DNA of 64,000 nt from Tribonema minus (Eukaryota; Sar; Xanthophyceae; Tribonematales; Tribonemataceae): contig JAFCMP010000026.1 of the NCBI GenBank assembly GCA_017506865.1, positions 310,001 to 374,000 on the forward strand, given 5' to 3'. The notes beneath the pieces were generated by a model. The model ran no database searches. It was given only the letters and a program-made list of their open reading frames with translations, and was not told where the DNA came from. Every line of letters starts with the position of its first letter. Within the stretch, counting starts at the first letter, position 1. The position numbers and the translations under genes are program-made. Below, in pieces: positions 1 to 64,000 of the stretch.

Positions 1-1064
1 ATGTACAAGGCGGGACTGAACGAGGCGGTCGAGCGCGCAGAGCAGATGGTGCGCAGCGCCACAGGCCGTGAGGAGAGAGCATGGGCAGGTCCGGTCAAGG
101 AGCGCGTCATTGGCTTCGACGAGCTAAGCATATGCAATCAACGCAAACTCAAGGCGCGCGGACGCCTTGAGCAGACTGCCGCAAGGTCTTACACCGGCAG
201 CGTTGTCGTGGACCGCATGTTGGCGGACCTCGTGCGGGCGCCCGAGTCGGCAGAGCTGCCTGGTCCGCCGGCAGGCACCGCGGCGGCAGCGTCAGCATCA
301 GCGCCGACAGTTGATGGCCGGGCTACGACACAGCAGCTTCACACGCAGGGTAATGGTTGTGCCGCCGACAGATTGAGTGCCGCGGCGCGAGCTCTGATGG
401 ACGACACGCTGGCAACGGTAGACTACTCTCGCCCCAAGGTGTTTGAGCTGGTGTGCGCGCTGGCGTTCATGTGCGGCCGCAGCTTGGCCGAATTGATGGC
501 AACGGGCCAGTTCAGCGCTGCGGAGAGGGAGCGCGAGCGTGCACCATACCCGTGGGTACTCTTCCAGGCCAGCCCAAGCAGCAAGACGGAAGCGATTCTA
601 CTGCTGTGCGGATCCCACAGCTTTCTCAACGGGCTCAAACGGCTACGGACCATAAACAGGTGGCGTCAGCGGCGTTGTGCAAGAACATTAACTCGCGCTT
701 CTGCAAGAGCGCAAACACTGCGGCCAAGACTGTGTTGGGGGTGGCCTCCAGTGCATTCTCTGACGTCAGGGCTCTGTATGTGGGGCTTACCCTCGCTCTG
801 TACGGCAGCGCCAAGACCACCAGCAAGCAGATGAGTGAGTGGACGCGGCGCTGCGTACCGAACTCAAACCTTCCCTCTACAGCAAAGTTCCTGGCAGCGT
901 GCAATGTCGCTTACACAGATGCGCTCCCCCAGAGACCGACGCCATTGCCAGTTCAACCAGCCACGGCAGAATCTGATGTCGCTGCGGCGGAGAGCGAGGA
1001 GAATGAGATCGAGGACGTCAAAGCGCGTGCAGGCGGCAGCTGTGCGCACGCAGGCACCGTATGA
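1..1064 (+). pseudogene. Telomere-resolvase-like tyrosine recombinase, frameshifted left copy
   Basis: This is the left-arm counterpart of the intact gene at 59590-60840. The N-terminal 63 or so residues lie outside the window. The frame is open up to about position 650, where one A is missing relative to the right copy in the codons after KRLR. Reading then continues in another frame to the TGA at 1062-1064. Upstream of the break it keeps the box-I arginine motif (CGRSLAELM) and the strand with SSKTE; downstream it keeps SDVRALY and the NVAYTD tyrosine region. The full set of recombinase residues is therefore present but split between two frames. Without frameshifting the product would lack the second arginine and the tyrosine and should be inactive. 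Confidence is high for the homology and moderate for the family name. Confidence 0.75.
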
Positions 1065-1894
1065 CGCGACCGCACCATTGAATATTTTGAGGTGCGCACG
1101 TGTGCACAGAAGCCAATAGGCATGCGTAAAGTTGAGAGTTTTGCACGACATGCGTCATCATGACGTGGATGCTCGCTGCACGATGGCTTCATTTCCAGAG
1201 CTCTACATGTCTTGAGGAAAGGCACTTTCGCAGTGCTGGCCCGTATACACAGCGGTATCACCGTCTGCAAGGCGCAGCGCTGTGCAGCGCTGTGCTGCTG
1301 CACTGCGTGGCGCGTACAAGTCTTGCTAGTCTGCTTTACAACGACGAGCTGGAACGCGCGATACGTTGTGCACACTGTGAAAGTGGTTCAGGCATGATGC
1401 GGTGGTTGCAGTAAGGCATCTGCACAATCGTAGCCACAACTGGCACCTGCTGCAGCGTCGATGACATCTTGTGGCTGCTGCGAACACATTCATCACACAC
1501 CTCCATTCATCGGGTCTGATGGGCATACGCTTCAGCGGCTGTAGTGCTCTCCGTCCCTTCTTCCACTACGAGCCCAGCGCACAGAAACTGCATTGGAATG
1601 GTTTCACAAGAAATTTCAACACATCAACACTGGGTAATACTACATAGTACCACTTAACTCATTGGCGCCAAATGATGCAATGCACATGTGCAGGATACAG
1701 ATCCGGTCAGACACGCAATTTTGAGCTCCCGAGGGCGGCGCTGCTAAGGAAAGAGGTTGGACACACGGTCTTTGCACCTTGACACAACTGGATCGATCGG
1801 ACGTGGCCTCAAAGCTACAATGTGAACAATGAATAGTCATGCACCCAACCAGGCACTTGAACGACAGGCACCAATGACGCTCATAGGCCACTAC

Positions 1895-1966
1895 TCACAA
1901 TTGCAGGGCGCGTTTGCCCACTGAGCCTGCGATGGCCATCGCGATGTTGGCCGCATTGCCAGCAAC
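1895..1966 (-). CDS. Possible terminal exon with a short hydrophobic segment (left copy)
   Basis: On the minus strand an AG acceptor is followed by 23 codons and a TGA. The peptide begins VAGNAANIAMAIAGSVG and ends KRALQL. The same exon, identical in sequence over this segment, is at 58688-58759 in the right arm. It is Ala/Gly-rich and could be part of a membrane helix. No other exons could be joined to it with confidence, so the gene it belongs to is unknown. Confidence 0.25.
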   Translation of the reverse strand, partial: VAGNAANIAMAIAGSVGKRALQL

Positions 1967-2480
1967 CTGCACAAGGACGCAGCAGAGAGAGCATGAGGCT
2001 CATCAGTGTGCCAGATCAGACTCATATGGCAACCTGACAGTATTGACTAGCCTCCGCATGTCGCATTGTGGATGGTGTTGTGCACGCGGCGGTTGCGTCA
2101 CTGAGTCTGAAGCCGTCAAGCACTGTCACGGATGAGTCTGCTCACCCGCATAAGGAGGTTGCAGTACTGTAACTGCTGGTACCTGAGGATCACACTGTCA
2201 TTTAGGTCACTCTAACGAGGATAAGCGAGAGCTCTTTCAGTTGAGTCTAATGTGCGCTGTTGCCCGCGTGTCGTGGCTCGGCGGTCTTGAGGGTGTGGTC
2301 GTGATTGAGTCTGCTGCTGGTGGTTCATATCAGATCGCACTTATGCACACTGCGGCTGCTGCTGATGCTGTGTCAGTGATGAGAAGTGTCGTCGGTTGCA
2401 GCGTTGCACACATGGGACGCAATGTTTGTGCGGCATGCAATGGAGAGCACTCGGGTGATTGCTTGACTCCGTTTCTTTGT

Positions 2481-2492
2481 GTACACATGGAC
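2481..2492. repeat. Target-site duplication of non-LTR copy a (5' side)
   Basis: The 12-base word gtacacatggac occurs here and again at 3125-3136 around the non-LTR fragment. The right arm has a single version of the site (gtacacatgga in reverse complement near 53309-53320) with no insertion between its flanks. Confidence 0.8.
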
Positions 2493-3124
2493 GGCTATGC
2501 TGCTGGGGTGGGGGAGGACGCAAAGGTCAAGCACCACACCGGCACCTTGACGTCATCTTGGGCCTTTGTGCCATTCGTGCAGGAGTCGTACGGACGGCTG
2601 GGCAAGCAGATAAGAGTCTTTGTTGTGGTGCTCTTGGCTTTACCACTGAGCTAAAAAGCTTGTGCACACTTGGCAGGGTAGCCGTCCCCTTCTGGGGTGC
2701 CAGGATACCACATTCCCCCCCCCATTTATATAGATAATTATATAGATAATGGGGGGGGAGAATGTGGTATCCTGGCACCCCAGAAGGGGACGGCTACCCT
2801 GCCAAGTGTGCACAAGCTTTTTAGCTCAGTGGTAAAGCCAGGAGCACCACATTGTCAAGGAGTTCGCAATGGGGGAGGAAGGCAGATGTGTTGCGCAAGG
2901 CCGGGCTAGCTAAGCGTCAGATCCTCATTGAGCTGAGCATGTCGTTGGCGCGGGGGTTGGCGGAGCGTATCATGGCGTACACACGCGGAGCGCGAATGTT
3001 GGGCTGTGTTGCAGCGCCGGTGTCCAAGCTCCTAGGGCGCAGTGCAGGCTAGGCTACTGCGTTGACACAAATATAGCACAGACAACCCGGCCTCCCTTGG
3101 GCCTTTATAAATACAAGTCCATAA
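2493..3124 (+). mobile_element. 5'-truncated non-LTR retroelement, copy a
   Basis: This is the 3' end of the same element that is nearly full length at 28589-31951. It encodes the tail of the endonuclease domain (DGYAAGVGEDAKVKHHTG, then FVPFVQESYGRLGKQ) and ends in the family's 3' terminus, a TTTATAAATACAAGTCCATA tail. It starts abruptly inside the reading frame, as expected for 5' truncation during target-primed reverse transcription. A foldback element (2625-2850) is inserted inside it and breaks the frame. It is flanked by a 12-bp target duplication and is absent from the right arm, so it arrived after the arms were duplicated. Confidence 0.85.
2625..2850. repeat. Near-perfect 226-bp foldback (palindromic) element
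   Basis: Arms of about 105-113 bp run from gtggtgctc at 2625 to gagcaccac at 2850, with a centre at about 2737/2738 made of AT-rich direct repeats flanked by runs of C and G. Because of the symmetry both strands encode nearly the same short peptides, which are not real genes. It interrupts non-LTR copy a: in the complete copy the flanking bases are continuous. Each arm holds the word tagctcagtggt, which resembles a tRNA A box, but no tRNA cloverleaf can be drawn. Confidence 0.85.
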
Positions 3125-3136
3125 GTACACATGGAC
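3125..3136. repeat. Target-site duplication of non-LTR copy a (3' side)
   Basis: This is the second copy of gtacacatggac, immediately after the 3' end of the non-LTR fragment. Confidence 0.8.
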
Positions 3137-6100
3137 CAGGTGAGAGTTCTACCGCTGGCACGTGCGCGTTGCTTGGCTTAACTGCAATGTGTTCTTGCGC
3201 AAACCAAGGGTCCCGGACACGGGCACTGGGCATTTCACACTTCATGTCGTATCTGCAATTGCATCCATGCATCCATCGTCCCATGGACTTAGTACGTTAG
3301 GACAATGAAACGTCTCGATGTGCAGCACCGGGGCTCCACCGTGCGGTCCGCGGTGCCGCACTTGGTGCGGAATTGGTGCTGATCTATCACCGAGACGGTG
3401 CAGCTGCGGGGCTGTACCGTGCACGACTTTAGTCTTCGGGTTTGCGCGCATAACAACGCAAGAGTCGAGGGCAGGGCAGCACAGCAGGCAAGCGCACACA
3501 TGAGCCCGATCGATGTGCAGCGAGAATATAACAACAAGACATCCGTTATTGGTGTGGCTATCAAGTGTAGCGCAGCGGTCTCACAGAAGTGCCTGACGAA
3601 TGCACTGCTGGAATTGCAACGCTAACACTTCGGATGTTCACGCAGCATTGTACCGTGCCGAGCGCAAGTGACGCACGGTCGCCGACGTGAAAAGCACCTC
3701 TGAGACTCCCAGAGTTCTGAAACGCCGTGTGCCATCTTCACTCCATGCAAGCGCCTGCCAGCGGACTGCTTCCATCGGATCATCCTGGGAGAAGATGGTG
3801 CGCCAGATAATACAAGTTAGCGGTCAGCAAGATCCTCGCAATGCTCACAGCAATCAGCTAACTCACAACAGCTTCACACACCAGATGGGGGCGCCAGCAC
3901 TGCATTGTGGCAAAGTCATGACGATGGTGGCGCAGAGGACGGCAACGCTGCTGATCAAGCCATCTCAGCCATGCTGTGCAAGTGCAACCTCACGCTACGG
4001 CATGACATCCTTGATTTCATCTTTCATAATCAGATACTTTGAAGTTCTGCAGTAGTATTTCTGAAGAACCTCAGAAGTAGGGCAATGGTGTTGTGTGTAG
4101 AACTGCAGCACGGCAATCTGACTACGGCAGCTCTGATGCCATATTCTGAGGTATCAAGGACTCTGCACGCACTAGCAGTAGCGAGCGCATTGCAATTATA
4201 TGAGGAGCAGTACTGATTCAGGCAACATTTAACGAGTCCATCGCAATGATACGGTACGTAGTGGAACACTCTCGCTCTAAGGCCTCATGTCACGGCCGAG
4301 CACAGCACAAGAAGCTGGCTATGCTCATAGCAGTGCGCTGACAGCACACGGCAGTTTGACAGACGAACAACTGTCGTTACTTAATCTTCAAATGCATACC
4401 AACTTGTTCAATATAACAAGTTTGTGAAAGAAACGTGGGGCAATAGGCTCAAGCAAACGAGCTCAAAGACACACGCAACTGTTTGAGATCCCGTGATGTT
4501 ACCCATCGAAGATATTCATGATGAAGTAGTACACTCTTGCTGTAAGCCTCGACATCAAAAGCGCTGCCAACACTGTGTGCATTCCACAGCAACTGTTGCG
4601 TGCTGGCAGTTCGTAGCGTAAATGAGCCGCAGCGCACATCGATTGGCTGACAGCTGCTGAACAAATACCTTGCAGCACTCTGTGACGGCAGCATCTCCAT
4701 CTTGCACGCTGCCTCTTCCGACCGTTGGGTTCTGGGCTCCGTCAACCTGCCAGGCACCGGGGGCAAAGTTGACGAGAACCCCGACCATGTGCAACAGCGA
4801 TGGGAGAGCATGGATGGTAACAAGCAGCACAAGACTTGTGACCGACAACAAGGCACCTCTCAATACATCGGTTGTTTCAGCGCTGTGCACATTGCATGCG
4901 TCCATGATTTGGTGGTCATTGCAGACAAGAGTACCCAAGGTGAGTGTTGCCCGTGCCTCATCGGCAGCCGTCTGCAAAGCTGATCATTACCAATGCCTCA
5001 GCATTCATGTGCTGGTTGATTCCACTCTCACACTGGGCAAACAAACATGCGACCCATCGTAACCCTAACTCTTTACCAACACAAAGTGTGACAGCAGCAC
5101 ACTCAGTCAATCTTGCTAGAGAGGAGGCCAACGAAGACGTGTGATGAAACGCGCGACATTTGCAATGCATGGAAGGAGGTTCTCGCGCCTTGAATACACC
5201 TAAAGTGCGCCTGTCAAACTTCAGTGTGTGCTTCTCCAATGCGTGCATTCGACTGCGATTGTGCATGTTCATTTAAACTTGCCTGCTACTGCACCATTCA
5301 ATGGGAGCATCAAAGGTACAGGCATACCGAGACTGACACATGCCGCTTGTCTTGTGACATAGTGCATGCGGTAGATACATCTTGGTAGTTCACACTGTTC
5401 ACAGTGTCTGCCATATTGACAGGTAGTGCAACGTTCATAGTATTCGAAGGTCGTATTTTCAAAACCTTGTGCGTCAGCTAACGTCCTCCTTCAGGCGCAT
5501 TCGCTTCATCCCCTGTCCCCATGTTAGTTGCGCTGGAAACAATGTACCGTAAAAAGTTCATAGAGTACAAGTTGCAGTCCAGCCTGCCGTGGCACAGCAT
5601 GTAATAAATCTATGGTATGCGAACCAAATGGAAAAGCCTCCAAAAAGTATAATGAAGTTCAAACTTCAATTACGAAGTTCAAACTTAAAACCCTGAGTAG
5701 GGCCTGTGCTAGTTAGGAGTATCCATGCATAAACGTACCGGTGTGCCGACTGCAGTTGGCACAAGCGTGCTCAATGCCGAGACTCCTGTACGCCTTGACC
5801 GCGACCATGTGGCAAGGGAAGTGGCCAGCGATCAAAGTGCGATCATGCAGAGGGCACAGCGTGAACAGTGCCTGGCACAGGCCATCAAAGATGCTCAGCC
5901 TACAATCCGACCCGACGCGCAGCACGGAGTGCCCGACGAAGTGGCACAGCGGCACAGCGCTTGGTCATCGCGCAGAAGACGCCAACTAATACATTAGATT
6001 ACCGGTGAGAAACGTAAGAGGGTATCAACGACACTCTGCGCAATGTACAGCGGAAAACCGAAGCTGGTATGACGGATCCGCGAGACGCGCAGATGACGGG

Positions 6101-6512
6101 CACCAACACGCGGAACCGCGCGGCAGAGGAGTTAAGCAGCCGAAGGCAAGCGCTTGCATAAGCGCTGAAGAGCCTGTGGGAATGGATTGGCTCATACAGC
6201 AGCAGAATGCGCCATGCAGGAGCCTGTCAACATTAAATGTACACTGGCCTGCACATGATCAAATTCTCTGTGCTGACCGCAAGTGTGCTCGTGGGTGGCG
6301 GAGGCGGGACAGTTGGGACATGGTCGGAACAGGCATGGGTAATCAGAGATTGCACACCCCTCCTTGAGCAGTTTCTAGAGTACTCGATAAAACTCCAGGG
6401 ACAATGGGTCAATGAATTGCTTTCATAGCTAAAAGAAACAGCGAGCTCACACACTCCTCTTACATGAGATAGAGGCAACAGGGCTGTCCCCGCGTCCAAA
6501 ACGTGACATTCG
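3137..6512. other. Inner part of left arm: no recognised gene, several reading frames shared with the right arm
   Basis: Short open frames are conserved between the arms: 3687-4055 (122 aa, pair 52389-52757), 4670-5062 (pair 51395-51730) and 5725-5997 with its antisense frame 5713-5955 (pairs 50449-50703 and 50491-50733). Since the arms are close relatives, open frames are kept on both strands and this is weak evidence for coding. No motif was recognised. About 5080-5640 is homologous to the end and 3' flank of the coiled-coil gene at 7905-9314 (see 9200-9985), so part of this stretch is probably a decayed relative of that gene. Confidence 0.5.
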
Positions 6513-6821
6513 TAGGTGCGACCTCGGTAAAACCATGGCGATTTGACCATTACCGGTGGTTTACCGGCGGGACACGCTCCTTCCAGGCCTGTCCCGAGCG
6601 TACCCTCTTCTGGCAAGTCCCCGCCACCCGCAAGCCGCCACCATCCATCCACAACCCTGATTTCACGGCAGAGAACGAAAACGCGCAGCCAACAGCATGG
6701 CATGACAATCGAGTGTTGCTCTCAGCTCCATGCATCAGCCCTCACCTTGGCCTTGCCTGACAGACATCGCGGGTGGCGGCCCGCAGGTAGCGGCTTGCGG
6801 CCAGGCTTCAGCGGCAGCGCC

Positions 6822-7575
6822 AGGCTTCAGCGGCAGCGCCAAGCAGCAACACAAACCCTGAAAAAAGGAGATCAACTAGAAACTTCAACCCGACACCCGA
6901 CACCCGAGACCCGAGACCCGAGACCCGCCGCCGTTAGCTGCCGGCTCTCAGATTTCTGCAGACTGCTGCTGCGTTGAGTTTTTTTTTTCACTTTGTGGCT
7001 GAGGCTGACGGCGCTGGGCTTTGATCGCTCGGATAGCGGGTCTCGGTTCTCGGGTCTTGGGTCTCGGGTCTCGGGCAGCGTGCGGTGGCAGGGCACCACA
7101 TGCTCACAACCCTCATGTCGTACAGCAAGGATCCGTACAAATGCAGCGCCTACCGCCTGCACTTTAAGAGCAGCCTGCCACCAGCGGATGCAGCCGCTAG
7201 GCTTCAGCGGCAGCGCCAAGCAGCAACACAAACCCTGAAAAAAAAAATCAACTAGAAACTTCAGCCCGACACCCGACACCCGAGACCCGAGACCCGAGAC
7301 CCGCCGCCGTTGACACTGCCGGCTCTCAGATTTCTGCAGACTGCTGCTGCGTTGAGTTTTTTTTTTCACTTTGTGGCTTAGGCTGAGGGCGCTGGGCTTT
7401 GATCGCTTGGATAGCGGGTCTCGGGTCTCGGGTCTCGGGTCTCGGGTCTTGGGTAGCGTGCGGTGGCAGGGCATCACACGCTCACAGCCCTCGTGTCGTA
7501 CAGCAAGGATCTGTACAAATGCAGCGCCTGCCGCCTGCACTTTAAGAGCACCCTGCCACCAGCAGATGCAGCCGC
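6822..7575. repeat. Two tandem copies of a 377-bp unit with opposed heptamer arrays
   Basis: Unit 1 is about 6822-7198 and unit 2 about 7199-7575. Each unit contains an array of CCCGAGA heptamers followed about 130 bp later by the complementary array of TCTCGGG heptamers, so each can fold into a long hairpin. The end of each unit encodes the same peptide stretch (LHFKS followed by LPPADAA). In the second unit this runs on as an open frame into the next gene. An 18-bp word (ccaggcttcagcggcagc) is also duplicated at 6820-6840. Confidence 0.8.
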
Positions 7576-7933
7576 TGCTGTAGCGACAGCAGCTGAGAGA
7601 GTGGACTCCACCAAAGCCGTTATGCCCGGCGGGCATGATCACCTCAACATCAGCATGTCTGGCAGTCGCAGCTGCAAGGCACACGCTACACAGGTGGCTG
7701 CGGTGCTGAGCCCGCGGTGCGGCAACACCATCAACCTTGTCACGCCAGACCGCGAAAGCGTGATCATTGGCCAGGGTGAGATCCGCCGCATCTTCACCGC
7801 AGCACCTGCGCTAGCGTCGCCGCAGCTCGCGCTGGTTCGGGCTGCCCGGGCCGGCTGCGGTCGGGTTGGTGCCTTTCGCTGGGGCAGGTGCTCGTGGGAT
7901 CTCGATGGACGCAGACATCTTCCACGCTTTTGA
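7463..7933 (+). CDS. Open frame upstream of and probably joined to the coiled-coil gene
   Basis: This frame starts within the second 377-bp repeat unit and stays open for 156 codons with GC-rich codon use. It includes a CxxC pair (KCSAC near the start) and then PGGHDHLNISMSG, with no recognised domain. Its end overlaps the start of the next frame (7866-9314) near a GC-rich run at about 7840-7865. The peptide sense carries over from one frame to the other, so these may be one gene with a one-base frameshift or a small intron. The function is unknown. Confidence 0.4.
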   Translation: MAGHHTLTALVSYSKDLYKCSACRLHFKSTLPPADAAAAVATAAERVDSTKAVMPGGHDHLNISMSGSRSCKAHATQVAAVLSPRCGNTINLVTPDRESVIIGQGEIRRIFTAAPALASPQLALVRAARAGCGRVGAFRWGRCSWDLDGRRHLPRF

Positions 7934-9314
7934 GAGCCAGCGGCTTCAACATTTCGTGAAGAGCCACCAGCAGTCCTCGGAGCAGTGGAACGGCTTCATC
8001 ATCAGAATCACCTACCAGCCCGAAGAATTTCACGTGCCCGGCATCCACCACACTGTCGACTACTTCAGGATGTTCAACGGTACCATCCAGTTCTCCGCAT
8101 ACAGGGACCGGCACGTGTCAGTTGAGGACTGGCAGCAGGCTGGCTGGCGAGATGCAGACGCCACGGACCCAAACAATCCTGTGTGGCAGGACTTTCCGCA
8201 TGCCAAGAAACACAACATCAGATGTTGTGTTTCTCGATGCGTACGCAGATTCTGCGTACGCATCCGCGAGGCGGCACTGCTCTGCACTGTTGTTGAGCAA
8301 GCGGTGGTGATCATGTCTCGTGGAGCGCTGGCCCCGTCGTTCTACTTGTTCATACACCTCAGAAAAGGCATTCCGTCAACACGCAACAGCATACGAGCAT
8401 TCATCGCGGCGATGAAGCGGGTTAAGAATCGATTTGCTGTGAAGCGGTTCTGGCCGACACTGCCGGACCCTCATACCGGACACCCTGCCAGCCTGCCGAA
8501 AACGAGCTTGGGGGACCTTCGGGGTGAAGGTTGGGCGTTGGTGACGAGTCGAGACGGCGTGCGCACGCCGTGGCCAGCGTTTAACGCCTTGGAGGTGCCG
8601 GAATCCGTGGCAGCGGCGGGGTTTGGAGCAGACAACCCTGCTTCGGTGGCGTGCATGACGGAGGCAGCTACGCCGTACGTGGCGCAAGCCATCGCGTCCG
8701 GCAATCCACAGCAGGTGCTCGACATCATCGTGCCGCTAGCCCCCGGCGCGGCGCAGCAGATGCTGGCGGTATGGGAGCTCTTCTACACCGAGCACGGCGT
8801 GGAGGTGCTGCAGACGATGCTGGACAGGTATACGCGCGACGCGGCAGCAGAGGATGCGCATCATCTGCGCGTCAGGAAAGCAGTGGCGGAGCGCGAGAAG
8901 GAGGAGCTGCGGTATCAGCATGATCAACTGCTCACAGAAGTGGCACAGATGCGGGCGGCGCGCGACGAGCTGTTGCGCAAGGTCAGTGCGGAAAAAACGG
9001 AGATTGCAGCAATTCAAGCCGCATGCGATGCCTTACGCCAACAGAGGACTGACTCGTGGGTAGAGCTGAGAGCGAGGTGTTTAGCTCATGGCATCAGTCT
9101 TGGTAAATATGATCAGGAGAATCAGACATGGCATCAGTTGACCGAACAGATCAATAACATGAGTACGCGCCTGCGCATTATGCGAATGGAGAAGAGGAGG
9201 CTGATGAGCATGTGTGCTGAAGTGCGCGGAAACTGCGACGCATTCAAAGAGATCCTAGCTATACAAGAGGCCATGAGGAGCTGTGAGACGTCCGACACTT
9301 GCAGCGTGCAATGA
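7905..9314 (+). CDS. Unknown protein with long C-terminal coiled coil
   Basis: From the ATG at 7905 the frame runs 469 codons to the TGA at 9312-9314. The N-terminal part (MDADIFHAFESQRL onward) is not recognised. The middle contains a run encoded by two perfect hairpins (8206-8264), giving a Cys/Arg-rich stretch that looks like an insertion. From about residue 300 to the end the protein is rich in Glu, Lys, Arg, Gln and Leu with heptad spacing, which indicates a coiled coil (AVAEREKEELRYQHDQLL is typical). The 3' end and downstream flank are homologous to decayed sequence in both arms. The frame may extend upstream (7463-7933). The protein could be structural or part of an unrecognised mobile element; no catalytic motif is visible. 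Confidence 0.55.
   Translation: MDADIFHAFESQRLQHFVKSHQQSSEQWNGFIIRITYQPEEFHVPGIHHTVDYFRMFNGTIQFSAYRDRHVSVEDWQQAGWRDADATDPNNPVWQDFPHAKKHNIRCCVSRCVRRFCVRIREAALLCTVVEQAVVIMSRGALAPSFYLFIHLRKGIPSTRNSIRAFIAAMKRVKNRFAVKRFWPTLPDPHTGHPASLPKTSLGDLRGEGWALVTSRDGVRTPWPAFNALEVPESVAAAGFGADNPASVACMTEAATPYVAQAIASGNPQQVLDIIVPLAPGAAQQMLAVWELFYTEHGVEVLQTMLDRYTRDAAAEDAHHLRVRKAVAEREKEELRYQHDQLLTEVAQMRAARDELLRKVSAEKTEIAAIQAACDALRQQRTDSWVELRARCLAHGISLGKYDQENQTWHQLTEQINNMSTRLRIMRMEKRRLMSMCAEVRGNCDAFKEILAIQEAMRSCETSDTCSVQ
8206..8264. repeat. Two adjacent perfect 29-bp palindromes inside a coding frame
   Basis: The first palindrome (8206-8234) has 14-bp arms, agaaacacaacatc and its exact complement, around a single A. 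The second (8236-8264) has 14-bp arms, gatgcgtacgcaga and its exact complement, around a single T. One base separates them. The reading frame stays open through both. Confidence 0.9.
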
Positions 9315-9985
9315 GAGCCTCGCTTTTGAATTCACACACAAAGTGCGCCTATCATTATTGTAGTTCGTTATCTTTCTGATTTCTGCATTTGACTGTGATT
9401 GTGCATGCTCATTTCAATGCTGTCATGTTGATGTATGCTTGCATGCGATGGCTTTATTGAATACCAAGCATCACAGGTACTGCATCGAGACTGACGCATG
9501 GCGCTTATGCATTCGCCTGCGACATCGTGTTTGCTCCAGATACATGTTGGTGGTTTCACAGTAGTCACAGCGTCTGCACCTTTCATAGGTACTGCAACAT
9601 TCAGAGTATTCAGAGGCCGTTCTTAGTGCAAGTGGCTTGTGCGTCAGCAAATGTCTTCCTTCAGGCGCATTCGCTGCATCCCCTGTCCTCGTGGGAGTGG
9701 GAGTCGCGCCGCAAACGACGAAATATTTTTATTCATTGCGCTTGGAGCGCAAGAAGCCCTCTTGTCAGGGAATGCATGAGCACGCCATGCAACAACACTC
9801 CTTCTCCGAAGAGACGCCCAAACACAAACAGGTTTCCCCCTTTCACACTATCATCAACACGACCAAGCCCTAAGGTACTTTAAGTTTATGAGTGCTTGCT
9901 GTTCAGTAGGAGTTGAAGTCCAGCCTGCCAAGGCAAAGCAGGTGCTCAATACTACTGTACAGTATGCGAACCACATGGGAAGATG
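9200..9985 (+). repeat. Third, diverged copy of an inner arm segment
   Basis: This stretch aligns with left arm about 5080-5640 and the matching part of the right arm. Examples are the words cttcaggcgcattcgct and gtatgcgaacca, and blocks at 9310-9420, 9470-9690 and 9905-9985. An unrelated block at about 9700-9900 is present only here. The homology begins inside the end of the coiled-coil gene, so the arms carry a decayed relative of that gene. Confidence 0.75.
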
Positions 9986-11228
9986 AGCGGCGGTCGCCTG
10001 CGCTTGTTAACTGGTGTTTGTGCGCACCACACGGGCCCCATTGAGGCCTGAATTGGCGTAATAGCGACGCGGATACTGAAAAGCGACGTGAGGGCAGAGT
10101 AGCCTTCTTGAGCTTGCGCGTTACCATTGTTCACAAATAATGCAGGATTCGGAATAATGTACTCAGGTTTAAACTGGTGTTCGTACAGAAGCTAAGTAAC
10201 TTCAACATACCAAGTTCAGCTCATGCTCAGAAGGTCATCCTCAACATCTCTTGAAGTTCAGCACATGTTCAACTTCTGAAAGCTCAATATTGATCGGCTC
10301 AACGTCACCAACCCAATAAGTTCCGGTGACTTCAACATTGTGTAGATACTTCAACTGGGACTGATCAATATTGCGTGCTGTAAACCCGTGCTTTTCTAGC
10401 ATCCAGGTCGTTTCCGCCCCACTTCAGGCCTCATGTGGGGATCCCACAATATGAGCAAGCTTCCAGTATAGAGTGGCTCAAACTTCCATCATCAAGTCTA
10501 AACTTCAATTCCTGCTCCGCTTCGACGCACATGTGGTCCAGAGGCTGCTTAAATTGGAAACACATATGGTGAGGCAAAACAGGTCACGTTACAGAGACGT
10601 TATCGCGACAGTCCGCGACGACCCATATTGAGCAGCTCCCAACAGCAGGCGCTCCATTGCACACCAGCTTCATTAGTTTTGCTGGCACGTTGGATTGGTG
10701 ATTCCGGTCTGGCATGAGGCGCTCAAGGTGGAAGCCGCGGCAACGCGGCCTGCTTGAGGTCGGGAAATCGGTGTTGAGACTCTTGAGCATAGTAAAGGTC
10801 AGGATTGCCCCAACGCGTATGCGTATAAATCTACGCATGGGTATATGCGTAGATATACGGGATACATCTTGACAAATGTACGCTTATGCTCTGCTCAGGG
10901 GTGTAAGGCCCCCATTTCCCCTCAGTGAGGCTAGTTTGCTAGCTGCGGATTGCCCGCTGGGCGCTGTGCTTGCTCCCTCCCTTTGTTTGGCGCCGAAATG
11001 CAACTTCAACTCAAGATCAACATTACGCCATCAACTGTCATGGCTGCGAACACGGATGACACTGAGGTGGTGGGCGTGAGAGATCAGCAGCAAGCCATCA
11101 CTTGTGCAGTGGTGTCTAGTGCAGCTTTTAGGAAGAACTCTTGCCAGCCCCGCCGTGCGCAGCACCAGGACACAATTCCCCAAAGGTGATAGTGCAGTCC
11201 ACCACCGGCGATGTCATGCATGCATGAT

Positions 11229-11420
11229 CCCTGCATGGTGAAGATCCAGCAGTCAGCCTGCAAGGTGCAAGTGCTAAAGTTTGTTGTGACTTGTGTTAAA
11301 ACGTGCAGCATTAGCCCTGCATGGCAAAGATCCAGCAGTCAGCCTGCAAGGTGCAAGTGCTGAAATCTGTTTTGACCGTATACAAACATGAAGCATTAAC
11401 CCCTGCATGGTGAAGATCCA
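11229..11420. repeat. 86-bp tandem repeat, about 2.2 copies
   Basis: Units begin with ccctgcatgg at 11229, 11315 and 11401. The first two are complete and the third stops after the word gatccagca. They share the core agtcagcctgcaaggtgcaa. Confidence 0.85.
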
Positions 11421-11474
11421 GCACTAAGGCTCGGGAGCGGATAATCCTGCAGGGTAGCCAACTTGCTGCAGAGA

Positions 11475-11580
11475 CTAAGTCCAGGCATGTAGCGCTAGCT
11501 TTGTAGAGTGCAGACATGTAGCAGCAGTTTTGTAGAGTGCGTGATGTAGCGCGTGCCTTGTAGAGTGCAGATTTGTACCA
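11475..11580. repeat. Short imperfect tandem repeat around tttgtagagtgc
   Basis: The word ttgtagagtgc recurs at intervals of about 30-35 bp with catgtagcgc-type spacers, in at least three units, ending near 11575. Confidence 0.7.
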
Positions 11581-12088
11581 CTTGCCTCAATTGTCAGCAC
11601 AAGGCCGCTAGCCTAGAAGATTGTGAATTATCTGCAGCCGCTTGGCTGTGTAAGTGCCATGGTAAGCAGCACGTACATCGGAGAGTGCAGATAAGACAGA
11701 CGCTACAGCTGGGGAAGAGCTGGGATCAAACAAGCCGACGCACCTGTTAACTTGGCTCTTAGCGCAGGCCTTATGGCGTTGTTCCAGGTCTTACCAGCGC
11801 ACGCTGATATCCCAAGAGTAGCCGCCGGTGGCGTTAGGGAAGAGCACGGTCTTGTTGCTGCAGCGCGACAGTCTTGAGAGTGGTGGACGCAGTGTGACGT
11901 TCTGTCAAGCTCTTCACGTTGAGTTGATGAATTGACCGCAGACTGTATTGCAGCGCAATAGCAAGTTCCAGCACCATCCTATGCCACTCTGTTATCCCTG
12001 CACTCAACCGCCCAAACTGATGCAGCGCCAGAACTAGACCCTTTGTGCCTATAAAGCGCCAACTTCAAGCACATCACCTTGTGCTGTG

Positions 12089-12648
12089 ATGCCAAAATAA
12101 CAAAAGGCCCGCTGAAGGGCGCCCAAGACGACCTCCGCCCGCGCGTCCACGAGCCCCCACCCCCCACAGAGGACGCGCCTGGTGGTGCTGTGCCGACGGC
12201 TCGCGCAGACCCGCCCGCCGCCGTCCCGTCCGCAAACATCGGCGTTGCAGCGGCGGGCAATGGGGCGAGCACTGCCTCAGGTGCAGCAGTGCTCGGCAGC
12301 AGCACGGCAGCGCCTCCGCCGACGCCCCCCCACGAACACAGCGTCGCCAGCGCCGCCGCCACCGCGGCGCAGCAGTGGCTCGCGCGTCCGCTCCCCGCGC
12401 CGCGGCGCCGCAAGCTCAGCATCGTGCAGCTCGACATCAGCGGCGACAACATTGACTTTGCTGTCGAAGAACAGTTGCACGTAGACGCGTCGCGCGTGCC
12501 GCTGAACGTCACCGCATGGGGCGACTGCGGCAGCGGCTCCGACAATGACCTGCGAGCGGGGGCGCAGCGCGTGGCGCTCGCCGTACCTGCCTATCCCGGC
12601 GTCAGTGTCGATGAAGTCGGCCGCGCCCTGCAGGCTCTCGCGGCGTAG
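12089..12648 (+). CDS. Probable last exon of an unknown Ala/Pro-rich protein
   Basis: A GC-rich open frame of about 185 codons ends in TAG at 12646-12648 and has no in-frame ATG, so it is more likely an exon than a whole gene. A plausible acceptor is the AG at about 12106-12107. The first two thirds are low-complexity Ala, Pro and Ser. The last third is more ordinary (RKLSIVQLDISGDNIDFA, then VDEVGRALQALAA at the end). No domain was recognised, and upstream exons were not identified. Confidence 0.35.
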
Positions 12649-13088
12649 ACCGCGGGGTTCAGGGGCTGGACCCGGGGACGTGGATGCAGGTTTTGCAGTG
12701 TGTCACAGTGCCATGTGTAGGAAAGGATGGGCTTCGTACGTGAGTCTGTGCAAGCCGGCGCCACGAGTGCGCGAGGCCTTGTGTAGCGAGCGCAACTGGT
12801 GCAGATTTCTGCGTGTTCAGCATGTAAGTCTTTGAAGCGTTGGTGCATGTGGGCGCACTTGATCGCATGCAAGACCGCCACGAAGCAGATGTGTCAGTAG
12901 TCGCATGGTGTCCGTCTGATGAATAAAGACAAATAACTGTGTGGGAGAGAACATGCATTTTGCTGGAGGCAGGCAGTAACAACACGCAGAAAAGGAGGGC
13001 ATGAAGACGTGCGCAAGAGCGCGGTGAATGCTGTGTCGCTTCTGAGCACTGCTTGTCATCGTGGAGCGCTGCGGCTGTTGCTTAGTAT

Positions 13089-13121
13089 TAGGGTAAGGGT
13101 TAGGGTCACCCTAACCCTATC
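13089..13121. repeat. Interstitial telomere-like repeats, head to head
   Basis: About three TTAGGG/TTAAGGG-type units (tagggtaagggttagggt) are followed at once by complementary caccctaaccctat. Further degenerate units run to about 13185. Similar two- to three-unit tracts occur at 23011-23027, at about 5060 in the left arm and at about 51390 in the right arm. Confidence 0.65.
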
Positions 13122-14114
13122 TTCAACCCAGGTTGTCCCTAATCTTACCCTGACCTAACTTTTTCTTTTAATCCTCATCCTAAACCTGCTCTTCTTGGGG
13201 CTGAGTGGTCAAGTAGACACTGGCGCGTCAATTTCACGATGTGGCTGGAATCATCACCATGCCGCCATGGGCGTGCCTGCGTGCAAAGGACGGAGCGTCA
13301 CTTGTGCAAAGGGCGCAACACAACTTCAACATCAATTGATTCGAGCTCACCGCAGCGCACGCTGCTCACGTTTTGATGCTTGCAGTAGGCCGGCTAAGTC
13401 CTGTTGCTAGCGTGGACAGCGCTCCTCATTGTGACAGCTAGCGCCTGGCACCTAGCCGCCTACGTCCGCGTCCGCAACGGCGTCGACTTTGTGGCGCAGT
13501 GGGCACTGGGGATGGCAGCTAGCAACGTGAGTGTGGTGATGCTCGGCGAACTTCTTTCGCCCCGAGGCCAAGAGGCATACTAGTATATGATCACCATAGC
13601 AGGGGCAAAGAGAGTTCTGTTCTGAAGTATTTGTTTGAGTGATGTACTATTGGCCCTGAAGTTCTGTTTCACTTTCAGCTCCTGTAGGCGCTTCAGCTGG
13701 TTGTGGCTGCCACCTTCACTATGGCTGGTGTACGCAGTGCTTGCTTGTGCTACGCGCACAACTTGACTGCGAGCCTAGGGCACATATAAGTAGCGATCGA
13801 CAGGTTTCGAAGCGGCATGCATGCTCGTTGTGTTGAAGCATGCACAGCAGCAGAATCAAGAGCGACATTTCCTGCACGCACCTGTATCTCAGCCAAGAGC
13901 TTCACATTGTCAAGTCGTTTTACGAGGAGTACAGAGCTGACGAAGTCAACTCACTTGATCGCAACTGTGACTCGTACTGTGCTTGTGCAAACCATGGACA
14001 ATGCGCCACTCTTGCCGGTGCCTGTACATAGATATTGTGGCATAAAAGTCACACTTCAACGCATCACGACGCCTCGCGGTCACTCTCTCCCGCGATTCTG
14101 CCGTTACCGCGCAG

Positions 14115-14339
14115 GCTTTGGTGACAGCCATCCTGATCTGGCACCTCCTCTGTCTCGCCCTGCAAGCGGCCGTCGCTGCGGTGGCAGCGTTTACGCTGAC
14201 CGTGACAGCGCTCGTCCCCATCTGTGTCAAGGGCCGCAGCCCGTGCCCGCTGCCGCCGCCGCATGTGTGTCAGCGTGACGGTGACTCAGGAAAAAAGAGG
14301 GGCCTCGTTTGCCAGCAATCAGCCGCCATCGGGCCATAA
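14115..14339 (+). CDS. Possible exon encoding hydrophobic helices
   Basis: After a pyrimidine-containing acceptor ending gcgcag at 14114, the frame encodes a strongly hydrophobic stretch (ILIWHLLCLALQAAVAAVAAF and onward), enough for one or two membrane helices, before a basic, Pro-rich tail. No neighbouring exon could be matched and no family was recognised. Confidence 0.25.
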   Translation, partial: ALVTAILIWHLLCLALQAAVAAVAAFTLTVTALVPICVKGRSPCPLPPPHVCQRDGDSGKKRGLVCQQSAAIGP

Positions 14340-14590
14340 TCCGCCAGTGCGGCTAATCTGTTCGTTTGCCGCCATAAGGTAGGTTCACACGACTATCGCG
14401 GCGAATTTTTTTGGCCGTTTGCCGGCGAATTCCGGAGGATGGGCGGCTATTGGATTTTGCGCGGCCGATGAGTGGCTTATGCCGGCTATTAGCCACAATT
14501 TGCTGGCAGGAGACCGGCGCATACCCGGCAAATGACCTGCTCGACCACCTCATAGCCGGCGGATAGCCGCCGGAATGCAGTTGAGCGTTG
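14340..14590. repeat. Cluster of gccggc/ggctat inverted repeats
   Basis: The words ccggctatt, agccggc, gccgg and ggcggctat occur repeatedly in both orientations over about 240 bp, giving several possible small hairpins. This could be the end of a DNA transposon, but no clear termini or target duplication are seen. Confidence 0.4.
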
Positions 14591-17363
14591 CCATCAAGCG
14601 TGTAGCATATTTTTTATTAATACCAAGCCTGATGCATGCACAGAGCGACCATACACACAATGTGTCACACATCAATATGACAGGTGGTAACAATTCAAGC
14701 ACACCAATACACTAAGTCGTAGAATCGAGTCGGACCATCAAGGTATCATTCAAACCGGTGGCCACAGACGCGCCCGATAACTACCCAACCAAAACTGCAC
14801 GGCAACTTGCAACTACTACATCTAATTACAACACAGCAGCGTGTCTGATTGCAACTTTGTTGACTGTGTCCCTCCGATGAAGATGATGCCAACCAGCTAG
14901 AAAAAACGGCCTGCCGATGCATCGGAGTCGTCTTCATTGTCATCGTCTTCAGAGTCCGAGTCATCGCCCTGCCCATCGCCACCCCCCCCGCTGGCCGTCG
15001 CTGCGCTCCCCATTGTCCTCCTGCAGCCCGCTGCCATCACCGCCGTGCACCTTCTCCTCCCCGTCATTGCTGTTCTCCTCCTCCACCCTGATGTGTATGA
15101 GCTCCCCGTTGGCATGCTGATCGCCTTCATCACAAGCCCCGTTGGCGTGCTGATTACCTCCATGAGCTCCGGCATCTGCCTAAGTGATCAACAAAGCAGC
15201 ATTGTAGTAGACTCAGATCAGCACCGACTTGTACACACTTGCGAATGCACAGTTGGCTTGTGTCAAACTTACTGCGACGGACATGCTATGCCGAACAATA
15301 GTAGGACCGTAACTACTAGTATCATCACCGTAGGTGCACCTGGTCCATTAACATGGCATCATGCTGAGGTCACCAATGCGCAACATGTGCAAAGTCATCT
15401 TAAGAATTCTCATAAGGCTACTTTAGTCAACTCTGCTAAGCCAGCACGAAATTTTGTACAAACAAGGGTGTAACGCACACAGGGAAGCAATATATATATA
15501 TATATATATATTTCGAAGTTATATACACACCATGATGGTGCATGTGTATGCACACATGCGTACACCTTCGAGGGTCCATTGAAGCTTACTACTCCAGTTG
15601 CGATGCAAATCAACTCCTCATTGATCAACAACGATCGTCATATGCATATGTAGCACAACATATATATGACATAGAAGCGTACAATATGCATATGCGACAT
15701 TAATACCTGTACCATTCATGCGGCAGCAACAGAATTTCTTAGAGCAGAATGTATGCATGCATGCACAATGTCATGCTGCAGCCATGGCTGCAGTACTTCA
15801 AGGGGAGTGTCGCAGCAAGCCAATGGATGCCCACAGACACACTGTGGCACAGTACACAAGATTATCGTATGGTGATCCAGCGCGTCCGTATTCAGCGGCT
15901 GCATGCAGATCTTGCATAAAACCATATATGCACCATGGTTTCGGGCCTGGATAACTGGTTTGTGTCTTCAGTGCACTGTTCATTTTGTCCGCCTCTTGCA
16001 AAAGCACCATGCAGATAGCCTACTGGTCGCTGTATAGGCGCTCACTGACTGTGCTGCGGCTATTGAGCAGGTAATTCTCATTGGCCTCGAGGGTTTGCGT
16101 GGAGGCTGCTTCCGGGGGGTTTGCGTCGAGGCTGCTACAGTGATAGATGCGAAGTCTATGTGGCAAAAATCCCTCACCAGAGAGATGTAGGAGTGATCAC
16201 GTGTGCCACTCCGGTGGACACAGCACCACGGCGGCAGGCGTAACTGCAGTAGCTCGCCTTTAGGCGGATTCCGTCGCAGGCTCTGTGAGCATGTCAGCCG
16301 CTGAATGCTCTGTGCTCTGGTATTATCATCACCCTCAGGTAGATGGGGGACGGGATGTTTTCTCTGACGCTCACATCTGTTCACCTACGGGGGAGAAAGT
16401 TCATGAAGTCCTGAAGTTGTATATTATGTCCTGGACCGCATGGCTGAGCACACGACACCAGAGGCTTTGCAATAACTATATCTACGGGGGGGCCGGCGGT
16501 TCGGCGCTGGCCGGCGAGGGCCGCGGCACCTGCAACAGTGTAACACGGCGGTAGGCGCTGACGTCGCCATCGGGGTTACAACTGCATTCCTGAAGTTCGA
16601 AACTGCACATACCTACCTACCTTGTGCAAGCCTGGAGAACACGGTGGCGTCTAGCACACATCACACACGCCATCGGCTACCAGGAGAGCGCCTTCTTCGG
16701 AGCTGCCACGCTCCGATGATCACCCCACACGCATAGATGAGCTCATAGGTGAGCTTTCCGCAGAGGAAATGTTGCACTGCCCCCAATGCGTGCTTAGAGG
16801 CATCATCCGACAGTAGGGAGTCTGGGGGCGCTGGAGGCAGATGCTACGTGATGGGCGTGAGTGCGTTCTGCTGCACACTGTTAGTGGCAGAGCGTTCAGC
16901 AGACTTTTGTAACCATGCCAGGTAGGCAGCAGGGCTCGCGTGGGTTCGGCTCTGGTGCAAAGTTGAAGCTTCTTGGCTGAAGCAGCTGGCGAGGCGGATT
17001 AGTGCTGCGGGTTACGCCATTCCTTTGTTCCCGCTGCTGCTTTCCGCCTTGCAGTTTGTGCACATAAAATTCACGTTTTTCTCAGTGGTTGGCGATAACA
17101 TTACGCACCCGCTCGCAGAGGCTGAGTGATGGCTGCGGACAAGCGTGCTGGACTGGAGCGCTGTCAGCCAGAATTGGCAACGATGATCAGCGGGCAACCC
17201 TGGCACCAGATACAGTTCACACTGCTTTTTGGCCCAGGACTTGTTCAGCGCGAAGCTGATTGGGCGCGGATATCATACCAGCAACTGGCGGACTGTCCCC
17301 GCTTGATGACATGATGTGCTGCCGTTTTCATGGCCTTACAGGTGGGCGCACTGGCTAGCTGAC
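14591..17363. other. No recognised gene
   Basis: This holds weak, low-complexity open frames (for example 14937-15473, Ser/Pro-rich), an AT dinucleotide run at 15490-15512 and a palindrome-rich segment around 15640-15790 with repeated gcatgcatgc and catatgcatatg words. Nothing supports a named gene. Confidence 0.4.
15490..15512. repeat. AT dinucleotide microsatellite
   Basis: About eleven and a half uninterrupted AT units. Confidence 0.95.
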
Positions 17364-17649
17364 ATGGCTGAAGCAGGCGACACCGCTGCTGCTGGCGGCG
17401 GGCCACCTGCTGCGCTCAGCGTGATCGATGGGCAGATCGCAGCCATCCGGCAGGACCTCAACGACGCCAAGGAGGCCATCAAAGCCATCTACGTCGCAAG
17501 GGAAGCAACTCCACCTGTGGTTTTGCCGAGGTATGTGAGCGAGGAGAAGCAGGACCAGGCCTTGGACCGGCTGGGGGTGGAGAAGGAGCGTCTGCTGGAC
17601 ATCCTGAAAGATCTCACCTCTCAGCGGGCACAGGCACAGGCGCAAGCAG
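17364..17649 (+). CDS. First exon of a coiled-coil/kinase gene
   Basis: An ATG at 17364 opens 95 codons that end at a good donor (CAG|GTGGGT at 17649/17650). The peptide starts MAEAGDTAAAGGG, then forms a helix-rich, charged stretch (VIDGQIAAIRQDLNDAKEA, later LDRLGVEKERLLDILKDL) typical of a coiled coil. The codon use is GC-rich, unlike the flanks. Downstream mini-exons and the kinase exons lie on the same strand in register, which suggests one gene. A charged coiled-coil N-terminus followed by a divergent kinase resembles Crinkler-type proteins of algae and fungi, but that is an inference from architecture only. Confidence 0.5.
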
Positions 17650-18171
17650 GTGGGTAGGCTTACAGCTGGTGTGTACCTCCCGTATGCACACGTGTGGGAG
17701 TATTGGACCAGCCCTGTAGCTTGCCATGCATGGGCAACTGGTATTCGAAGTAGTTCACTGGTGGCATGGCACAAGTGCTGAAGGACGCTCTTCTTGGTAA
17801 GCGACTGCATTTCCTGCGATTTGCGTTGTTCATCCAACTGGAGCACGAAGCAAGCTACTTGAACTTCACTGAGTTATCTGTGATGGTTCACAGCAGCATG
17901 TCATATGTTCTGACTGATATTGTATGGAGGGCAGCGCAGAGCAGCATGCACCCATCAATTTTCTGTATTGCTGGCACAATCATGCGTGTCATTAGTGAGT
18001 GTAGCAGAGCAGCACATCTGAACAGCATGTCCTAGTAGTTCAATTGGAAAAGCATGTTCGTCTGAGATGCGTTTTCAGAGTCCAACAGGCGCAAGAGGCG
18101 TATCAGGATGCTTCCCGGCGCAGGTCTGGTGCCTTCTTCTTGAGAGAATGTACTCCTATGCTTGCCAGGCT

Positions 18172-18222
18172 GTGCATGACCTAAGGTTGTGCATGACCTA
18201 AGGTTGTGCATGACCTAATCCG
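18172..18222. repeat. 17-bp tandem repeat, three copies
   Basis: The unit ttgtgcatgacctaagg, with small variation in the first and last copy, is repeated three times in what is probably an intron. Confidence 0.9.
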
Positions 18223-18669
18223 CTTCGCAAGTCACTCACGCAGGCGCCCGCCTTCATCTCATGACATGGCCAACTATTTCGGTGCTGTCTGCTCGTTAGG
18301 CCTCGACGCCACATAGGTCTATGCTTTTTGGGCTTTTGCAGGATGAATGCACGGAATTGGACTGAAGCGCGCCATCCTCTAGCTGCTGATGCTTGTTACA
18401 AGGCATGATAGTATTCACTCTTGGTGCAAGGATGGCACATACATGTGGTTGGCTGCGCTGCTGCTGGCTCCTTGTTGGCACCACTGTTGTGGTTGCGGCA
18501 GTGTGTGAACCAACCGCGTCCGTGCATGTCGGCTCGATTCAACGTAGTAAGCTTACTCACTAATGCTAGTCATGCGAATTCAGGTTTGCCACCATGCCAC
18601 TTTTTGCTTTACATGGCTTAAATGTTGCTGCCACGTTGTGGCTGTTGCCTTGTCTGTGGTTTTCTCCAG

Positions 18670-18714
18670 GACCTGCGCAAGTCGGAGGCGGCGCTGGCAG
18701 TGGCGCGGCTGCAG
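18670..18714 (+). CDS. 45-bp internal exon of the coiled-coil/kinase gene
   Basis: The exon is bounded by a consensus acceptor (ttctccag at 18662-18669) and a consensus donor (CAG|GTGAGG at 18714/18715). In phase 0 it encodes DLRKSEAALAVARLQ, a continuation of the coiled coil. The 45-bp length keeps the frame. Its membership in the gene starting at 17364 is inferred from strand, order and character; the linking exon after 17649 was not fixed, though a 21-bp candidate lies near 17774-17794. Confidence 0.45.
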
Positions 18715-19599
18715 GTGAGGTGGTGCTGCATGCGTCGCATACATTCTTGTGTTTCCCTGCAGAGGTTGCATATGGCGCGGCGCAGTGACCATCACCTGTA
18801 CCCTGGAGGTCTTGGTTTGCGGGCGACGTAATTTCACAGGGGCGCAGCATAGTGCACGTTCACAGAGTTGTATTTCATGCAGTTTCTTGCCATTGCTTTG
18901 TCCTGGGTGAACGCTTGCAGTGCATATCTGCTGACGGCGTTCTAGGTCAGTAATTCTTTTCAATATTATATCTGACGAGCATCATCCCTCGTCCAAATCT
19001 CTTACTACCATTGTAGTGAGTAAGTAGACTTGGCGAATGTCTCATGGACGCAGCGTAGCAATTCGTGGACTTTTGATGGTTTTGTTACAACATGTTGCAT
19101 GTTGTGGTCAGCTGTTCTGTCTTTTCATTTGTGAGTATTGCAGGAGTGTTGTATTTTGCCCCAACCCTCTTTCGCCACTGTAGACACTGAAATTGTGCAA
19201 CGATTCGTGTGTTCAGTTGTTCAGTTTTTGAAATGAAGAGCAGAATGTGGGTTCAGTATTTGAGTTTGCGAAATGAGAAGCGTCTGCCTCTGCGGTAGCT
19301 GTCAAGCGTCAGCAACAGCCCAGCCAACCGTCATCGCTTTTGCCCTAATCACAGGTCATGTCTCATGACCTGTGCTGCTGCGTGTTAGGGTATTGACAGC
19401 GCTTTCGTGCACGTTCCTGACTGAGTCTCACTGCAGTCCTGTAGCTGATGCTATGCTGCAGCATAGTCTGTAGGTGCACTCTTTGCACATGTGTGCGGCA
19501 GCACCTTGTACAGGCAAGTTGCTCAGAGACAGCTGCCATGCTGCTGGCGTTTCCATTTACCAATGGGAGGGTCGCGGTAGTGCACGTGCTGATCGTGTG

Positions 19600-19682
19600 A
19601 GGAATCCACGGAGCCTGATCCTTAGTAGCCACTACGCGCGCAAGGAATCCAAGGAGCCTGATCCTCAGTAGCCACTACGCTT
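19600..19682. repeat. About 44-bp tandem duplication
   Basis: The words ggaatccacggagcctgatcc and tagtagccactacgc occur at 19600-19638 and again, slightly altered, at 19645-19682. Confidence 0.8.
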
Positions 19683-20258
19683 GCTGGTACTTCCATGGCA
19701 GGAGCAGGTTACTGTTTATGCTGCGTTCGCGAAACGCTGCCAATTTTTCGCCCTGCTCTTCCACTTTGTTGCAGACATGTTTATACCCTGCCTTCTGAGC
19801 CCGCCACTTTGTCTGCCCTTGCATATGTATGTGCGCACATCACCCTTGACCCTCATCGTTAGGCACACGCCACCGTTGCCCAATGTCGCGTGTGCAGGCA
19901 CTGTGCAGTGAGGTTCCATCAGGGTGAATCACAATTATTCATGGCATCAGTGCTCGTCTAAGTGAAGCTTGCAATATTATGTCAGGTCTATTGTCATGGC
20001 AGATTTGTCGGGAGGTTGCACGCTGTCTTCTATTGCAGTAGCCTCCAACGCTGCTGGCCCTTTCTCGCTATATTCCGCACACAGTATGCAGTTGTGGGAT
20101 GAACGTAAGTTAGTGTGATGCACTGGATTGGGTAAATACGTTTGCTGCAGCTGCCCATGCCAAAGGCTGGTTGGCTGTTCGTGTCAGCTTCGGCAACACG
20201 CGGCTGATGTTGTGCCTGCCATGCTGCGCCTCTGTGTCTCGCCTGTCTCTGCTCTCAG

Positions 20259-20300
20259 GGCGTGCGCAAGTTGGCGCTGGAAGCGGTGGTGGCATGGAAG
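20259..20300 (+). CDS. 42-bp internal exon of the coiled-coil/kinase gene
   Basis: The exon lies between acceptor ctctcag (ending 20258) and donor AAG|GTGAGA (20300/20301). In phase 0 it encodes GVRKLALEAVVAWK, similar in length and character to the exon at 18670-18714. Small coiled-coil exons in series before a kinase exon support a single gene model. The next short exon, toward 20696, is not certain. Confidence 0.4.
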
Positions 20301-20695
20301 GTGAGATGGATGTTGCAATGGGCAAGCAGTTTGAGCTTCGCCTGTATCTTTTCATTATTTCCTTTGATTCAGTGCAGGTGGCTACGCCGATGCTGTGCAC
20401 GCTTGCGCTGGTGCCTGCCTTTTTTTTTGCGATGCTCAGGTGGCACTCGTTGGTCGTATAACCTTGATGCCGCCTGCAGTAACAGGTATGGCAGTCCCCA
20501 TCTGATCAGTAGAGTCATCGTAGAGTCGGTGCTGGTTTGGCGTCTGGTGGCACTGTGGTGCTTTTACGCGTGCGTGGCAGAGCTAGTAGCACATCACAGG
20601 CGCACATAAGTCCTGCACTGCTAGGCAGGGGTGGGCTCTGACGGGGCATATGAATACAAAGTGGCACTCACACACCAACTCATTGTTGTCCTGCA

Positions 20696-21335
20696 ATGCC
20701 CTATTCAGACTACACCGGACGTCTCACTCAGCTGCTGCGACAGGCACACATCCATCGACCCCGTCCGGATGTGCTGGACCTCATCGTGCGGCGTTTTTCC
20801 AGCCGACTCCTTGCAGTGACCACAGTCGATCAAGCTTTGGACCTGTATCGAGATGCCGAATTTCTGCCTGGGTCGTCCACGTCATCATGCTGGGTAGAGC
20901 TGCACTCCCTGCGTCTGAATGGACCATTTGCGGAGCAGCTCCCCCAGTGCATCCTGACTGCCTTGGATTCAGATGGCAATCCTGCCATTGTGAAACTCCT
21001 TGCAGTCTCATCACATGAGCTAATGACAGGAGCTCCCGCATCCCAACTTTCCGAGGCGTCTGTCTGCCGGCAGCTGCGCCTGAAAAATGCCAACGATGCT
21101 GGTGTGCCTGTGGTGCGCGGAGAGGTCCTGGAACTGCGGCTGCCATTTGCCAGTGCGCGCACGACAAAGCATGGGCCAGGTGTTTACCCAGCGCTGGTTA
21201 TGCCGCGGTACTCCTGCGTTGTCAGCGACCTACCACTGGTCCCTGAGCATGCCATTGCACGAGGTGCAGCACGGCTTGTGCAGGCCATTGACTTCATGCA
21301 CGAGAGGGGTTATGTGCACATGGACATCAAGGCAA
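20696..21335 (+). CDS. Protein kinase N-lobe and catalytic-loop exon
   Basis: The open frame runs from about 20696 (the ATG may be internal, with an acceptor at 20705) to a GTAAGC donor at 21336. Kinase landmarks in order are AIVKLLAV (ATP-binding Lys in strand 3), a helix with a Glu (SEASVCRQLRL), a hinge-like MPRYSCVV, and HERGYVHMDIKA, where the canonical HRD is HMD with the catalytic Asp kept. The exon ends one base into the codon that completes K-A-T-N after splicing. The glycine loop is not obvious. It continues at 21477. It is likely a serine/threonine-type kinase of unknown target, with the divergent features common in lineage-expanded algal kinases. Confidence 0.7.
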
Positions 21336-21476
21336 GTAAGCAGCGCTGATGCACTTGTTGCCATTGGTGTGATACAGCATATCTCTCCATGTTCTTCTCA
21401 AATGGCTGCGAAGGGTGCGTTTATGACTAGCTTGATGACGGCTGCTCCTGCCTGCTTTCGCTCTGATGACAGGCAG
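21336..21476 (+). other. Intron between the two kinase exons
   Basis: A 141-bp GT-AG intron with donor GTAAGC and acceptor ggcag. Removing it joins DIKA to TNVFVD, restoring the conserved Asn six residues after the catalytic Asp minus one, as in DIKxxN loops. A GC-AG alternative (gcaagt to gacag) would give DIKAAN and cannot be excluded. Confidence 0.65.
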
Positions 21477-21814
21477 CCAATGTGTTTGTGGATACGGCTG
21501 GAAATTGGTTTCTGGGTGACTTTGGTTCTACGGTTCGCGTCAACGACCCCATCCACTCCTACACAAGATGGTTCTTCCCCAACAACATGGCGCAGCAGGC
21601 TGCGCAGTTCAAGCATGATTGGTACTTGCTGGCTGTGATGCTGGCTGTGGAGCTGCACAAGGAAGATTGGAAGGAGCAGCTGTTTGAGCATGAACGTGTC
21701 AGCACACGCAAGCTGCGCATTGCAGCCTCTACTGCTCAGCTAGAGAGTCTGAAGGAGGTACTTGCCCTTGTCATGGGCCGCGGAGAAGTGGATGAAGGTG
21801 GGGCACTTGGTTGA
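21477..21814 (+). CDS. Protein kinase C-lobe exon (last exon)
   Basis: The exon continues the kinase with TNVFVDTAGNWFLGDFGST, giving the metal-binding DFG, then an activation segment and the helix region FKHDWYLLAVMLAVELH (Asp-Trp-Tyr in place of the usual DVWSLG). It ends QLESLKEVLALVMGRGEVDE and then TGA at 21812-21814. The last 78 bp are tandemly duplicated directly downstream. No membrane segment is visible, so the product is probably soluble. The kinase call rests on the ordered Lys, HxD, DxxxxN and DFG motifs across the splice. Confidence 0.7.
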
Positions 21815-21892
21815 CAGCTAGAGAGTCTGCAGGAAGTACTTGCCCTTTTCGTGGGCCGCGGAGTAGTGGATGAGGGTAGGGCACTTGGTTGA
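21737..21892. repeat. 78-bp tandem duplication of the kinase gene's end
   Basis: Unit 1 (21737-21814) encodes the last 25 residues and the stop of the kinase. Unit 2 (21815-21892) repeats it with about eight changes, including its own TGA in the same phase, so a read-through would add a second copy of the tail. Confidence 0.9.
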
Positions 21893-23971
21893 CAATGTGC
21901 CATGCTTGTGTCAAAGCACCAGATTCTAGCAGTGTTATGCACACCACCATAACTCACTCAGGCGCTGACACTGAATATACAGCTGCATGCTGACTCACAT
22001 TACCTTGTTGGTCTGTAACGTGCTTTGTTTGTCGACTGATATTCGGATGTATGGTGGTAGTTATAGCTGGTGGTCTCTCCTGCAGGTTGCACTCAAGAGC
22101 GCACAGGTAGCAAGCAGCAGGCTAGGCTGCGCTGTGCTACTTTTGTGTCGATATTGCTTGTGCGCTGGATGAGTGAGAGTCTGCAGCCAAATGGCAGGGC
22201 TTGAAGAAAAGGGTTTGTGCTGCATATTGTCATTGGTGTCGTATATTAATACACGCGGCTTGTCCCAGTATACTTATTTGTATGTGAGGATTCCGTTTTG
22301 CCAGTGTGGGCCCTACCTGTCTGGCGTTGCGCAGGAGCTTCAACAGCAAATACAAATGAATCGGCACGGTGTACCTGATCAGTACGTTCGTCACATTAAT
22401 AGGTGTGCTGCACAAATGCAAAGTCAAATGCGGCCTGCAGCGTTCAATTCCAGATCACGTACCAATGCCTCTTCCCCGGCGTGCCTTGTCTCACATGAGG
22501 TTGGTGGCCACCATCACAACGGCTGCCGCTGCTACTGTTGCTGCTGCCGTTGATGCCGGCGCCATTGTCAACACCATTGCGGCGGTGCCGCGGCCGCTTT
22601 TGCAGCCGAGCCTCCATCTCGTTCACCTAGTGGTACCCATCACTTTGAAGACAGCCATAAGATAGCGAGTGCATGCGAAGCTTTCACACGCAGAGCTCAT
22701 TGCAGCGTGAGACAGCATGATGCAGGCAAGTGCGAAAGCAGCTGCTGGAGGCGCTGCAGGTCGTGGTGTGGGGCTGTGGTTGTTGAGAGTGGGGGAAGAG
22801 TTTATTAAGGTTGGGGCTGCCATGCGCTCTGCCGCTGCCCCGGACACTGGTCAAGCATTGACATGGTTGTGGCTCCTGGCCCCATTTTCTGCCCGTCACA
22901 AGAATGCTCTTGAATCTCAAGCAATGCAACTTGTCTGCCAATCGGCGCTGCTGCGAGCCCCGTCGCTGCTGCCACTGCACGCAGCTCGGATCAGCCTGAT
23001 TTGACGCTAACCCAACCCTAACCCTATGTAAACAGTCACACTGTTGGAGCAGGCATTGAGTCGGTTCTGTTGAGATTTGCTGCATATCATGCAGCACCCT
23101 CTGGTTGGTCATTATGAATTTGTACAATTCATAATGTAGCTGGTCATACACCACATTGAATTTGTTTCAACCATGATACTAGTGCATTTCCACAAGCACA
23201 ATCAAAGAACGCCCAGTGTTGATTTGTCCACTGCTGGCTGACACTGCTGTGCTGGGGACAGGCTGTCGTTGCGCGTGTGGTCCTGGCATGACATCAGAAC
23301 CTCGCAATCGTACTAGTGACCCTATCATGTCCTCGCAAGTTGCTCTGACAAGCTTTCATCAGTGACAGCGCATTGTGTTGACTTAAAGCTGCTTCAAGTG
23401 AGTTGAGCTGCCTTGTGGTTTCATACAGTGCGCAGCTCAACATGCAACACCTCTTGTGAGCTGCTTGATGAGTGACTGAGCACTATGAACTAACCTAAGC
23501 GCTACGCCAACCTGGCAGGCGACGAGAGGCGCGCGGTCACAGACTCTGACAGTGTCGGTGGTGATGCACTGTCTAAGGGAGCGCTGATACATCTGTTCGA
23601 GAGCCGTCTACAGCTACTTTGTGGGCCGTGCTTGTGTCTGCATGCAGCACAGAGCCATCGAGCAGGTGTGCATTATACAACTTCAACTGAAGCCATCGTT
23701 ACATGTACTTTGCACAGGGCTCTGTAGCGTAAGATGTGCCATGCATCGCAGCGCCGACAGCTACTGGCTGCTGTGCTTTCGTTGTCAATACTGGTGTGAA
23801 GCCAGTGTTGGAAAGCATGAAATGTACATGCATGTCTGCCAATGTGTGCGCTGCATGGAACTTGAATGAACAGATCGTAGAGCTCTAGGCGACAAGGAGT
23901 GGTTACACTGAAAGTGCATCAGTGCTACTTCACCAGTGATGCGTCACTGAAGCCGTCGTACAACAAGCATG
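21893..23971. other. No firmly recognised gene
   Basis: A possible exon (ELQQQIQMNRHGVPDQY and onward) starts after an acceptor at about 22336, and an Ala/Thr-rich hydrophobic frame lies at 22498-22665; neither could be joined into a gene. A telomere-like tract (cccaaccctaaccctat) is at 23011-23027. The rest shows no structure that I recognise. Confidence 0.4.
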
Positions 23972-23982
23972 ATTGACACCAG
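23972..23982. repeat. Direct repeat flanking a MITE-like element (left)
   Basis: The word attgacaccag occurs here and at 24811-24821 around an 828-bp segment with similar inverted ends. Confidence 0.55.
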
Positions 23983-24810
23983 GGTTGTCACGAAACGTGC
24001 ATGTGACGAGAATATATGGCGTATATCCGTATAACGTATATATTGGCGTATGTGCGCGTAAACCGACGTACCTTCGTACATGATGGCGTATATGGAGGTG
24101 GTGCATGCCGCAAAATGCCGCTAAGCATGGCACCAATGCGCATCACTCCCCCACTGGCTGAGCGTCATGGCGTAGCAGCACAAACACATCAGCATGCCTT
24201 AGACATGCACAGATGCATGCTTTGCAGCAGATGATACGTTGGCATTACAGCATGATAGGCAGGCATCAGCACACAGCACCACGTGGCACAACTGCACTTA
24301 CCCACAAGGACTTCGTGGTGATGGGGCATGTACATATGCAACTGATTTGCACACAGCACAGAGCAAGCACAGAGCTACTTGGATTTTTTTGTGAACACTA
24401 GCACAAGTTATTTGTAGCCGATGTAGTGGCAACTGCATCCATCTACCCAGCAGAAGAATCTTTGTCGAGTTTAACTTCAAGCTGTAACGCTTTTCAACTA
24501 TCCTCCGCATTGCATTGCAGCTTCTCTGCCCTCAAGCGAGCTACTGGACGACTTGCCGTGGTTGTGGCAAGCTTATCAGCACATCATGGATGCTTGATTA
24601 CCGTGTCAGTCTGCCAGACACAGATCAGTGCTCGCCCCAGAGTCGCTCGCGTGAATCACTACAACGGGCCTTGCAAATGCTCGTGCGGAAGGAAGCACGA
24701 CGAGCTGGACGCAACGTAGATGGCGGCGTAAACAGCTTGCAGATGTTCGCCGTAAAATACGTATATATTATATACGCCGTAATATACACGTACGGACTTT
24801 CGCGTCCCTA
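23983..24810. mobile_element. Candidate non-autonomous DNA transposon (MITE-like)
   Basis: The left end (tgtcacgaaacgtgcatgtg) and the reverse complement of the right end (agggacgcgaaagtccgtac) are alike, and each is followed by AT-rich cgtatat/ggcgtat words in inverted arrangement (24013-24080 and 24755-24795). An 11-bp direct repeat flanks the segment. A target duplication of 9-11 bp would fit Mutator-like elements. No transposase was found inside; the open frames are short. The imperfect terminal match keeps this tentative. Confidence 0.5.
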
Positions 24811-24821
24811 ATTGACACCAG
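24811..24821. repeat. Direct repeat flanking a MITE-like element (right)
   Basis: This is the second copy of attgacaccag. Confidence 0.55.
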
Positions 24822-25537
24822 CTCATGACACTGGATTGGCTTGAGAGTTGGAAGTTGCCATGAGTGACCTGTTCGTGTACAATGAGCGTATTTGGTTATG
24901 GGAATAGGCTGTTCGCTGGCAGATGAAAGTGGGCAGCACTTTGGCGCCATGTCCGACCTGGCGGCTGCAGACCCATCAAGTGTTGAAGCATCCACTGCGT
25001 GACCCAATCCCACTTCTTCAAGTTGGCGGCTGGCGCTGTCTGAGTAGTGGGAATGGTGCGCAGGCATTACGAGGTTGGAATTGCAAGAAACAAGACCTGA
25101 CCCAAATGTGTGAACCCTTCGATGGACTTCTGCTCAATTCTGAGAACACACATAACATGAACATGCCAAGAAACAAGAAATGAAGCAAAAATATTCTTCC
25201 AATCCGCAGGGTTATGAGATGCTCAATATTGAGCTTGCACTTGAATATTAACCTCAATAGTGTCTGTTAATTATGGAAGTTCAGCTCCAAATTGTAGTTT
25301 GAAAACTGCTCAGGGCTCATCACAGCATTTTAACCAACTTAAACACCAGTGCCTTCACCTCACAACCCCAACATCATCAGCAGCAGCGAAAGCTGGCAAG
25401 GTTCAAGCAGACTTGGCCAATGTGCTTTTATGCTTAGTCCTGGTTTGGATCTTAAGTCCTGCTTTGCCGAATTCCAACCTTACGGCAGGCAAGGCACCAT
25501 GCTGTAAAGCAGTAACCTGAATAAGCTCTCGGAGATG

Positions 25538-26295
25538 TCAGGCGCGCGCATCGCTCTGCAAATCGAGCCCTTGCCCCGCCAGCACCTGCTTCTCTGTGCA
25601 GCCATGCCTCCACAAAGCTGCTGTCAGAATTGCCCACGGGCAATTACAGCAACACAACTCCGCAGTTATGATTTCATCCGTATCCCACAACAGCTGAACG
25701 CCCAACTGCTGCAGTAATTCCTGCTCGTGGTCTGTCACCACATGCCCCCTGCTAGGCAGCGCGTGACCTGGTTAGGTGTACCTCCAGCCTCACTTTCGCA
25801 GAGTGCTGTTTGAGCACCACCACCGCCTGTATGTCATCCTCAGTCAGCGTGCAGCGCACTGCTGCGGACATTGGCATCCTCCACTGGCATGTAGGCACCT
25901 ATCCTCCTGACACAGTGTGCGCATGCTGCGCTGCCGCCTGCTGAAAAATGGCGGCGTTGACCGCGTTGCGATCGGCAGGGTCGAGAGTGGGGTCGCTCGT
26001 CATGTATGCAATGAGAGCGGCAGCGGCGGTGGCATTCTTGTCGGCGGACATGTTCTTTGAGCGTGAGCCACATAATAAACCATCAGCATCAGACGCGACT
26101 GTTCCTGTGTACGGCATGCCACGTGCAAGCACATATCATATCCCGTATGGGTACTACACTGAACGCCAACTGCCCAAAGATCTTGTCGATCGCAGACTTG
26201 AAGTCCCCACAATCAACATGCCCTTCCTGCAGACATACCCAGCACATTTCAAACCCTCGCGTAACAAGTCCGCACAAACAGGCGCTCGGTCGCAA
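25538..26295 (-). CDS. Possible multi-exon minus-strand gene of unknown function
   Basis: Three minus-strand frames in series look more protein-like than their surroundings. At 26089-26295 there is a Cys-containing stretch (CWVCLQEGHVDCGDFKSA). At 25899-26064 an ATG-initiated, GC-rich frame encodes MSADKNATAAAALIAYM followed by a helical stretch. At 25538-25741 another frame begins VTDHEQELLQQLGVQLLW. They could be exons of one gene, but splice sites joining them in frame could not be fixed. No domain was recognised. Confidence 0.3.
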
Positions 26296-26469
26296 CGTGA
26301 TTGTCGTTGAGCTGCTATTATGCGTGCCACGGCCTCACGCCAATCCGCACCTTGGCGTTCTTCGATTGGGCTACAGTCTAGCCTTTAATACAGGCATAAA
26401 AGGCGTCAAGCTGGTAAGAAGCAAGCTAGCCTGCATTTGCCTGAAACGCGCATTGTAACTGGCAGCATT

Positions 26470-26930
26470 GCAGCAGCCGCGGTTGCGGGTGCTGTTGGCT
26501 CAGTGAGCGCATGTCTCGTCTGGCACTTTAACATGCGAGCTGTCATGATTGACGGTCGCCGCTGATGAACGCGCAGCCTGCGCAAGCGCCATGCTGGTAA
26601 TTTGTGAAGACTACATGTGTCTGTAGCTTGTGTGGCAGCTGGCGGCGGCGCTCGCGCTCAGCTCAGCGGTTGTCCTGTCTGGCCCTTTAACCCTCGAGAA
26701 CAGTGGTCGCCGCTGGTGAACGCGCAGCCTGCGCAAGTGCCAAGCTGGGAGTGCATACGTCCTACATGTGTCTGTAACTTGCGGGCAGGTGGCAGCCTCA
26801 CGGACGCTCTGGGCGGGTGCTTGTCTGCCCTGATACTTCGCCGCGCGAGCTGTCAAAACCGCCAGTCGTTGCTGGTAAACACGCAGCCTGCGCAAGCGAA
26901 AAGCTATACATACACATGTACCAACTAGTT
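26470..26930 (+). repeat. Three tandem, exon-like units of about 150 bp
   Basis: The word acgcgcagcctgcgcaag recurs at about 26569, 26720 and (as acacgcagcctgcgcaag) 26879. Before each copy is an Ala-rich hydrophobic frame preceded by a cag acceptor (first unit: AAAVAGAVGSVSACLVWHF). The array looks like triplication of an exon encoding a membrane-type helix together with its flanking intron sequence. Confidence 0.6.
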
Positions 26931-27170
26931 CAGGAACTGTGCCAGTTTCGTACATTGTCACGTGCCCTAGGGACAGGCGCGCTTTGGTGACTGCAAGTGT
27001 ACGTGGGCGCTCGGTGGATGTTACCTAGGGCTTGACCCCCGCGCTAACCCAACTGTTTTGGCCCAGCGGGCTGAAATGTGGGGTTCAGCAGGCAGGGTCA
27101 TGCTTAGGGCAAGGATTACCGACCGCAGTCACTGCGAGCATCATGAGCAACAAACCATGCTCGCGGCAAC

Positions 27171-27233
27171 GGACGCGTGGCCTATGGAGGCGGCGTCCGC
27201 ACGACGCAGCGCGATGCGCTCGCCGCCATCAAG
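27171..27233 (+). CDS. Exon left of gypsy B (plus-strand host gene)
   Basis: A frame reading NGRVAYGGGVRTTQRDALAAIK ends in a complete codon at a consensus donor (AAG|GTAACA, 27233/27234). The start of the exon is uncertain. It pairs in phase with the exon at 37125-37253, which would make a single intron of about 9.9 kb holding gypsy B. The pairing is inferred from phase, strand and Arg/Ala-rich character only. Confidence 0.35.
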
Positions 27234-27287
27234 GTAACACAGAGCTACTTGATAGGCATGTAAAACTACACCGCTCATGGCGCTAAG

Positions 27288-27632
27288 CAGATAAGATTAC
27301 TAGGTTGCAGTACCTGGCATGGAGCTTGAAGATGAGGTGCCAGCCAGGGGCTTGAGGGTGCGGAAGAAGAAGGAGACGAGGGCAGCAGCCAGGAGAAGGC
27401 AGAGGAAGAGCGCTAGCCAGGCTGGGGCCAAGGTTGTTGGCATTAGATGCCGTGTTGTGTGCACTGCTACTGAAAACTCGAGAGAGCCTCGCATGACTCT
27501 CCACAAACATCAACCAGGGGTATGTATGTATCTCCTGGCCCCTTATGCATACATACCTTCAGATCTGTAACCGAATTGTGTGGCTTGGGGTCACTCATCC
27601 CGCACTACAGCGTCCCCAACTAGAAATGTCAA
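27288..27632 (-). repeat. Gypsy B 3' LTR
   Basis: This is the 345-bp repeat matching 36778-37122 with about 98% identity. On the minus strand it follows a run of purines ending in six G. It begins TTGACAT and ends CTTATCTG. Confidence 0.88.
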
Positions 27633-27645
27633 CCCCCCGTTTTTA
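27633..27645 (-). promoter_or_regulatory. Gypsy B polypurine tract
   Basis: On the minus strand the sequence aaaaacgggggg lies directly before the 3' LTR, in the position of the plus-strand primer for reverse transcription. Confidence 0.7.
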
Positions 27646-27869
27646 CAAAGAGCGCAGCGTCACGTGGCGCGCAGCTTCTGTTGTATGAGGGTTGTGCTTG
27701 GCCTCTTGAGACTCCGCCTTGTCCGAGCATGGTATATATGGCTCTGCAGTGATAGATGCGGCCGCATTGGGTCTCCTTAAAAACCGAGCGGGTAAACCTG
27801 CTATTCAGGGGAAACCCCGCCGGAAAAAGAGTTCCCGCACGAGTCAGCCATCCTGCGAAGTACAGTCTG

Positions 27870-28588
27870 TCAGAGCCGGTACCACAACGCACCATGACCT
27901 TCAGGTGCATACTTAGTGGCGTTGTAGCGGTGGGTGTGCAAGCGCAAAACTCGCGGCTTGACTTCCTTATCAAACTGTACCTTGTAGTGTCCGGCACGCA
28001 CGTGGTCAATATCGCTCGGGGGAAGGATTGTGCCTTGGCTCCATCCCGTAGCAAACATTACACGTATTCTGGTGCCGACATTATTCAGCTCAAGGTCAAT
28101 TGGCATTTGGGGCCGAGCTACATTTATTGCTTGGGCGTGCTCATGCTCCAATGCTTCTTGTTGATGGTGCTGTGACAGCTGAGGGGAGTCACCCTTAGCC
28201 CTCTGTACTCTAGCTAGTCTTATGGCTTTATCCAGCTGATGATGGCTGAGATTTTCCCAAGAACCATCAGAGTAACGTATTCTCCACTTTGGCGCACAGT
28301 ACCCCCGAACTTCTCCCCAGATATAATTGGGCGGTCCGTTGTTGTATTGGGGGTCTGTGTCCGTTGCTACCTCTGTGCCGATAGGGTAGAGCTTTCTTGC
28401 CTCATCAGCCGGAAGGCTCTTTCTGCTCTTCACGGGAGGACGTTTGGCATACCTCGGCAACTGATCTTTGTGCCGCAATTCATATAAAGCATGGAAGGTG
28501 TCTAGTTCAGATGGCTTTACCAAGCCTCTCATATCGTCTTCAGATACCCATCCTTTCAGTTCACCATCCCGCCCTTTGATTCTGTACA
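27870..28588 (-). CDS. Gypsy B chromodomain end and Tudor-like C-terminal modules
   Basis: This is the 3' part of the gypsy B pol frame, cut off from the integrase by non-LTR copy b. It starts with YRIKGRDGELKGWVSEDDM, the second half of a chromodomain whose first half (LDSIVDRRIAANDQREY) lies at about 31955-32010. After about residue 70 comes a small beta-rich module (YPIGTEVATDTDPQY, then WGEVRGYCAPKWRIRYSDG and LSHHQLDKAI), which resembles a Tudor-like fold. A similar second unit (VGTRIRVMFATGWSQGTI) follows. Such modules read chromatin and probably steer integration; that role is inferred. Its stop is at 27870-27872. Confidence 0.65.
28583..28588. repeat. Target duplication of non-LTR copy b (left)
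   Basis: ctgtac, repeated at 31952-31957. Removing the insertion plus one copy joins the gypsy B chromodomain in frame. Confidence 0.8.
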
Positions 28589-28671
28589 TATGGACTTGTA
28601 TTTATAAAGGCCCAAGGGAGGCCGGGTTGCCTATGCAATGATTATCGAAAAGCTTGCGTCAACACAGCAGC

Positions 28672-29205
28672 CTAGTCTGTGCTGTGTCCTAGGAGCTTGG
28701 ATACCGGCGCTGCACCACAGCCCAGCATTCGCGCTCCGCGTGTGTACGCCATGACGCGCTCCGCCAACTCCCGCGCCAGCGACATGCTCAGCTCAATGAG
28801 GATCTGACGCTTAGCTAACCCGGCCTTGCGTAACACATCTGCCTTCCCCCCCCCTGAGCACAGTGCTGAATGCATTGCCAACTCCTTGACAAAAAGTCCT
28901 GTCTGCTTGCCCAGCCGTCCGTATGACTCCTGCACGAATGGCACAAAAGCCCAAGATGACGTCAAGGTGCCGGTGTGGTGCTTGACCTTCGCGTCCTCCC
29001 CCACCCCAGCAGCATAGCCGTCCGTGTTCGAGGCATTTGGTTTGCCTGTCAGGTACGAGCTCGCTGCGGGCGCGCGCACACTTGTGTCTAGCACTATTCC
29101 CTTGTTACGGTATGCACTGCTAAAGTGCAGACACGGTGACCCTGGGTCAATGACTGTGTCCGCCCGATACCCCGGTACCTTGAAGAGCGTCCTCATTGCG
29201 GACAA
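28672..29205 (-). CDS. Restriction-like endonuclease domain of non-LTR copy b
   Basis: This frame follows the reverse transcriptase after a one-base shift near 29190-29200. Near the start it reads GYRADTVIDPG and, after a spacer, NKGIVLDTSVRAP. The Arg-x-Asp plus Lys-Gly-x-x-x-Asp pattern fits the PD-(D/E)xK fold of site-specific non-LTR elements, which nicks target DNA to prime reverse transcription. Further conserved blocks are SSWAFVPFVQESYGRLGKQ and ILIELSMSLARELAERVM, found in every copy in this window and in the second lineage at 62352-62873. The stop (TAG) lies within the conserved 3' sequence about 80 bp from the element's end. Confidence 0.72.
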   Translation of the reverse strand: MSAMRTLFKVPGYRADTVIDPGSPCLHFSSAYRNKGIVLDTSVRAPAASSYLTGKPNASNTDGYAAGVGEDAKVKHHTGTLTSSWAFVPFVQESYGRLGKQTGLFVKELAMHSALCSGGGKADVLRKAGLAKRQILIELSMSLARELAERVMAYTRGARMLGCGAAPVSKLLGHSTD

Positions 29206-31951
29206 TAGAGACTTGGTGCTGTCTCAAGATGCGCTGCAGGCACCGCTTTTGGGCAGTGTGTGTCGCGTTGTGCCCCCGTATGTGCTGGCTGGGGCAGCTG
29301 ATCGCATGCGCGGAGGTGGGGCTCACGTCACTGCACCGCCATGGGCACACCTCGCCCTGTATGCCCCACCCGTCTATGAAGATCGCAACCAAAATCATCG
29401 TGGCTGCTGCCATACTGGACATGGGCGCCGCACCCGGGCGATCATTGGCAGTGGGTGGCACGCTCACCCACGCCATTGCCCCGGACGCACGCTGGCTGCG
29501 CAGCTGCGCCAGGACCCGCGCGCTAGCCTGTTGGCGGCGGCGGCTGGTGTCGCGTGAGTCACCAATAGGTGCAGCCTGCGTCAGCTTGCCCTCGGCACCA
29601 GCCGAGGCAGCCTCCAGGTCCTTCACCAGGCAATCCTCGTATTGGCGTCGAAGAACATTTGAAAGGCCGGCCTGTAGTCCGTGTGTGAAGTGACCGCGCC
29701 GGCGGCGGGGCACTACCTTCCTGCAGATCTCGTCAGCATAGGCCTCCCAGTCGTCGTCGTCGTCCTCCTGCCCGCCGCTGCAGTTGCTTTCTTCCGCACT
29801 TGTTTGTGTCGACGCTGCGGCCGTCGTATCTGCTGCCCACCGTAGCAACGATGCTGGGAGCTGCTCGGCCACAGCTGCGCGTGATTTTTCGCCGCCATCA
29901 GCTGTCAGCGCTCGTGTAGAGCATCGCACGGCCTCGATGATTGGCGGCAGTCCCTGGTCCTCGCGAATTGCGCATGAGTGCTGCGCGAACCAGGTGACTG
30001 CGCCGTGTTCGTCAGTACCGAGCCTCAGGGCCCCTGCTGCCACAGTTGCATGAATTATTGCTGGCCGCAGTGTTGTGCATGCCTGGGCCGTGTATGCGGC
30101 TGGTGCCAGTAGCCCCAAAAGCGGCATGCCCAGACCGCCTCGTCGCTCCGGCAACCGTGATGCCCGCAGCGGCACTGCGATGTCCGTGAGTTCTGGCGGG
30201 CCCAAGCGCGGCAATACCAGCACGCTGCTACTGCTGGCTTCTTCATTGTCACCAGCAGTGCAGGCGGCCAGCAGGTGTGACTTCATGGCTGCGGCGGTAG
30301 CGCAGCCGTGCAGGTGCAGCATGCGTTCGAGCGTCCATGCACAGAACCCGTCAAACGCGTGCAACCATGTCTCACTCAAAGCCGTGTCAACGACCCGAGC
30401 TAAGAAGCCCATGCGCTTCGTCAGTGACCTGCGCAGAATGAACTGTGCTGCCTGTAGGTGATGCCGCGCCATTCCAGCCAGCTGCCACGACAATCGCCAC
30501 GTCCCTGCGTCAACAAGATGCTTGCTCATGGCAGCATGCACATAGGCTGGGTGCCCTACCGGTACCCCGACCGATGTAAAGCCCTGACTGGACTCGGGCA
30601 TGGTGGCGTCCACAAACAGTATGTCAAGGGCACGCAGGCGTGCTCTGGCCGCTTCATCAAACACTGTGCCGCGCATGGCGATGGCCAGCGACTTGTCTGG
30701 TCGAACGCGTAAGCCCCCTGCCGCCAGCCGGCGGATCACCTCTGCCACCCCAGCGGCTGCTGCATCGTCGAAATAGGCAGCTTGCAGCACGTTGAGGTCA
30801 TCCAGGAAAGCGCAGTGCGGGGCTGGCATTTCCGCTGTGCTGTGGCCGTAGGCCGGCATACTGCCGGGCGTCGCATTCACTCCGTCAGGGTAGAAGAGTA
30901 GGAAGGCCGCTCCCACTGCAAAGTATAGCGGCCCTAGAGGGTCCCCTTGCTGGCACCCTAGGTGGGAGCAGATAATGCGAGCTTCGCCGTTCACCTCCAC
31001 TCGCATCTCTGGGGCAGTGTCACCACAGTATACGGACTCAAAGTGCGGGAGCAGCTCCGGACAGAAGAGCATAAGCCCCCGCACAATGGCGGCGCGATCC
31101 ACACTGTTAAATGCGTTCTCACAGTCCAGCTGGATTGTGGTGCCATACAGCTCGTGCCACACGCGCGCGCGCGCTGCCACATGCTCGACGCCAGACCGAT
31201 ATCCTACGCCAAACTGCGACATAGAGGCCAGCAGCCCCGATATCTTGCCCTTGACGCTCCGTGCCGCTGTGGACCCGAGGAGTCTGCGCCAGACACTGGA
31301 GCAGGAGATCGGACGCCGCTTCTGTCCTATGCCTGAGAGGGCCGCGGCGCGGAGAAGCCGTTGCGATTGCTCCGGCAGCAGTTCAGGCTCAACAAGCAGC
31401 GTCGTGAACACCTTGGCCAGGTGATGGGCGAAAGCCGGTTCCATCACATCTGATTCTGAATCTGATTCACCAGCTAGTCCTGGCGAGGCACTGTCCACGG
31501 GGCGGGTAGCTGCTTTCACTGGTGCACCAGGCCCAGCAGTTATCAAGAGGTGTTCATAGCGTAGGTCGTCCAGCCCTCCTGCCTTTCCCGCCCCTGCTGC
31601 GGACAAGGTCGACAGGATGTCTGTTGCCTCCACCTCGAGGCGCCGTCCGGCTGCGCTGGCAGCATCGGATTCCTCAGGCCTATCGCTGTGATCATGCGCC
31701 TGGCCCGATTCGAAGACAGGACTGCCGCCGCCAGCAGGCCTGGCGGTCGCTGCCACCCCTGCGCTGTGCAAGCAGTGCCGCCGGGCGTCGCGTACCAGGC
31801 CGCGCACTTGCTCCATTGCCGTATCGGCTACCCCCGGCCGGGTGCCAGTTTCAGGGTGCTTTGCTGCCAGCACCTGTGCAGTGACCTCGTCTCTTGGGGC
31901 GCATGCTTCACGCGCCTCTAGTCGTGCGGCGGCCAGGCCTACCCCCCGTCG
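29147..31951 (-). CDS. Reverse transcriptase of non-LTR copy b
   Basis: The frame is open from the 5' junction to the stop at 29147-29149. Counting from 31873, motifs are RRPIS near 187, QLDCENAFNSVDR with the catalytic Asp at 250, QQGDPLGPLYF near 308, and FLDDLNVL at 356-359 as the FxDD version of the YxDD active site, followed by LRVRPDKS. A thumb-like helical region follows, then an acidic linker and a zinc-knuckle-like region with spaced Cys/His (CPWRC through AHAISC and RGHNATHTAQKRCL), usual just before the endonuclease. The N-terminal DNA-binding fingers expected of R2-like proteins are absent through truncation. Apart from the shift into the endonuclease, the frame has no internal stop. 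Confidence 0.8.
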   Translation of the reverse strand, partial: RRGVGLAAARLEAREACAPRDEVTAQVLAAKHPETGTRPGVADTAMEQVRGLVRDARRHCLHSAGVAATARPAGGGSPVFESGQAHDHSDRPEESDAASAAGRRLEVEATDILSTLSAAGAGKAGGLDDLRYEHLLITAGPGAPVKAATRPVDSASPGLAGESDSESDVMEPAFAHHLAKVFTTLLVEPELLPEQSQRLLRAAALSGIGQKRRPISCSSVWRRLLGSTAARSVKGKISGLLASMSQFGVGYRSGVEHVAARARVWHELYGTTIQLDCENAFNSVDRAAIVRGLMLFCPELLPHFESVYCGDTAPEMRVEVNGEARIICSHLGCQQGDPLGPLYFAVGAAFLLFYPDGVNATPGSMPAYGHSTAEMPAPHCAFLDDLNVLQAAYFDDAAAAGVAEVIRRLAAGGLRVRPDKSLAIAMRGTVFDEAARARLRALDILFVDATMPESSQGFTSVGVPVGHPAYVHAAMSKHLVDAGTWRLSWQLAGMARHHLQAAQFILRRSLTKRMGFLARVVDTALSETWLHAFDGFCAWTLERMLHLHGCATAAAMKSHLLAACTAGDNEEASSSSVLVLPRLGPPELTDIAVPLRASRLPERRGGLGMPLLGLLAPAAYTAQACTTLRPAIIHATVAAGALRLGTDEHGAVTWFAQHSCAIREDQGLPPIIEAVRCSTRALTADGGEKSRAAVAEQLPASLLRWAADTTAAASTQTSAEESNCSGGQEDDDDDWEAYADEICRKVVPRRRRGHFTHGLQAGLSNVLRRQYEDCLVKDLEAASAGAEGKLTQAAPIGDSRDTSRRRQQASARVLAQLRSQRASGAMAWVSVPPTANDRPGAAPMSSMAAATMILVAIFIDGWGIQGEVCPWRCSDVSPTSAHAISCPSQHIRGHNATHTAQKRCLQRILRQHQVSIVRNEDALQGTGVSGGHSH

Positions 31952-31957
31952 CTGTAC
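31952..31957. repeat. Target duplication of non-LTR copy b (right)
   Basis: This is the second ctgtac, at the 5' junction of the insertion. Confidence 0.8.
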
Positions 31958-33294
31958 TCTCGCTGATCATTTGCAGCTATCCTGCGGTCGACAATGCTGT
32001 CTAACGCGGCAGGGGGCTCTAACACGTCATACAATTCTGAACGTAGGGAAGGGGTTGCCATACCTCGGTCAACTTCAGATCCCTCCACGTACGGTTTCAT
32101 GTGCGACACATGGCGTTTACACGTGCGTATACGCCTGCCCTTCATCTGACAGATGAAAGACAAGCCCGAAGGGCCAGCTGGTGCTATCACCTGCGAAGGG
32201 CCTGTGAATTTGGGGTCCAGTTTCATTGACCTGCCTATGGTTGGGAGCTTTTGTATCCACACTCTATCTCCTATATTCACTTTGAGCTTTCTCTTGATGG
32301 CGTCATTCTGCCTTGCAGTGATTTGTTGACGTTGCTCATATGCTTTGCTTGCTGCATCGCTTGCGAGTCGCATCCAACTTTCGCGCTTGGACATCCAATC
32401 ATGTATGTCCCTCGTTTTTTCTGAAGGGCCAACTAGAAGCAGGTCGTGAGGGAAACTCGCTTCACGCCCGAACACTAAAAAGAATGGCGTTAGCCCTAGT
32501 TGTGTCCTGATCGTGGTACGCAATGCAAATTGCAGCACCTCTAACCCTTGGTCCCAGTTGCTCTGTGTAGCATCAACCCAATTGGTCAGCGCCTCAGCTA
32601 TTTTACCATTAACCCTCTCGGCTTGACCATTTGTTTGGGGGTGATAAGCTGTTGTTTCCAGCTTTGCAATACTCAAAGCATCACATAGATGCTTGACCAC
32701 TTTGTTCACAAATTCCTTCCCATTGTCAGAGAATATCTCTTCCACGGCGCCAATCAACATGGTCACCGAGAATAGCTTTTCAGCAACTTCCTCCTCCGTT
32801 TTTGAAAAGAGTGGGTAAAAAAATACAAACCCCGAGAGGGCTTCTACCACTGTCAGCACATACTTGTGCCCTCTTGCTGACATTGTGCCTAAGCTCAGGA
32901 TATCTACATGTAACCGTTGCCACAAATGCGTAGGTGGCACAACCTTAGAGTCGGCCTTATAGGTGTAGGCCTTCTTTCGTTTTTGACATGGGATGCATGA
33001 CTTGACATACTGTTCAACATCTTTGCGCATGCCTGGCCAGTAATAATTCTCATACAGGCGCGCTGTTGTAGCGGCTATACCCGGGTGCATTGCACTAGCG
33101 TCGCTGTGTGCCAGCTTTGTGACTAGCGTACGCGCGGCCATTGGTACTACAACTTGAAGTGCAACAGCTCCGCCTTTTGCTTGGACTGGTTGCATGCGCA
33201 TGAGAAGTCCATCATCGTCAATCATGTATTGCTCGCCTTGCACTGACAGTGCTGCGGCAAGGTCATTATCAGCTGGCATCTCGGCGGTCTGCAA
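31958..33294 (-). CDS. Gypsy B integrase and first half of chromodomain
   Basis: This is a well-preserved integrase. Its zinc-binding HHCC segment is HSDASAMHPGIAATT onward to CIPCQ. The catalytic triad is LHVDIL, FSDNGKEF and NGQAERVNG, with the Asp-to-Glu spacing usual for Ty3/gypsy. A GPY-like module follows (IGDRVWIQKLP, DPKFTGPSQVI). The chromodomain begins LDSIVDRRIAANDQREY and is cut at 31957 by non-LTR copy b; the rest is at 28588 and below. The frame is open throughout, unlike the RT part, which suggests that this element decayed recently and unevenly. Confidence 0.85.
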
Positions 33295-33652
33295 ATATTT
33301 GATGACCGCTGAACAAAATGCATCTTTTTGTTGCAGGAGTTTGAATGGGTGCCTCTACAAAATCGCTGGGGTCACGGCACCAGACATTTTTCGTGTCTCG
33401 GGGGTTCGTGGCAGTTTGAGTACTACATTGGGGTCATAGGTGCGCGTGGGCCTCTTTGCCTCACTGGCAACTGCAGCGAGATCTAGCTCAGGCTCACTCT
33501 CAGAGTCCTCGTCATCAAATTCATGCCAAGGGGATACGGTTCCTGCAATCCCCGTATGCACAGGGTCTGCCTCATACTGATCAATAGCACTAGTGCACGC
33601 CTCTTGCCATGGGTGCAGTTCAGGTTGTGTACTGTTTTCTGTGCCTCTGTAC
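33295..33652 (-). CDS. Gypsy B linker between RNase H and integrase
   Basis: This is an acidic, non-catalytic linker (HEFDDEDSESEPELDLAAV in the middle) in a frame shifted relative to the integrase, so at least one small indel lies near 33300-33360. It is bounded upstream by non-LTR copy c. Confidence 0.55.
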
Positions 33653-34019
33653 GTATGGACTTGTATTTATAAAGGCCCAAGGGAGGCCGGGTTGCCTATG
33701 CAATCGAAAAGCTTGCGTCAACGCAGCAGCCTAGTCTGCGCTGTGCCCTAGGAGTTTGGATACCGGCGCCGCAACACAGCCCAGCATTCGCGCTCCACGT
33801 GTGTATGCCATGACGCGCTCCGCCAACTCCCGCGCCAGCGATATGCTCAGCTCAATGTGGATCTGACGCTTAGCTAACCCGGCCTTGCGTAACACATCTG
33901 CCTTCCCCCCCCCTGAGCACAGTGCTGAGTGCATTGCCAACTCCTTAACAAAAAGGCTTGTCTGCTTGCCCAGCCGTCCGTACGACTCCTGCACGAATGG
34001 CACAAAAGCCCAAGATGAG
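33653..34019 (-). mobile_element. 5'-truncated non-LTR retroelement, copy c
   Basis: A 367-bp 3' fragment of the same family as copy b (SWAFVPFVQESYGRLGKQ through the TAG stop and 3' terminus), inserted in the RNase H-integrase linker of gypsy B. The 5-bp word tgtac flanks it (33648-33652 and 34020-34024), and removing it rejoins the linker. It is very similar to copy b. Confidence 0.85.
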
Positions 34020-34024
34020 TGTAC

Positions 34025-35190
34025 TCTGATAGCTGCCTTATGAAGTGCTCATATGTCGCTGATGCTGAAATATATGTTTGTTCTTGGTTGGGTGACATTC
34101 ATTCATGTCTTGCATGTATATAGCGGCAGCTTTATTGGCGCTAGCATCTACCTCATCGCAAGTTTGATCAGCTGTGTGATCCAGTATGGTATATATATCA
34201 TCATCCTCGCTGAGCTGTAGGATGCTGTCTGTTACAAAGCCCTCTGTCATTGCTGCGGCCGTGCACGCATAGTCATTGAATGCCTTTGTCCAGTCGCACC
34301 ACAGTGTTATGCATGAGACATAATGGTACTTCCTTTTGTGGTGTGCACGTATCTACTGGTGCAATATCTGCATCGGGCTCTGCGAAGCGTACGCCGCAAG
34401 GAGGGGCGTCACCTACTTCCGTAGCTTCTGGCCATTGCTCATCAACTTCCATATCAGATGATTGATGCTCTTGTGGGTTACGGGAAAGCCCATCAGCGTT
34501 CCCGTTCGACAGCCCACTCCGGTGCTGTATAAGCAAATCAAACTCTTGCAGTCTCAGCGCCCATCTCATGAATTTGTTGTTTGTGGGCGAGGTACTGCTC
34601 AATAGTTGCCTCAGCGCCTTTGCGTCTGTCTCTACTGTTACTGGACGTCCCCAGAGAAAGCCATCAAAATAATTCAGTGCTTGTACCATAGCACTCAAGC
34701 TCTGTAGCAGCCATTTTTGCGTCATCATCAGTGTTGATTTTACTGAAATACCCGATCACTACCTCACGCAGTCTTTGTCCATCTTGTATTTTGACGCGCC
34801 CATACGTAGAGTCGTGTGTGATTGGGACGAATTGCGTGAGTACTGCAGACACTGCGGTCTTGCAGGCTCTGTTTGCAAGTAGAAGGGCAAGTTGAAGTTA
34901 GGGTGAGCTAGAATAGGACTACTTGCGAGCGCACCTTTGAGGTCCTCCAAAGCCTTCTGCCTCGCAGGGGTCCACACCATGGGCTCGTCCTTGTGCAGCA
35001 GCCGGGCTATCGGCGCGAGCTTCTCAGCAAACCTGTGGACGTATCGCTTGTGGTAGTTGAAGAGGCCGCAAAGCGACTCAACACGTTTACGGTCCACCTT
35101 GTTTTCGATCATCGGGGCCGACATATCGAGCATTGCTGCGAGCATGTCTGGGGCGGCACGTACACCGTTGGCGCCCACTAGATGGCCCAA
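34025..35190 (-). pseudogene. Gypsy B RNase H and tether, frameshifted
   Basis: The coding sense passes through several frames. 34759-35190 holds the RT connection (GHLVGANGVRAAPDML, LCGLFNYHKRYVHRFAEKL). 34664-34852 holds the start of RNase H (IGYFSKINTDDDAKMAATELECYGT). 34273-34728 holds its end (VTVETDAKALRQLLSSTSP, HRSGLSNGNADGLSRNP). 34038-34250 is an acidic linker. At least three one-base shifts (near 35190, 34850 and 34690) and a further one near 34260 break it, so no functional polyprotein can be made from this copy. Confidence 0.75.
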
Positions 35191-36777
35191 ACTTCAACTC
35201 TGACCTAAACAGTTGTGACTTTTGCAGCGAACAACTCAGGCCTGCTTTGATGAGTCTGGAGAAAACATCTTCCAGATCTCCCAGGTGCTGTGAGAAGTCC
35301 TTACTGAACACCAATATATCATCTATATACACCAATGCATGAGCGTTGAGGGCTTCACGTAGTGCAAGATGCATGACTCTGGTGAAGGCTGCCGGTAAGT
35401 TCACCAGCCCAAAGGGGGCTATGTTGAACTCCCAAAGTGCTCCAGTGGGCACTCTAGAAGCTGTCTTCTGGGCCGATTCCTTTTCAAGTGGTATCTGGTA
35501 GTAGCCTTTTGCCAGGTCTAATGCTGACAAGACTTTTGCAGAGCCAAGTACACTGAGCATGGAGTCAATGCTACCAATGCCATGGCTGTCACGTACTGTG
35601 ACCTTATTCAGCTTTCTGTAGTCAAGGCAAAACCTAATCTTGTCTTTTTGCTTGACAAGCACTGGGTTGCTTGCCCACGGCGACTGTGATGGACTGACGT
35701 GACGGCTTTCTTGCAGCGCTTTCACGTGATCCATGATGAACTCAGCTTCTTTCTGAGACCATTTGCGTGCTTTATCTGCTATAGGCAGCGCTGCGCCTGT
35801 GTTTATGAGTATTTCAGCAAGGTGAGTCACGGGGGGATTCTTGGGGTCAGCCGCAAAAACTGCCTTTTGTCGGCGCAACATCTCCCTCGCGTGATCAATG
35901 TATGCAGTACCGTCGTCAAAAGAACTTCTCAGCATAGGCAGTGGATCACCTTTGCTATCGTGGAACAGCGCCTCTAGCTGTTCATCAGTCACTGTCTTCC
36001 TCGGCTCATGTATCTTGTGCGCGACCTCAGAGTCAACTTCTTGATTTGGCCGGCGAATACGTACTGACATATTCTCATGTTTGGACATTGTTTCGTGCTG
36101 CTCAGTGCTCGACTGGGTGGCAACACAGCTCACCTCATGCTCTTTGATCAGTTGCATGGCTTCTTCAATGGATGATACTGGGGTAATTACTGTCCCCGCT
36201 GGGAGCGGTTCCAAGTCTCCCACATATTCATCACTGAAAACATGAACAGGGGCATTCGTAGTGTTGATCATTTGTGCCATGACTGGTGCCCCTGGTTGCA
36301 CACTGACTAACACTGCAGCCACAGCCAAGCCATCTTTACACAAATTCCAGCGCCTGTTGCGGTTCGGTACCAGCATGGCATCATAGGCCTGCTTGCCGCA
36401 ATACATGGGTTTTACACTCAGCTCAATTATTGTCCTTGAGTGTGGGGCAAGTCGTACGTCTTCTGCCAAGTACACGCTGCGCACTCTGTCGCGTGAAGTG
36501 GCAGTTGTAGGGGCGCTACGATTGTCATGGGCACCTTTTGTTGTGATGCCATCAACCTTTATGGGGTATGTAGGTATACCTGCTTTGGGTCGCTCAAACA
36601 TCTTCACAGCCGCCTCTGTTACATCACCAGTAGGGGCGAATAGGGACTCTTTGTATAGCATGGCAGATTGATAGGCGCCACAGAAATTGCTGCCTATCAT
36701 CACTCCGGCATCAATATGTGCAACTATAAACTTGTGCCTGATCAGCACAGTGCCAAATGCAAGCCATAAGCTGATCA
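35087..36777 (-). CDS. Gypsy B reverse transcriptase (gag and protease missing)
   Basis: The frame enters from the 5' LTR. After about 250 residues of pre-RT sequence (VRLAPHSRTIIELSVKP, then FSDEYVGDLEPLPAGTVI), the RT motifs follow: SPWASNPVLVKQKDK, IRFCLDYRKLNKVTV, LSALDLAKGYYQIPL with the first catalytic Asp, APFGLVNLPAAFTRVM, and ALVYIDDILVFSKD with the YIDD active site. Nothing before it looks like gag, and only HIDAGVMIG vaguely resembles a protease loop. The element therefore has a large internal deletion from just inside the 5' LTR. The frame ends in a shift after LFRSELKF. Confidence 0.82.
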
Positions 36778-37122
36778 CAGATAAGAGTACTAGGTTGCAG
36801 TACCTGGCATGGAGCTTGAAGATGAGATGCCAGCCAGGGGCTTGAGGGTGCGGAAGAAGAAGGAGACGAGGGCAGCAGCCAGGAGAAGGCAGAGGAAGAG
36901 CGCTAGCCAGGCTGGGGCCAGTGTTGTTGGCATTAGATGCCGTGTTGTGTGCACTGCTACTGAGAACTCGAGAGAGCCTCGCATGACTCTCCACAAACAT
37001 CAACCAGGGGTATGTATGTATCTCCTGGCCCCTTATGCATACATACCTTCAGATCTGTAACCGAATTGTGTGGCTTGGAGTCACTCATCCCGCACTACAG
37101 CGTCCCCAACTAGACATGTCAA
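36778..37122 (-). repeat. Gypsy B 5' LTR
   Basis: The 345-bp partner of 27288-27632. On the minus strand it is followed at once by tgatcagcttatgg, where a primer-binding site would be expected; no tRNA match is obvious. Confidence 0.88.
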
Positions 37123-37124
37123 AG

Positions 37125-37253
37125 GTGCGGCGCGACCGCGCGGCTGAGGAGCTGCGCCAGCAAACGCAGCGAAGCTGCCACCATCAAGAAGCACAGTGGC
37201 TGCGCGCCTCAGCGTCTGTGGCAGCACTGGCGGAGCTGGCCGCTGCTGCTGCG
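37125..37253 (+). CDS. Exon right of gypsy B (plus-strand host gene)
   Basis: An AG at 37123-37124 and a donor GCG|GTAGGT at 37253/37254 bound 129 bp (43 codons, phase 0). The peptide is VRRDRAAEELRQQTQRSCHH followed by an Ala-rich helix ending in five Ala. It pairs in phase with the exon ending at 27233. The charged helix followed by an Ala-rich stretch would fit a membrane-anchored or coiled-coil protein; no family was recognised. Confidence 0.35.
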
Positions 37254-37715
37254 GTAGGTGCGGCTGCCGTTGCCGCTGTTGGCGCGGTCTCCGGTGTTGC
37301 TGCTGGCGCCACCTCTGCTCAGCCTGTTGCCGCTCCTGCTGCTGTTGGGCACGGTGCCGCTGAAGCTGCTGCTGCTGCTGCTGCGGCTGCCGCCACTGTC
37401 GCCGTTGCTCCTGCTGGCGCTGCTGCCGCTGCAGCTGCTGTTGCTGCTGTTGCCGCAGGTGTGTGTGTTGTTGCTGCTCCGTTGAGACACCAATGTGCCT
37501 GGTACCCAGCGCTTTGTGTACCCTGGCCTGAATGCAGTTGGGACCATCATGGCAGCGACGTGAAAGGGTGACCTTCAAGCTGGACCGCTCGCAGCAAGGC
37601 GGTAGCTTGGGCGCTTTGGGGGTTGGGTTGGACCTCCCGTGTTATCAGGACCAGTGCTTTCAGCACAAGCGCCTGATACCGTGTGATCATTTCATCCACA
37701 GATTTGATCCAGACA
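37254..37715. other. Triplet-rich low-complexity stretch and short flank
   Basis: From 37254 to 37487 the sequence is mostly gct/gcc/gtt triplets on the plus strand (poly-Ala), read as poly-Gln on the minus strand. From 37488 to 37715 nothing specific is seen. Confidence 0.5.
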
Positions 37716-38076
37716 TGTTGGCATAGTCCTCAGTTCTGGGCACCGTCAAACTTTAAGGTGACCGAGATCTTCAATACCCTGGTTCAAAATGAGACCAGTG
37801 TGCTCTGCGGCAGGGCAACCCCAAATCGGGGCTTGTATGGTATCACTGCTACCACAGCAAGGCAAAGCAGAAACACTGGCACTCACACCACAGCTCAGTA
37901 CTTGTGTGTGTATTCCAGGCCTGCTTCCTTGCTCTGAGAGCAAAGCTGCAGAAACAAACTTACAGTTGGCAGTTACACAATTATTGGAATGCAGCGCGCA
38001 TTCCAATCCCGAACAGGGGGAACCGGGGACCACTATGAATAAAACTGTGTGAAAACACTTGGTGATACCACAGACA
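37716..38076 (-). repeat. Probable gypsy A 3' LTR
   Basis: A 361-bp segment that, read on the minus strand, begins TGTCTGTGG right after a run of seven G and ends GCCAACA, giving the TG/CA ends expected of an LTR. No second copy is in the window, so its limits rest on the polypurine tract and the end motif only. Confidence 0.5.
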
Positions 38077-38088
38077 CCCCCCCTAGGG
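38077..38088 (-). promoter_or_regulatory. Gypsy A polypurine tract
   Basis: On the minus strand ccctaggggggg lies directly before the presumed 3' LTR and about 220 bp after the end of the coding sequence. Confidence 0.55.
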
Positions 38089-38305
38089 CTATGCATAGCC
38101 CGATAATGGGGAAGCAAGCTGACTTCCCATGGCACACGCCACAACAAGGAACCGCATACACATAACTAGGCGCAGTTGCCTCTCACTGATGATGCAAGCA
38201 CCAAACAACATACCATGTGCCACGTGCGACTTCTGCGAAAGCTATAACTAATGCGATGCGTACGCACAAGCTTGTACACACTTAGCAGGGACGTGCACAC
38301 TATGC

Positions 38306-39547
38306 TTACTGCGCAATGCTGGTCAAAGCGTCAACCTGTGCAGGAGTGCCAGCAAGAAACCATGTGCCGTTGGCCGCAGTAGGCTCGGTGCCATACTTGT
38401 CGACCGCAAAAGGGAGCTCTGCGTACTTGCCCTTGTCCACCCAGAACACCCTAAGCTTCTTAACACCGCGATTGGAGCGAGTACGTGTGGAGCCGGGCTC
38501 AACAACACGGATTACCTCAGCTTCAAACCACTGCTGAAACACTACGCCGTCACCGCCAGTCATGTTAAACACGACCATGACCATCATGCCGCAAACTGCA
38601 GCATTAAACAACACTGCCTCCGAAGGGGCTGAAATGACAGCGCGCGGGCCAGGCGCGAGCTCATAAGAGCCGCGGCCACACTGCGCGAGCACACCTCCAA
38701 CGCCACGCCGCTTTGATGCCTTCTGCATCTCCCGCCTAACCACCTCCGTGCCTGCGCCCGCAATGTCAACGTTGCTGCGCAGGTCGGCAGCGCGGCTGAG
38801 CGTCGCCCAATACTCGTGCAACGCAGTGGCACAAGCGTCAAGGTTGAGAGCTGCCTCCCATGAGTCTGCGACCTCGCCTTCCCACCGCACCAAGTACTCT
38901 AAGCGCTGGCCGCGACCGCGGGCCTGTGTTGCGACACGGTGCCGCAAGATGGCCTCGACACCATGGCGCGCCTCATCTGGCGCGACGTCATCTGTCGTCA
39001 GCGAGCCAGGTGACATGCCATGCCAATGCTTGGCGAGCAGGTACTTGGCAAAGCCCGCGGGCAGCGTGCCCGGCGGACCTTCGTTGTTCGCGGCAGAGGG
39101 ATCTCTGCAGAGCTTGACGAGTGCGCGTGCGACGCGCATGGGACCCTCGGGGAGCTCCACCACAAGCACACCGGCTTGCACCGGCTTGTCTTGAAACACG
39201 CCAGGGCCGACGGCCAGGACCCGATAGGGGCCCTGCCAGCGGTCAAGCAGCTTCTTCGAGAAGAGCGTGCGGCGTGCCTGCCCAAATTTGGCAGACTTGG
39301 GGTCTATGTCGATGTCGGTGGCAGCCGAGTGCGTGCGCGGCGCGTGGTAATACCACACGCTGTCGCCCGCTTTGCAGGCAGTGCGCAACCCAAACACACT
39401 CGCAAGCGCGTCGTTCTCACGCAACACACGGGCGCGACGCAGGGCATGCCGCAGTGAAGCGACGCCGTGCGCCGCACGCTGGCGCTGCGTGAGCTCTTGG
39501 ACCAATTCAAGTGCGGAGCGGCTCGTACCGGGAGGGGCAAGGGGCTT
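38306..39547 (-). CDS. Gypsy A integrase tail and chromodomain
   Basis: This continues the integrase frame after a single TAG at 39548-39550. It holds a GPY-like module (KKLLDRWQGPYRVLAVGPG) and then a chromodomain (GVEAILRHRVATQARGRGQ, LEYLVRWEGEVADSWEAA, LNLDACATALHEYW), with aromatic residues in the expected places. Chromodomains of this type bind modified histones and steer chromovirus integration (family knowledge). The tail of about 150 further residues (VIRVVEPGSTRTRSNRG) is unrecognised. The stop is at 38306-38308. Confidence 0.75.
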   Translation of the reverse strand, partial: KPLAPPGTSRSALELVQELTQRQRAAHGVASLRHALRRARVLRENDALASVFGLRTACKAGDSVWYYHAPRTHSAATDIDIDPKSAKFGQARRTLFSKKLLDRWQGPYRVLAVGPGVFQDKPVQAGVLVVELPEGPMRVARALVKLCRDPSAANNEGPPGTLPAGFAKYLLAKHWHGMSPGSLTTDDVAPDEARHGVEAILRHRVATQARGRGQRLEYLVRWEGEVADSWEAALNLDACATALHEYWATLSRAADLRSNVDIAGAGTEVVRREMQKASKRRGVGGVLAQCGRGSYELAPGPRAVISAPSEAVLFNAAVCGMMVMVVFNMTGGDGVVFQQWFEAEVIRVVEPGSTRTRSNRGVKKLRVFWVDKGKYAELPFAVDKYGTEPTAANGTWFLAGTPAQVDALTSIAQ

Positions 39548-41596
39548 CTAAAGGTCACCTAGGAGTTGGTGCAAGGCGTAGTGAACCTCGCGACCGGTGG
39601 CTAACAAGTAGGGAGTGGCGCCGGTTGCGCGGTTGTGGGAGGTGTTGTGCGCAAATGAAACATGTGGCAGCCAGTCTGCCCAATCTCCACCGCCATCACT
39701 AACTGCCATTGCGAGCATCTGTGCTAACTCTTGCATGAAGCGCTCACACTTGCCATTGCACTCAGGGTGGTACGCAGTGGTGTTGAGTTTGCGAATGCCC
39801 ATGTATTGGTAGAATGCCTTGGCTAGCGCTGACATGAAGATGCTACCGCGATCACTGAGGAGCTTGGCAGGGGTGCCATGGAGAGGGCTGTGCTGATCTA
39901 TGAGGATACGGGCTGTACCCACAGAGTTGAAGTCGTCAGGTGTAACAGGGTAACACCAGACCCAGCCGCTATTATACATGTCCATGACAACAAGCACATA
40001 GCTGTGGCCGCTGCTACTGAGGGGCAGGAGGCCGAAGTGATCTATGGCAATGGTGTGGAAGGGGTATGGGGGCATGTCGCGCCAAACTAGGGGGTGGCGC
40101 GAAAGCTTGCCAGTGCGCTTGTGGGCTTGGCAGGGCCAGCAGTGACTGACCCAGTAGATAGCAGTGCGCGTCCAGTTGGGCCACCAACAGAGCGCGCGAA
40201 CGCGCTCCATCGTGCGCTTGATGCCCTGATGACCCGCCCAGGCGCTGCCATGGAACGCGTCCATAACGAGAGCGCGCAAAGAGCGAGGCACCACAATCTG
40301 ATCGTGGCCGCTGGCGTCGTGGTGCACTAGGAGCAGGCAATCGCCGTATGCGTGCAATGAGCACTCTTTTGACCACGCCTTCACCTGACTTGCCAGCGCG
40401 GCATCCGCAGGCAGCTCCCCATCCACCATGTGTCCCCACAACGCACCGAGCTGCGCATCCGCGCGCTGCTCGCGCTGCCACTCCGCAGGCGTGAGCCTGC
40501 AGAGCTCCGCATGCTCAGCAAACGCCTCGCAAGCCGCAGGTGACGCTCCCTCTGCCTCCTGCGCAGCCAGCAGCTCCTCTGAGCCGCCGCCACGCAACGT
40601 GTCGACGATCAGCATGCAAATGTGGAGGTACTCGCCAGTGGCGAGCGCCTCAAGACGGTGAGCGTCGGCGGCCTCAAGGCCGTATGCATGCAGAAGCCGC
40701 TCACGCGACGCCTCGGCGGCGTCCGCAGCGGTGGCAGGGAGGGGGTTGCGGCTCGGGCCGTCCGCGGTGCCGTGGTCGGCGCCCTTCTTGTAGACGACGT
40801 CGATGTCGAAAGCCGACAACAACTCGGCCCAGCGTCCGCCGCGCGCAGTGCACACACGGATGGATTCCATGTACTGCAACGCGCGGTGGTCGGTGAGAAG
40901 GGTGAAGCGCGTGCCCCACAGCATGTGCCGAAACTTCTTGATGCCGTTGACGATGGCGCCGGCCTCGAGGTCCGTGGTGGACCAGTTGCGCTCGTTGGGG
41001 AGCGTGGCGCGAGACGTGAAGGCGATGGGCTGCTCGACGCCGTCGGCGTCGACCTGCGAAAGCACGGCGCCGAAGCCCTCCTTGCAGGCATCTGTGGCGA
41101 GGATAAAGGGACGATCGCCGCTGGCGGCAGCTGCGTAGTCGGGGTAACGCATGACGGTATGGAGTGCAAGAGCCTCGTTGACGGCGCGCATGGATTTGCG
41201 CTGCTCATCGGAGATATGAAACTCTGCACCCTTGGCCATGAGAGCGGTGAGGGGGGCCACTAGCACTGCCATGCCACGGACGAAACGGCGGTAGTAGTTG
41301 GCAAGGCCGAGCCAGGCGCGCAATTGCGACAGGTTGGTGGGCTCAGGCATCTCTAGCAGGGCTTGGACTTTGGCGGGGTCAGGCCTAATGCCATCAATGC
41401 CAACGATGTGGCCTAGGAACTGGACGTGGCGGCAGCCTACGTGGAGCTTGGCGGGGGCCAGCTTCATGCCATGCTTCTGGAAGCGGTCAAAGACGCCTCG
41501 GAGGTCCTCAATGTGCTGATCTATCGAGGTGCTGGAAACAATGACATCGTCGATGTAAGGCTGCACGCGGCTGAGTCCTGCTAGCACTGTCTGCAT
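39548..41596 (-). CDS. Gypsy A reverse transcriptase end, RNase H and integrase
   Basis: The 682-codon frame opens in the RT palm with QPYIDDVIVSS (YIDD active site), followed by the connection FLGHIVGIDGIRPDPAKV. RNase H motifs are FILATDACKEGFGAV, NWSTTDLEAGAIV and LLTDHRALQYM. Integrase has an HHCC-type segment (GHQGIKRTMERVRALCWW to HCWPCQAHK) and the triad FHTIAIDHFG, LLSDRGSIF and NGKCERFM. It ends at a TAG after HQLLGDL, while the sense continues in the same frame into the chromodomain region, so this stop is probably a nonsense mutation in an originally longer polyprotein. Confidence 0.85.
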   Translation of the reverse strand: MQTVLAGLSRVQPYIDDVIVSSTSIDQHIEDLRGVFDRFQKHGMKLAPAKLHVGCRHVQFLGHIVGIDGIRPDPAKVQALLEMPEPTNLSQLRAWLGLANYYRRFVRGMAVLVAPLTALMAKGAEFHISDEQRKSMRAVNEALALHTVMRYPDYAAAASGDRPFILATDACKEGFGAVLSQVDADGVEQPIAFTSRATLPNERNWSTTDLEAGAIVNGIKKFRHMLWGTRFTLLTDHRALQYMESIRVCTARGGRWAELLSAFDIDVVYKKGADHGTADGPSRNPLPATAADAAEASRERLLHAYGLEAADAHRLEALATGEYLHICMLIVDTLRGGGSEELLAAQEAEGASPAACEAFAEHAELCRLTPAEWQREQRADAQLGALWGHMVDGELPADAALASQVKAWSKECSLHAYGDCLLLVHHDASGHDQIVVPRSLRALVMDAFHGSAWAGHQGIKRTMERVRALCWWPNWTRTAIYWVSHCWPCQAHKRTGKLSRHPLVWRDMPPYPFHTIAIDHFGLLPLSSSGHSYVLVVMDMYNSGWVWCYPVTPDDFNSVGTARILIDQHSPLHGTPAKLLSDRGSIFMSALAKAFYQYMGIRKLNTTAYHPECNGKCERFMQELAQMLAMAVSDGGGDWADWLPHVSFAHNTSHNRATGATPYLLATGREVHYALHQLLGDL

Positions 41597-42140
41597 GAGG
41601 CGCGTGAAGTGGCCAGGGGCGCCGGCGCTACCTTGGGGGCAGCGCAGCCACGATCGTAAAGGCCGAACGAGGTGACCATAGCGGTCAGGGGGATGGCGTC
41701 GGGGCTGATGGCTGAGGTGAAGTAGCCGCTGGTGATGTCCATAGTGCTCAAGACAGAGGCCCCACCAAGACTGTTGAGAAGGTCTTCGATGTTTGGGATG
41801 GGGATCTGGGGCACTATTGTCTGGGCGTTGAGCTTCTTGTAGTTTACGGTGATGCGGGCTGTGCCGTCTGGCTTGAGCACCGCGACTACAGGGGAGGCCC
41901 AGTTGGACAACGAGGAGCGGATGATGCCGGCAGCAAGCAGCTTGTCAATCTCAACCTTGCCAAGTGATCAGTGCCGTGAGTGCAGGGGAGTACCTGTAGG
42001 GCCGGTCGTGACAGGGCACTGCTCCCTCCTTCAGATCTAGGCGAAACGGTAGGGTATCACAGAACCCAACGTCCCAAGTGTCTTTAGACAAGGTTTTGCT
42101 CGCAAAGTCCGCAAGCATGAAGCAAGCATGAAGCAGAGTC
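41581..42140 (-). pseudogene. Gypsy A reverse transcriptase N-terminal part, frameshifted
   Basis: The start of RT lies at about 41910-42110 (DTLPFRLDLKEGAVP and RYSPALTAL in one frame). It continues in 41581-41910 with NWASPVVAVLKPDGTARI, NYKKLNAQTIVPQIP and LSTMDITSGYF (first catalytic Asp). After SFGLYD a one-base shift near 41655 moves the sense into the frame of 39548-41596. A short direct duplication (agcatgaagca twice near 42112-42133) marks another break upstream. Confidence 0.75.
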
Positions 42141-43080
42141 TAGTCACTTGGTCTGCAGACCAGCCCTCGAGATCTACGCGGACTGCAAGCATGTGCGCAG
42201 GCAGTACTTTGCGCGCCTCGTCGAGTGCTTTGTTAGCTAAAGGGTCCGAGTGCTGGTAGGTCCCTAGAGCAACGCCGCCACTCTCAGGTATGTTTACTTT
42301 GGCTCCTTCCTCAGGCTGCGGCTGATCAAAGGAGATCGACTCACCTAGCTGCTGCTGCAGCGCCTCGCGCACAGCCGCTGCGTCCATCGGCGCCATCGCT
42401 GCTGCATCGGCGTCGCTGTGTTCAGCGTCCACTCCTGTTGCTGCGATGCCAGCGCTGCTCCACATCTCCGTGCGCAGATCCAGCGCGAAAATGTCGCAGC
42501 CGAACAAAAACGCGTCGCCTGTCCCGCGCAAACCCTCACCCCCCCTTGGCGAAAATGGTGGCGCTGCCGCTGCAAAGGTTGCTGCGTGCGAGCGCGGGGG
42601 TCGCCATTGTGGTGAGCGTGCGTGCTGCGCCGCTGCGGCATGGGCCGCGGCTGGCGCGCAAGGCTGTGGTGGGGATGCGCACGCCGCTGCGGCAGGGGCC
42701 GCGGCTGGCGTGGACGGCGGTGGAGCAGGTGGTGGAGCGGATGGTGCTGATGTTGCTGGCGTCGGCGTGGCACGGGCCGCGGCGCCAGTTGGGGTTGCCG
42801 AAGTGTACGCTGCCGCGGCGGGGGCCGCGGCGCGTGAGGTAGTCAAGGCTGCGGTGGCTGCTGCCGAAGCTGAAGTTGCCGCAGTTGAAGTTGCCGTTGC
42901 GGCGACGCGCGTCGCGCTGTCGTCGCAGGAGTCGGTTGAAGCCGCGTCACGCATGCGCTGCAGCGCCTCGTCAGCGAGCTTGACGCCGTACGTGCCGAAG
43001 GTGGTGTGTGTGCCGGTGTTGATCAGCGTCTGTATGGCAGGCGGCAGCGGCGCGACGACTGCTCGGTGATTTCGTGCAAG
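42037..43080 (-). CDS. Gypsy A linker between methyltransferase and reverse transcriptase
   Basis: The open frame picks up the methyltransferase C-terminus after a frameshift (PPAIQTLINTGTHTTFGTYG), runs through about 100 residues of Ala, Thr, Ser and Pro, and ends in a more ordinary stretch (GESISFDQPQPEEGAKV, then KALDEARKVLPAHMLAVRVD) just before RT. Much of the low complexity may be mutational slippage. No catalytic motif is visible. Confidence 0.5.
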   Translation of the reverse strand, partial: LARNHRAVVAPLPPAIQTLINTGTHTTFGTYGVKLADEALQRMRDAASTDSCDDSATRVAATATSTAATSASAAATAALTTSRAAAPAAAAYTSATPTGAAARATPTPATSAPSAPPPAPPPSTPAAAPAAAACASPPQPCAPAAAHAAAAQHARSPQWRPPRSHAATFAAAAPPFSPRGGEGLRGTGDAFLFGCDIFALDLRTEMWSSAGIAATGVDAEHSDADAAAMAPMDAAAVREALQQQLGESISFDQPQPEEGAKVNIPESGGVALGTYQHSDPLANKALDEARKVLPAHMLAVRVDLEGWSADQVTRLCFMLASCLRTLRAKPCLKTLGTLGSVIPYRFA

Positions 43081-44578
43081 AGGCCGCTCTGCTGCAGGAT
43101 GTCGCCGACGAGCTCCGCCATGCGCGGCGCCACTGCGTTCGCAAGGTATTGCGCGTACGCGGTGGTATCGCCAGGCGCAGGCGCGTCCCACTGGTAAGAA
43201 GCAGGGAAGCTGTGGACCGCGCGGAGCGCGTCCCACGGCAGGTGCTCGGAGCGAGCGAACTCGGCGGGGTCCTGCGTGGCACGTTGCGGCGCATGACTGT
43301 CTGCACACCGGTGGGCGTAGGGTTGCTGCGATAGGTGCTGCCGCGCGTGGTGGGGGCGGGGCCGTCCATGCTGTAGACTTGCTTGGCGGCGCGGTTGCGG
43401 CCAACAGAAGTGAAAAACTGCCGCCGCTGTCCCGAGCTGTCCGGGACGTCCCCCGTGGCCTCGCGCACCGACTCGTACGCCGCATTCGCTTTTGTGAACG
43501 CGAGCAGCTCGCGCGCATGCCCCAACGACGCGCGCAAGCGCGCAGCGTCGAGCTCGCCGCTGCCGGGTCGCACTAGCGCGTAGAAGACGCGGTGGCGCGT
43601 CTGCGCGATGTGCGCGTCGTCGCCGCACACGTAGAGCTTCTCCTGCAGCGTGAAGCCGCCGTGTTGAGCGCAGCGCAGGAACTCCACGAGCTCCGGCGCG
43701 CTCTGCAGGCCCGGCACATTCTCGAACAAGAGCAGGCGGCAGCAGCGTGCGCCCATGGCGATCTCGAGCATGTAGTACAGGTGCTGGATGCCGAGCGCGG
43801 TCTGCCGCGTGCCGGCAGAGGAGTAGCGCGTGCAAGGGGGACCGCCGGTGAGCACCTGCGCGTCCAGGCGCAGCATCTCCTCGATGAGCTCGGCGCGCGT
43901 CGCCGGCAGCGTCATGTCGCGCTGCAGCGTCTGCGTCTCCGGATGGTTGGCGCTGTTGACGTCAAGGGCGCGCTGCTCGAGATCCACTGCAAGTTTGATG
44001 TCCATGCAGCCGCGCAGGCCCTCGGCGAGCCCGCCGACGCCGCAGTAGACCTCAACGGCGCGCGGGCGCGCCGTGCACTCGCGCTGCTGCAGATCGTCGG
44101 ACGCGGCGCGACGCAGCGGGACAGCCTTGCCGAGCACAGTGCCGCGGGGCAAGTCGAGCGCCGCGTTTGCGCGTTGCTGCAAGAGGACGGGCTTGGCGTG
44201 AACGCCGGCAGCTAATTCTGTGCTAGCGATGGCGGCGCTGTGTGAGGGGTCGACAATGACTTGCACTAGCTGCTCGCCATGGGCTTGCACAGGGGTGACG
44301 CCGTCCGCATGCATGATCTGAATCCACACCGGCGCAGTGGAGTCTGCAGGGGTCTCGGGCGAGTGAGCGTCCACACGAACAACAGCGACCCATTGCTGGT
44401 CTTTGTCGTACACATAGACAGGCGGTGAGGGCGGATCGCTGCTAGTCGGCGAGGGCTGCGGAGACGAGGGCGCGCCAGCAAACTTGTACTCTGTGCTACC
44501 GGGGGTGGCAACACCGGGGGAAGGGGGCATGCTAGGGTCTGCACGACGCCGAAGAGAGGGGTGTTGACGGCAGACCAA
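43060..44578 (-). CDS. Cytosine-5 DNA methyltransferase domain of gypsy A
   Basis: In the frame 42971-44578 the domain starts near residue 174. Motif I is VEVYCGVGGLAEGL (175-188), which binds S-adenosylmethionine; LAVDLEQRALDVNSA follows (motif II). Motif IV is TGGPPCTRYSSAGTRQ with the catalytic Cys at 249; motif VI is LLFENVPGL (286-288 ENV); motif VIII is QTRHRVF (326-332). Target-recognition-like DGPAPTTRGSTYR is at 405-417. A one-base shift near 43290 moves the sense into 43023-43835, where LRAVHSFPASYQWD and YLANAVAPRMAELV match motifs IX-X. The domain is therefore complete, about 330 residues, and split once. It would transfer a methyl group to cytosine C5. It lies between protease and RT and is not a neighbouring host gene: it shares the high GC and polyprotein order. 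Confidence 0.88.
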
Positions 44579-45603
44579 GGGTGACGATTGATGAAGTCAC
44601 GCCCCAAGATGAAGTCGTCCGGCAGGTGCGGGATGACTAGCGCCATAACGGAAGCGGAGAGGCCAGACGGGCCGGCGGCATCAAAGTGCAATGCTACCAG
44701 GGTGGTGACCTTCTGCGGAGTGGCGCTGGTATCTATGCCCCCTACACTACGTGGTGCTGACAAGTTGCGAACGTCGCCGCTGTCTATGGCGCCCCTCTCT
44801 ACGAGACGGTCGTAGCAGCGCTGCGAGATGGCGGTGACTGAGGCGCCGGAGTCCCACAGGGCGCATTTGACGAAAGCATAGCGCTGGGACTTGGCGGAGC
44901 GCAGACGGCATCTAAACAGGGAGAACAAGTCTGCGTGAATGGAGCCACGCAACTTGCCTGTCTCGACCTGCTGCGCAACGGGAAGCAGCTGCGCCTCGAG
45001 CGCCACCACCTCGCGGTAGTACGCCATGACAGCGTAGTCGCGCGCGTCCGCGCCGCCACTGCGCACGCGGCTCTCCGGTGTGTAGAGCGCCGCGATCAGA
45101 TCCTCCACATACCCCGCCACCAACGCCGCGTCCACCTCCGCCTCGTCACGCCCCCAACTGTCCATGCCATCCTCCGCCACCTCTTCCAAGGCCGACCCCT
45201 CGCTGTGCTGCAGCACCGGTGTGAGCATGCATGCCCAAATGCCGTCGTCGCCACCCCACAAGCGTGTGCGCGACTTCGCCTGCACCTCCTCGATCTGCGC
45301 GAGGCGCGCCGAGGCGCACTGCCTGAGATCTGCCCACTGTACGCGTTCCGGCACGTGTTTGGCGGAGGCGCCGAGCGGCGAGCGCGCCGCTGGCGCCGGC
45401 GGAGGGGCAGATGCAGATGTGGGTGAGGGCGGCGCCGCCGCCGTCTCTGGCGGGCATGGGCGCAGGCGGGAAGCGATGGTGTCCACTTCCTTGCCAGTGC
45501 TGAGCAGTTGTATGGAGTAGGAGGGGTCGTCGCCGTTGTGGTCGTCGACGGCGAGGATCTTGGCGCGCTCCCCGCTTGTGGAGCCCACCCTCACGTACAG
45601 CAC
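44540..45603 (-). CDS. Gypsy A aspartic protease
   Basis: The retropepsin signature CALWDSGASVTAIS is at residues 248-260 counted from 45603, with the catalytic Asp at 251. It is followed by a flap-like segment and LPDDFILGRDFINRH, the usual ILG strand and helix after the fold. An acidic, helical region precedes it (VDAALVAGYVEDLIAALYT). The start is not real: the sense comes in from the upstream linker through a one-base shift near 45600. After GVVQ near 44540 the sense moves to the methyltransferase frame. Confidence 0.8.
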
Positions 45604-46463
45604 GACAGCGCCTTTGACGGAAGGGGCGCTGTTGGTGCTGCACGCGTTTGCAGAGGGCGAGGGTGGAGGGGGGTCTTGTGTGCGAGTTGAGGTTGGGTCG
45701 GTTGAGGTTGCGTCTGGCGTGGGCGCGCTTGCGGTTGTCGCCGCGCGCGCCGCTGGTGTGGTCGCCGTTGTCGGCGCCGGCGCCGTGTCTGCTGCTGCTG
45801 GCGCTGCCGATGGCGACGCCGCTGCTGCAGAAACACAGAAACAGGCGCCGGAGGTGCGCCCGCTGCTGGCGCTGTTGCCGAGCCACTCTTCACCCCTCCT
45901 TGATTCGTGGCGTCCCCCTGAGTGGCGCGGAGCGCAGGTATGCGCCGCGCTGGTGTGCTGCGCTGTGGCGCGGCCTGCTCGCGCGGCGCCGCTGGCGTCG
46001 ACGAATAGGGAGACTCCGATGGGAAACCCCCTGCCCGAGGGTTACCATGCTGCGCGTCGCGGCGGCGCCGCGCGCGCCGCGCCGGCGCTGCAGATGGCGC
46101 CGGCACGAAGGGTGGAGCGTGTGGCCTCAGCCCGCTGCCTGCAAGCGAGGAGAGAGTGGGCTGCTGCTGCGACGCAGCTGCAGCGGCCGGCGGTTGCTCC
46201 GCAGGTGGAGCCATGGCCGGCGGTGCCTGCGGCTGCTGCTGCTGAGCAGCTGCGGCTGCAGGCGGGGCCTGCGGCTGCTGCTGCAAAGCTGCGGCTGCCA
46301 CAGGCGTGGGCGTCGGCTGCTGCTGCTGCGCAGCTGCTGCCGTTGCCGTGGGCGCGCCTTGCGCGCTGACTGTCGTCTGGGGCGGCACGTCACTGCCGCC
46401 CCCCTGCACAACAGTACCCCCAGGTGTTCCCCCCACGCCGAGGGCAGGCGCGGGGTCACACCC
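45591..46463 (-). CDS. Gypsy A gag-pol linker, Ala/Gln/Pro-rich
   Basis: This is in frame with gag after the gag stop. It begins GCDPAPALGVGGTPGG and consists mostly of Gln, Pro and Ala runs (AAAAQQQQPTPTPVAAAAL) and Arg-rich repeats. It contains no domain. It could reach the ribosome only by read-through of the gag TAG. Confidence 0.5.
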   Translation of the reverse strand, partial: GCDPAPALGVGGTPGGTVVQGGGSDVPPQTTVSAQGAPTATAAAAQQQQPTPTPVAAAALQQQPQAPPAAAAAQQQQPQAPPAMAPPAEQPPAAAAASQQQPTLSSLAGSGLRPHAPPFVPAPSAAPARRARRRRDAQHGNPRAGGFPSESPYSSTPAAPREQAAPQRSTPARRIPALRATQGDATNQGGVKSGSATAPAAGAPPAPVSVFLQQRRRHRQRQQQQTRRRRRQRRPHQRRARRQPQARPRQTQPQPTQPQLAHKTPLHPRPLQTRAAPTAPLPSKALSCCT

Positions 46464-48040
46464 CTAGTTGCGGCTGCGGCCGCGACCGCGCCCGCCGCGC
46501 CGTCCGCCACGCCCGCCGCCCTCGCGCTGCTGCGACTCGTACACCTGCTGCGCCGACTTGCCTGCCTCGCCGCTCGCTGCGCGCTCGATTGCGCGCGCGC
46601 ACAGGCGCCTGTAGTCCTCCTGGCCCGTCGGCCTGAACTTCTGCACCCATGGCAGTTTCTCAACTGCGGCGTCCCAGTTGGCGGCGTTGTACGGCTGGTC
46701 GCAGCGTGCGAAGGAGTGGCCGTCGTTGCCGCAGTTGAAGCAGCAGCGCGATGCAGGCGGGCCGGTGCCGAAGGTCTGGATGGCAAAGACCATGTATGAG
46801 ATCTGCCGGTCCTGCTTCTCCGACAGGTGCTGCTTGCGCGCTGCCTCCTTCTGTGCGGCCGTCTGCTGCGGCTTGGCAGCGGGAGTTGTTGTGGCGCCGC
46901 CGCCGGCGCCCATGGTGCCGTCGGTGTACGAGCGCAGGTTGGCGGGGTAGACCGCCAGGCCGTCCTTGCGCGCAATCGCGTCATGCACCGCGTGCTCCGC
47001 CTCGCCGCGCAGGATGTCCAGCAGCTCGTCGGTGGTGTGGGCGCGGGGGTTGAGGCTGATTGCCCGCCACGCCGAGTTGGTGCTAGGGTACTGGTGTCTG
47101 CAGACCTCGAGCAGCGCCAGCAACACAAAGTTGTCGTGATGGGGGTCAGCAGAGAGGACCGCCGATGACGCCTGCGCGAACTCGTACACGAAGTCGCGCA
47201 ACGCCAGCCCGGGCTTGACCACCCACCGCACAAGATCCGCCGCGAGCTCCCCCGGCCGGCGCAGCTCCAAGTGCTTGGCGAGGCGCTCGAAGATCCAGTC
47301 GAGCAGCACTGGGTCGGCCTCAGCCGCCATCTCCTTGCCCTGGCGCAGCCAGCCAGGCAGCTGGCCCCGCAGTGTCTTCGTGCGGTGGTTGTCGCCGCCG
47401 CTGGTGGCAAGGCGCTCGATGACGGCGCGGAGGGTGGGCGCAAACCAGTTGCTGCCGTAGTCGGCACTGTTCCGCAGTGTCGGCCACATGGGTCGCTGCC
47501 GCTGGCGCTGGGCGTTGGCCTTCTCGCGGATGAGGTCTGGCAGGATCTGCTGGATGGTGACGAGGGGGGCCATTGACAGGCCGTCGAGGGTGATCTGCGG
47601 GATGTGGGACATCTGGATGTCCACCTGCACCTTGGTGAGCGCGATGCCGCGTGTGTCGAACCACCCGTCGCGCGGCAGGCTCGGCTGCCTGCCCGGCAGC
47701 TCGTCGGCGTCGGCCTCCGCCGGCGCCGCCTGCGCCGGTGGCGCTGACTTGTGGTCGCTGCTGTCGCGGCTCGAGCTGACGATGGTGCTGTCGCGGCCGC
47801 TGCTGCTGCCGTGACCGCCGCTGCCACCCGCGCCTCCACCTGCGCCGCCGGCGCCCTTGCCGCCGGGGCGGCGCGACGCCGCGCTGCGGACGCTCTCCTC
47901 GTCGTCGTCGCCGTTGCGACTCGCCAGACTGTATGCGAGCATGGAGCGTGCCGCGGCCACCTCCTGCCGCTCTAGCGCGCGCTCTCGCGCGTCTGCCTCT
48001 GCAAGCCGCGCGCTCGCTTCCGCCTCTCGCTCACGCACCT
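46464..48040 (-). CDS. Gypsy A gag with zinc knuckle (5' end missing)
   Basis: The protein begins inside a helical, charged region (REREAEASARLAEADARERA) because its 5' end is replaced by a non-LTR fragment. The capsid-like middle includes PLVTIQQILPDLIREKANA and RLAKHLELRRPGELAADLV. A CCHC knuckle (CFNCGNDGHSFARC, about residues 445-458 from 48074) is followed by an Arg/Gly-rich nucleic-acid-binding tail. The frame ends AAC TAG GGG at 46464-46466; the next codons are open in the same frame. Only 5' context and linkage identify it as this element's gag; the zinc knuckle is decisive for the family. Confidence 0.75.
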
Positions 48041-48311
48041 GCTCAGGGGGGGGGAAGGCAGATGTGTTACGCAAGGCCGGGTTAGCTAAGCGTCAGATCC
48101 TCATTGAGCTGAGCATGTCGCTGGTGCGGGAGTTGGCGGAGCGCGTCATGGCGTACACACGCGGAGCGCGAATGCTGGGCTGTGTTGCAGCGCCGGTATT
48201 CAAGCTCCTAGGACACAGCACAGACTAGGCTGCTGTGTTGACGCAAGCTTTCCGATAATCATTGCATAGGCAACCCGGCCTCCCTTGGGCCTTTATAAAT
48301 ACAAGTCCATA
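48041..48311 (+). mobile_element. 5'-truncated non-LTR retroelement, copy d
   Basis: A 271-bp 3' fragment of the copy-b family, plus strand, running from the G-run of the endonuclease domain to the TTTATAAATACAAGTCCATA terminus. It abuts the broken 5' end of gypsy A at a shared gctcagg word and is followed by cgtatg. No target duplication is found, so the junction probably arose by deletion or recombination after insertion. Confidence 0.82.
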
Positions 48312-48535
48312 CGTATGGGTTTGGCTCGCAAACAAGTCTAGGATAAATCCAATTCAAGGTAATGAAGTATTTGATTTTGGAAAAGTGTCAGCACCGTCGT
48401 CAAGCTCCGTTTGTGTGCGGCATATATGAAAACAATTTCTGGACGAGCCAGACCCTTGCCCTAGTGTGCACTCCGATACCAACTGTAGCATCCAAAGACA
48501 CTAGATCAAAATCAATAAAATCCTGAGACATAATG
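48312..48535. other. No recognised feature
   Basis: AT-richer sequence between the non-LTR fragment and the minisatellite. No coding signal. Confidence 0.4.
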
Positions 48536-48835
48536 TTTGTGAATGCTTGCCGTTGCTGCATTTGAGTGAGCGCTTGCCATTGCTGCATTTGAGTGAGCAC
48601 TTGCCATTGCTGCATTAAGTGAACGCTTGCCATTGCTGCATTGAGTGAACGCTTGCCGTTGCTGCGCGTTGAGTAAACGCTTGCGTGTGCTGCATCGCGT
48701 TGAGTAAACGCTTGCGTGTGCTGCACTGCTGCATTGACAAAACGCTTGCCGTTGCTGCACGTTGAGTAAACGCTTGCGCGTGCTGCATTTGAGTGCATGC
48801 TTGCCGTTGCTGCATTTGAGCGCATCGGTTCAAGT
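48536..48835. repeat. Minisatellite of about 19-27-bp units
   Basis: Units built on gcttgccattgctgcattgagtga and variants (cgcttgcgtgtgctgca, ttgagtaaacgcttgc) repeat at least a dozen times. Minus-strand frames through it give repetitive Gln/Ala/Thr peptides that are not genes. Confidence 0.88.
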
Positions 48836-49112
48836 ACGGTAAAACGTGAGTGTGTAGTTGCAGTGCTTGACGTGCTACAGTTGAGTGTGTCGTTGCAGTG
48901 CTCGACGTGCAATAATCGACTCTGTGCTTGGTCAAAAAAATTAAACATCGTGCAGTGAACAAGGGTTCATCATCAAAGCAGATACGGCGCCACGCGAGCA
49001 GGGCAGCTTCATCCTACATCTGCACAACATCGTGACGACACATCATCTGTATCTGCGGCAGTGTGCTCCACATCTCTCAATAGACGTGGATTTGAGCACA
49101 TCTTAACAGGCA

Positions 49113-49626
49113 GAAAACAGTTTGTTCACTGCTCAAGCAATTGGAAAGACACGTGACAAGCTACCTACAGATGTCTTTAAAGCCATAAACAGATTAATAC
49201 AGACACAAAATCAACCTTGTATATTCGCCATTGATGGTAGTAAGGTGCACGCTCACCCCTGTTTCACAAGCACGGTTATCAATCACGAACAAATGACAAG
49301 CCGGTCAGTAGACCAGCTGTAAGGCCTACATGCATGCTGTCTTTGATGCTTGATGTCAACACACGCACATGTTGCGACTCTATCGTATCTTCACATTTCA
49401 ATCAGCGAACATCAGTACTTTTGAACACTTCAAGGTGACGCATCCGGGCGATATGGTGATGTTCGATAGAGGCTACTTCTTGAAGGCTCTCATGAACAGT
49501 GCATGTGATAATGGCCTGAAGGTAATCTTCAGGCTGAAGTGCTCGCCCCAGCCGGCTAAATTTCTAATGAGGAAAATACATCAACTAATTTCGAACGGCA
49601 TGCATAAGTTCACCACTTCATTATAA
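49113..49626 (+). pseudogene. IS4-like (DDE) transposase fragments
   Basis: Two frames carry the family's core. 49122-49322 has LPTDVFKAINRLI and IFAIDGSKVHAHPCFTS, where the first catalytic Asp sits. 49369-49626 has HPGDMVMFDRGYFLKALM, containing the second Asp and the RGY loop, and GLKVIFRLKCSP. Between them about 100-150 residues expected in DDE_Tnp_1 proteins are missing, and the third acidic residue is not seen. It is a decayed, internally deleted transposase of the IS4-type family also known in eukaryotes. No terminal inverted repeats were found. Confidence 0.65.
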
Positions 49627-49781
49627 AACCACTACACATGCATCCACATGCGAAGCTCAAGAGGCACGGAGGCTATTATGTGGACACCAATGTATGCACG
49701 CGTGCTGTATATTTAAATGTGTGTGTGTGTCAGCGTGGTTAACTGCACCTCACTGCTCCAGTATGCTGAGCGACTACTGCA

Positions 49782-49982
49782 TTAGTAGTCGCCGGTCTGC
49801 TCCACCTCCTCTGCACTTTCACTTGCATTTTCAGCCTTGATGCGCCGAGCTTCAAACTCTGCATCGGCGGCGTCCTGTGCAGCCTGCTGATGCTCTACTA
49901 TAGCGTCAACATCATAAGACGAATCGCCGGCGCGAATCTCACGTTTTGGAACGCGGGGACAGCCCGGTAGACTCTTTCTCAT
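49782..49982 (-). CDS. Short acidic frame crossing the right arm's inner border
   Basis: A 66-codon minus-strand frame ends in TAG at 49782-49784. It reads LPGCPRVPKREIRAGDSSYD and continues as an acidic helix (AEFEARRIKAENASESAEEV). Its first 16 or so codons lie in the arm; the rest is unique. It may be the last exon of a gene disrupted at the arm border. No family was recognised. Confidence 0.3.
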   Translation of the reverse strand: MRKSLPGCPRVPKREIRAGDSSYDVDAIVEHQQAAQDAADAEFEARRIKAENASESAEEVEQTGDY

Positions 49983-49989
49983 ATAAGAG

Positions 49990-52900
49990 AAGTGTGTGAG
50001 CTTGCTGTTTCATTTAGCTATGAAAGTAAAATTTATTGTCCCATTGTCCCTGGAGTTTCATCGAGTACTCTAGAAACTGCTCAAGAGGGGTGCGCAATCA
50101 CTGATTACCCATGCCTGTTCCGACCATGTCCCAAATGTCCCGCCTCAGCCACCCACGAGCACACATGCGGTCAGCACAGAGAAAATGGTCATGTGCAGGC
50201 CAGTGTACATTTAATGTTGACAGGCTCCTGCATGGCGCATATTGCTGCTGTATGAGCCAATCCATTCCCACAGGCTCTTCAGCGCTTATGCTAGCGCTTG
50301 CCTTCGGCTGCTTAGCTCCTCTGCCGCGCGGTTCCGCGTGTTGGTGCCCGTCATCTGCGCGTCTCGCGGACCCGTCATACCAGCTTCGGTTTTCCGCTGT
50401 ACATGGCGCAGAGTATCGTTGATACCCTCTACGTTCCTCACCGATCATCTAAAGTATTAGTTGGCGTCTTCTGCGCGATGACCAAGCGCTGTGCCGCTGT
50501 GCCACTTCGTCGGGCACTCCGTGCTGCGCGTCGGGTCGGATCGTAGGCTGAGCATCTTTGATGGCCTGTGCCAGGCACTGTTCACGCTGTGCCCTCTGCA
50601 TGATCGCACTTTGATCGCTGGCCACTTCCCTTGCCACATGGTCGCGGTCAAGGCGTACAGGAGTCTCGGCATTGAGCACGATTGTGCCAATTGCAGTCGG
50701 CACACCGGTACGTTTATGTATGGATATTCCTAACTAGCACAGGCCCTACTCAGGATTTTTAAGTTTGAACTTCATAATTGAAGTTTGAACTTCATTTTAC
50801 TTTTTGGAGGCTTTTCTATTTGGTTCGCATACCATAGATTAATCACCTGCTGTGCCTCGGCAGGCTGGACTGCAACTTGTACTCTATGAACTTTTTACGG
50901 TACTACTGAAGTACATTGTTTCCAGCGCAACGAACATGGGGACAGGGGATGAAGCGAATGCGCCTGAAGGAGGACGTTAGCTGACGCACAAGGTTTTGAA
51001 ATTACGACCTTCGAATACTATGAACGTTGCACTGCCCGTGAACATGGCAGACACTGTGACCAGTGTGAACTACCAAGATGTATCTACCGCATGCACTATG
51101 TCACAAGACAAGCGCCATGTGTCAGTCGGTATGCCTGTACCTTTGATGCGCCATATTGAATGGTGCAGTAGCAGGCAAGTGTGAATGAACATGCACAATC
51201 GCAGTCGAATGCACGCATTGGAGAAGAACATACTGAAGTTTGACAGGCGCACTTTAGGTGTATTCAAGGCGCGAGAACCTCCTTCCATGCATTGCAAATG
51301 TCGCGCGCTTCATCACACGTCTTCGTTGGCCTCCTCTCTAGCGAGATTGACTGAGTGTGCTGCTGTCACACTTTGTGTTGGTTTAGAGTAAGGGTTAGGA
51401 TGGGTCGCATGTTTGTTTGCCCAGTGTGAGAGTGGAATCAATCAGCACATGAATGCTGAAGCATTGGTAACGATCAGCTTTGCAGACGGCTGCCGATGAG
51501 GCCCGGGCAACACTCACCTTGGGTACTCTTGGCTGCAATGACCACCAAATCATGGACGCATGCGACGTGCACAGCGCTGAAGCAACCGATGTATTGAGAG
51601 GTGCCTTGTTGTCGGTCACAAGTCTTGTGCTGCTTGTTACCATCCATGCTCTCCCATCGCTGTTGCACATGGTCGGGCTCTCGTTAACTTTGCCCCGGTG
51701 CCTGGCAGGTTGACGGAGCCCAGAACCCAACGGTCGGAAGAGGCAGCGTGCAAGATGGAAATGCTGCCGTCACAGAGTGCTGCAAGGTATTTTTCCGCAG
51801 CTGTTAGCCAATCGATGTGCGCTGCGGCTCATGCACGCTTCGAACTGCCAGCACGCAACAGTTGATGTGGAACGCACACAGTGTGGGCAGCGCTTGTGAT
51901 ATCAAGGCTTACAGCAAGAGTGTACTACTTCATCATGAATATCTTCAATGGGTAACACGGGATCTCGAACAGTTGCCTGTGTCTTAGAGCTCGTTTGCTT
52001 GAGCCTGTTGCCCCACGTTTCTTCCACAAACTTTTTACATTGAACAAGTTGGTATGCATTTGATGATTAAGTAACGACAGTTGTTCATCTGTCAAACCGC
52101 TGTGTGCTGTCAGCGCACTTCTATGAGCATAGCCAGCTTCTTGAGTTGTGCTCGGCCGTGACATGAGGCCTTAGAGCGAGAGTGTTCCACTAAGTTAGCT
52201 AGAACGGTATCATTGCGATGGACTCGTAAAGTGTTGCCTGAATCAATACTGCTCCTCATATAATTGCATTGCGCTCGCTACTGCTAGTGCGTGCAGAGTC
52301 CTTAATACCTCAGGATATGGCATCAGAGCTGCCGTAGTCATTTCTACACACAACACCGTTGCCCTACTTCTGAGGTTCTTCAGAAATACTACTGTAGAAC
52401 TTCGAAGTATCTGATCATGAAAGATGAAATCAAGGACGTCATGCCGTAGCGTGAGGTTGCACTTGCACAGCATGGCTGAGATGGATTAATCAGCAGCGTT
52501 GCCGTCCTCTGCGCCATCATCGTCATGACTTTGCCACAATGCGGTGCTGGCGCCCGCATCTGGTGTGTGAAGCTGTTGTGAGTTAGCTGATTGCTGTGAG
52601 CATTGCGAGGATCCTGCTGACAGCTAACTTGTATTATTTGGCGCACCATCTTCTCCAAGGACGATCCAATGGAAGCAGTCCGCTGGCAGGCGCTTGCATG
52701 GAGTGAAGATGGCACACGGCGTTTCAAAACTCTGGGAGTCTCAGAGGTGCTTTTCACGTCGGCGACCGTGCGTCACTTGCGCTCGGCACGATACAATGCT
52801 GCGTGAACATCCGAAGTGTTGGCGTTGCAGTTCCAGCAGCGCATTCGTAAGGCACTTTGTGAGACCGGCTGCGCTACACTCGATAGCCACACCAATAACG

Positions 52901-53374
52901 GATGTCTTGTTGTTATGTTCTCGCTGCACATCGATCGGGCTCATGTGTGCGTTTTGCCTGCTGTGCTGCCCTGCCCTCGACTCTTGTGTTGTTATGCGCG
53001 CAAACCCGAAGACTAAAGTCGTGCACGGTGCAGCCCCACAGCTGCACCGTCTCGGTGATAGATCAGCACCAATTCCGCACCAAGTGCGGCACTGCGGACC
53101 GCACGGTGGAGCCCCGGTGCTGCACATCGAGATGTTTCATTGTCCTAACGTACTAAGTCCATGGGACGATCATGGATGCATGGATGCAATTGCAGATACG
53201 ACATGAAGTGTGAAATGCCCAGTGCCCGTGTCCCTTGGTTTGCACAAGAACACATTGCAGTTAAGCCAAGCAACGCGCACGTGCCAGCGGTAGAACTCTC
53301 ACCTGCTCCATGTGTACACAACGAAACGGAGTCAAGCAATCACTCAAGTGCTCTCCATTGCATGCCGCACAAAC
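49990..53374. other. Inner part of right arm: no recognised gene
   Basis: The counterpart of 3137-6512. Shared frames are 52389-52757, 51395-51730, 50449-50703 and, on the other strand, 50491-50733. One frame (52741-53127 minus, 128 aa) is longer here because a stop in the left arm is CAA. Around 50810-51290 it is homologous to 9310-9985. No domain is recognised. Confidence 0.5.
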
Positions 53375-53379
53375 ATTGC
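53375..53379. repeat. Copia target-site duplication (left)
   Basis: attgc, repeated exactly at 58236-58240. The left arm has a single copy (gcaat near 2430) with uninterrupted flanks. Confidence 0.93.
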
Positions 53380-53670
53380 TGTTGGAATGAGGAAGTGACC
53401 GGTCAGGGACGCCCACAGGCAGGGCAGACAGAAGAGACCATAGAGAGTCGCACTGCTGAGAATGTGAAGTGAACTAGGACAGCTGGGCAAGCAAAACATG
53501 TCCTAAGAAGGAACCAGCTCTGGAGAGCAACATAAAATGTGCCAGAAAATGTGGGGAGGCCCAGAACTATCTGAAGAATAAGCTGTGACCCTGCACTGCA
53601 TAACTGTAGCCAGTGATAACCCTGTATGACCTACTTAACAGCAGACCTATGAGAGCCTGCTATTCCGACA
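53380..53670 (-). repeat. Copia 3' LTR
   Basis: 291 bp, from tgttggaatgagg to tattccgaca on the plus strand. It is 98% identical to the LTR at 57945-58235. Confidence 0.95.
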
Positions 53671-53680
53671 CCCCCTCTCA
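53671..53680 (-). promoter_or_regulatory. Copia polypurine tract
   Basis: On the minus strand tgagaggggg lies directly before the 3' LTR. A near copy of this word and its context lies at 53789-53808. Confidence 0.75.
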
Positions 53681-53887
53681 GGCCGAAATGAGGGCTGCAA
53701 GCCAAGTGACTCTGCTGATATAGAAAGCGTATGAGTGCATGAGCACTGCTGCAAGTGGAACTGGCACTACAGTCGAACTGTGGCTTACCCCCTCTCAGGC
53801 CAAAATGAGGCCTGATGAAATGATAGAAACTACAAGCTTTTGCAAGCCTGATAGCAAAAAACAAATCTGTCAATTGACTCCCCCCAT

Positions 53888-54202
53888 TTACCCCTCTGTG
53901 AAGATGGCAGCGGTAAGCTCGCGCAGCACACCGCCACTTACACCCTTGGTCAAGCTATCGGCCAGCTGCTTTGTGGTGTTGATGTACTCCAGGCGGACGG
54001 TGCCGTGGTTGATGTGGTGGCGAATGTGGTGATACTTAGTATCAATGTGCCTGGTGCGGCGGTGGTGCATGGGGTTGTAGGCAAGCTTGATTGCGCCTTG
54101 GTTGTCCTCAAAGATGGTAGTGGCTGCCGTCTGAGGAATGCCAATGTCTTTGAGCAGTTGGCGAAGGAAAATGGCCTCGTTGGCGGCCTCTGTGAGCGCC
54201 AT
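53888..54202 (-). CDS. Copia RNase H C-terminal part
   Basis: The frame continues the RT/RNase H frame past a TAA at 54203-54205. It begins ALTEAANEAIFLRQLLKDI and contains IFEDNQGAIKLAYNP, then HIDTKYHHIRHHI, and ends near LADSLTKGVSGG. These are the conserved RNase H end motifs of copia elements. The stop replaces the Tyr of the usual EAEYMAL junction, so it is a point nonsense mutation. Confidence 0.85.
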   Translation of the reverse strand: MALTEAANEAIFLRQLLKDIGIPQTAATTIFEDNQGAIKLAYNPMHHRRTRHIDTKYHHIRHHINHGTVRLEYINTTKQLADSLTKGVSGGVLRELTAAIFTEG

Positions 54203-55309
54203 TTACTCCGCCTCTGTGGACGACAGTGCCACAGATTGCTGAAGGCGAGAGCACCACGAAACGGCGGCGGCACCAAGCAGGAAGATGTAGCCTGTTCTAG
54301 AGCGGCGCGTGTCGAGGTTGCCGGCGTGGTCGGCCTCGCAGTAGCCAAAGAGATCTAGGCTGGGCGCTGCCGAAAAGTGAAAGTTGAGGTTGAGGTTGGT
54401 TGTGCCGTTGAGGTAGCGGAAGATGCATGTGCACGCCTGCCAGTGGGCCCTGTTGGGCTTGTGCATGAAGCGCGAAACTTCGCGTACGGCGTTGCTGATG
54501 TCGGGTCTGGTGGCGATCGCCAGGTAGAGAAGCGACCCAACTGCGCTGCAGTAGGGCACTGACGCCATGAAAGCTGAGTCACCTGTTGAAGTAGGCGCCA
54601 TGCCCTCAGAGAGGGGCGCGTCAGCGGAAGGAGTGACAACCGCTTTGCTGTCGGCAAAGCCGAACTTGCTGATGATGGCCATGGTGTAGTTGCGCTGATC
54701 CATGGTGAGCAGGTTACGCGAGCGATCGCGGTTGATGTGGATGCCGAGGAAGTACTCGAGCTGACCCAGGTCCTTGATGTTGAAGTCCCTGCCAAGGGCT
54801 GACTTGAAGCGGCGAAGCAGCTCAGCTGAGTCGCCGGCAAGGATGATGTCGTCGACGTAGACAAGGGCGATCATGAAGCCGTCGATGCCGTTATAGTTGT
54901 ACAGGCAGTTGTCGACTGCTGACCGTATGAAGCCAGCCTTCTCGAGCCAAGTGTTGAGGAGAGAGTTCCAGTTGCGAGGAGACTGCTTGAGGCCGTAAAG
55001 GCTGCGGCGCAACTTGTATACGAGCTGCTTGCCTGTGGCAGATGTCTCCTCGTAGCCGAATGGTATGGCGGCATAGATGTCCTCGTCAACCGGCGCGTTA
55101 AGGAACGCCGTGTCCACATCCAGCTGCTCGAGCTCCCAGTCGTGGTATGCTGCTGCTGCAAGCAAAGTGCGCACGCTGGTGATGGTGGCGACTGGAGCGT
55201 AGGTGTCAAAATAGTCGACCCCCTCCTGCTCAGTAAAGCCCTGAACAACGAGGCGGGCCTTGTAGCGGACGACCTCGCCCGCAGAGTTGACTTGGTTTTG
55301 AAAATCCAC
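54203..55309 (-). CDS. Copia reverse transcriptase and RNase H N-terminal part
   Basis: The motifs in order are YKARLVVQGFTEQEGVDY, LEQLDVDTAFLNAPVDE with the first catalytic Asp, LVYKLRRSLYGLKQSPRNW, IALVYVDDIILAG with the YVDD active site, and IKDLGQLEYFLGIHI. RNase H starts around DLFGYCEADHAGNLDTRRS and VALSSTEAE before the stop. The true upstream coding sequence (KWIFKTK) is in the frame 54871-55383, so a one-base shift lies near 55295-55305. Confidence 0.9.
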   Translation of the reverse strand: MDFQNQVNSAGEVVRYKARLVVQGFTEQEGVDYFDTYAPVATITSVRTLLAAAAYHDWELEQLDVDTAFLNAPVDEDIYAAIPFGYEETSATGKQLVYKLRRSLYGLKQSPRNWNSLLNTWLEKAGFIRSAVDNCLYNYNGIDGFMIALVYVDDIILAGDSAELLRRFKSALGRDFNIKDLGQLEYFLGIHINRDRSRNLLTMDQRNYTMAIISKFGFADSKAVVTPSADAPLSEGMAPTSTGDSAFMASVPYCSAVGSLLYLAIATRPDISNAVREVSRFMHKPNRAHWQACTCIFRYLNGTTNLNLNFHFSAAPSLDLFGYCEADHAGNLDTRRSRTGYIFLLGAAAVSWCSRLQQSVALSSTEAE

Positions 55310-55467
55310 TTGGTGCCGATGGCGTCGCGGCCGGAGGGGAGCTCAACTACGTCCCACGTGTGGTTGTTGACGAGAGCTGCCATTTCCTCGTGCCACTGGA
55401 CGGCCTGCTGCCACTTGTCGCTGTCTGGCGATGCGATGGCCTCATTGTAAGATGTTGGGTCGCCGAG
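55298..55467 (-). pseudogene. Copia segment between integrase and reverse transcriptase, split by stop and frameshift
   Basis: After a TAA at 55468-55470 the integrase frame continues with LGDPTSYNEAIASPDSDKW and NHTWDVVELPSGRDAIGTKW, the usual start of copia RT. It is then lost through a one-base shift into the frame of 54203-55309. Confidence 0.8.
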
Positions 55468-57096
55468 TTAAGCGCCCAGGAATGCCATCTCCGTCGGCGT
55501 CGCCTCCACGGCCAGGTTGGCCGCAGGTTGAAAGCGAATGGGCTGCGACGTCTCGCGGCGGGGGTAGCGCCTGTCAGCTGCTGCAGCAGGAGGCAAGGGA
55601 GGCAAGAGCGGCGCAGGCGGCGCCAGCGGCGCCGGCGACGGCGCCAGCGGCGCCGGCGACAGCGATGCCAGCGGCGCTGGAGCCGCCGGTGGTGCTGGTG
55701 CGGCAGTTGAAGTTGACGTTGCTGCAATATCGTCATCTTCATCAGAATCGCCCTCCTCCTGCTCCAAGACACCCAGCAGATCGCCAGGCTGGAGCTGCTC
55801 CTTCCCCAGTGTGGCCTCGTGGAACACCACGTGCAGAGACTCCATTACCTGCCGTGTCTTGGGGTTGAAGATGCGGTAGGTCCCCTCCGGCTTGTTGACC
55901 GCATAGCCGACGAACACGCACTCAATGGCACGAGCGTCGAGCTTGCTCCTCTGCGGCTTGGGCACGTGCAGGAAGCATGTCGAGCCGAACACGCGAAGGT
56001 GGTCGATGCTGGGCTTGGAGCCGGTGAGTACCTCGAAAGGCGTGAGGTCGCCCAGCGCCGAGTGGGGAGTCCTGTTGTACAGGTAGCACAACGTGTTGAT
56101 CGCCTCGGCCCACAGAAATAGAGGGGTCTTGGCGTGCTGAAGCATGCAGCTGGCATGCTGAACGATGGTCTGTAACGCCCTCTCCGCCTTGCCGTTCAGC
56201 TGCTGCGTGTGCGAGGGAGCAAGCTGATGCACAATGCGAAGCTCCAGGCAACGATCGTCGAAAGCCGCCTCGAACTCGCCACCGCAATCCGTGCGAATGG
56301 CCTTGAGCGGCAGCTCCGAAGGAACCGACACGCGCTTGATGAAGTGGTTGAGGCCGTCGCGTGCAGAGGTCGCCTCTTTGGTGCGGTGGAATGTCACAGT
56401 TGCAACTGCCGCGTAACTGTCGATGACAATCTGTGCGTACTTGGCTCCGCCGACACTGACCGTGGGAAATGGCCCGATGAAGTCGGAGTGAGCCAGCTCC
56501 AACGGCCCCGAGGCTGGCGAGTCTGTGCACTTGCTGATTAAGGCGCGACGGCTCTTCCCCAGCTCGCAGCTAGCGCAGTCAGCTGGCGTGCCCGTGACCG
56601 GGACATCTAGTTGACGTGCCAGCTGTAGTGCTGACTGATGGCCAATGTGGCCAAGCCGCTGATGAAGCAGGTTGACGTCGATGGCCGCGAGGTTTGCCGA
56701 CTCCTCCTGCGTGCGGACAAAAGTCAAAGCCCACAGCTCTTGGGCGTTCCTGTGAAAGGGCAAGAAGAGATCGCCCATGCTCGCACCTGCCTTCTTTTTG
56801 CCGAAGGTGAACTCGGCTCCGCGGGCGACGGCCTTGTTGACTGAAAAGAGGTTGACCGACCCCATGCTGGGCACGACGAGGACGTCGTAGAAGGTGACGG
56901 GCTGATCGCCGATAAAACCGGGTATGTCGCCCTTCTCGGTGGCCTGAGCTACGCCGTCCATGGTGGTGACGGCGGCTGAATACGGCCGCCTATTGACCAT
57001 GCCTACTGTTGAGGAGGTCATGTGGCTAGTGCAGCCAGAATCGACAGTCCAGTCCTCGACATCAGAGGAGGACGTCTGCGGCATGATGGCCGCCAT
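55468..57096 (-). CDS. Copia protease and integrase
   Basis: The protease has WTVDSGCTSHMTS with its Asp at residue 19 (DSG). The GAG-pre-integrase zinc segment is LLHQRLGHIGHQSALQL through CASCELGKSRR. The integrase core has HSDFIGPF (Asp205), RTDCGGEF (Asp270) and NGKAERAL (Glu305), an intact D,D-35-E. After the core comes HLRVFGSTCFLHVPK, KLDARAIECVFVGY and a Pro/Ala-rich linker. The first in-frame Met is downstream of the expected gag junction; the last 24 bases before it are open in this frame, so gag and pol are out of register by one base near 57100-57125. Confidence 0.9.
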   Translation of the reverse strand: MAAIMPQTSSSDVEDWTVDSGCTSHMTSSTVGMVNRRPYSAAVTTMDGVAQATEKGDIPGFIGDQPVTFYDVLVVPSMGSVNLFSVNKAVARGAEFTFGKKKAGASMGDLFLPFHRNAQELWALTFVRTQEESANLAAIDVNLLHQRLGHIGHQSALQLARQLDVPVTGTPADCASCELGKSRRALISKCTDSPASGPLELAHSDFIGPFPTVSVGGAKYAQIVIDSYAAVATVTFHRTKEATSARDGLNHFIKRVSVPSELPLKAIRTDCGGEFEAAFDDRCLELRIVHQLAPSHTQQLNGKAERALQTIVQHASCMLQHAKTPLFLWAEAINTLCYLYNRTPHSALGDLTPFEVLTGSKPSIDHLRVFGSTCFLHVPKPQRSKLDARAIECVFVGYAVNKPEGTYRIFNPKTRQVMESLHVVFHEATLGKEQLQPGDLLGVLEQEEGDSDEDDDIAATSTSTAAPAPPAAPAPLASLSPAPLAPSPAPLAPPAPLLPPLPPAAAADRRYPRRETSQPIRFQPAANLAVEATPTEMAFLGA

Positions 57097-57944
57097 GAAC
57101 CCAACATATTGGGTTTGCTGTTATTGTTACCTTTCCCCCCTCTGCCGTCACCGTGGCCACGACCGCCTCCATTGCGGCCGCCCTTCCTGGAGCTCCTCGG
57201 GGTCCAACCGAGAGGTTTGCCGTGAAGAAGGAAACACTTGTCGACCGTGTGGCTCAACTTCTTGCAATGCGTGCAAGATGGCTTGTCCTGGCCAGCGGCA
57301 AGGGCGGCCTGCGACGAGCTGCTGCCGCCGGAGGCAACAACCCTGCGCCTGTAGAATGCCTGCAGGCGAAATTGTAGCTCCTCTAGGGAGATGCTGTCCA
57401 GCTCCGGCTCGACTTGAGTGACGACCTCGGAGTAGAGCACGGGCAGTTTGCTGACGATGTGGGAATTGAAGTCCTCGTCGGTGGTGGTAACACCGTTGTC
57501 AAGCAGCTGCCTCTTGATGTAGTCAAGACCCATGATGAAATCGTCAGGGTCCTGATCCGCAGACATGACTGCAGCTGCAAAGAGCCGCCTGAGTTCATGC
57601 TTGCGAGATGATGACTTCGCCTCGTGCTTGTTGACGAGAGCTTTCCATGCGCGAGCCGCACGATCAACGCCATGCGGTATCCTGTCGACGAGGTAGAAGG
57701 CCCCCTCCGAACAGCTCATGACGAGTTCGGCATATGCTCGCTTCTCTAAAGCTAAGCGCGCTTCCTTGTCATCGTCGCTGAGAGCGTCGCGCACGTCAGT
57801 GGCCAATGAACTGGTTAACACTGCATCTGTGCCGATCAAATCTGCTCTAGCGAGAAACTTGCCTGACCACTGCCTCCAGTTGGTGGTTGTGCCATCGAAC
57901 TGAGGCAGCCGTAGAACGTCCTTGACACCAGTCGGTGTGACCAT
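57018..57944 (-). CDS. Copia gag with zinc knuckle
   Basis: The ATG at 57944 directly follows the CA end of the 5' LTR. The protein starts MVTPTGVKDVLRLPQFDGTT, with the WRQWSGKF motif typical of copia gag (UBN2-like), then DDFIMGLDYIKRQLLDNG and VVTQVEPELDSISLEELQ. A CCHC knuckle CTHCKKLSHTVDKC and a Gly/Arg-rich tail follow. The frame is open for 308 codons and is the best-preserved part of the element. Because the ATG touches the LTR, little room is left for a primer-binding site, and no clear tRNA match is seen. Confidence 0.88.
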   Translation of the reverse strand: MVTPTGVKDVLRLPQFDGTTTNWRQWSGKFLARADLIGTDAVLTSSLATDVRDALSDDDKEARLALEKRAYAELVMSCSEGAFYLVDRIPHGVDRAARAWKALVNKHEAKSSSRKHELRRLFAAAVMSADQDPDDFIMGLDYIKRQLLDNGVTTTDEDFNSHIVSKLPVLYSEVVTQVEPELDSISLEELQFRLQAFYRRRVVASGGSSSSQAALAAGQDKPSCTHCKKLSHTVDKCFLLHGKPLGWTPRSSRKGGRNGGGRGHGDGRGGKGNNNSKPNMLGSWRPSCRRRPPLMSRTGLSILAALAT

Positions 57945-58235
57945 TGTTGGAATGAGGAAGTGACCGGTCAGGGACGCCCACAGGCAGGGCAGACAGAAGA
58001 GCCTATAGAGAGTCGCACTGCTGAGAATGTGAAGTGAATTAGGACAGCTGGGCAAGCAAAGCATGTCCTAAGAAGGAACCAGCTCTGGAGAGCAACATAA
58101 AATGTGCCAGAAAATGTGGGGAGGCCCAGAACTATCTGAAGAATATGCTGTGACCCTGCACTGCATAACTGTAGCCAGTGATAACCCTGTATGACCTACT
58201 TAACAGCAGACCTATGAGAGCCTGCTGTTCCGACA
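57945..58235 (-). repeat. Copia 5' LTR
   Basis: The 291-bp partner of 53380-53670. On the minus strand it begins TGTCGGAACAG and ends TTCCAACA. Confidence 0.95.
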
Positions 58236-58240
58236 ATTGC
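58236..58240. repeat. Copia target-site duplication (right)
   Basis: attgc, an exact match to 53375-53379. Confidence 0.93.
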
Positions 58241-58687
58241 GTCCCATGTGTGCAACGCTGGACGACACTTCTCATCACTGACAAAGCATTTAATTTAGCA
58301 GCAGGCGCAGTGTGCATAAGTGCGATCTGATATGAACCACCAGCAGCAGCCTCAATCACGACCACATCCTCAAGACCGCCGAGCCATGACATGCGGGCAA
58401 CAGCGCACATCAGACTCAACTGAAAGAGCTCTTGCTTATCCCCGGTACAGTGACCTGAATGGCAGTGTGATACTCAGGTACCAGCAGTTACAGTACTGCA
58501 ACCTCCTCATGCGGGTGAGCAGACTCATCCGTGAGAGTGCTTGACGGCTTCAGACTCAGTGACGCAACTGCCGCGTGCACAACACCATCCACAATGTGAC
58601 ACGTGGAGGCTTTCAATACTGCCAGATTGCCGAATGAGTCTGGCAGACTGATGAGCCTCATGCCCTCTCTGCTGCGTCCGTGTGCAG

Positions 58688-58759
58688 GTTGCTGGCAATG
58701 CGGCCAACATCGCGATGGCCATCGCAGGCTCAGTGGGCAAACGCGCCCTGCAATTGTGA
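58688..58759 (+). CDS. Possible terminal exon with a short hydrophobic segment (right copy)
   Basis: The same 24-codon exon as at 1895-1966 (VAGNAANIAMAIAGSVG, stop TGA), preceded by a gtgtgcag acceptor. Conservation in both arms is not evidence of function, because the arms are young enough to share everything. No gene model. Confidence 0.25.
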   Translation, partial: VAGNAANIAMAIAGSVGKRALQL

Positions 58760-59589
58760 GTAGTGGCCTATGAGCGTCATTGGTGCCTGTCGTTCAAGTG
58801 CCTGGTTGGGTGCATGACTATTCGTCGTTCACATTGTAGCTTTGAGGGCATGTCCGATTGATCCAGTTGTGTCAAGGTGCAACGACCGTGTGTCCAACCT
58901 CTTTCCTTAGCAGTGCCGCCCTCGGGAGCTCAAAATTGCGTATCTGACCGGATCTGTATCCTGCACATGTGCATTGCATCATTTGGCGCCAATGAGTTAA
59001 GTGGTACTACATAGTATTACCCAGTGCTGATGTGTTGAAATTTATGGTGAAACCATTGCAATGCAGTTTCTGTGCGTTGGGATCGTAGTGGAAGAAGGGA
59101 CGGAGAGCACTACAGCCGCTGAAGCGTATGCCCATCAAACCCGATGAATGGAGGTGTGTGATGAATGCGTTCGCGGCTGCTGCGCACAGGATGTCATCGA
59201 TGCTGGAGCAGGTGCTACTTGCCGCTGCGCTTGTGCACCTGCCTTACTGCAACCACCGTATCATGCCTGGACCACTGTAACAGTTACAGTGTGCACACCG
59301 CATCGCGCGCTCCAGCTCGTCGTCGTAGAGGATACCAGCAGGACCTGTACGCGCCGCGCAGTGCAGCAGCACAGCACTGCACAGCGCTGCGCCTCGCAGA
59401 CGGTGATACTGCTGTGTACACGGGCCAGCACTGCTAAAGTGCCTTTCCTCAAGACTCTGGAAGTGAAGTCAACGTGCATCGAGCCCTCACGTCATGAGAC
59501 GCATGTTATGCAAACCTTTCAACTTCATGTATGCATACTTGCGTTCTGTGCATAGGTGCGCACCTCAATCATACAATGGCGCGGTGGCA

Positions 59590-60840
59590 TCAAAATATGC
59601 CTCCATGCGCAGCGCAGCTGCCGCCCGCGGGCGCTTTGACGTCCTCGATCTCATTCTCCTCGCTCTCCGCTGCAGCGACATCTGCCACGGCTGGTTGAAC
59701 TGGCAATGGCGTCGGTCTCTGGGGGAGCGCATCTGTGTAAGCGACATTGCACGCGGCCAGGAACTTTGCTGTAGAGGGAAGGTTTGAATTCGGTACGCAG
59801 CGCCGCGTCCACTCACTCATCTGCTTGCTGGTGGTCTTGGCGCTGCCGTACAGAGCGAGGGTAAGCCCCACATACAGAGCCCTGACGTCAGAGAATGAAC
59901 TGGAGGCCACCCCCAACACAGTCTTGGCCGCAGTGTTTGCGCTCTTGCAGAAGCGCGAGTTAATGTTCTTGCACGACGCCGCTGACGCCACCTGTTTCAT
60001 GCTCCGTAGCCGTTTGAGCCCGTTGAGAAAGCTGTGGGATCCGCACAGCAGTAGAATCACTTCCGTTTTGCTGCTTGGGCTGGCCTGGAAGAGTACCCAC
60101 GGGTATGGTGCACGCTCGCGCTCCCTCTCCGCAGTGCTGAACTGGCCCGTTGCCATCAGTTCGGCCAGGCTGCGGCCGCACATGAACGCCAACGCGCACA
60201 CCAGCTCAAACACCTTGGGGCGAGAGTAGTCTACCGTTGCCAGCATGTCGTCCATCAGAGCTCGCGCCGCGACACTCAATCTTTCGGCGGCACAACCATT
60301 ACCCCGCGTGTGAAGCTGCTGTGTCATAGCCCGGCCATCAACTGTCGGCGCTGATGCTGACGCTGCCGCCACTGTGCCTGCCGGCGAACCAGGCAGCTCT
60401 GCCGACTCGGGCACCTGCACGAGGTCCGCCAACATGCGGTTCACGACGACGCTGCCGGTGTAAGACTTTGCCGGGGTCTGCTCAAAGCGTCCGCTCGCCT
60501 TGAGGTTGCGTTGATTGCAGATGCTTAGCGCATCGAAGGCGATGACGCGCACCTTAATTCGCCCTGCCCATGCTCTTTCCTCACGGCCTGTGGCGCCGCG
60601 CGCCATTTGCTCTGCGCGCTCGACGACCTCGTTCAGTCCCGCCTTGTAGGCGCTGCTGTTCTTGACCACGTCATCGCCATAGTTCTTGCGCCGTGTGCGC
60701 CTTACGCACAGAGTGTCGTCGTGACAGATGTCGGGGCGGTGCTGCTGCAGGCAACCGGTTACTACCTTGGGGTCTCTTAGACTATCCTTCCGCAGCAATT
60801 CGGCAAGCGCTAGTGAAGTCATGTGCCGTGGTGATCGCAT
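59590..60840 (-). CDS. Telomere-resolvase-like tyrosine recombinase (intact copy)
   Basis: A 416-residue frame from the ATG at 60840 to the stop at 59590-59592. The catalytic layout follows protelomerases. Box I is FMCGRSLAELMATGQFS (Arg223). A beta strand YPWVLFQASPSSKTE carries a candidate catalytic Lys258. VILLLCGSHSFLNGLKRLR matches the strand-plus-helix after it. Box II is SFSDVRALYVGLTLAL (Arg320). The C-terminal helix AACNVAYTDALPQ carries the candidate nucleophile Tyr368. The 30-odd residues after it are acidic. Residues 60-200 would be the DNA-clamping N-terminal domain and include a low-complexity Ala/Ser stretch. Enzymes of this family cut palindromes and reseal them as hairpins; whether this one does so is inference. 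It is the best-preserved single gene in the window and sits at the outer end of the inverted repeat. Confidence 0.65.
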   Translation of the reverse strand: MRSPRHMTSLALAELLRKDSLRDPKVVTGCLQQHRPDICHDDTLCVRRTRRKNYGDDVVKNSSAYKAGLNEVVERAEQMARGATGREERAWAGRIKVRVIAFDALSICNQRNLKASGRFEQTPAKSYTGSVVVNRMLADLVQVPESAELPGSPAGTVAAASASAPTVDGRAMTQQLHTRGNGCAAERLSVAARALMDDMLATVDYSRPKVFELVCALAFMCGRSLAELMATGQFSTAERERERAPYPWVLFQASPSSKTEVILLLCGSHSFLNGLKRLRSMKQVASAASCKNINSRFCKSANTAAKTVLGVASSSFSDVRALYVGLTLALYGSAKTTSKQMSEWTRRCVPNSNLPSTAKFLAACNVAYTDALPQRPTPLPVQPAVADVAAAESEENEIEDVKAPAGGSCAAHGGIF

Positions 60841-61560
60841 ACCAACATTTTTTTACTGGTGGAAGTGGTGATCGCACCACTGGTCCGGTGCGCTGCAGCA
60901 CAGGCGTGCTTCTTGCCCTGCACGGCACGGGCGCGGTGGTCTTTCTGAAGGATGCGGTGCGGTACAATGGGGCCTGTGAGGGCATCAACCAAGTCGACAG
61001 TGTATCACCATCATATTCCCATGTGCACTTGCCAGACTGAGTGAGGTGGCAAGTGCACGGTCCTGCAATAAGGCTGCTGCTGTTGGGCATTAGCGGGCTC
61101 TGCATTAGGCATCAGCCCGGACGGGCAAGAAGATGCGGCTACCAGCAGTGGGGCGTTAGTCGCCTTTTGAGAGCGACAAGTATGCATTCCACGCAGTGCG
61201 GCACTCATCAGCCCTGGCCATCCCCCTGCCGCGAAGAAGGGCGCCAGAAGAGAAGCACCAAAAGCACTATCTCGCCCTGTCAGTGACCAGGGCGCGAAAA
61301 GCCCAGGTGGAGAGGGCACCCGCTGAGACCGTGCCAGCTGCGGCGCGGCGCTCCACAGCGGCCCTCCAGGAGCAGGGCATGTGCAGCACTTGGTGCAGCA
61401 CCATAATCAGCAGCAGCAGTGTGAGGTGTGCTCTGGGACCGTGGCTTCACCTGCGACTTTGCTGAGCTCAGCAGTCTCTGTGTCCGTTTCACAGCAGGCA
61501 CGACTGTCACGCACTGGCAGTGTATCTGGTCCGCTCGAACTTTCCGATTATGCGTATACT
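60841..61560. other. No recognised gene
   Basis: Plus-strand frames to 61040 and 61286 and a minus-strand frame 61011-61319 are short and lack motifs. The stretch around 60857-60892 is locally palindromic (gatcgcaccactggtccggtgcg). Confidence 0.4.
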
Positions 61561-61655
61561 TATGGACTTGTACTTGTAAAGGCACCTACGGAGGCATGGT
61601 GTCCTATGCATTCTCTGGTTCACTTCTATGCAGCAGCCTAGCCTGCACATTGTTC
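61561..61655 (-). mobile_element. 3' tail of the non-LTR retroelement, copy e (diverged)
   Basis: Reading the minus strand, the sequence from the TAG (caggctaggctgctg) to the acaagtccata terminus aligns with the last 90 bp of copies a-d but is clearly diverged. It ends next to gtata, again a GTA word. It is a severely 5'-truncated, older copy. Confidence 0.6.
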
Positions 61656-62264
61656 TGTATTACCAGTTCATTGAACACGTCCCACAAACCGGCCGGGCCC
61701 ACCCTGGTCGCTAAAAATACAAGACCATCAGTTCATCAAACACACTCAGCCTCATGCAAACAGCTGAAGTAGTCGTCCACAGTGACTGTTCGGCACTCAG
61801 CGGCACGCAAACAGCCTGAGTGACAGTGTGTGGTTAGAGACAACTTGAAGGCAAACAATATATTATGTTATTAACAGCAACAGTATGGCAAAACATGGAT
61901 GTGGCGCCCCACAAGAGTGACCACCCCACAGGCGTGCACTGCGCAAGACCCTGCAGAATCTGATGAAAAATGTTTACACCAACACACACGATAAGTTAGG
62001 CGCACTGCATTGATTGCCACGATTGCCATCATGGCTTCGGAGGCTCTACCCGGTACTGGCCTGAGCCCTGACGGGCCAGTGTCATCCGTATGCGCGAGCA
62101 ACAGCACGAAGAGAGTGACTATAACAATGCCAGTGCCAGCCAGAATGGACCTATCGTGCTCGTCGTGTCAAGCAGCAGCAGCTGCTGCAGCAGAAGCAGC
62201 GGTGGCAGCGGCGTACCAGGACGACCCGCCCTGCACAGGCAACCTGACAGAGTCGACAATTGGC
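61656..62264. other. No recognised gene
   Basis: Short frames only, with an Ala-rich stretch near 62160-62215 encoded by gca/gct runs. Confidence 0.4.
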
Positions 62265-62351
62265 ACTTGTAATTATATTATGGGCGGCCCCATGTGGCTT
62301 GTGTGCAAATGCATAAGACGACACCATCAATCATGCAAATGCTACAATCAC

Positions 62352-62873
62352 TCAGCGCGCCGCCGCCAACAGTGACGACACCGGGCGCACCGCCCGACCG
62401 CCCATCTGCGCGCAGCGCATGTACGCCAAAATACGCTCCGCCAGCTCGCGCGCGAGCGCGGCAGACAGGGTGACGACAATGTGCCGGTGCACCGCACTCC
62501 GCCGCCGACGCACCACCCGCTCGCTGCCGCCCATACGCGCAGCGGCATGTGTCGCCAAACGCGCGATGAACGCGCGCGTGGCGCCACCCAAGCGCCCGAA
62601 GGACTCTTGAACGAAGGGCACCACCACCCACCGCTCGGCGTCGAAGTGCCCCACGTACCGTACGCGCTTGTACACCTCCGCCGAGCGCGCCGCAAAGCCA
62701 ATGACCGTCGCGGCCGCCCCGCGCTCGCAGTACTTGGCAGCACCAGGTGCACATACGCAGTTATCAAGCGCCACGCCCTTGCGCTCGAAGTCGGGGTTGC
62801 CACACATATGTAGGACGCAAGGGAGGACCACCGTATCGATGCGGTCGCCCTCATGATCAGTGGACGTGATCAT
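62352..62873 (-). CDS. Restriction-like endonuclease domain, second lineage
   Basis: The protein contains DRIDTVVLPCVLHM and, after a spacer, ERKGVALDNCVCAPGAAKY, matching the RADTVID and KGIVLDTSVRAP blocks of copy b, so the presumed PD-(D/E)xK residues are kept. VVPFVQESFGRLGGATRAF and IVVTLSAALARELAERILAYM match the following conserved blocks. The length (173 aa) is close to the copy b domain. The 174-codon frame is open up to the stop at 62352-62354. Confidence 0.7.
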   Translation of the reverse strand: MITSTDHEGDRIDTVVLPCVLHMCGNPDFERKGVALDNCVCAPGAAKYCERGAAATVIGFAARSAEVYKRVRYVGHFDAERWVVVPFVQESFGRLGGATRAFIARLATHAAARMGGSERVVRRRRSAVHRHIVVTLSAALARELAERILAYMRCAQMGGRAVRPVSSLLAAAR

Positions 62874-63578
62874 GACGTCCTCGCTGACTCACTGAGGAAG
62901 TATGGCGCCCCACACGACCGCAAGAGCCGCTGCAGGCAGCGCTTGTGCACTTCATGTGTAACCATCCGGCCACGCTGCGGCTGAGCGCGGCAGCTAAGAA
63001 CATGCACACAGGTGGGGCGGGCGGGCGGGCGTCGTAGGGCAGCACTGGAAAGGGCTGCAGCTGTCACCTGGTCCACTGGCAGTGACTCCCCACGGCTCCA
63101 CAAATAGCGCCACCAGTGTCATGGTAACGGCTGCCACCGGTGTCATTGCGACGCCGGCGCCCGGTGGGACGTCCAGCCAAGACAGTGCGCCGGGCCCGCT
63201 CTGACTGCGTAGTTGTGCTAAGAGGGGTTTGCCGGCGCCGTCCAGTCGCTGCAAGTTGCGCACCAGCAGTCGCCAGGTGAGGCACGCAAGGTGCGCGGAG
63301 AGGAAGCGCTGCGGGTGACGCGCGCGTTCATCGTGCCGCAGGTCGTTGGCGTCGTCGTCGAGGGCGGGTTGGTGTAGCGCAGGCGCTAGCGGTGGCAATG
63401 TTGGCGGCAGCAGCGGCGGCTCTCCTTCACCAAATGCAGGGTTGGCGGGCAAGGGGGCATCTGCAGCTGCGGCAGCCACCGACGCCGCCGTCGGCGACAC
63501 GCTGGGGCCAGCGATCCACGCCAGGACCGGCGCAGGGAGCACGCGCTGAAGTGCTGTGGGGGGCACCGACTCAGGCAT
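62870..63578 (-). pseudogene. RT C-terminal and zinc-knuckle region, second lineage, frameshifted
   Basis: Frame 62994-63578 includes LLAQLRSQSGPGALSWLDVPP and MTLVALFVEPWG, matching VLAQLRSQRASGAMAWV and MILVAIFIDGWG of copy b. The Cys/His stretch THEVHKRCLQRLLRSCG lies in frame 62870-63103 and matches AQKRCLQRILRQH. At least one shift lies near 63030-63080. The catalytic RT core is absent or outside the window. Confidence 0.6.
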
Positions 63579-63616
63579 GAGGGGTTGGAGGGCGTCAGGC
63601 GCCGCCTTGTTGTGTC

Positions 63617-63979
63617 TCAGCGGTTAAGCATGGTTACCGTGCGGATCGCCTCCTCCATGAGGTCCTGATCGCGTTTCCAGTATGTGTTTTCAGCGAATAC
63701 CTTGCCCCGAAAAGGAACATTTCGCTTTGGGATCGCCGCCGCCGCCGCCGTGCCGTACTTGATGGCATACAAAGCCTTCACCTTCTTCCCGATCAAACAC
63801 TCGGTGCCTGCCTTGATGCGGACACCCATCTCGGCTGCGACCGAGTGCATGCTTATTTCGGGGCCTCGGTGCGCAACCTGCGCCAAGGGCGTCGCCACGC
63901 TCGGGTCATCCTCGCTCATCGGCCGTGCGACAATGAGTGCGCCGTCATCATGTGCAGGGGGCTGTACAACATGGCGCAC
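63617..63979 (-). CDS. Unknown 120-aa frame at the window edge
   Basis: The minus-strand frame ends in TAA at 63617-63619 and could start beyond the right edge. It contains EMGVRIKAGTECLIGKKVKAL and AIPKRNVPFRGKVFAENTYW, with ordinary amino-acid composition and GC-rich codons, so it may be coding. The PKR word followed by a charged helix loosely recalls the frame at 49782-49982. No domain was recognised. Confidence 0.4.
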   Translation of the reverse strand: MRHVVQPPAHDDGALIVARPMSEDDPSVATPLAQVAHRGPEISMHSVAAEMGVRIKAGTECLIGKKVKALYAIKYGTAAAAAIPKRNVPFRGKVFAENTYWKRDQDLMEEAIRTVTMLNR

Positions 63980-64000
63980 CAGGTCTCCGAAGGCGATCCT

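Follow-up and report, generated by a model that had tools for sequence, protein, structure and literature searches.

Does the C5 cytosine DNA methyltransferase encoded at this locus belong to the Ty3/gypsy retrotransposon in which it lies, and if so, what would a mobile element gain from such an enzyme? The locus is situated in the window, namely the whole stretch of 64,000 nucleotides that was analyzed (C26:310001-374000), in the Tribonema minus genome of 158 Mb in 554 contigs. In the following, the anatomy of the window element, its relatives across the genome, the selection acting on the domain, and its affinity to known enzymes are described, and the possible roles of the methyltransferase are weighed.

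The methyltransferase domain of the window element

A degraded Ty3/gypsy element was found on the minus strand of the window from approximately 48 to 38 kb. The G+C content was 63-71% at 40 to 48 kb versus 49-64% in the remaining 2-kb bins of the window. As summarized in Table 1, the Pfam matches followed the order aspartic protease (weak), C5 methyltransferase, reverse transcriptase (RT), RNase H, integrase, and chromodomain, which agreed with a preliminary description of the locus that had placed the methyltransferase between the protease and the RT of a gypsy element with a chromodomain. The profile search with the DNA_methylase model (PF00145), which had been proposed there as a check, gave 58.9 bits on the minus-strand frame 44596-42974 (E 7.6e-16; cut-off 22), and a match to the NCBIfam dcm superfamily was obtained as well (E 1.2e-14), its 54.7 bits lying below the cut-off of 100.65. 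Given that the PF00145 score exceeded the curated cut-off and that at least 147 matches were found in the genome, a chance match is untenable.

The hallmarks of C5 methyltransferases, namely motif I, motif IV with its Pro-Cys, motif VI (ENV), motif VIII (QxRxR), and motif X, were all found, and of the motifs listed in the preliminary description, I, IV as GGPPC, VI as ENV, VIII as QTRHR, and IX-X could be located in the window, motif IX as an IX-like site and motif X in another frame. Motifs I, IV, VI, and VIII were present in most of 30 places fetched from the genome. GGPPC was read by script in 24 of these, and the six places where the script failed included three with GSPPC (L017, L018, and L020) and one with GGPPC (L025). 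Motif X was in frame in 22 of the 24 script-readable places.

To describe the state of the window copy, it was read against an open-frame relative at C66. The methyltransferase with its linker runs in one frame from 44503 to 43289 and in another from 43289 to 43050 (79.7% and 78.8% identity for the two frames by tblastn), and the protease part, in a region where the C66 relative aligns over 45630-44548 (tblastn), sits in yet another frame. The RT was 88% and 96% identical to that of the C66 copy (tblastn). The range originally assigned to the methyltransferase, 43060 to 44578, does contain it, but the upstream part of this range proved to be linker, the domain proper being 44089-43050. Likewise, the single frameshift originally noted holds for the methyltransferase, but counted from the protease onward, the reading frame of pol changes at least four times, once within the methyltransferase and at least three times elsewhere, and an in-frame stop is present at 39548-39550. 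With these defects, the window copy must be regarded as dead. The neighboring copy at C26:288034 differs from it by 0.6% and, judged by frame length, seemingly has the frame change in common; owing to this near-identity and the apparently shared frame change, the two look like a duplicated dead copy.

Gag of the window element was not recognized by Pfam. The probable 3' LTR is preceded by a G-rich tract. Further evidence for it was a 61-base match, 84% identical, to the beginning of the C66 3' LTR, and partial matches to the window LTR flank the C9 element on both sides, 12 kb apart. No matching 5' LTR of the methyltransferase element was found within the window. Since a primer-site-like stretch, recognized by eye, and the next gypsy element come after it, the window 3' LTR may be shared.

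Several other features were observed in the window. An inverted repeat (4-6512 and 49933-60648; pieces of 2.4 and 3.4 kb, 91% and 94%) frames the window middle; its arm may extend past window position 1, and its inner end at 49933 lies near the expected 5' end of the methyltransferase element, assuming the spacing seen at C9. One arm contains a copia-type LTR element (53380-58235; LTRs of 291 bp, 98%), and copia sequence related to it adjoins the methyltransferase copy at C26:287 kb. The minus-strand frame 59593-60852 matched the ResT/TelK telomere resolvase catalytic domain with 29.5 bits (cut-off 27). Finally, a short repeat occurs in four copies in both orientations, 87-98% alike (2871-3129, 28581-28959, 33646-34018, and 48040-48315).

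Table 1. Features of the methyltransferase-bearing gypsy element (window positions)
Feature	Position	Strand	Evidence or remark
Gag to protease linker	46270..46742	-	resembles C66 copy; 71% nucleotide identity to L039
Aspartic protease	44584..44862	-	DSG 44839-44859; gag-asp_proteas 18.4 bits, E 0.0033, below cut-off 28.2
C5 cytosine methyltransferase domain	43050..44089	-	PF00145 58.9 bits; frame changes at about 43289, after motif IX and before motif X
Motif I	44030-44059	-	methyltransferase
Motif IV, GGPPC with catalytic cysteine	43832-43846	-	methyltransferase
Motif VI, ENV	in 43706-43735	-	methyltransferase
Motif VIII, AQTRHRVF (QTRHR)	43583-43606	-	methyltransferase
Motif IX-like	43340-43363	-	methyltransferase
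Motif X region	in 43289-43050	-	different frame from rest of methyltransferase
Reverse transcriptase	41018..41874	-	RVT_1 E 4.4e-15; frame change near 41655
RNase H	40808..41116	-	PF17917 E 2.8e-32
Integrase, H2C2 zinc finger and core	39764..40291	-	PF17921 E 2.5e-16; rve 22.1 bits, below cut-off
Chromodomain	38807..38959	-	PF00385 25.9 bits (cut-off 25.1); beyond in-frame stop
Probable 3' LTR	37690..38076	-	97% second copy at C26:294055-294428

Copies of the element across the genome

The matches obtained in the genome search with the window domain comprised the domain itself, the copies at C26:288034 (98%) and C9 (85%), groups at approximately 80%, 61%, and 36%, as well as families that matched more weakly, at 25-33%. 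Open frames in the other copies reach 2936 aa. At C66, a protease-like stretch, the methyltransferase, RT, RNase H, integrase, and chromodomain share one frame of 2634 aa, in which the protease-like stretch (19.5 bits) and the chromodomain (22.9 bits, just under the cut-off of 25.1) scored below the Pfam thresholds. This methyltransferase lies inside a pair of 213-bp LTRs of the form TG...CA, which are 97.2% identical (K2P 0.024) and 12 kb apart. At C551, the methyltransferase, RT, RNase H, and integrase were detected in one frame by Pfam, and a protease by eye only; no chromodomain was matched there, the fetched stretch stopping short of its expected place.

A genome search for the RT returned at least 137 matches. 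As type-1 RT places, i.e., those of the window element's own type, we counted 80, which represent 83 of the 85 rows with at least 55% identity (two C76 fragments were left out). A methyltransferase match on the same strand within 6 kb upstream was found in at least 64 of the 80, mostly at 1.35-2.1 kb, when 89 of the 147 methyltransferase rows were used, the weakest families and some fragments being left out. At least one (C31) of the 16 places without an upstream match lies near a contig end.

The open frame common to the methyltransferase and the pol domains, the LTR borders lying outside at C66, and the presence of the domain, at a fairly steady distance, upstream of at least 64 of the 80 RT places refute, for this genome, the view that a methyltransferase gene of host or viral origin inserted separately into just one gypsy copy, a separate insertion having been considered in the preliminary description as well. 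Nothing speaks for this view beyond the broken state of the window copy, and it is hardly credible. The methyltransferase is almost certainly an integral, selected domain of pol. By its pol order, the chromodomain after the integrase, and the flanking LTRs (the C66 pair), the element is best read as a Ty3/gypsy chromovirus.

Relatives were also sought outside the genome. No relatives matched the patterns in IMG/VR, and no long polyprotein relative was returned by a protein search at E 0.001. With only the domain as query, 13 rows were obtained from 7998 candidates scored, nine of which (P0006-P0014; jgi or ena) were close kin with 54-79% identity.

Selection on the methyltransferase

The dN/dS values were calculated by the NG86 method on the stretches as they stand. 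For the methyltransferase, dN/dS was 0.064 (dS 0.50) between subfamilies A1 and A2, 0.177 between the window and C9, 0.15-0.20 when the window copy, its neighbor at C26:288034, or C9 was compared with the A subfamilies, and 0.22-0.27 at dS 1.2-1.5 between the A subfamilies and B. The corresponding RT values were 0.085 (window vs. A1), 0.104 (A1 vs. B), and 0.160 (window vs. B). RT pairs with subfamily C gave 0.11-0.19 where calculable, and the methyltransferase pairs with this subfamily were saturated, three of them giving 0.35-0.48 at dS 1.7-2.1 and the others no value. Near-identical pairs (0.11-0.45) have few differences and are uninformative, as exemplified by the 0.445 on seven differences between the window copy and C26:288034. 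In type 2, a further gypsy lineage described below, the methyltransferases of C513 and C23 gave 0.211 at dS 1.65. Hence, in the comparison with RT suggested in the preliminary description, the methyltransferase (0.06-0.27, A vs. B range) is under purifying selection, somewhat weaker than that on RT (0.09-0.16).

Gypsy lineages with and without the domain

A homologous domain was also found in two more gypsy lineages, designated type 2 (C513, C23, C201, C204, and C89) and the third lineage (C292 and C54). Comparison of the type 1 and type 2 profiles gave E 1.2e-25 over 309 columns, and the third-lineage profile matched type 2 with E 3.1e-18 and type 1 with E 4.5e-9.

In type 2, the domain lies between a Gag-zinc-finger region, recognized by eye, and a protease-like stretch that was below the Pfam cut-offs or unseen by Pfam. 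When the C89 RT was used as the query, 143 RT places were found, at least 100 of which have a methyltransferase match 1.5-6 kb upstream. By RT identity to C89, such a match was found in 43 of 52 places (≥91%), 3 of 22 (68-72%), 35 of 43 (61-65%), and 19 of 26 (58%), all of these counts being lower bounds, since the list of methyltransferase places is incomplete; C218 was counted as a miss on account of a LINE inside it. The 68-72% subfamily, which is related to type 2 and has 3129-aa frames in several places, seems either to be without the domain or to carry a version that escaped these searches. The window also contains a second gypsy element (34849-38076, minus strand; RT at 35653-34849). 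The first part of its RT shares 50-58% identity with type 2, and no methyltransferase was detectable in this element by tblastn. This second element comes after the probable 3' LTR of the methyltransferase element, as if the LTR were shared. As to the active site, motif IV of the type-2 copy at C23 (L042) reads SSC instead of PPC, and the 59.4-bit Pfam score of L042 is common to many places, so that this variant may represent a whole subfamily.

A LINE with a methyltransferase, and hence a transfer between retroelement classes, was considered at C218, where a 3370-aa frame contains a LINE-type-looking RT, and was rejected. The LINE is a later insertion, because the C89 family runs straight into the protease-like stretch and the gypsy RT, and because type-2 gypsy sequence resumes on both sides of the LINE with approximately 13 bp doubled. 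This insertion of a LINE into a type-2 gypsy (L043 and L051) leaves the 3370-aa frame open across the first junction.

In the third lineage, the domain lies between the protease (DSCAG, by eye; no Pfam match was obtained for it) and RT, which is the same position as in the window, and the methyltransferase scored 22.1 bits in Pfam against the cut-off of 22. The C292 subfamily has TASTTPQ at the place of motif IV and lacks 25 residues of C54 in 12 of 12 fetched copies, and C54 has a loop with a cysteine but without Pro-Cys (TASTRCEG). C292 and C54 are 69% identical, with a dN/dS of 0.155 at a dS of 1.4, which is near saturation. The loop-less C292 lineage has 27 matches in which 291 or more of the 308 residues are covered at 98-100% identity. 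Selection thus appears to have held the C292/C54 domain, the share that falls after the loop loss being undivided in this dN/dS.

With three gypsy lineages, two polyprotein positions, and one lineage that would be catalytically dead yet selected, for binding or assembly and not for methylation alone, the methyltransferase might be an ancestral Ty3/gypsy building block in this group of algae, a tentative view against which the odds somewhat lean. A deep congruence of the RT and methyltransferase trees is not claimable, as three groups make a trivial unrooted tree.

Affinity to known C5 methyltransferases

The type-1 profile matched DNMT1, DNMT2, a prophage enzyme, HaeIII, and HhaI among PDB sequences, and no sequence named DNMT3 was among the 44 matched up to E 0.1. 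When the window piece was used as a single sequence, the prophage enzyme ranked first. A weak fold model was obtained for the 261-aa open stretch of the window (mean pLDDT 64.8, pTM 0.67; last 60 residues below 50). Among the best 50 of its 1726 fold matches, the nearest solved folds were DNMT2 and DNMT1 at a TM of approximately 0.5, and DNMT3 did not appear. The type-1 domain therefore resembles DNMT1, DNMT2, and bacterial dcm-type C5 enzymes in motifs and predicted fold but differs from them in sequence (16-24% identity in the same best 50 of 1726), and it is DNMT1/DNMT2-like as judged by the scores of profile and model.

When the 13 retroelement rows were placed in a tree together with one DNMT2-like row and six bacterial or viral-like rows, they grouped with a support of 91/85 under midpoint rooting, a grouping that is suggestive only; the row labeled T3_LINE_C218 is the type-2 gypsy methyltransferase, and T3_C292 and T3_C54 are the third lineage. 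Omitting the third lineage from the tree brought the DNMT2-like row next to those from retroelements. This sole DNMT2-like row is host C523, which is long-branched and shifts between trees. Free-standing dcm-like methyltransferases unlike the retroelement ones were also observed at C223 and C181 (L001, L002, L003, and L046), and a frame next to L046 resembles, by eye, a nucleotide kinase, which hints at virus-derived segments.

Proposed role of the methyltransferase

The best explanation overall, to which we assign a probability of about 0.62, is a chromovirus that has a C5 methyltransferase as a fixed pol domain and methylates its own cDNA or insertion. Its polyprotein runs from Gag through protease, methyltransferase, RT, RNase H, and integrase to the chromodomain; this anatomy was observed directly, as were the single open frame of other copies, the LTR pair around one copy, and the purifying selection on the domain. 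The protease would free the methyltransferase, which would travel in the particle with RT and integrase. By methylating either the cDNA of the element or its fresh insertion, the enzyme would let the copy arrive resembling host heterochromatin, and the chromodomain would steer the integration complex to marked chromatin or host heterochromatin. The related lineage in which the catalytic loop is apparently missing suggests that the domain may have another role as well, one that needs no catalysis, for instance in binding DNA within the pre-integration complex. Regarding the parts of this explanation, the intact copies quite probably encode an active enzyme; that its substrate is the element's own cDNA or insertion has slightly less than an even chance; and a cooperation of the chromodomain with the methyltransferase, by which the element would both read and write chromatin marks as considered in the preliminary description, is doubtful.

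The type-1 copies had CpG observed/expected ratios of 1.04 (window element), 1.03 (C66), and 0.94 (C551) versus 0.81-0.89 in two other parts of the window, and the ratio was 0.66 and 0.72 in the C292 and C89 stretches, respectively. Since CpG is little or not depleted in type 1, nothing there points to dense methylation of CpG over a long time, which speaks against a strong CpG effect. The gypsies of this genome in which no domain was detected, the 16 type-1 RT places without an upstream match, the higher methyltransferase dN/dS in pairs with subfamily C, and the weak fold model likewise count against the explanation.

The domain might instead shield the element from host restriction, methylated cDNA escaping attack or the deamination of unmethylated foreign DNA. 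Such a role was proposed for Symbiodinium elements (PMC5890265), and the purifying selection on the methyltransferase would accord with it. However, gypsy relatives seemingly without the domain have spread in this genome, and the loop-less lineage has its 27 closely alike matches, so that we regard this role as unlikely. An equally unlikely explanation is that the domain serves at present chiefly for structure or DNA binding and can dispense with catalysis, as might be surmised from the C292 subfamily, in which the motif IV loop is missing from all 12 fetched copies and yet the low dN/dS versus C54 was found. Against this, the Pro-Cys is kept by type 1 and by four of the five type-2 rows examined (the exception being the SSC of C23), C54 retains a cysteine, and, with the C292/C54 dS so close to saturation, the history of this pair may be mostly catalytic. 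Still less probable is that the enzyme acts on RNA, either the tRNA primer or the genomic RNA, in the manner of DNMT2 and thereby aids priming or packaging: DNMT2 was among the best profile and fold matches, and the C66 and window copies are without CpG depletion, but the type-1 match to DNMT1 about equals that to DNMT2, and the score thus does not single out DNMT2.

Relation to known retroelement methyltransferases and significance

Retrotransposon-borne C5 methyltransferases were already known from an alga and a dinoflagellate, Klebsormidium and Symbiodinium (PMC5890265), as the preliminary description had noted; it called them rare, but in this genome they are common, with well over 100 matches in three gypsy lineages. 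KnitGypsy-Dnmt3 of Klebsormidium nitens likewise has a C5 methyltransferase in the gypsy Pol frame under purifying selection (Ka/Ks < 0.2, PMC5890265). In that case, however, the enzyme is Dnmt3-related, the host is a streptophyte, and the repeats are DIRS-like, whereas DNMT1/DNMT2-like scores, an LTR pair (C66), and a chromodomain were found here; the word chromodomain is absent from the main text of PMC5890265. The host in the present case is probably a red-plastid alga: a RuBisCO large-subunit fragment resembles the red-plastid form, and the single-domain PDB sequences that best matched a light-harvesting protein bear the cryptophyte names ACPI/CAC, although its four top rows are long LHCI chains. 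In Symbiodinium, LINE and DIRS elements carry methyltransferases (PMC5890265), and SymbioDIRS-Dnmt3 and SymbioLINE-Dnmt resemble the present case in that many retroelement methyltransferases occur per genome in more than one architecture, but those elements are DIRS and LINE elements, not gypsy (PMC5890265). CG methylation was reported for the SymbioDIRS-Dnmt3 enzyme (PMC5890265), which serves here as an analogy only. Elsewhere, retroelement DNMT3s and orphan DNMTs are mentioned (PMC12344493), methylases are named among the accessory domains of retrotransposons (PMC6338049), and a further paper bears solely on viral insertions in protists (PMC10120064).

As compared with Ty3/gypsy chromoviruses, the elements described here share the pol order and the C-terminal chromodomain but possess, in addition, a methyltransferase, which lies between protease and RT in some lineages and follows Gag, ahead of the protease, in another. 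No report of this element was found in open-licence PMC papers, from which its absence from print does not follow. Since a gypsy pol DNMT, KnitGypsy-Dnmt3, has been published (PMC5890265), the kind is already known. The observation of the preliminary description is confirmed, and most of its reading is supported. What is new here is the variant, together with a genome-wide picture that is richer than the window alone suggests.

Cytosine methylation is usually a weapon of the host against transposons; here, the elements themselves bear the enzyme, in well over a hundred places. One genome thus holds matched natural variants, namely elements with the domain in the protease/RT position, with the domain in the Gag/protease position, with the loop missing, and seemingly with no domain, and the methylation and insertion sites of these four groups could test what a transposon gains from a methyltransferase of its own, a question that was left open by PMC5890265. 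In particular, a line that apparently keeps the domain after the loss of its active site would lend itself well to asking why epigenetic marks are written by mobile elements.
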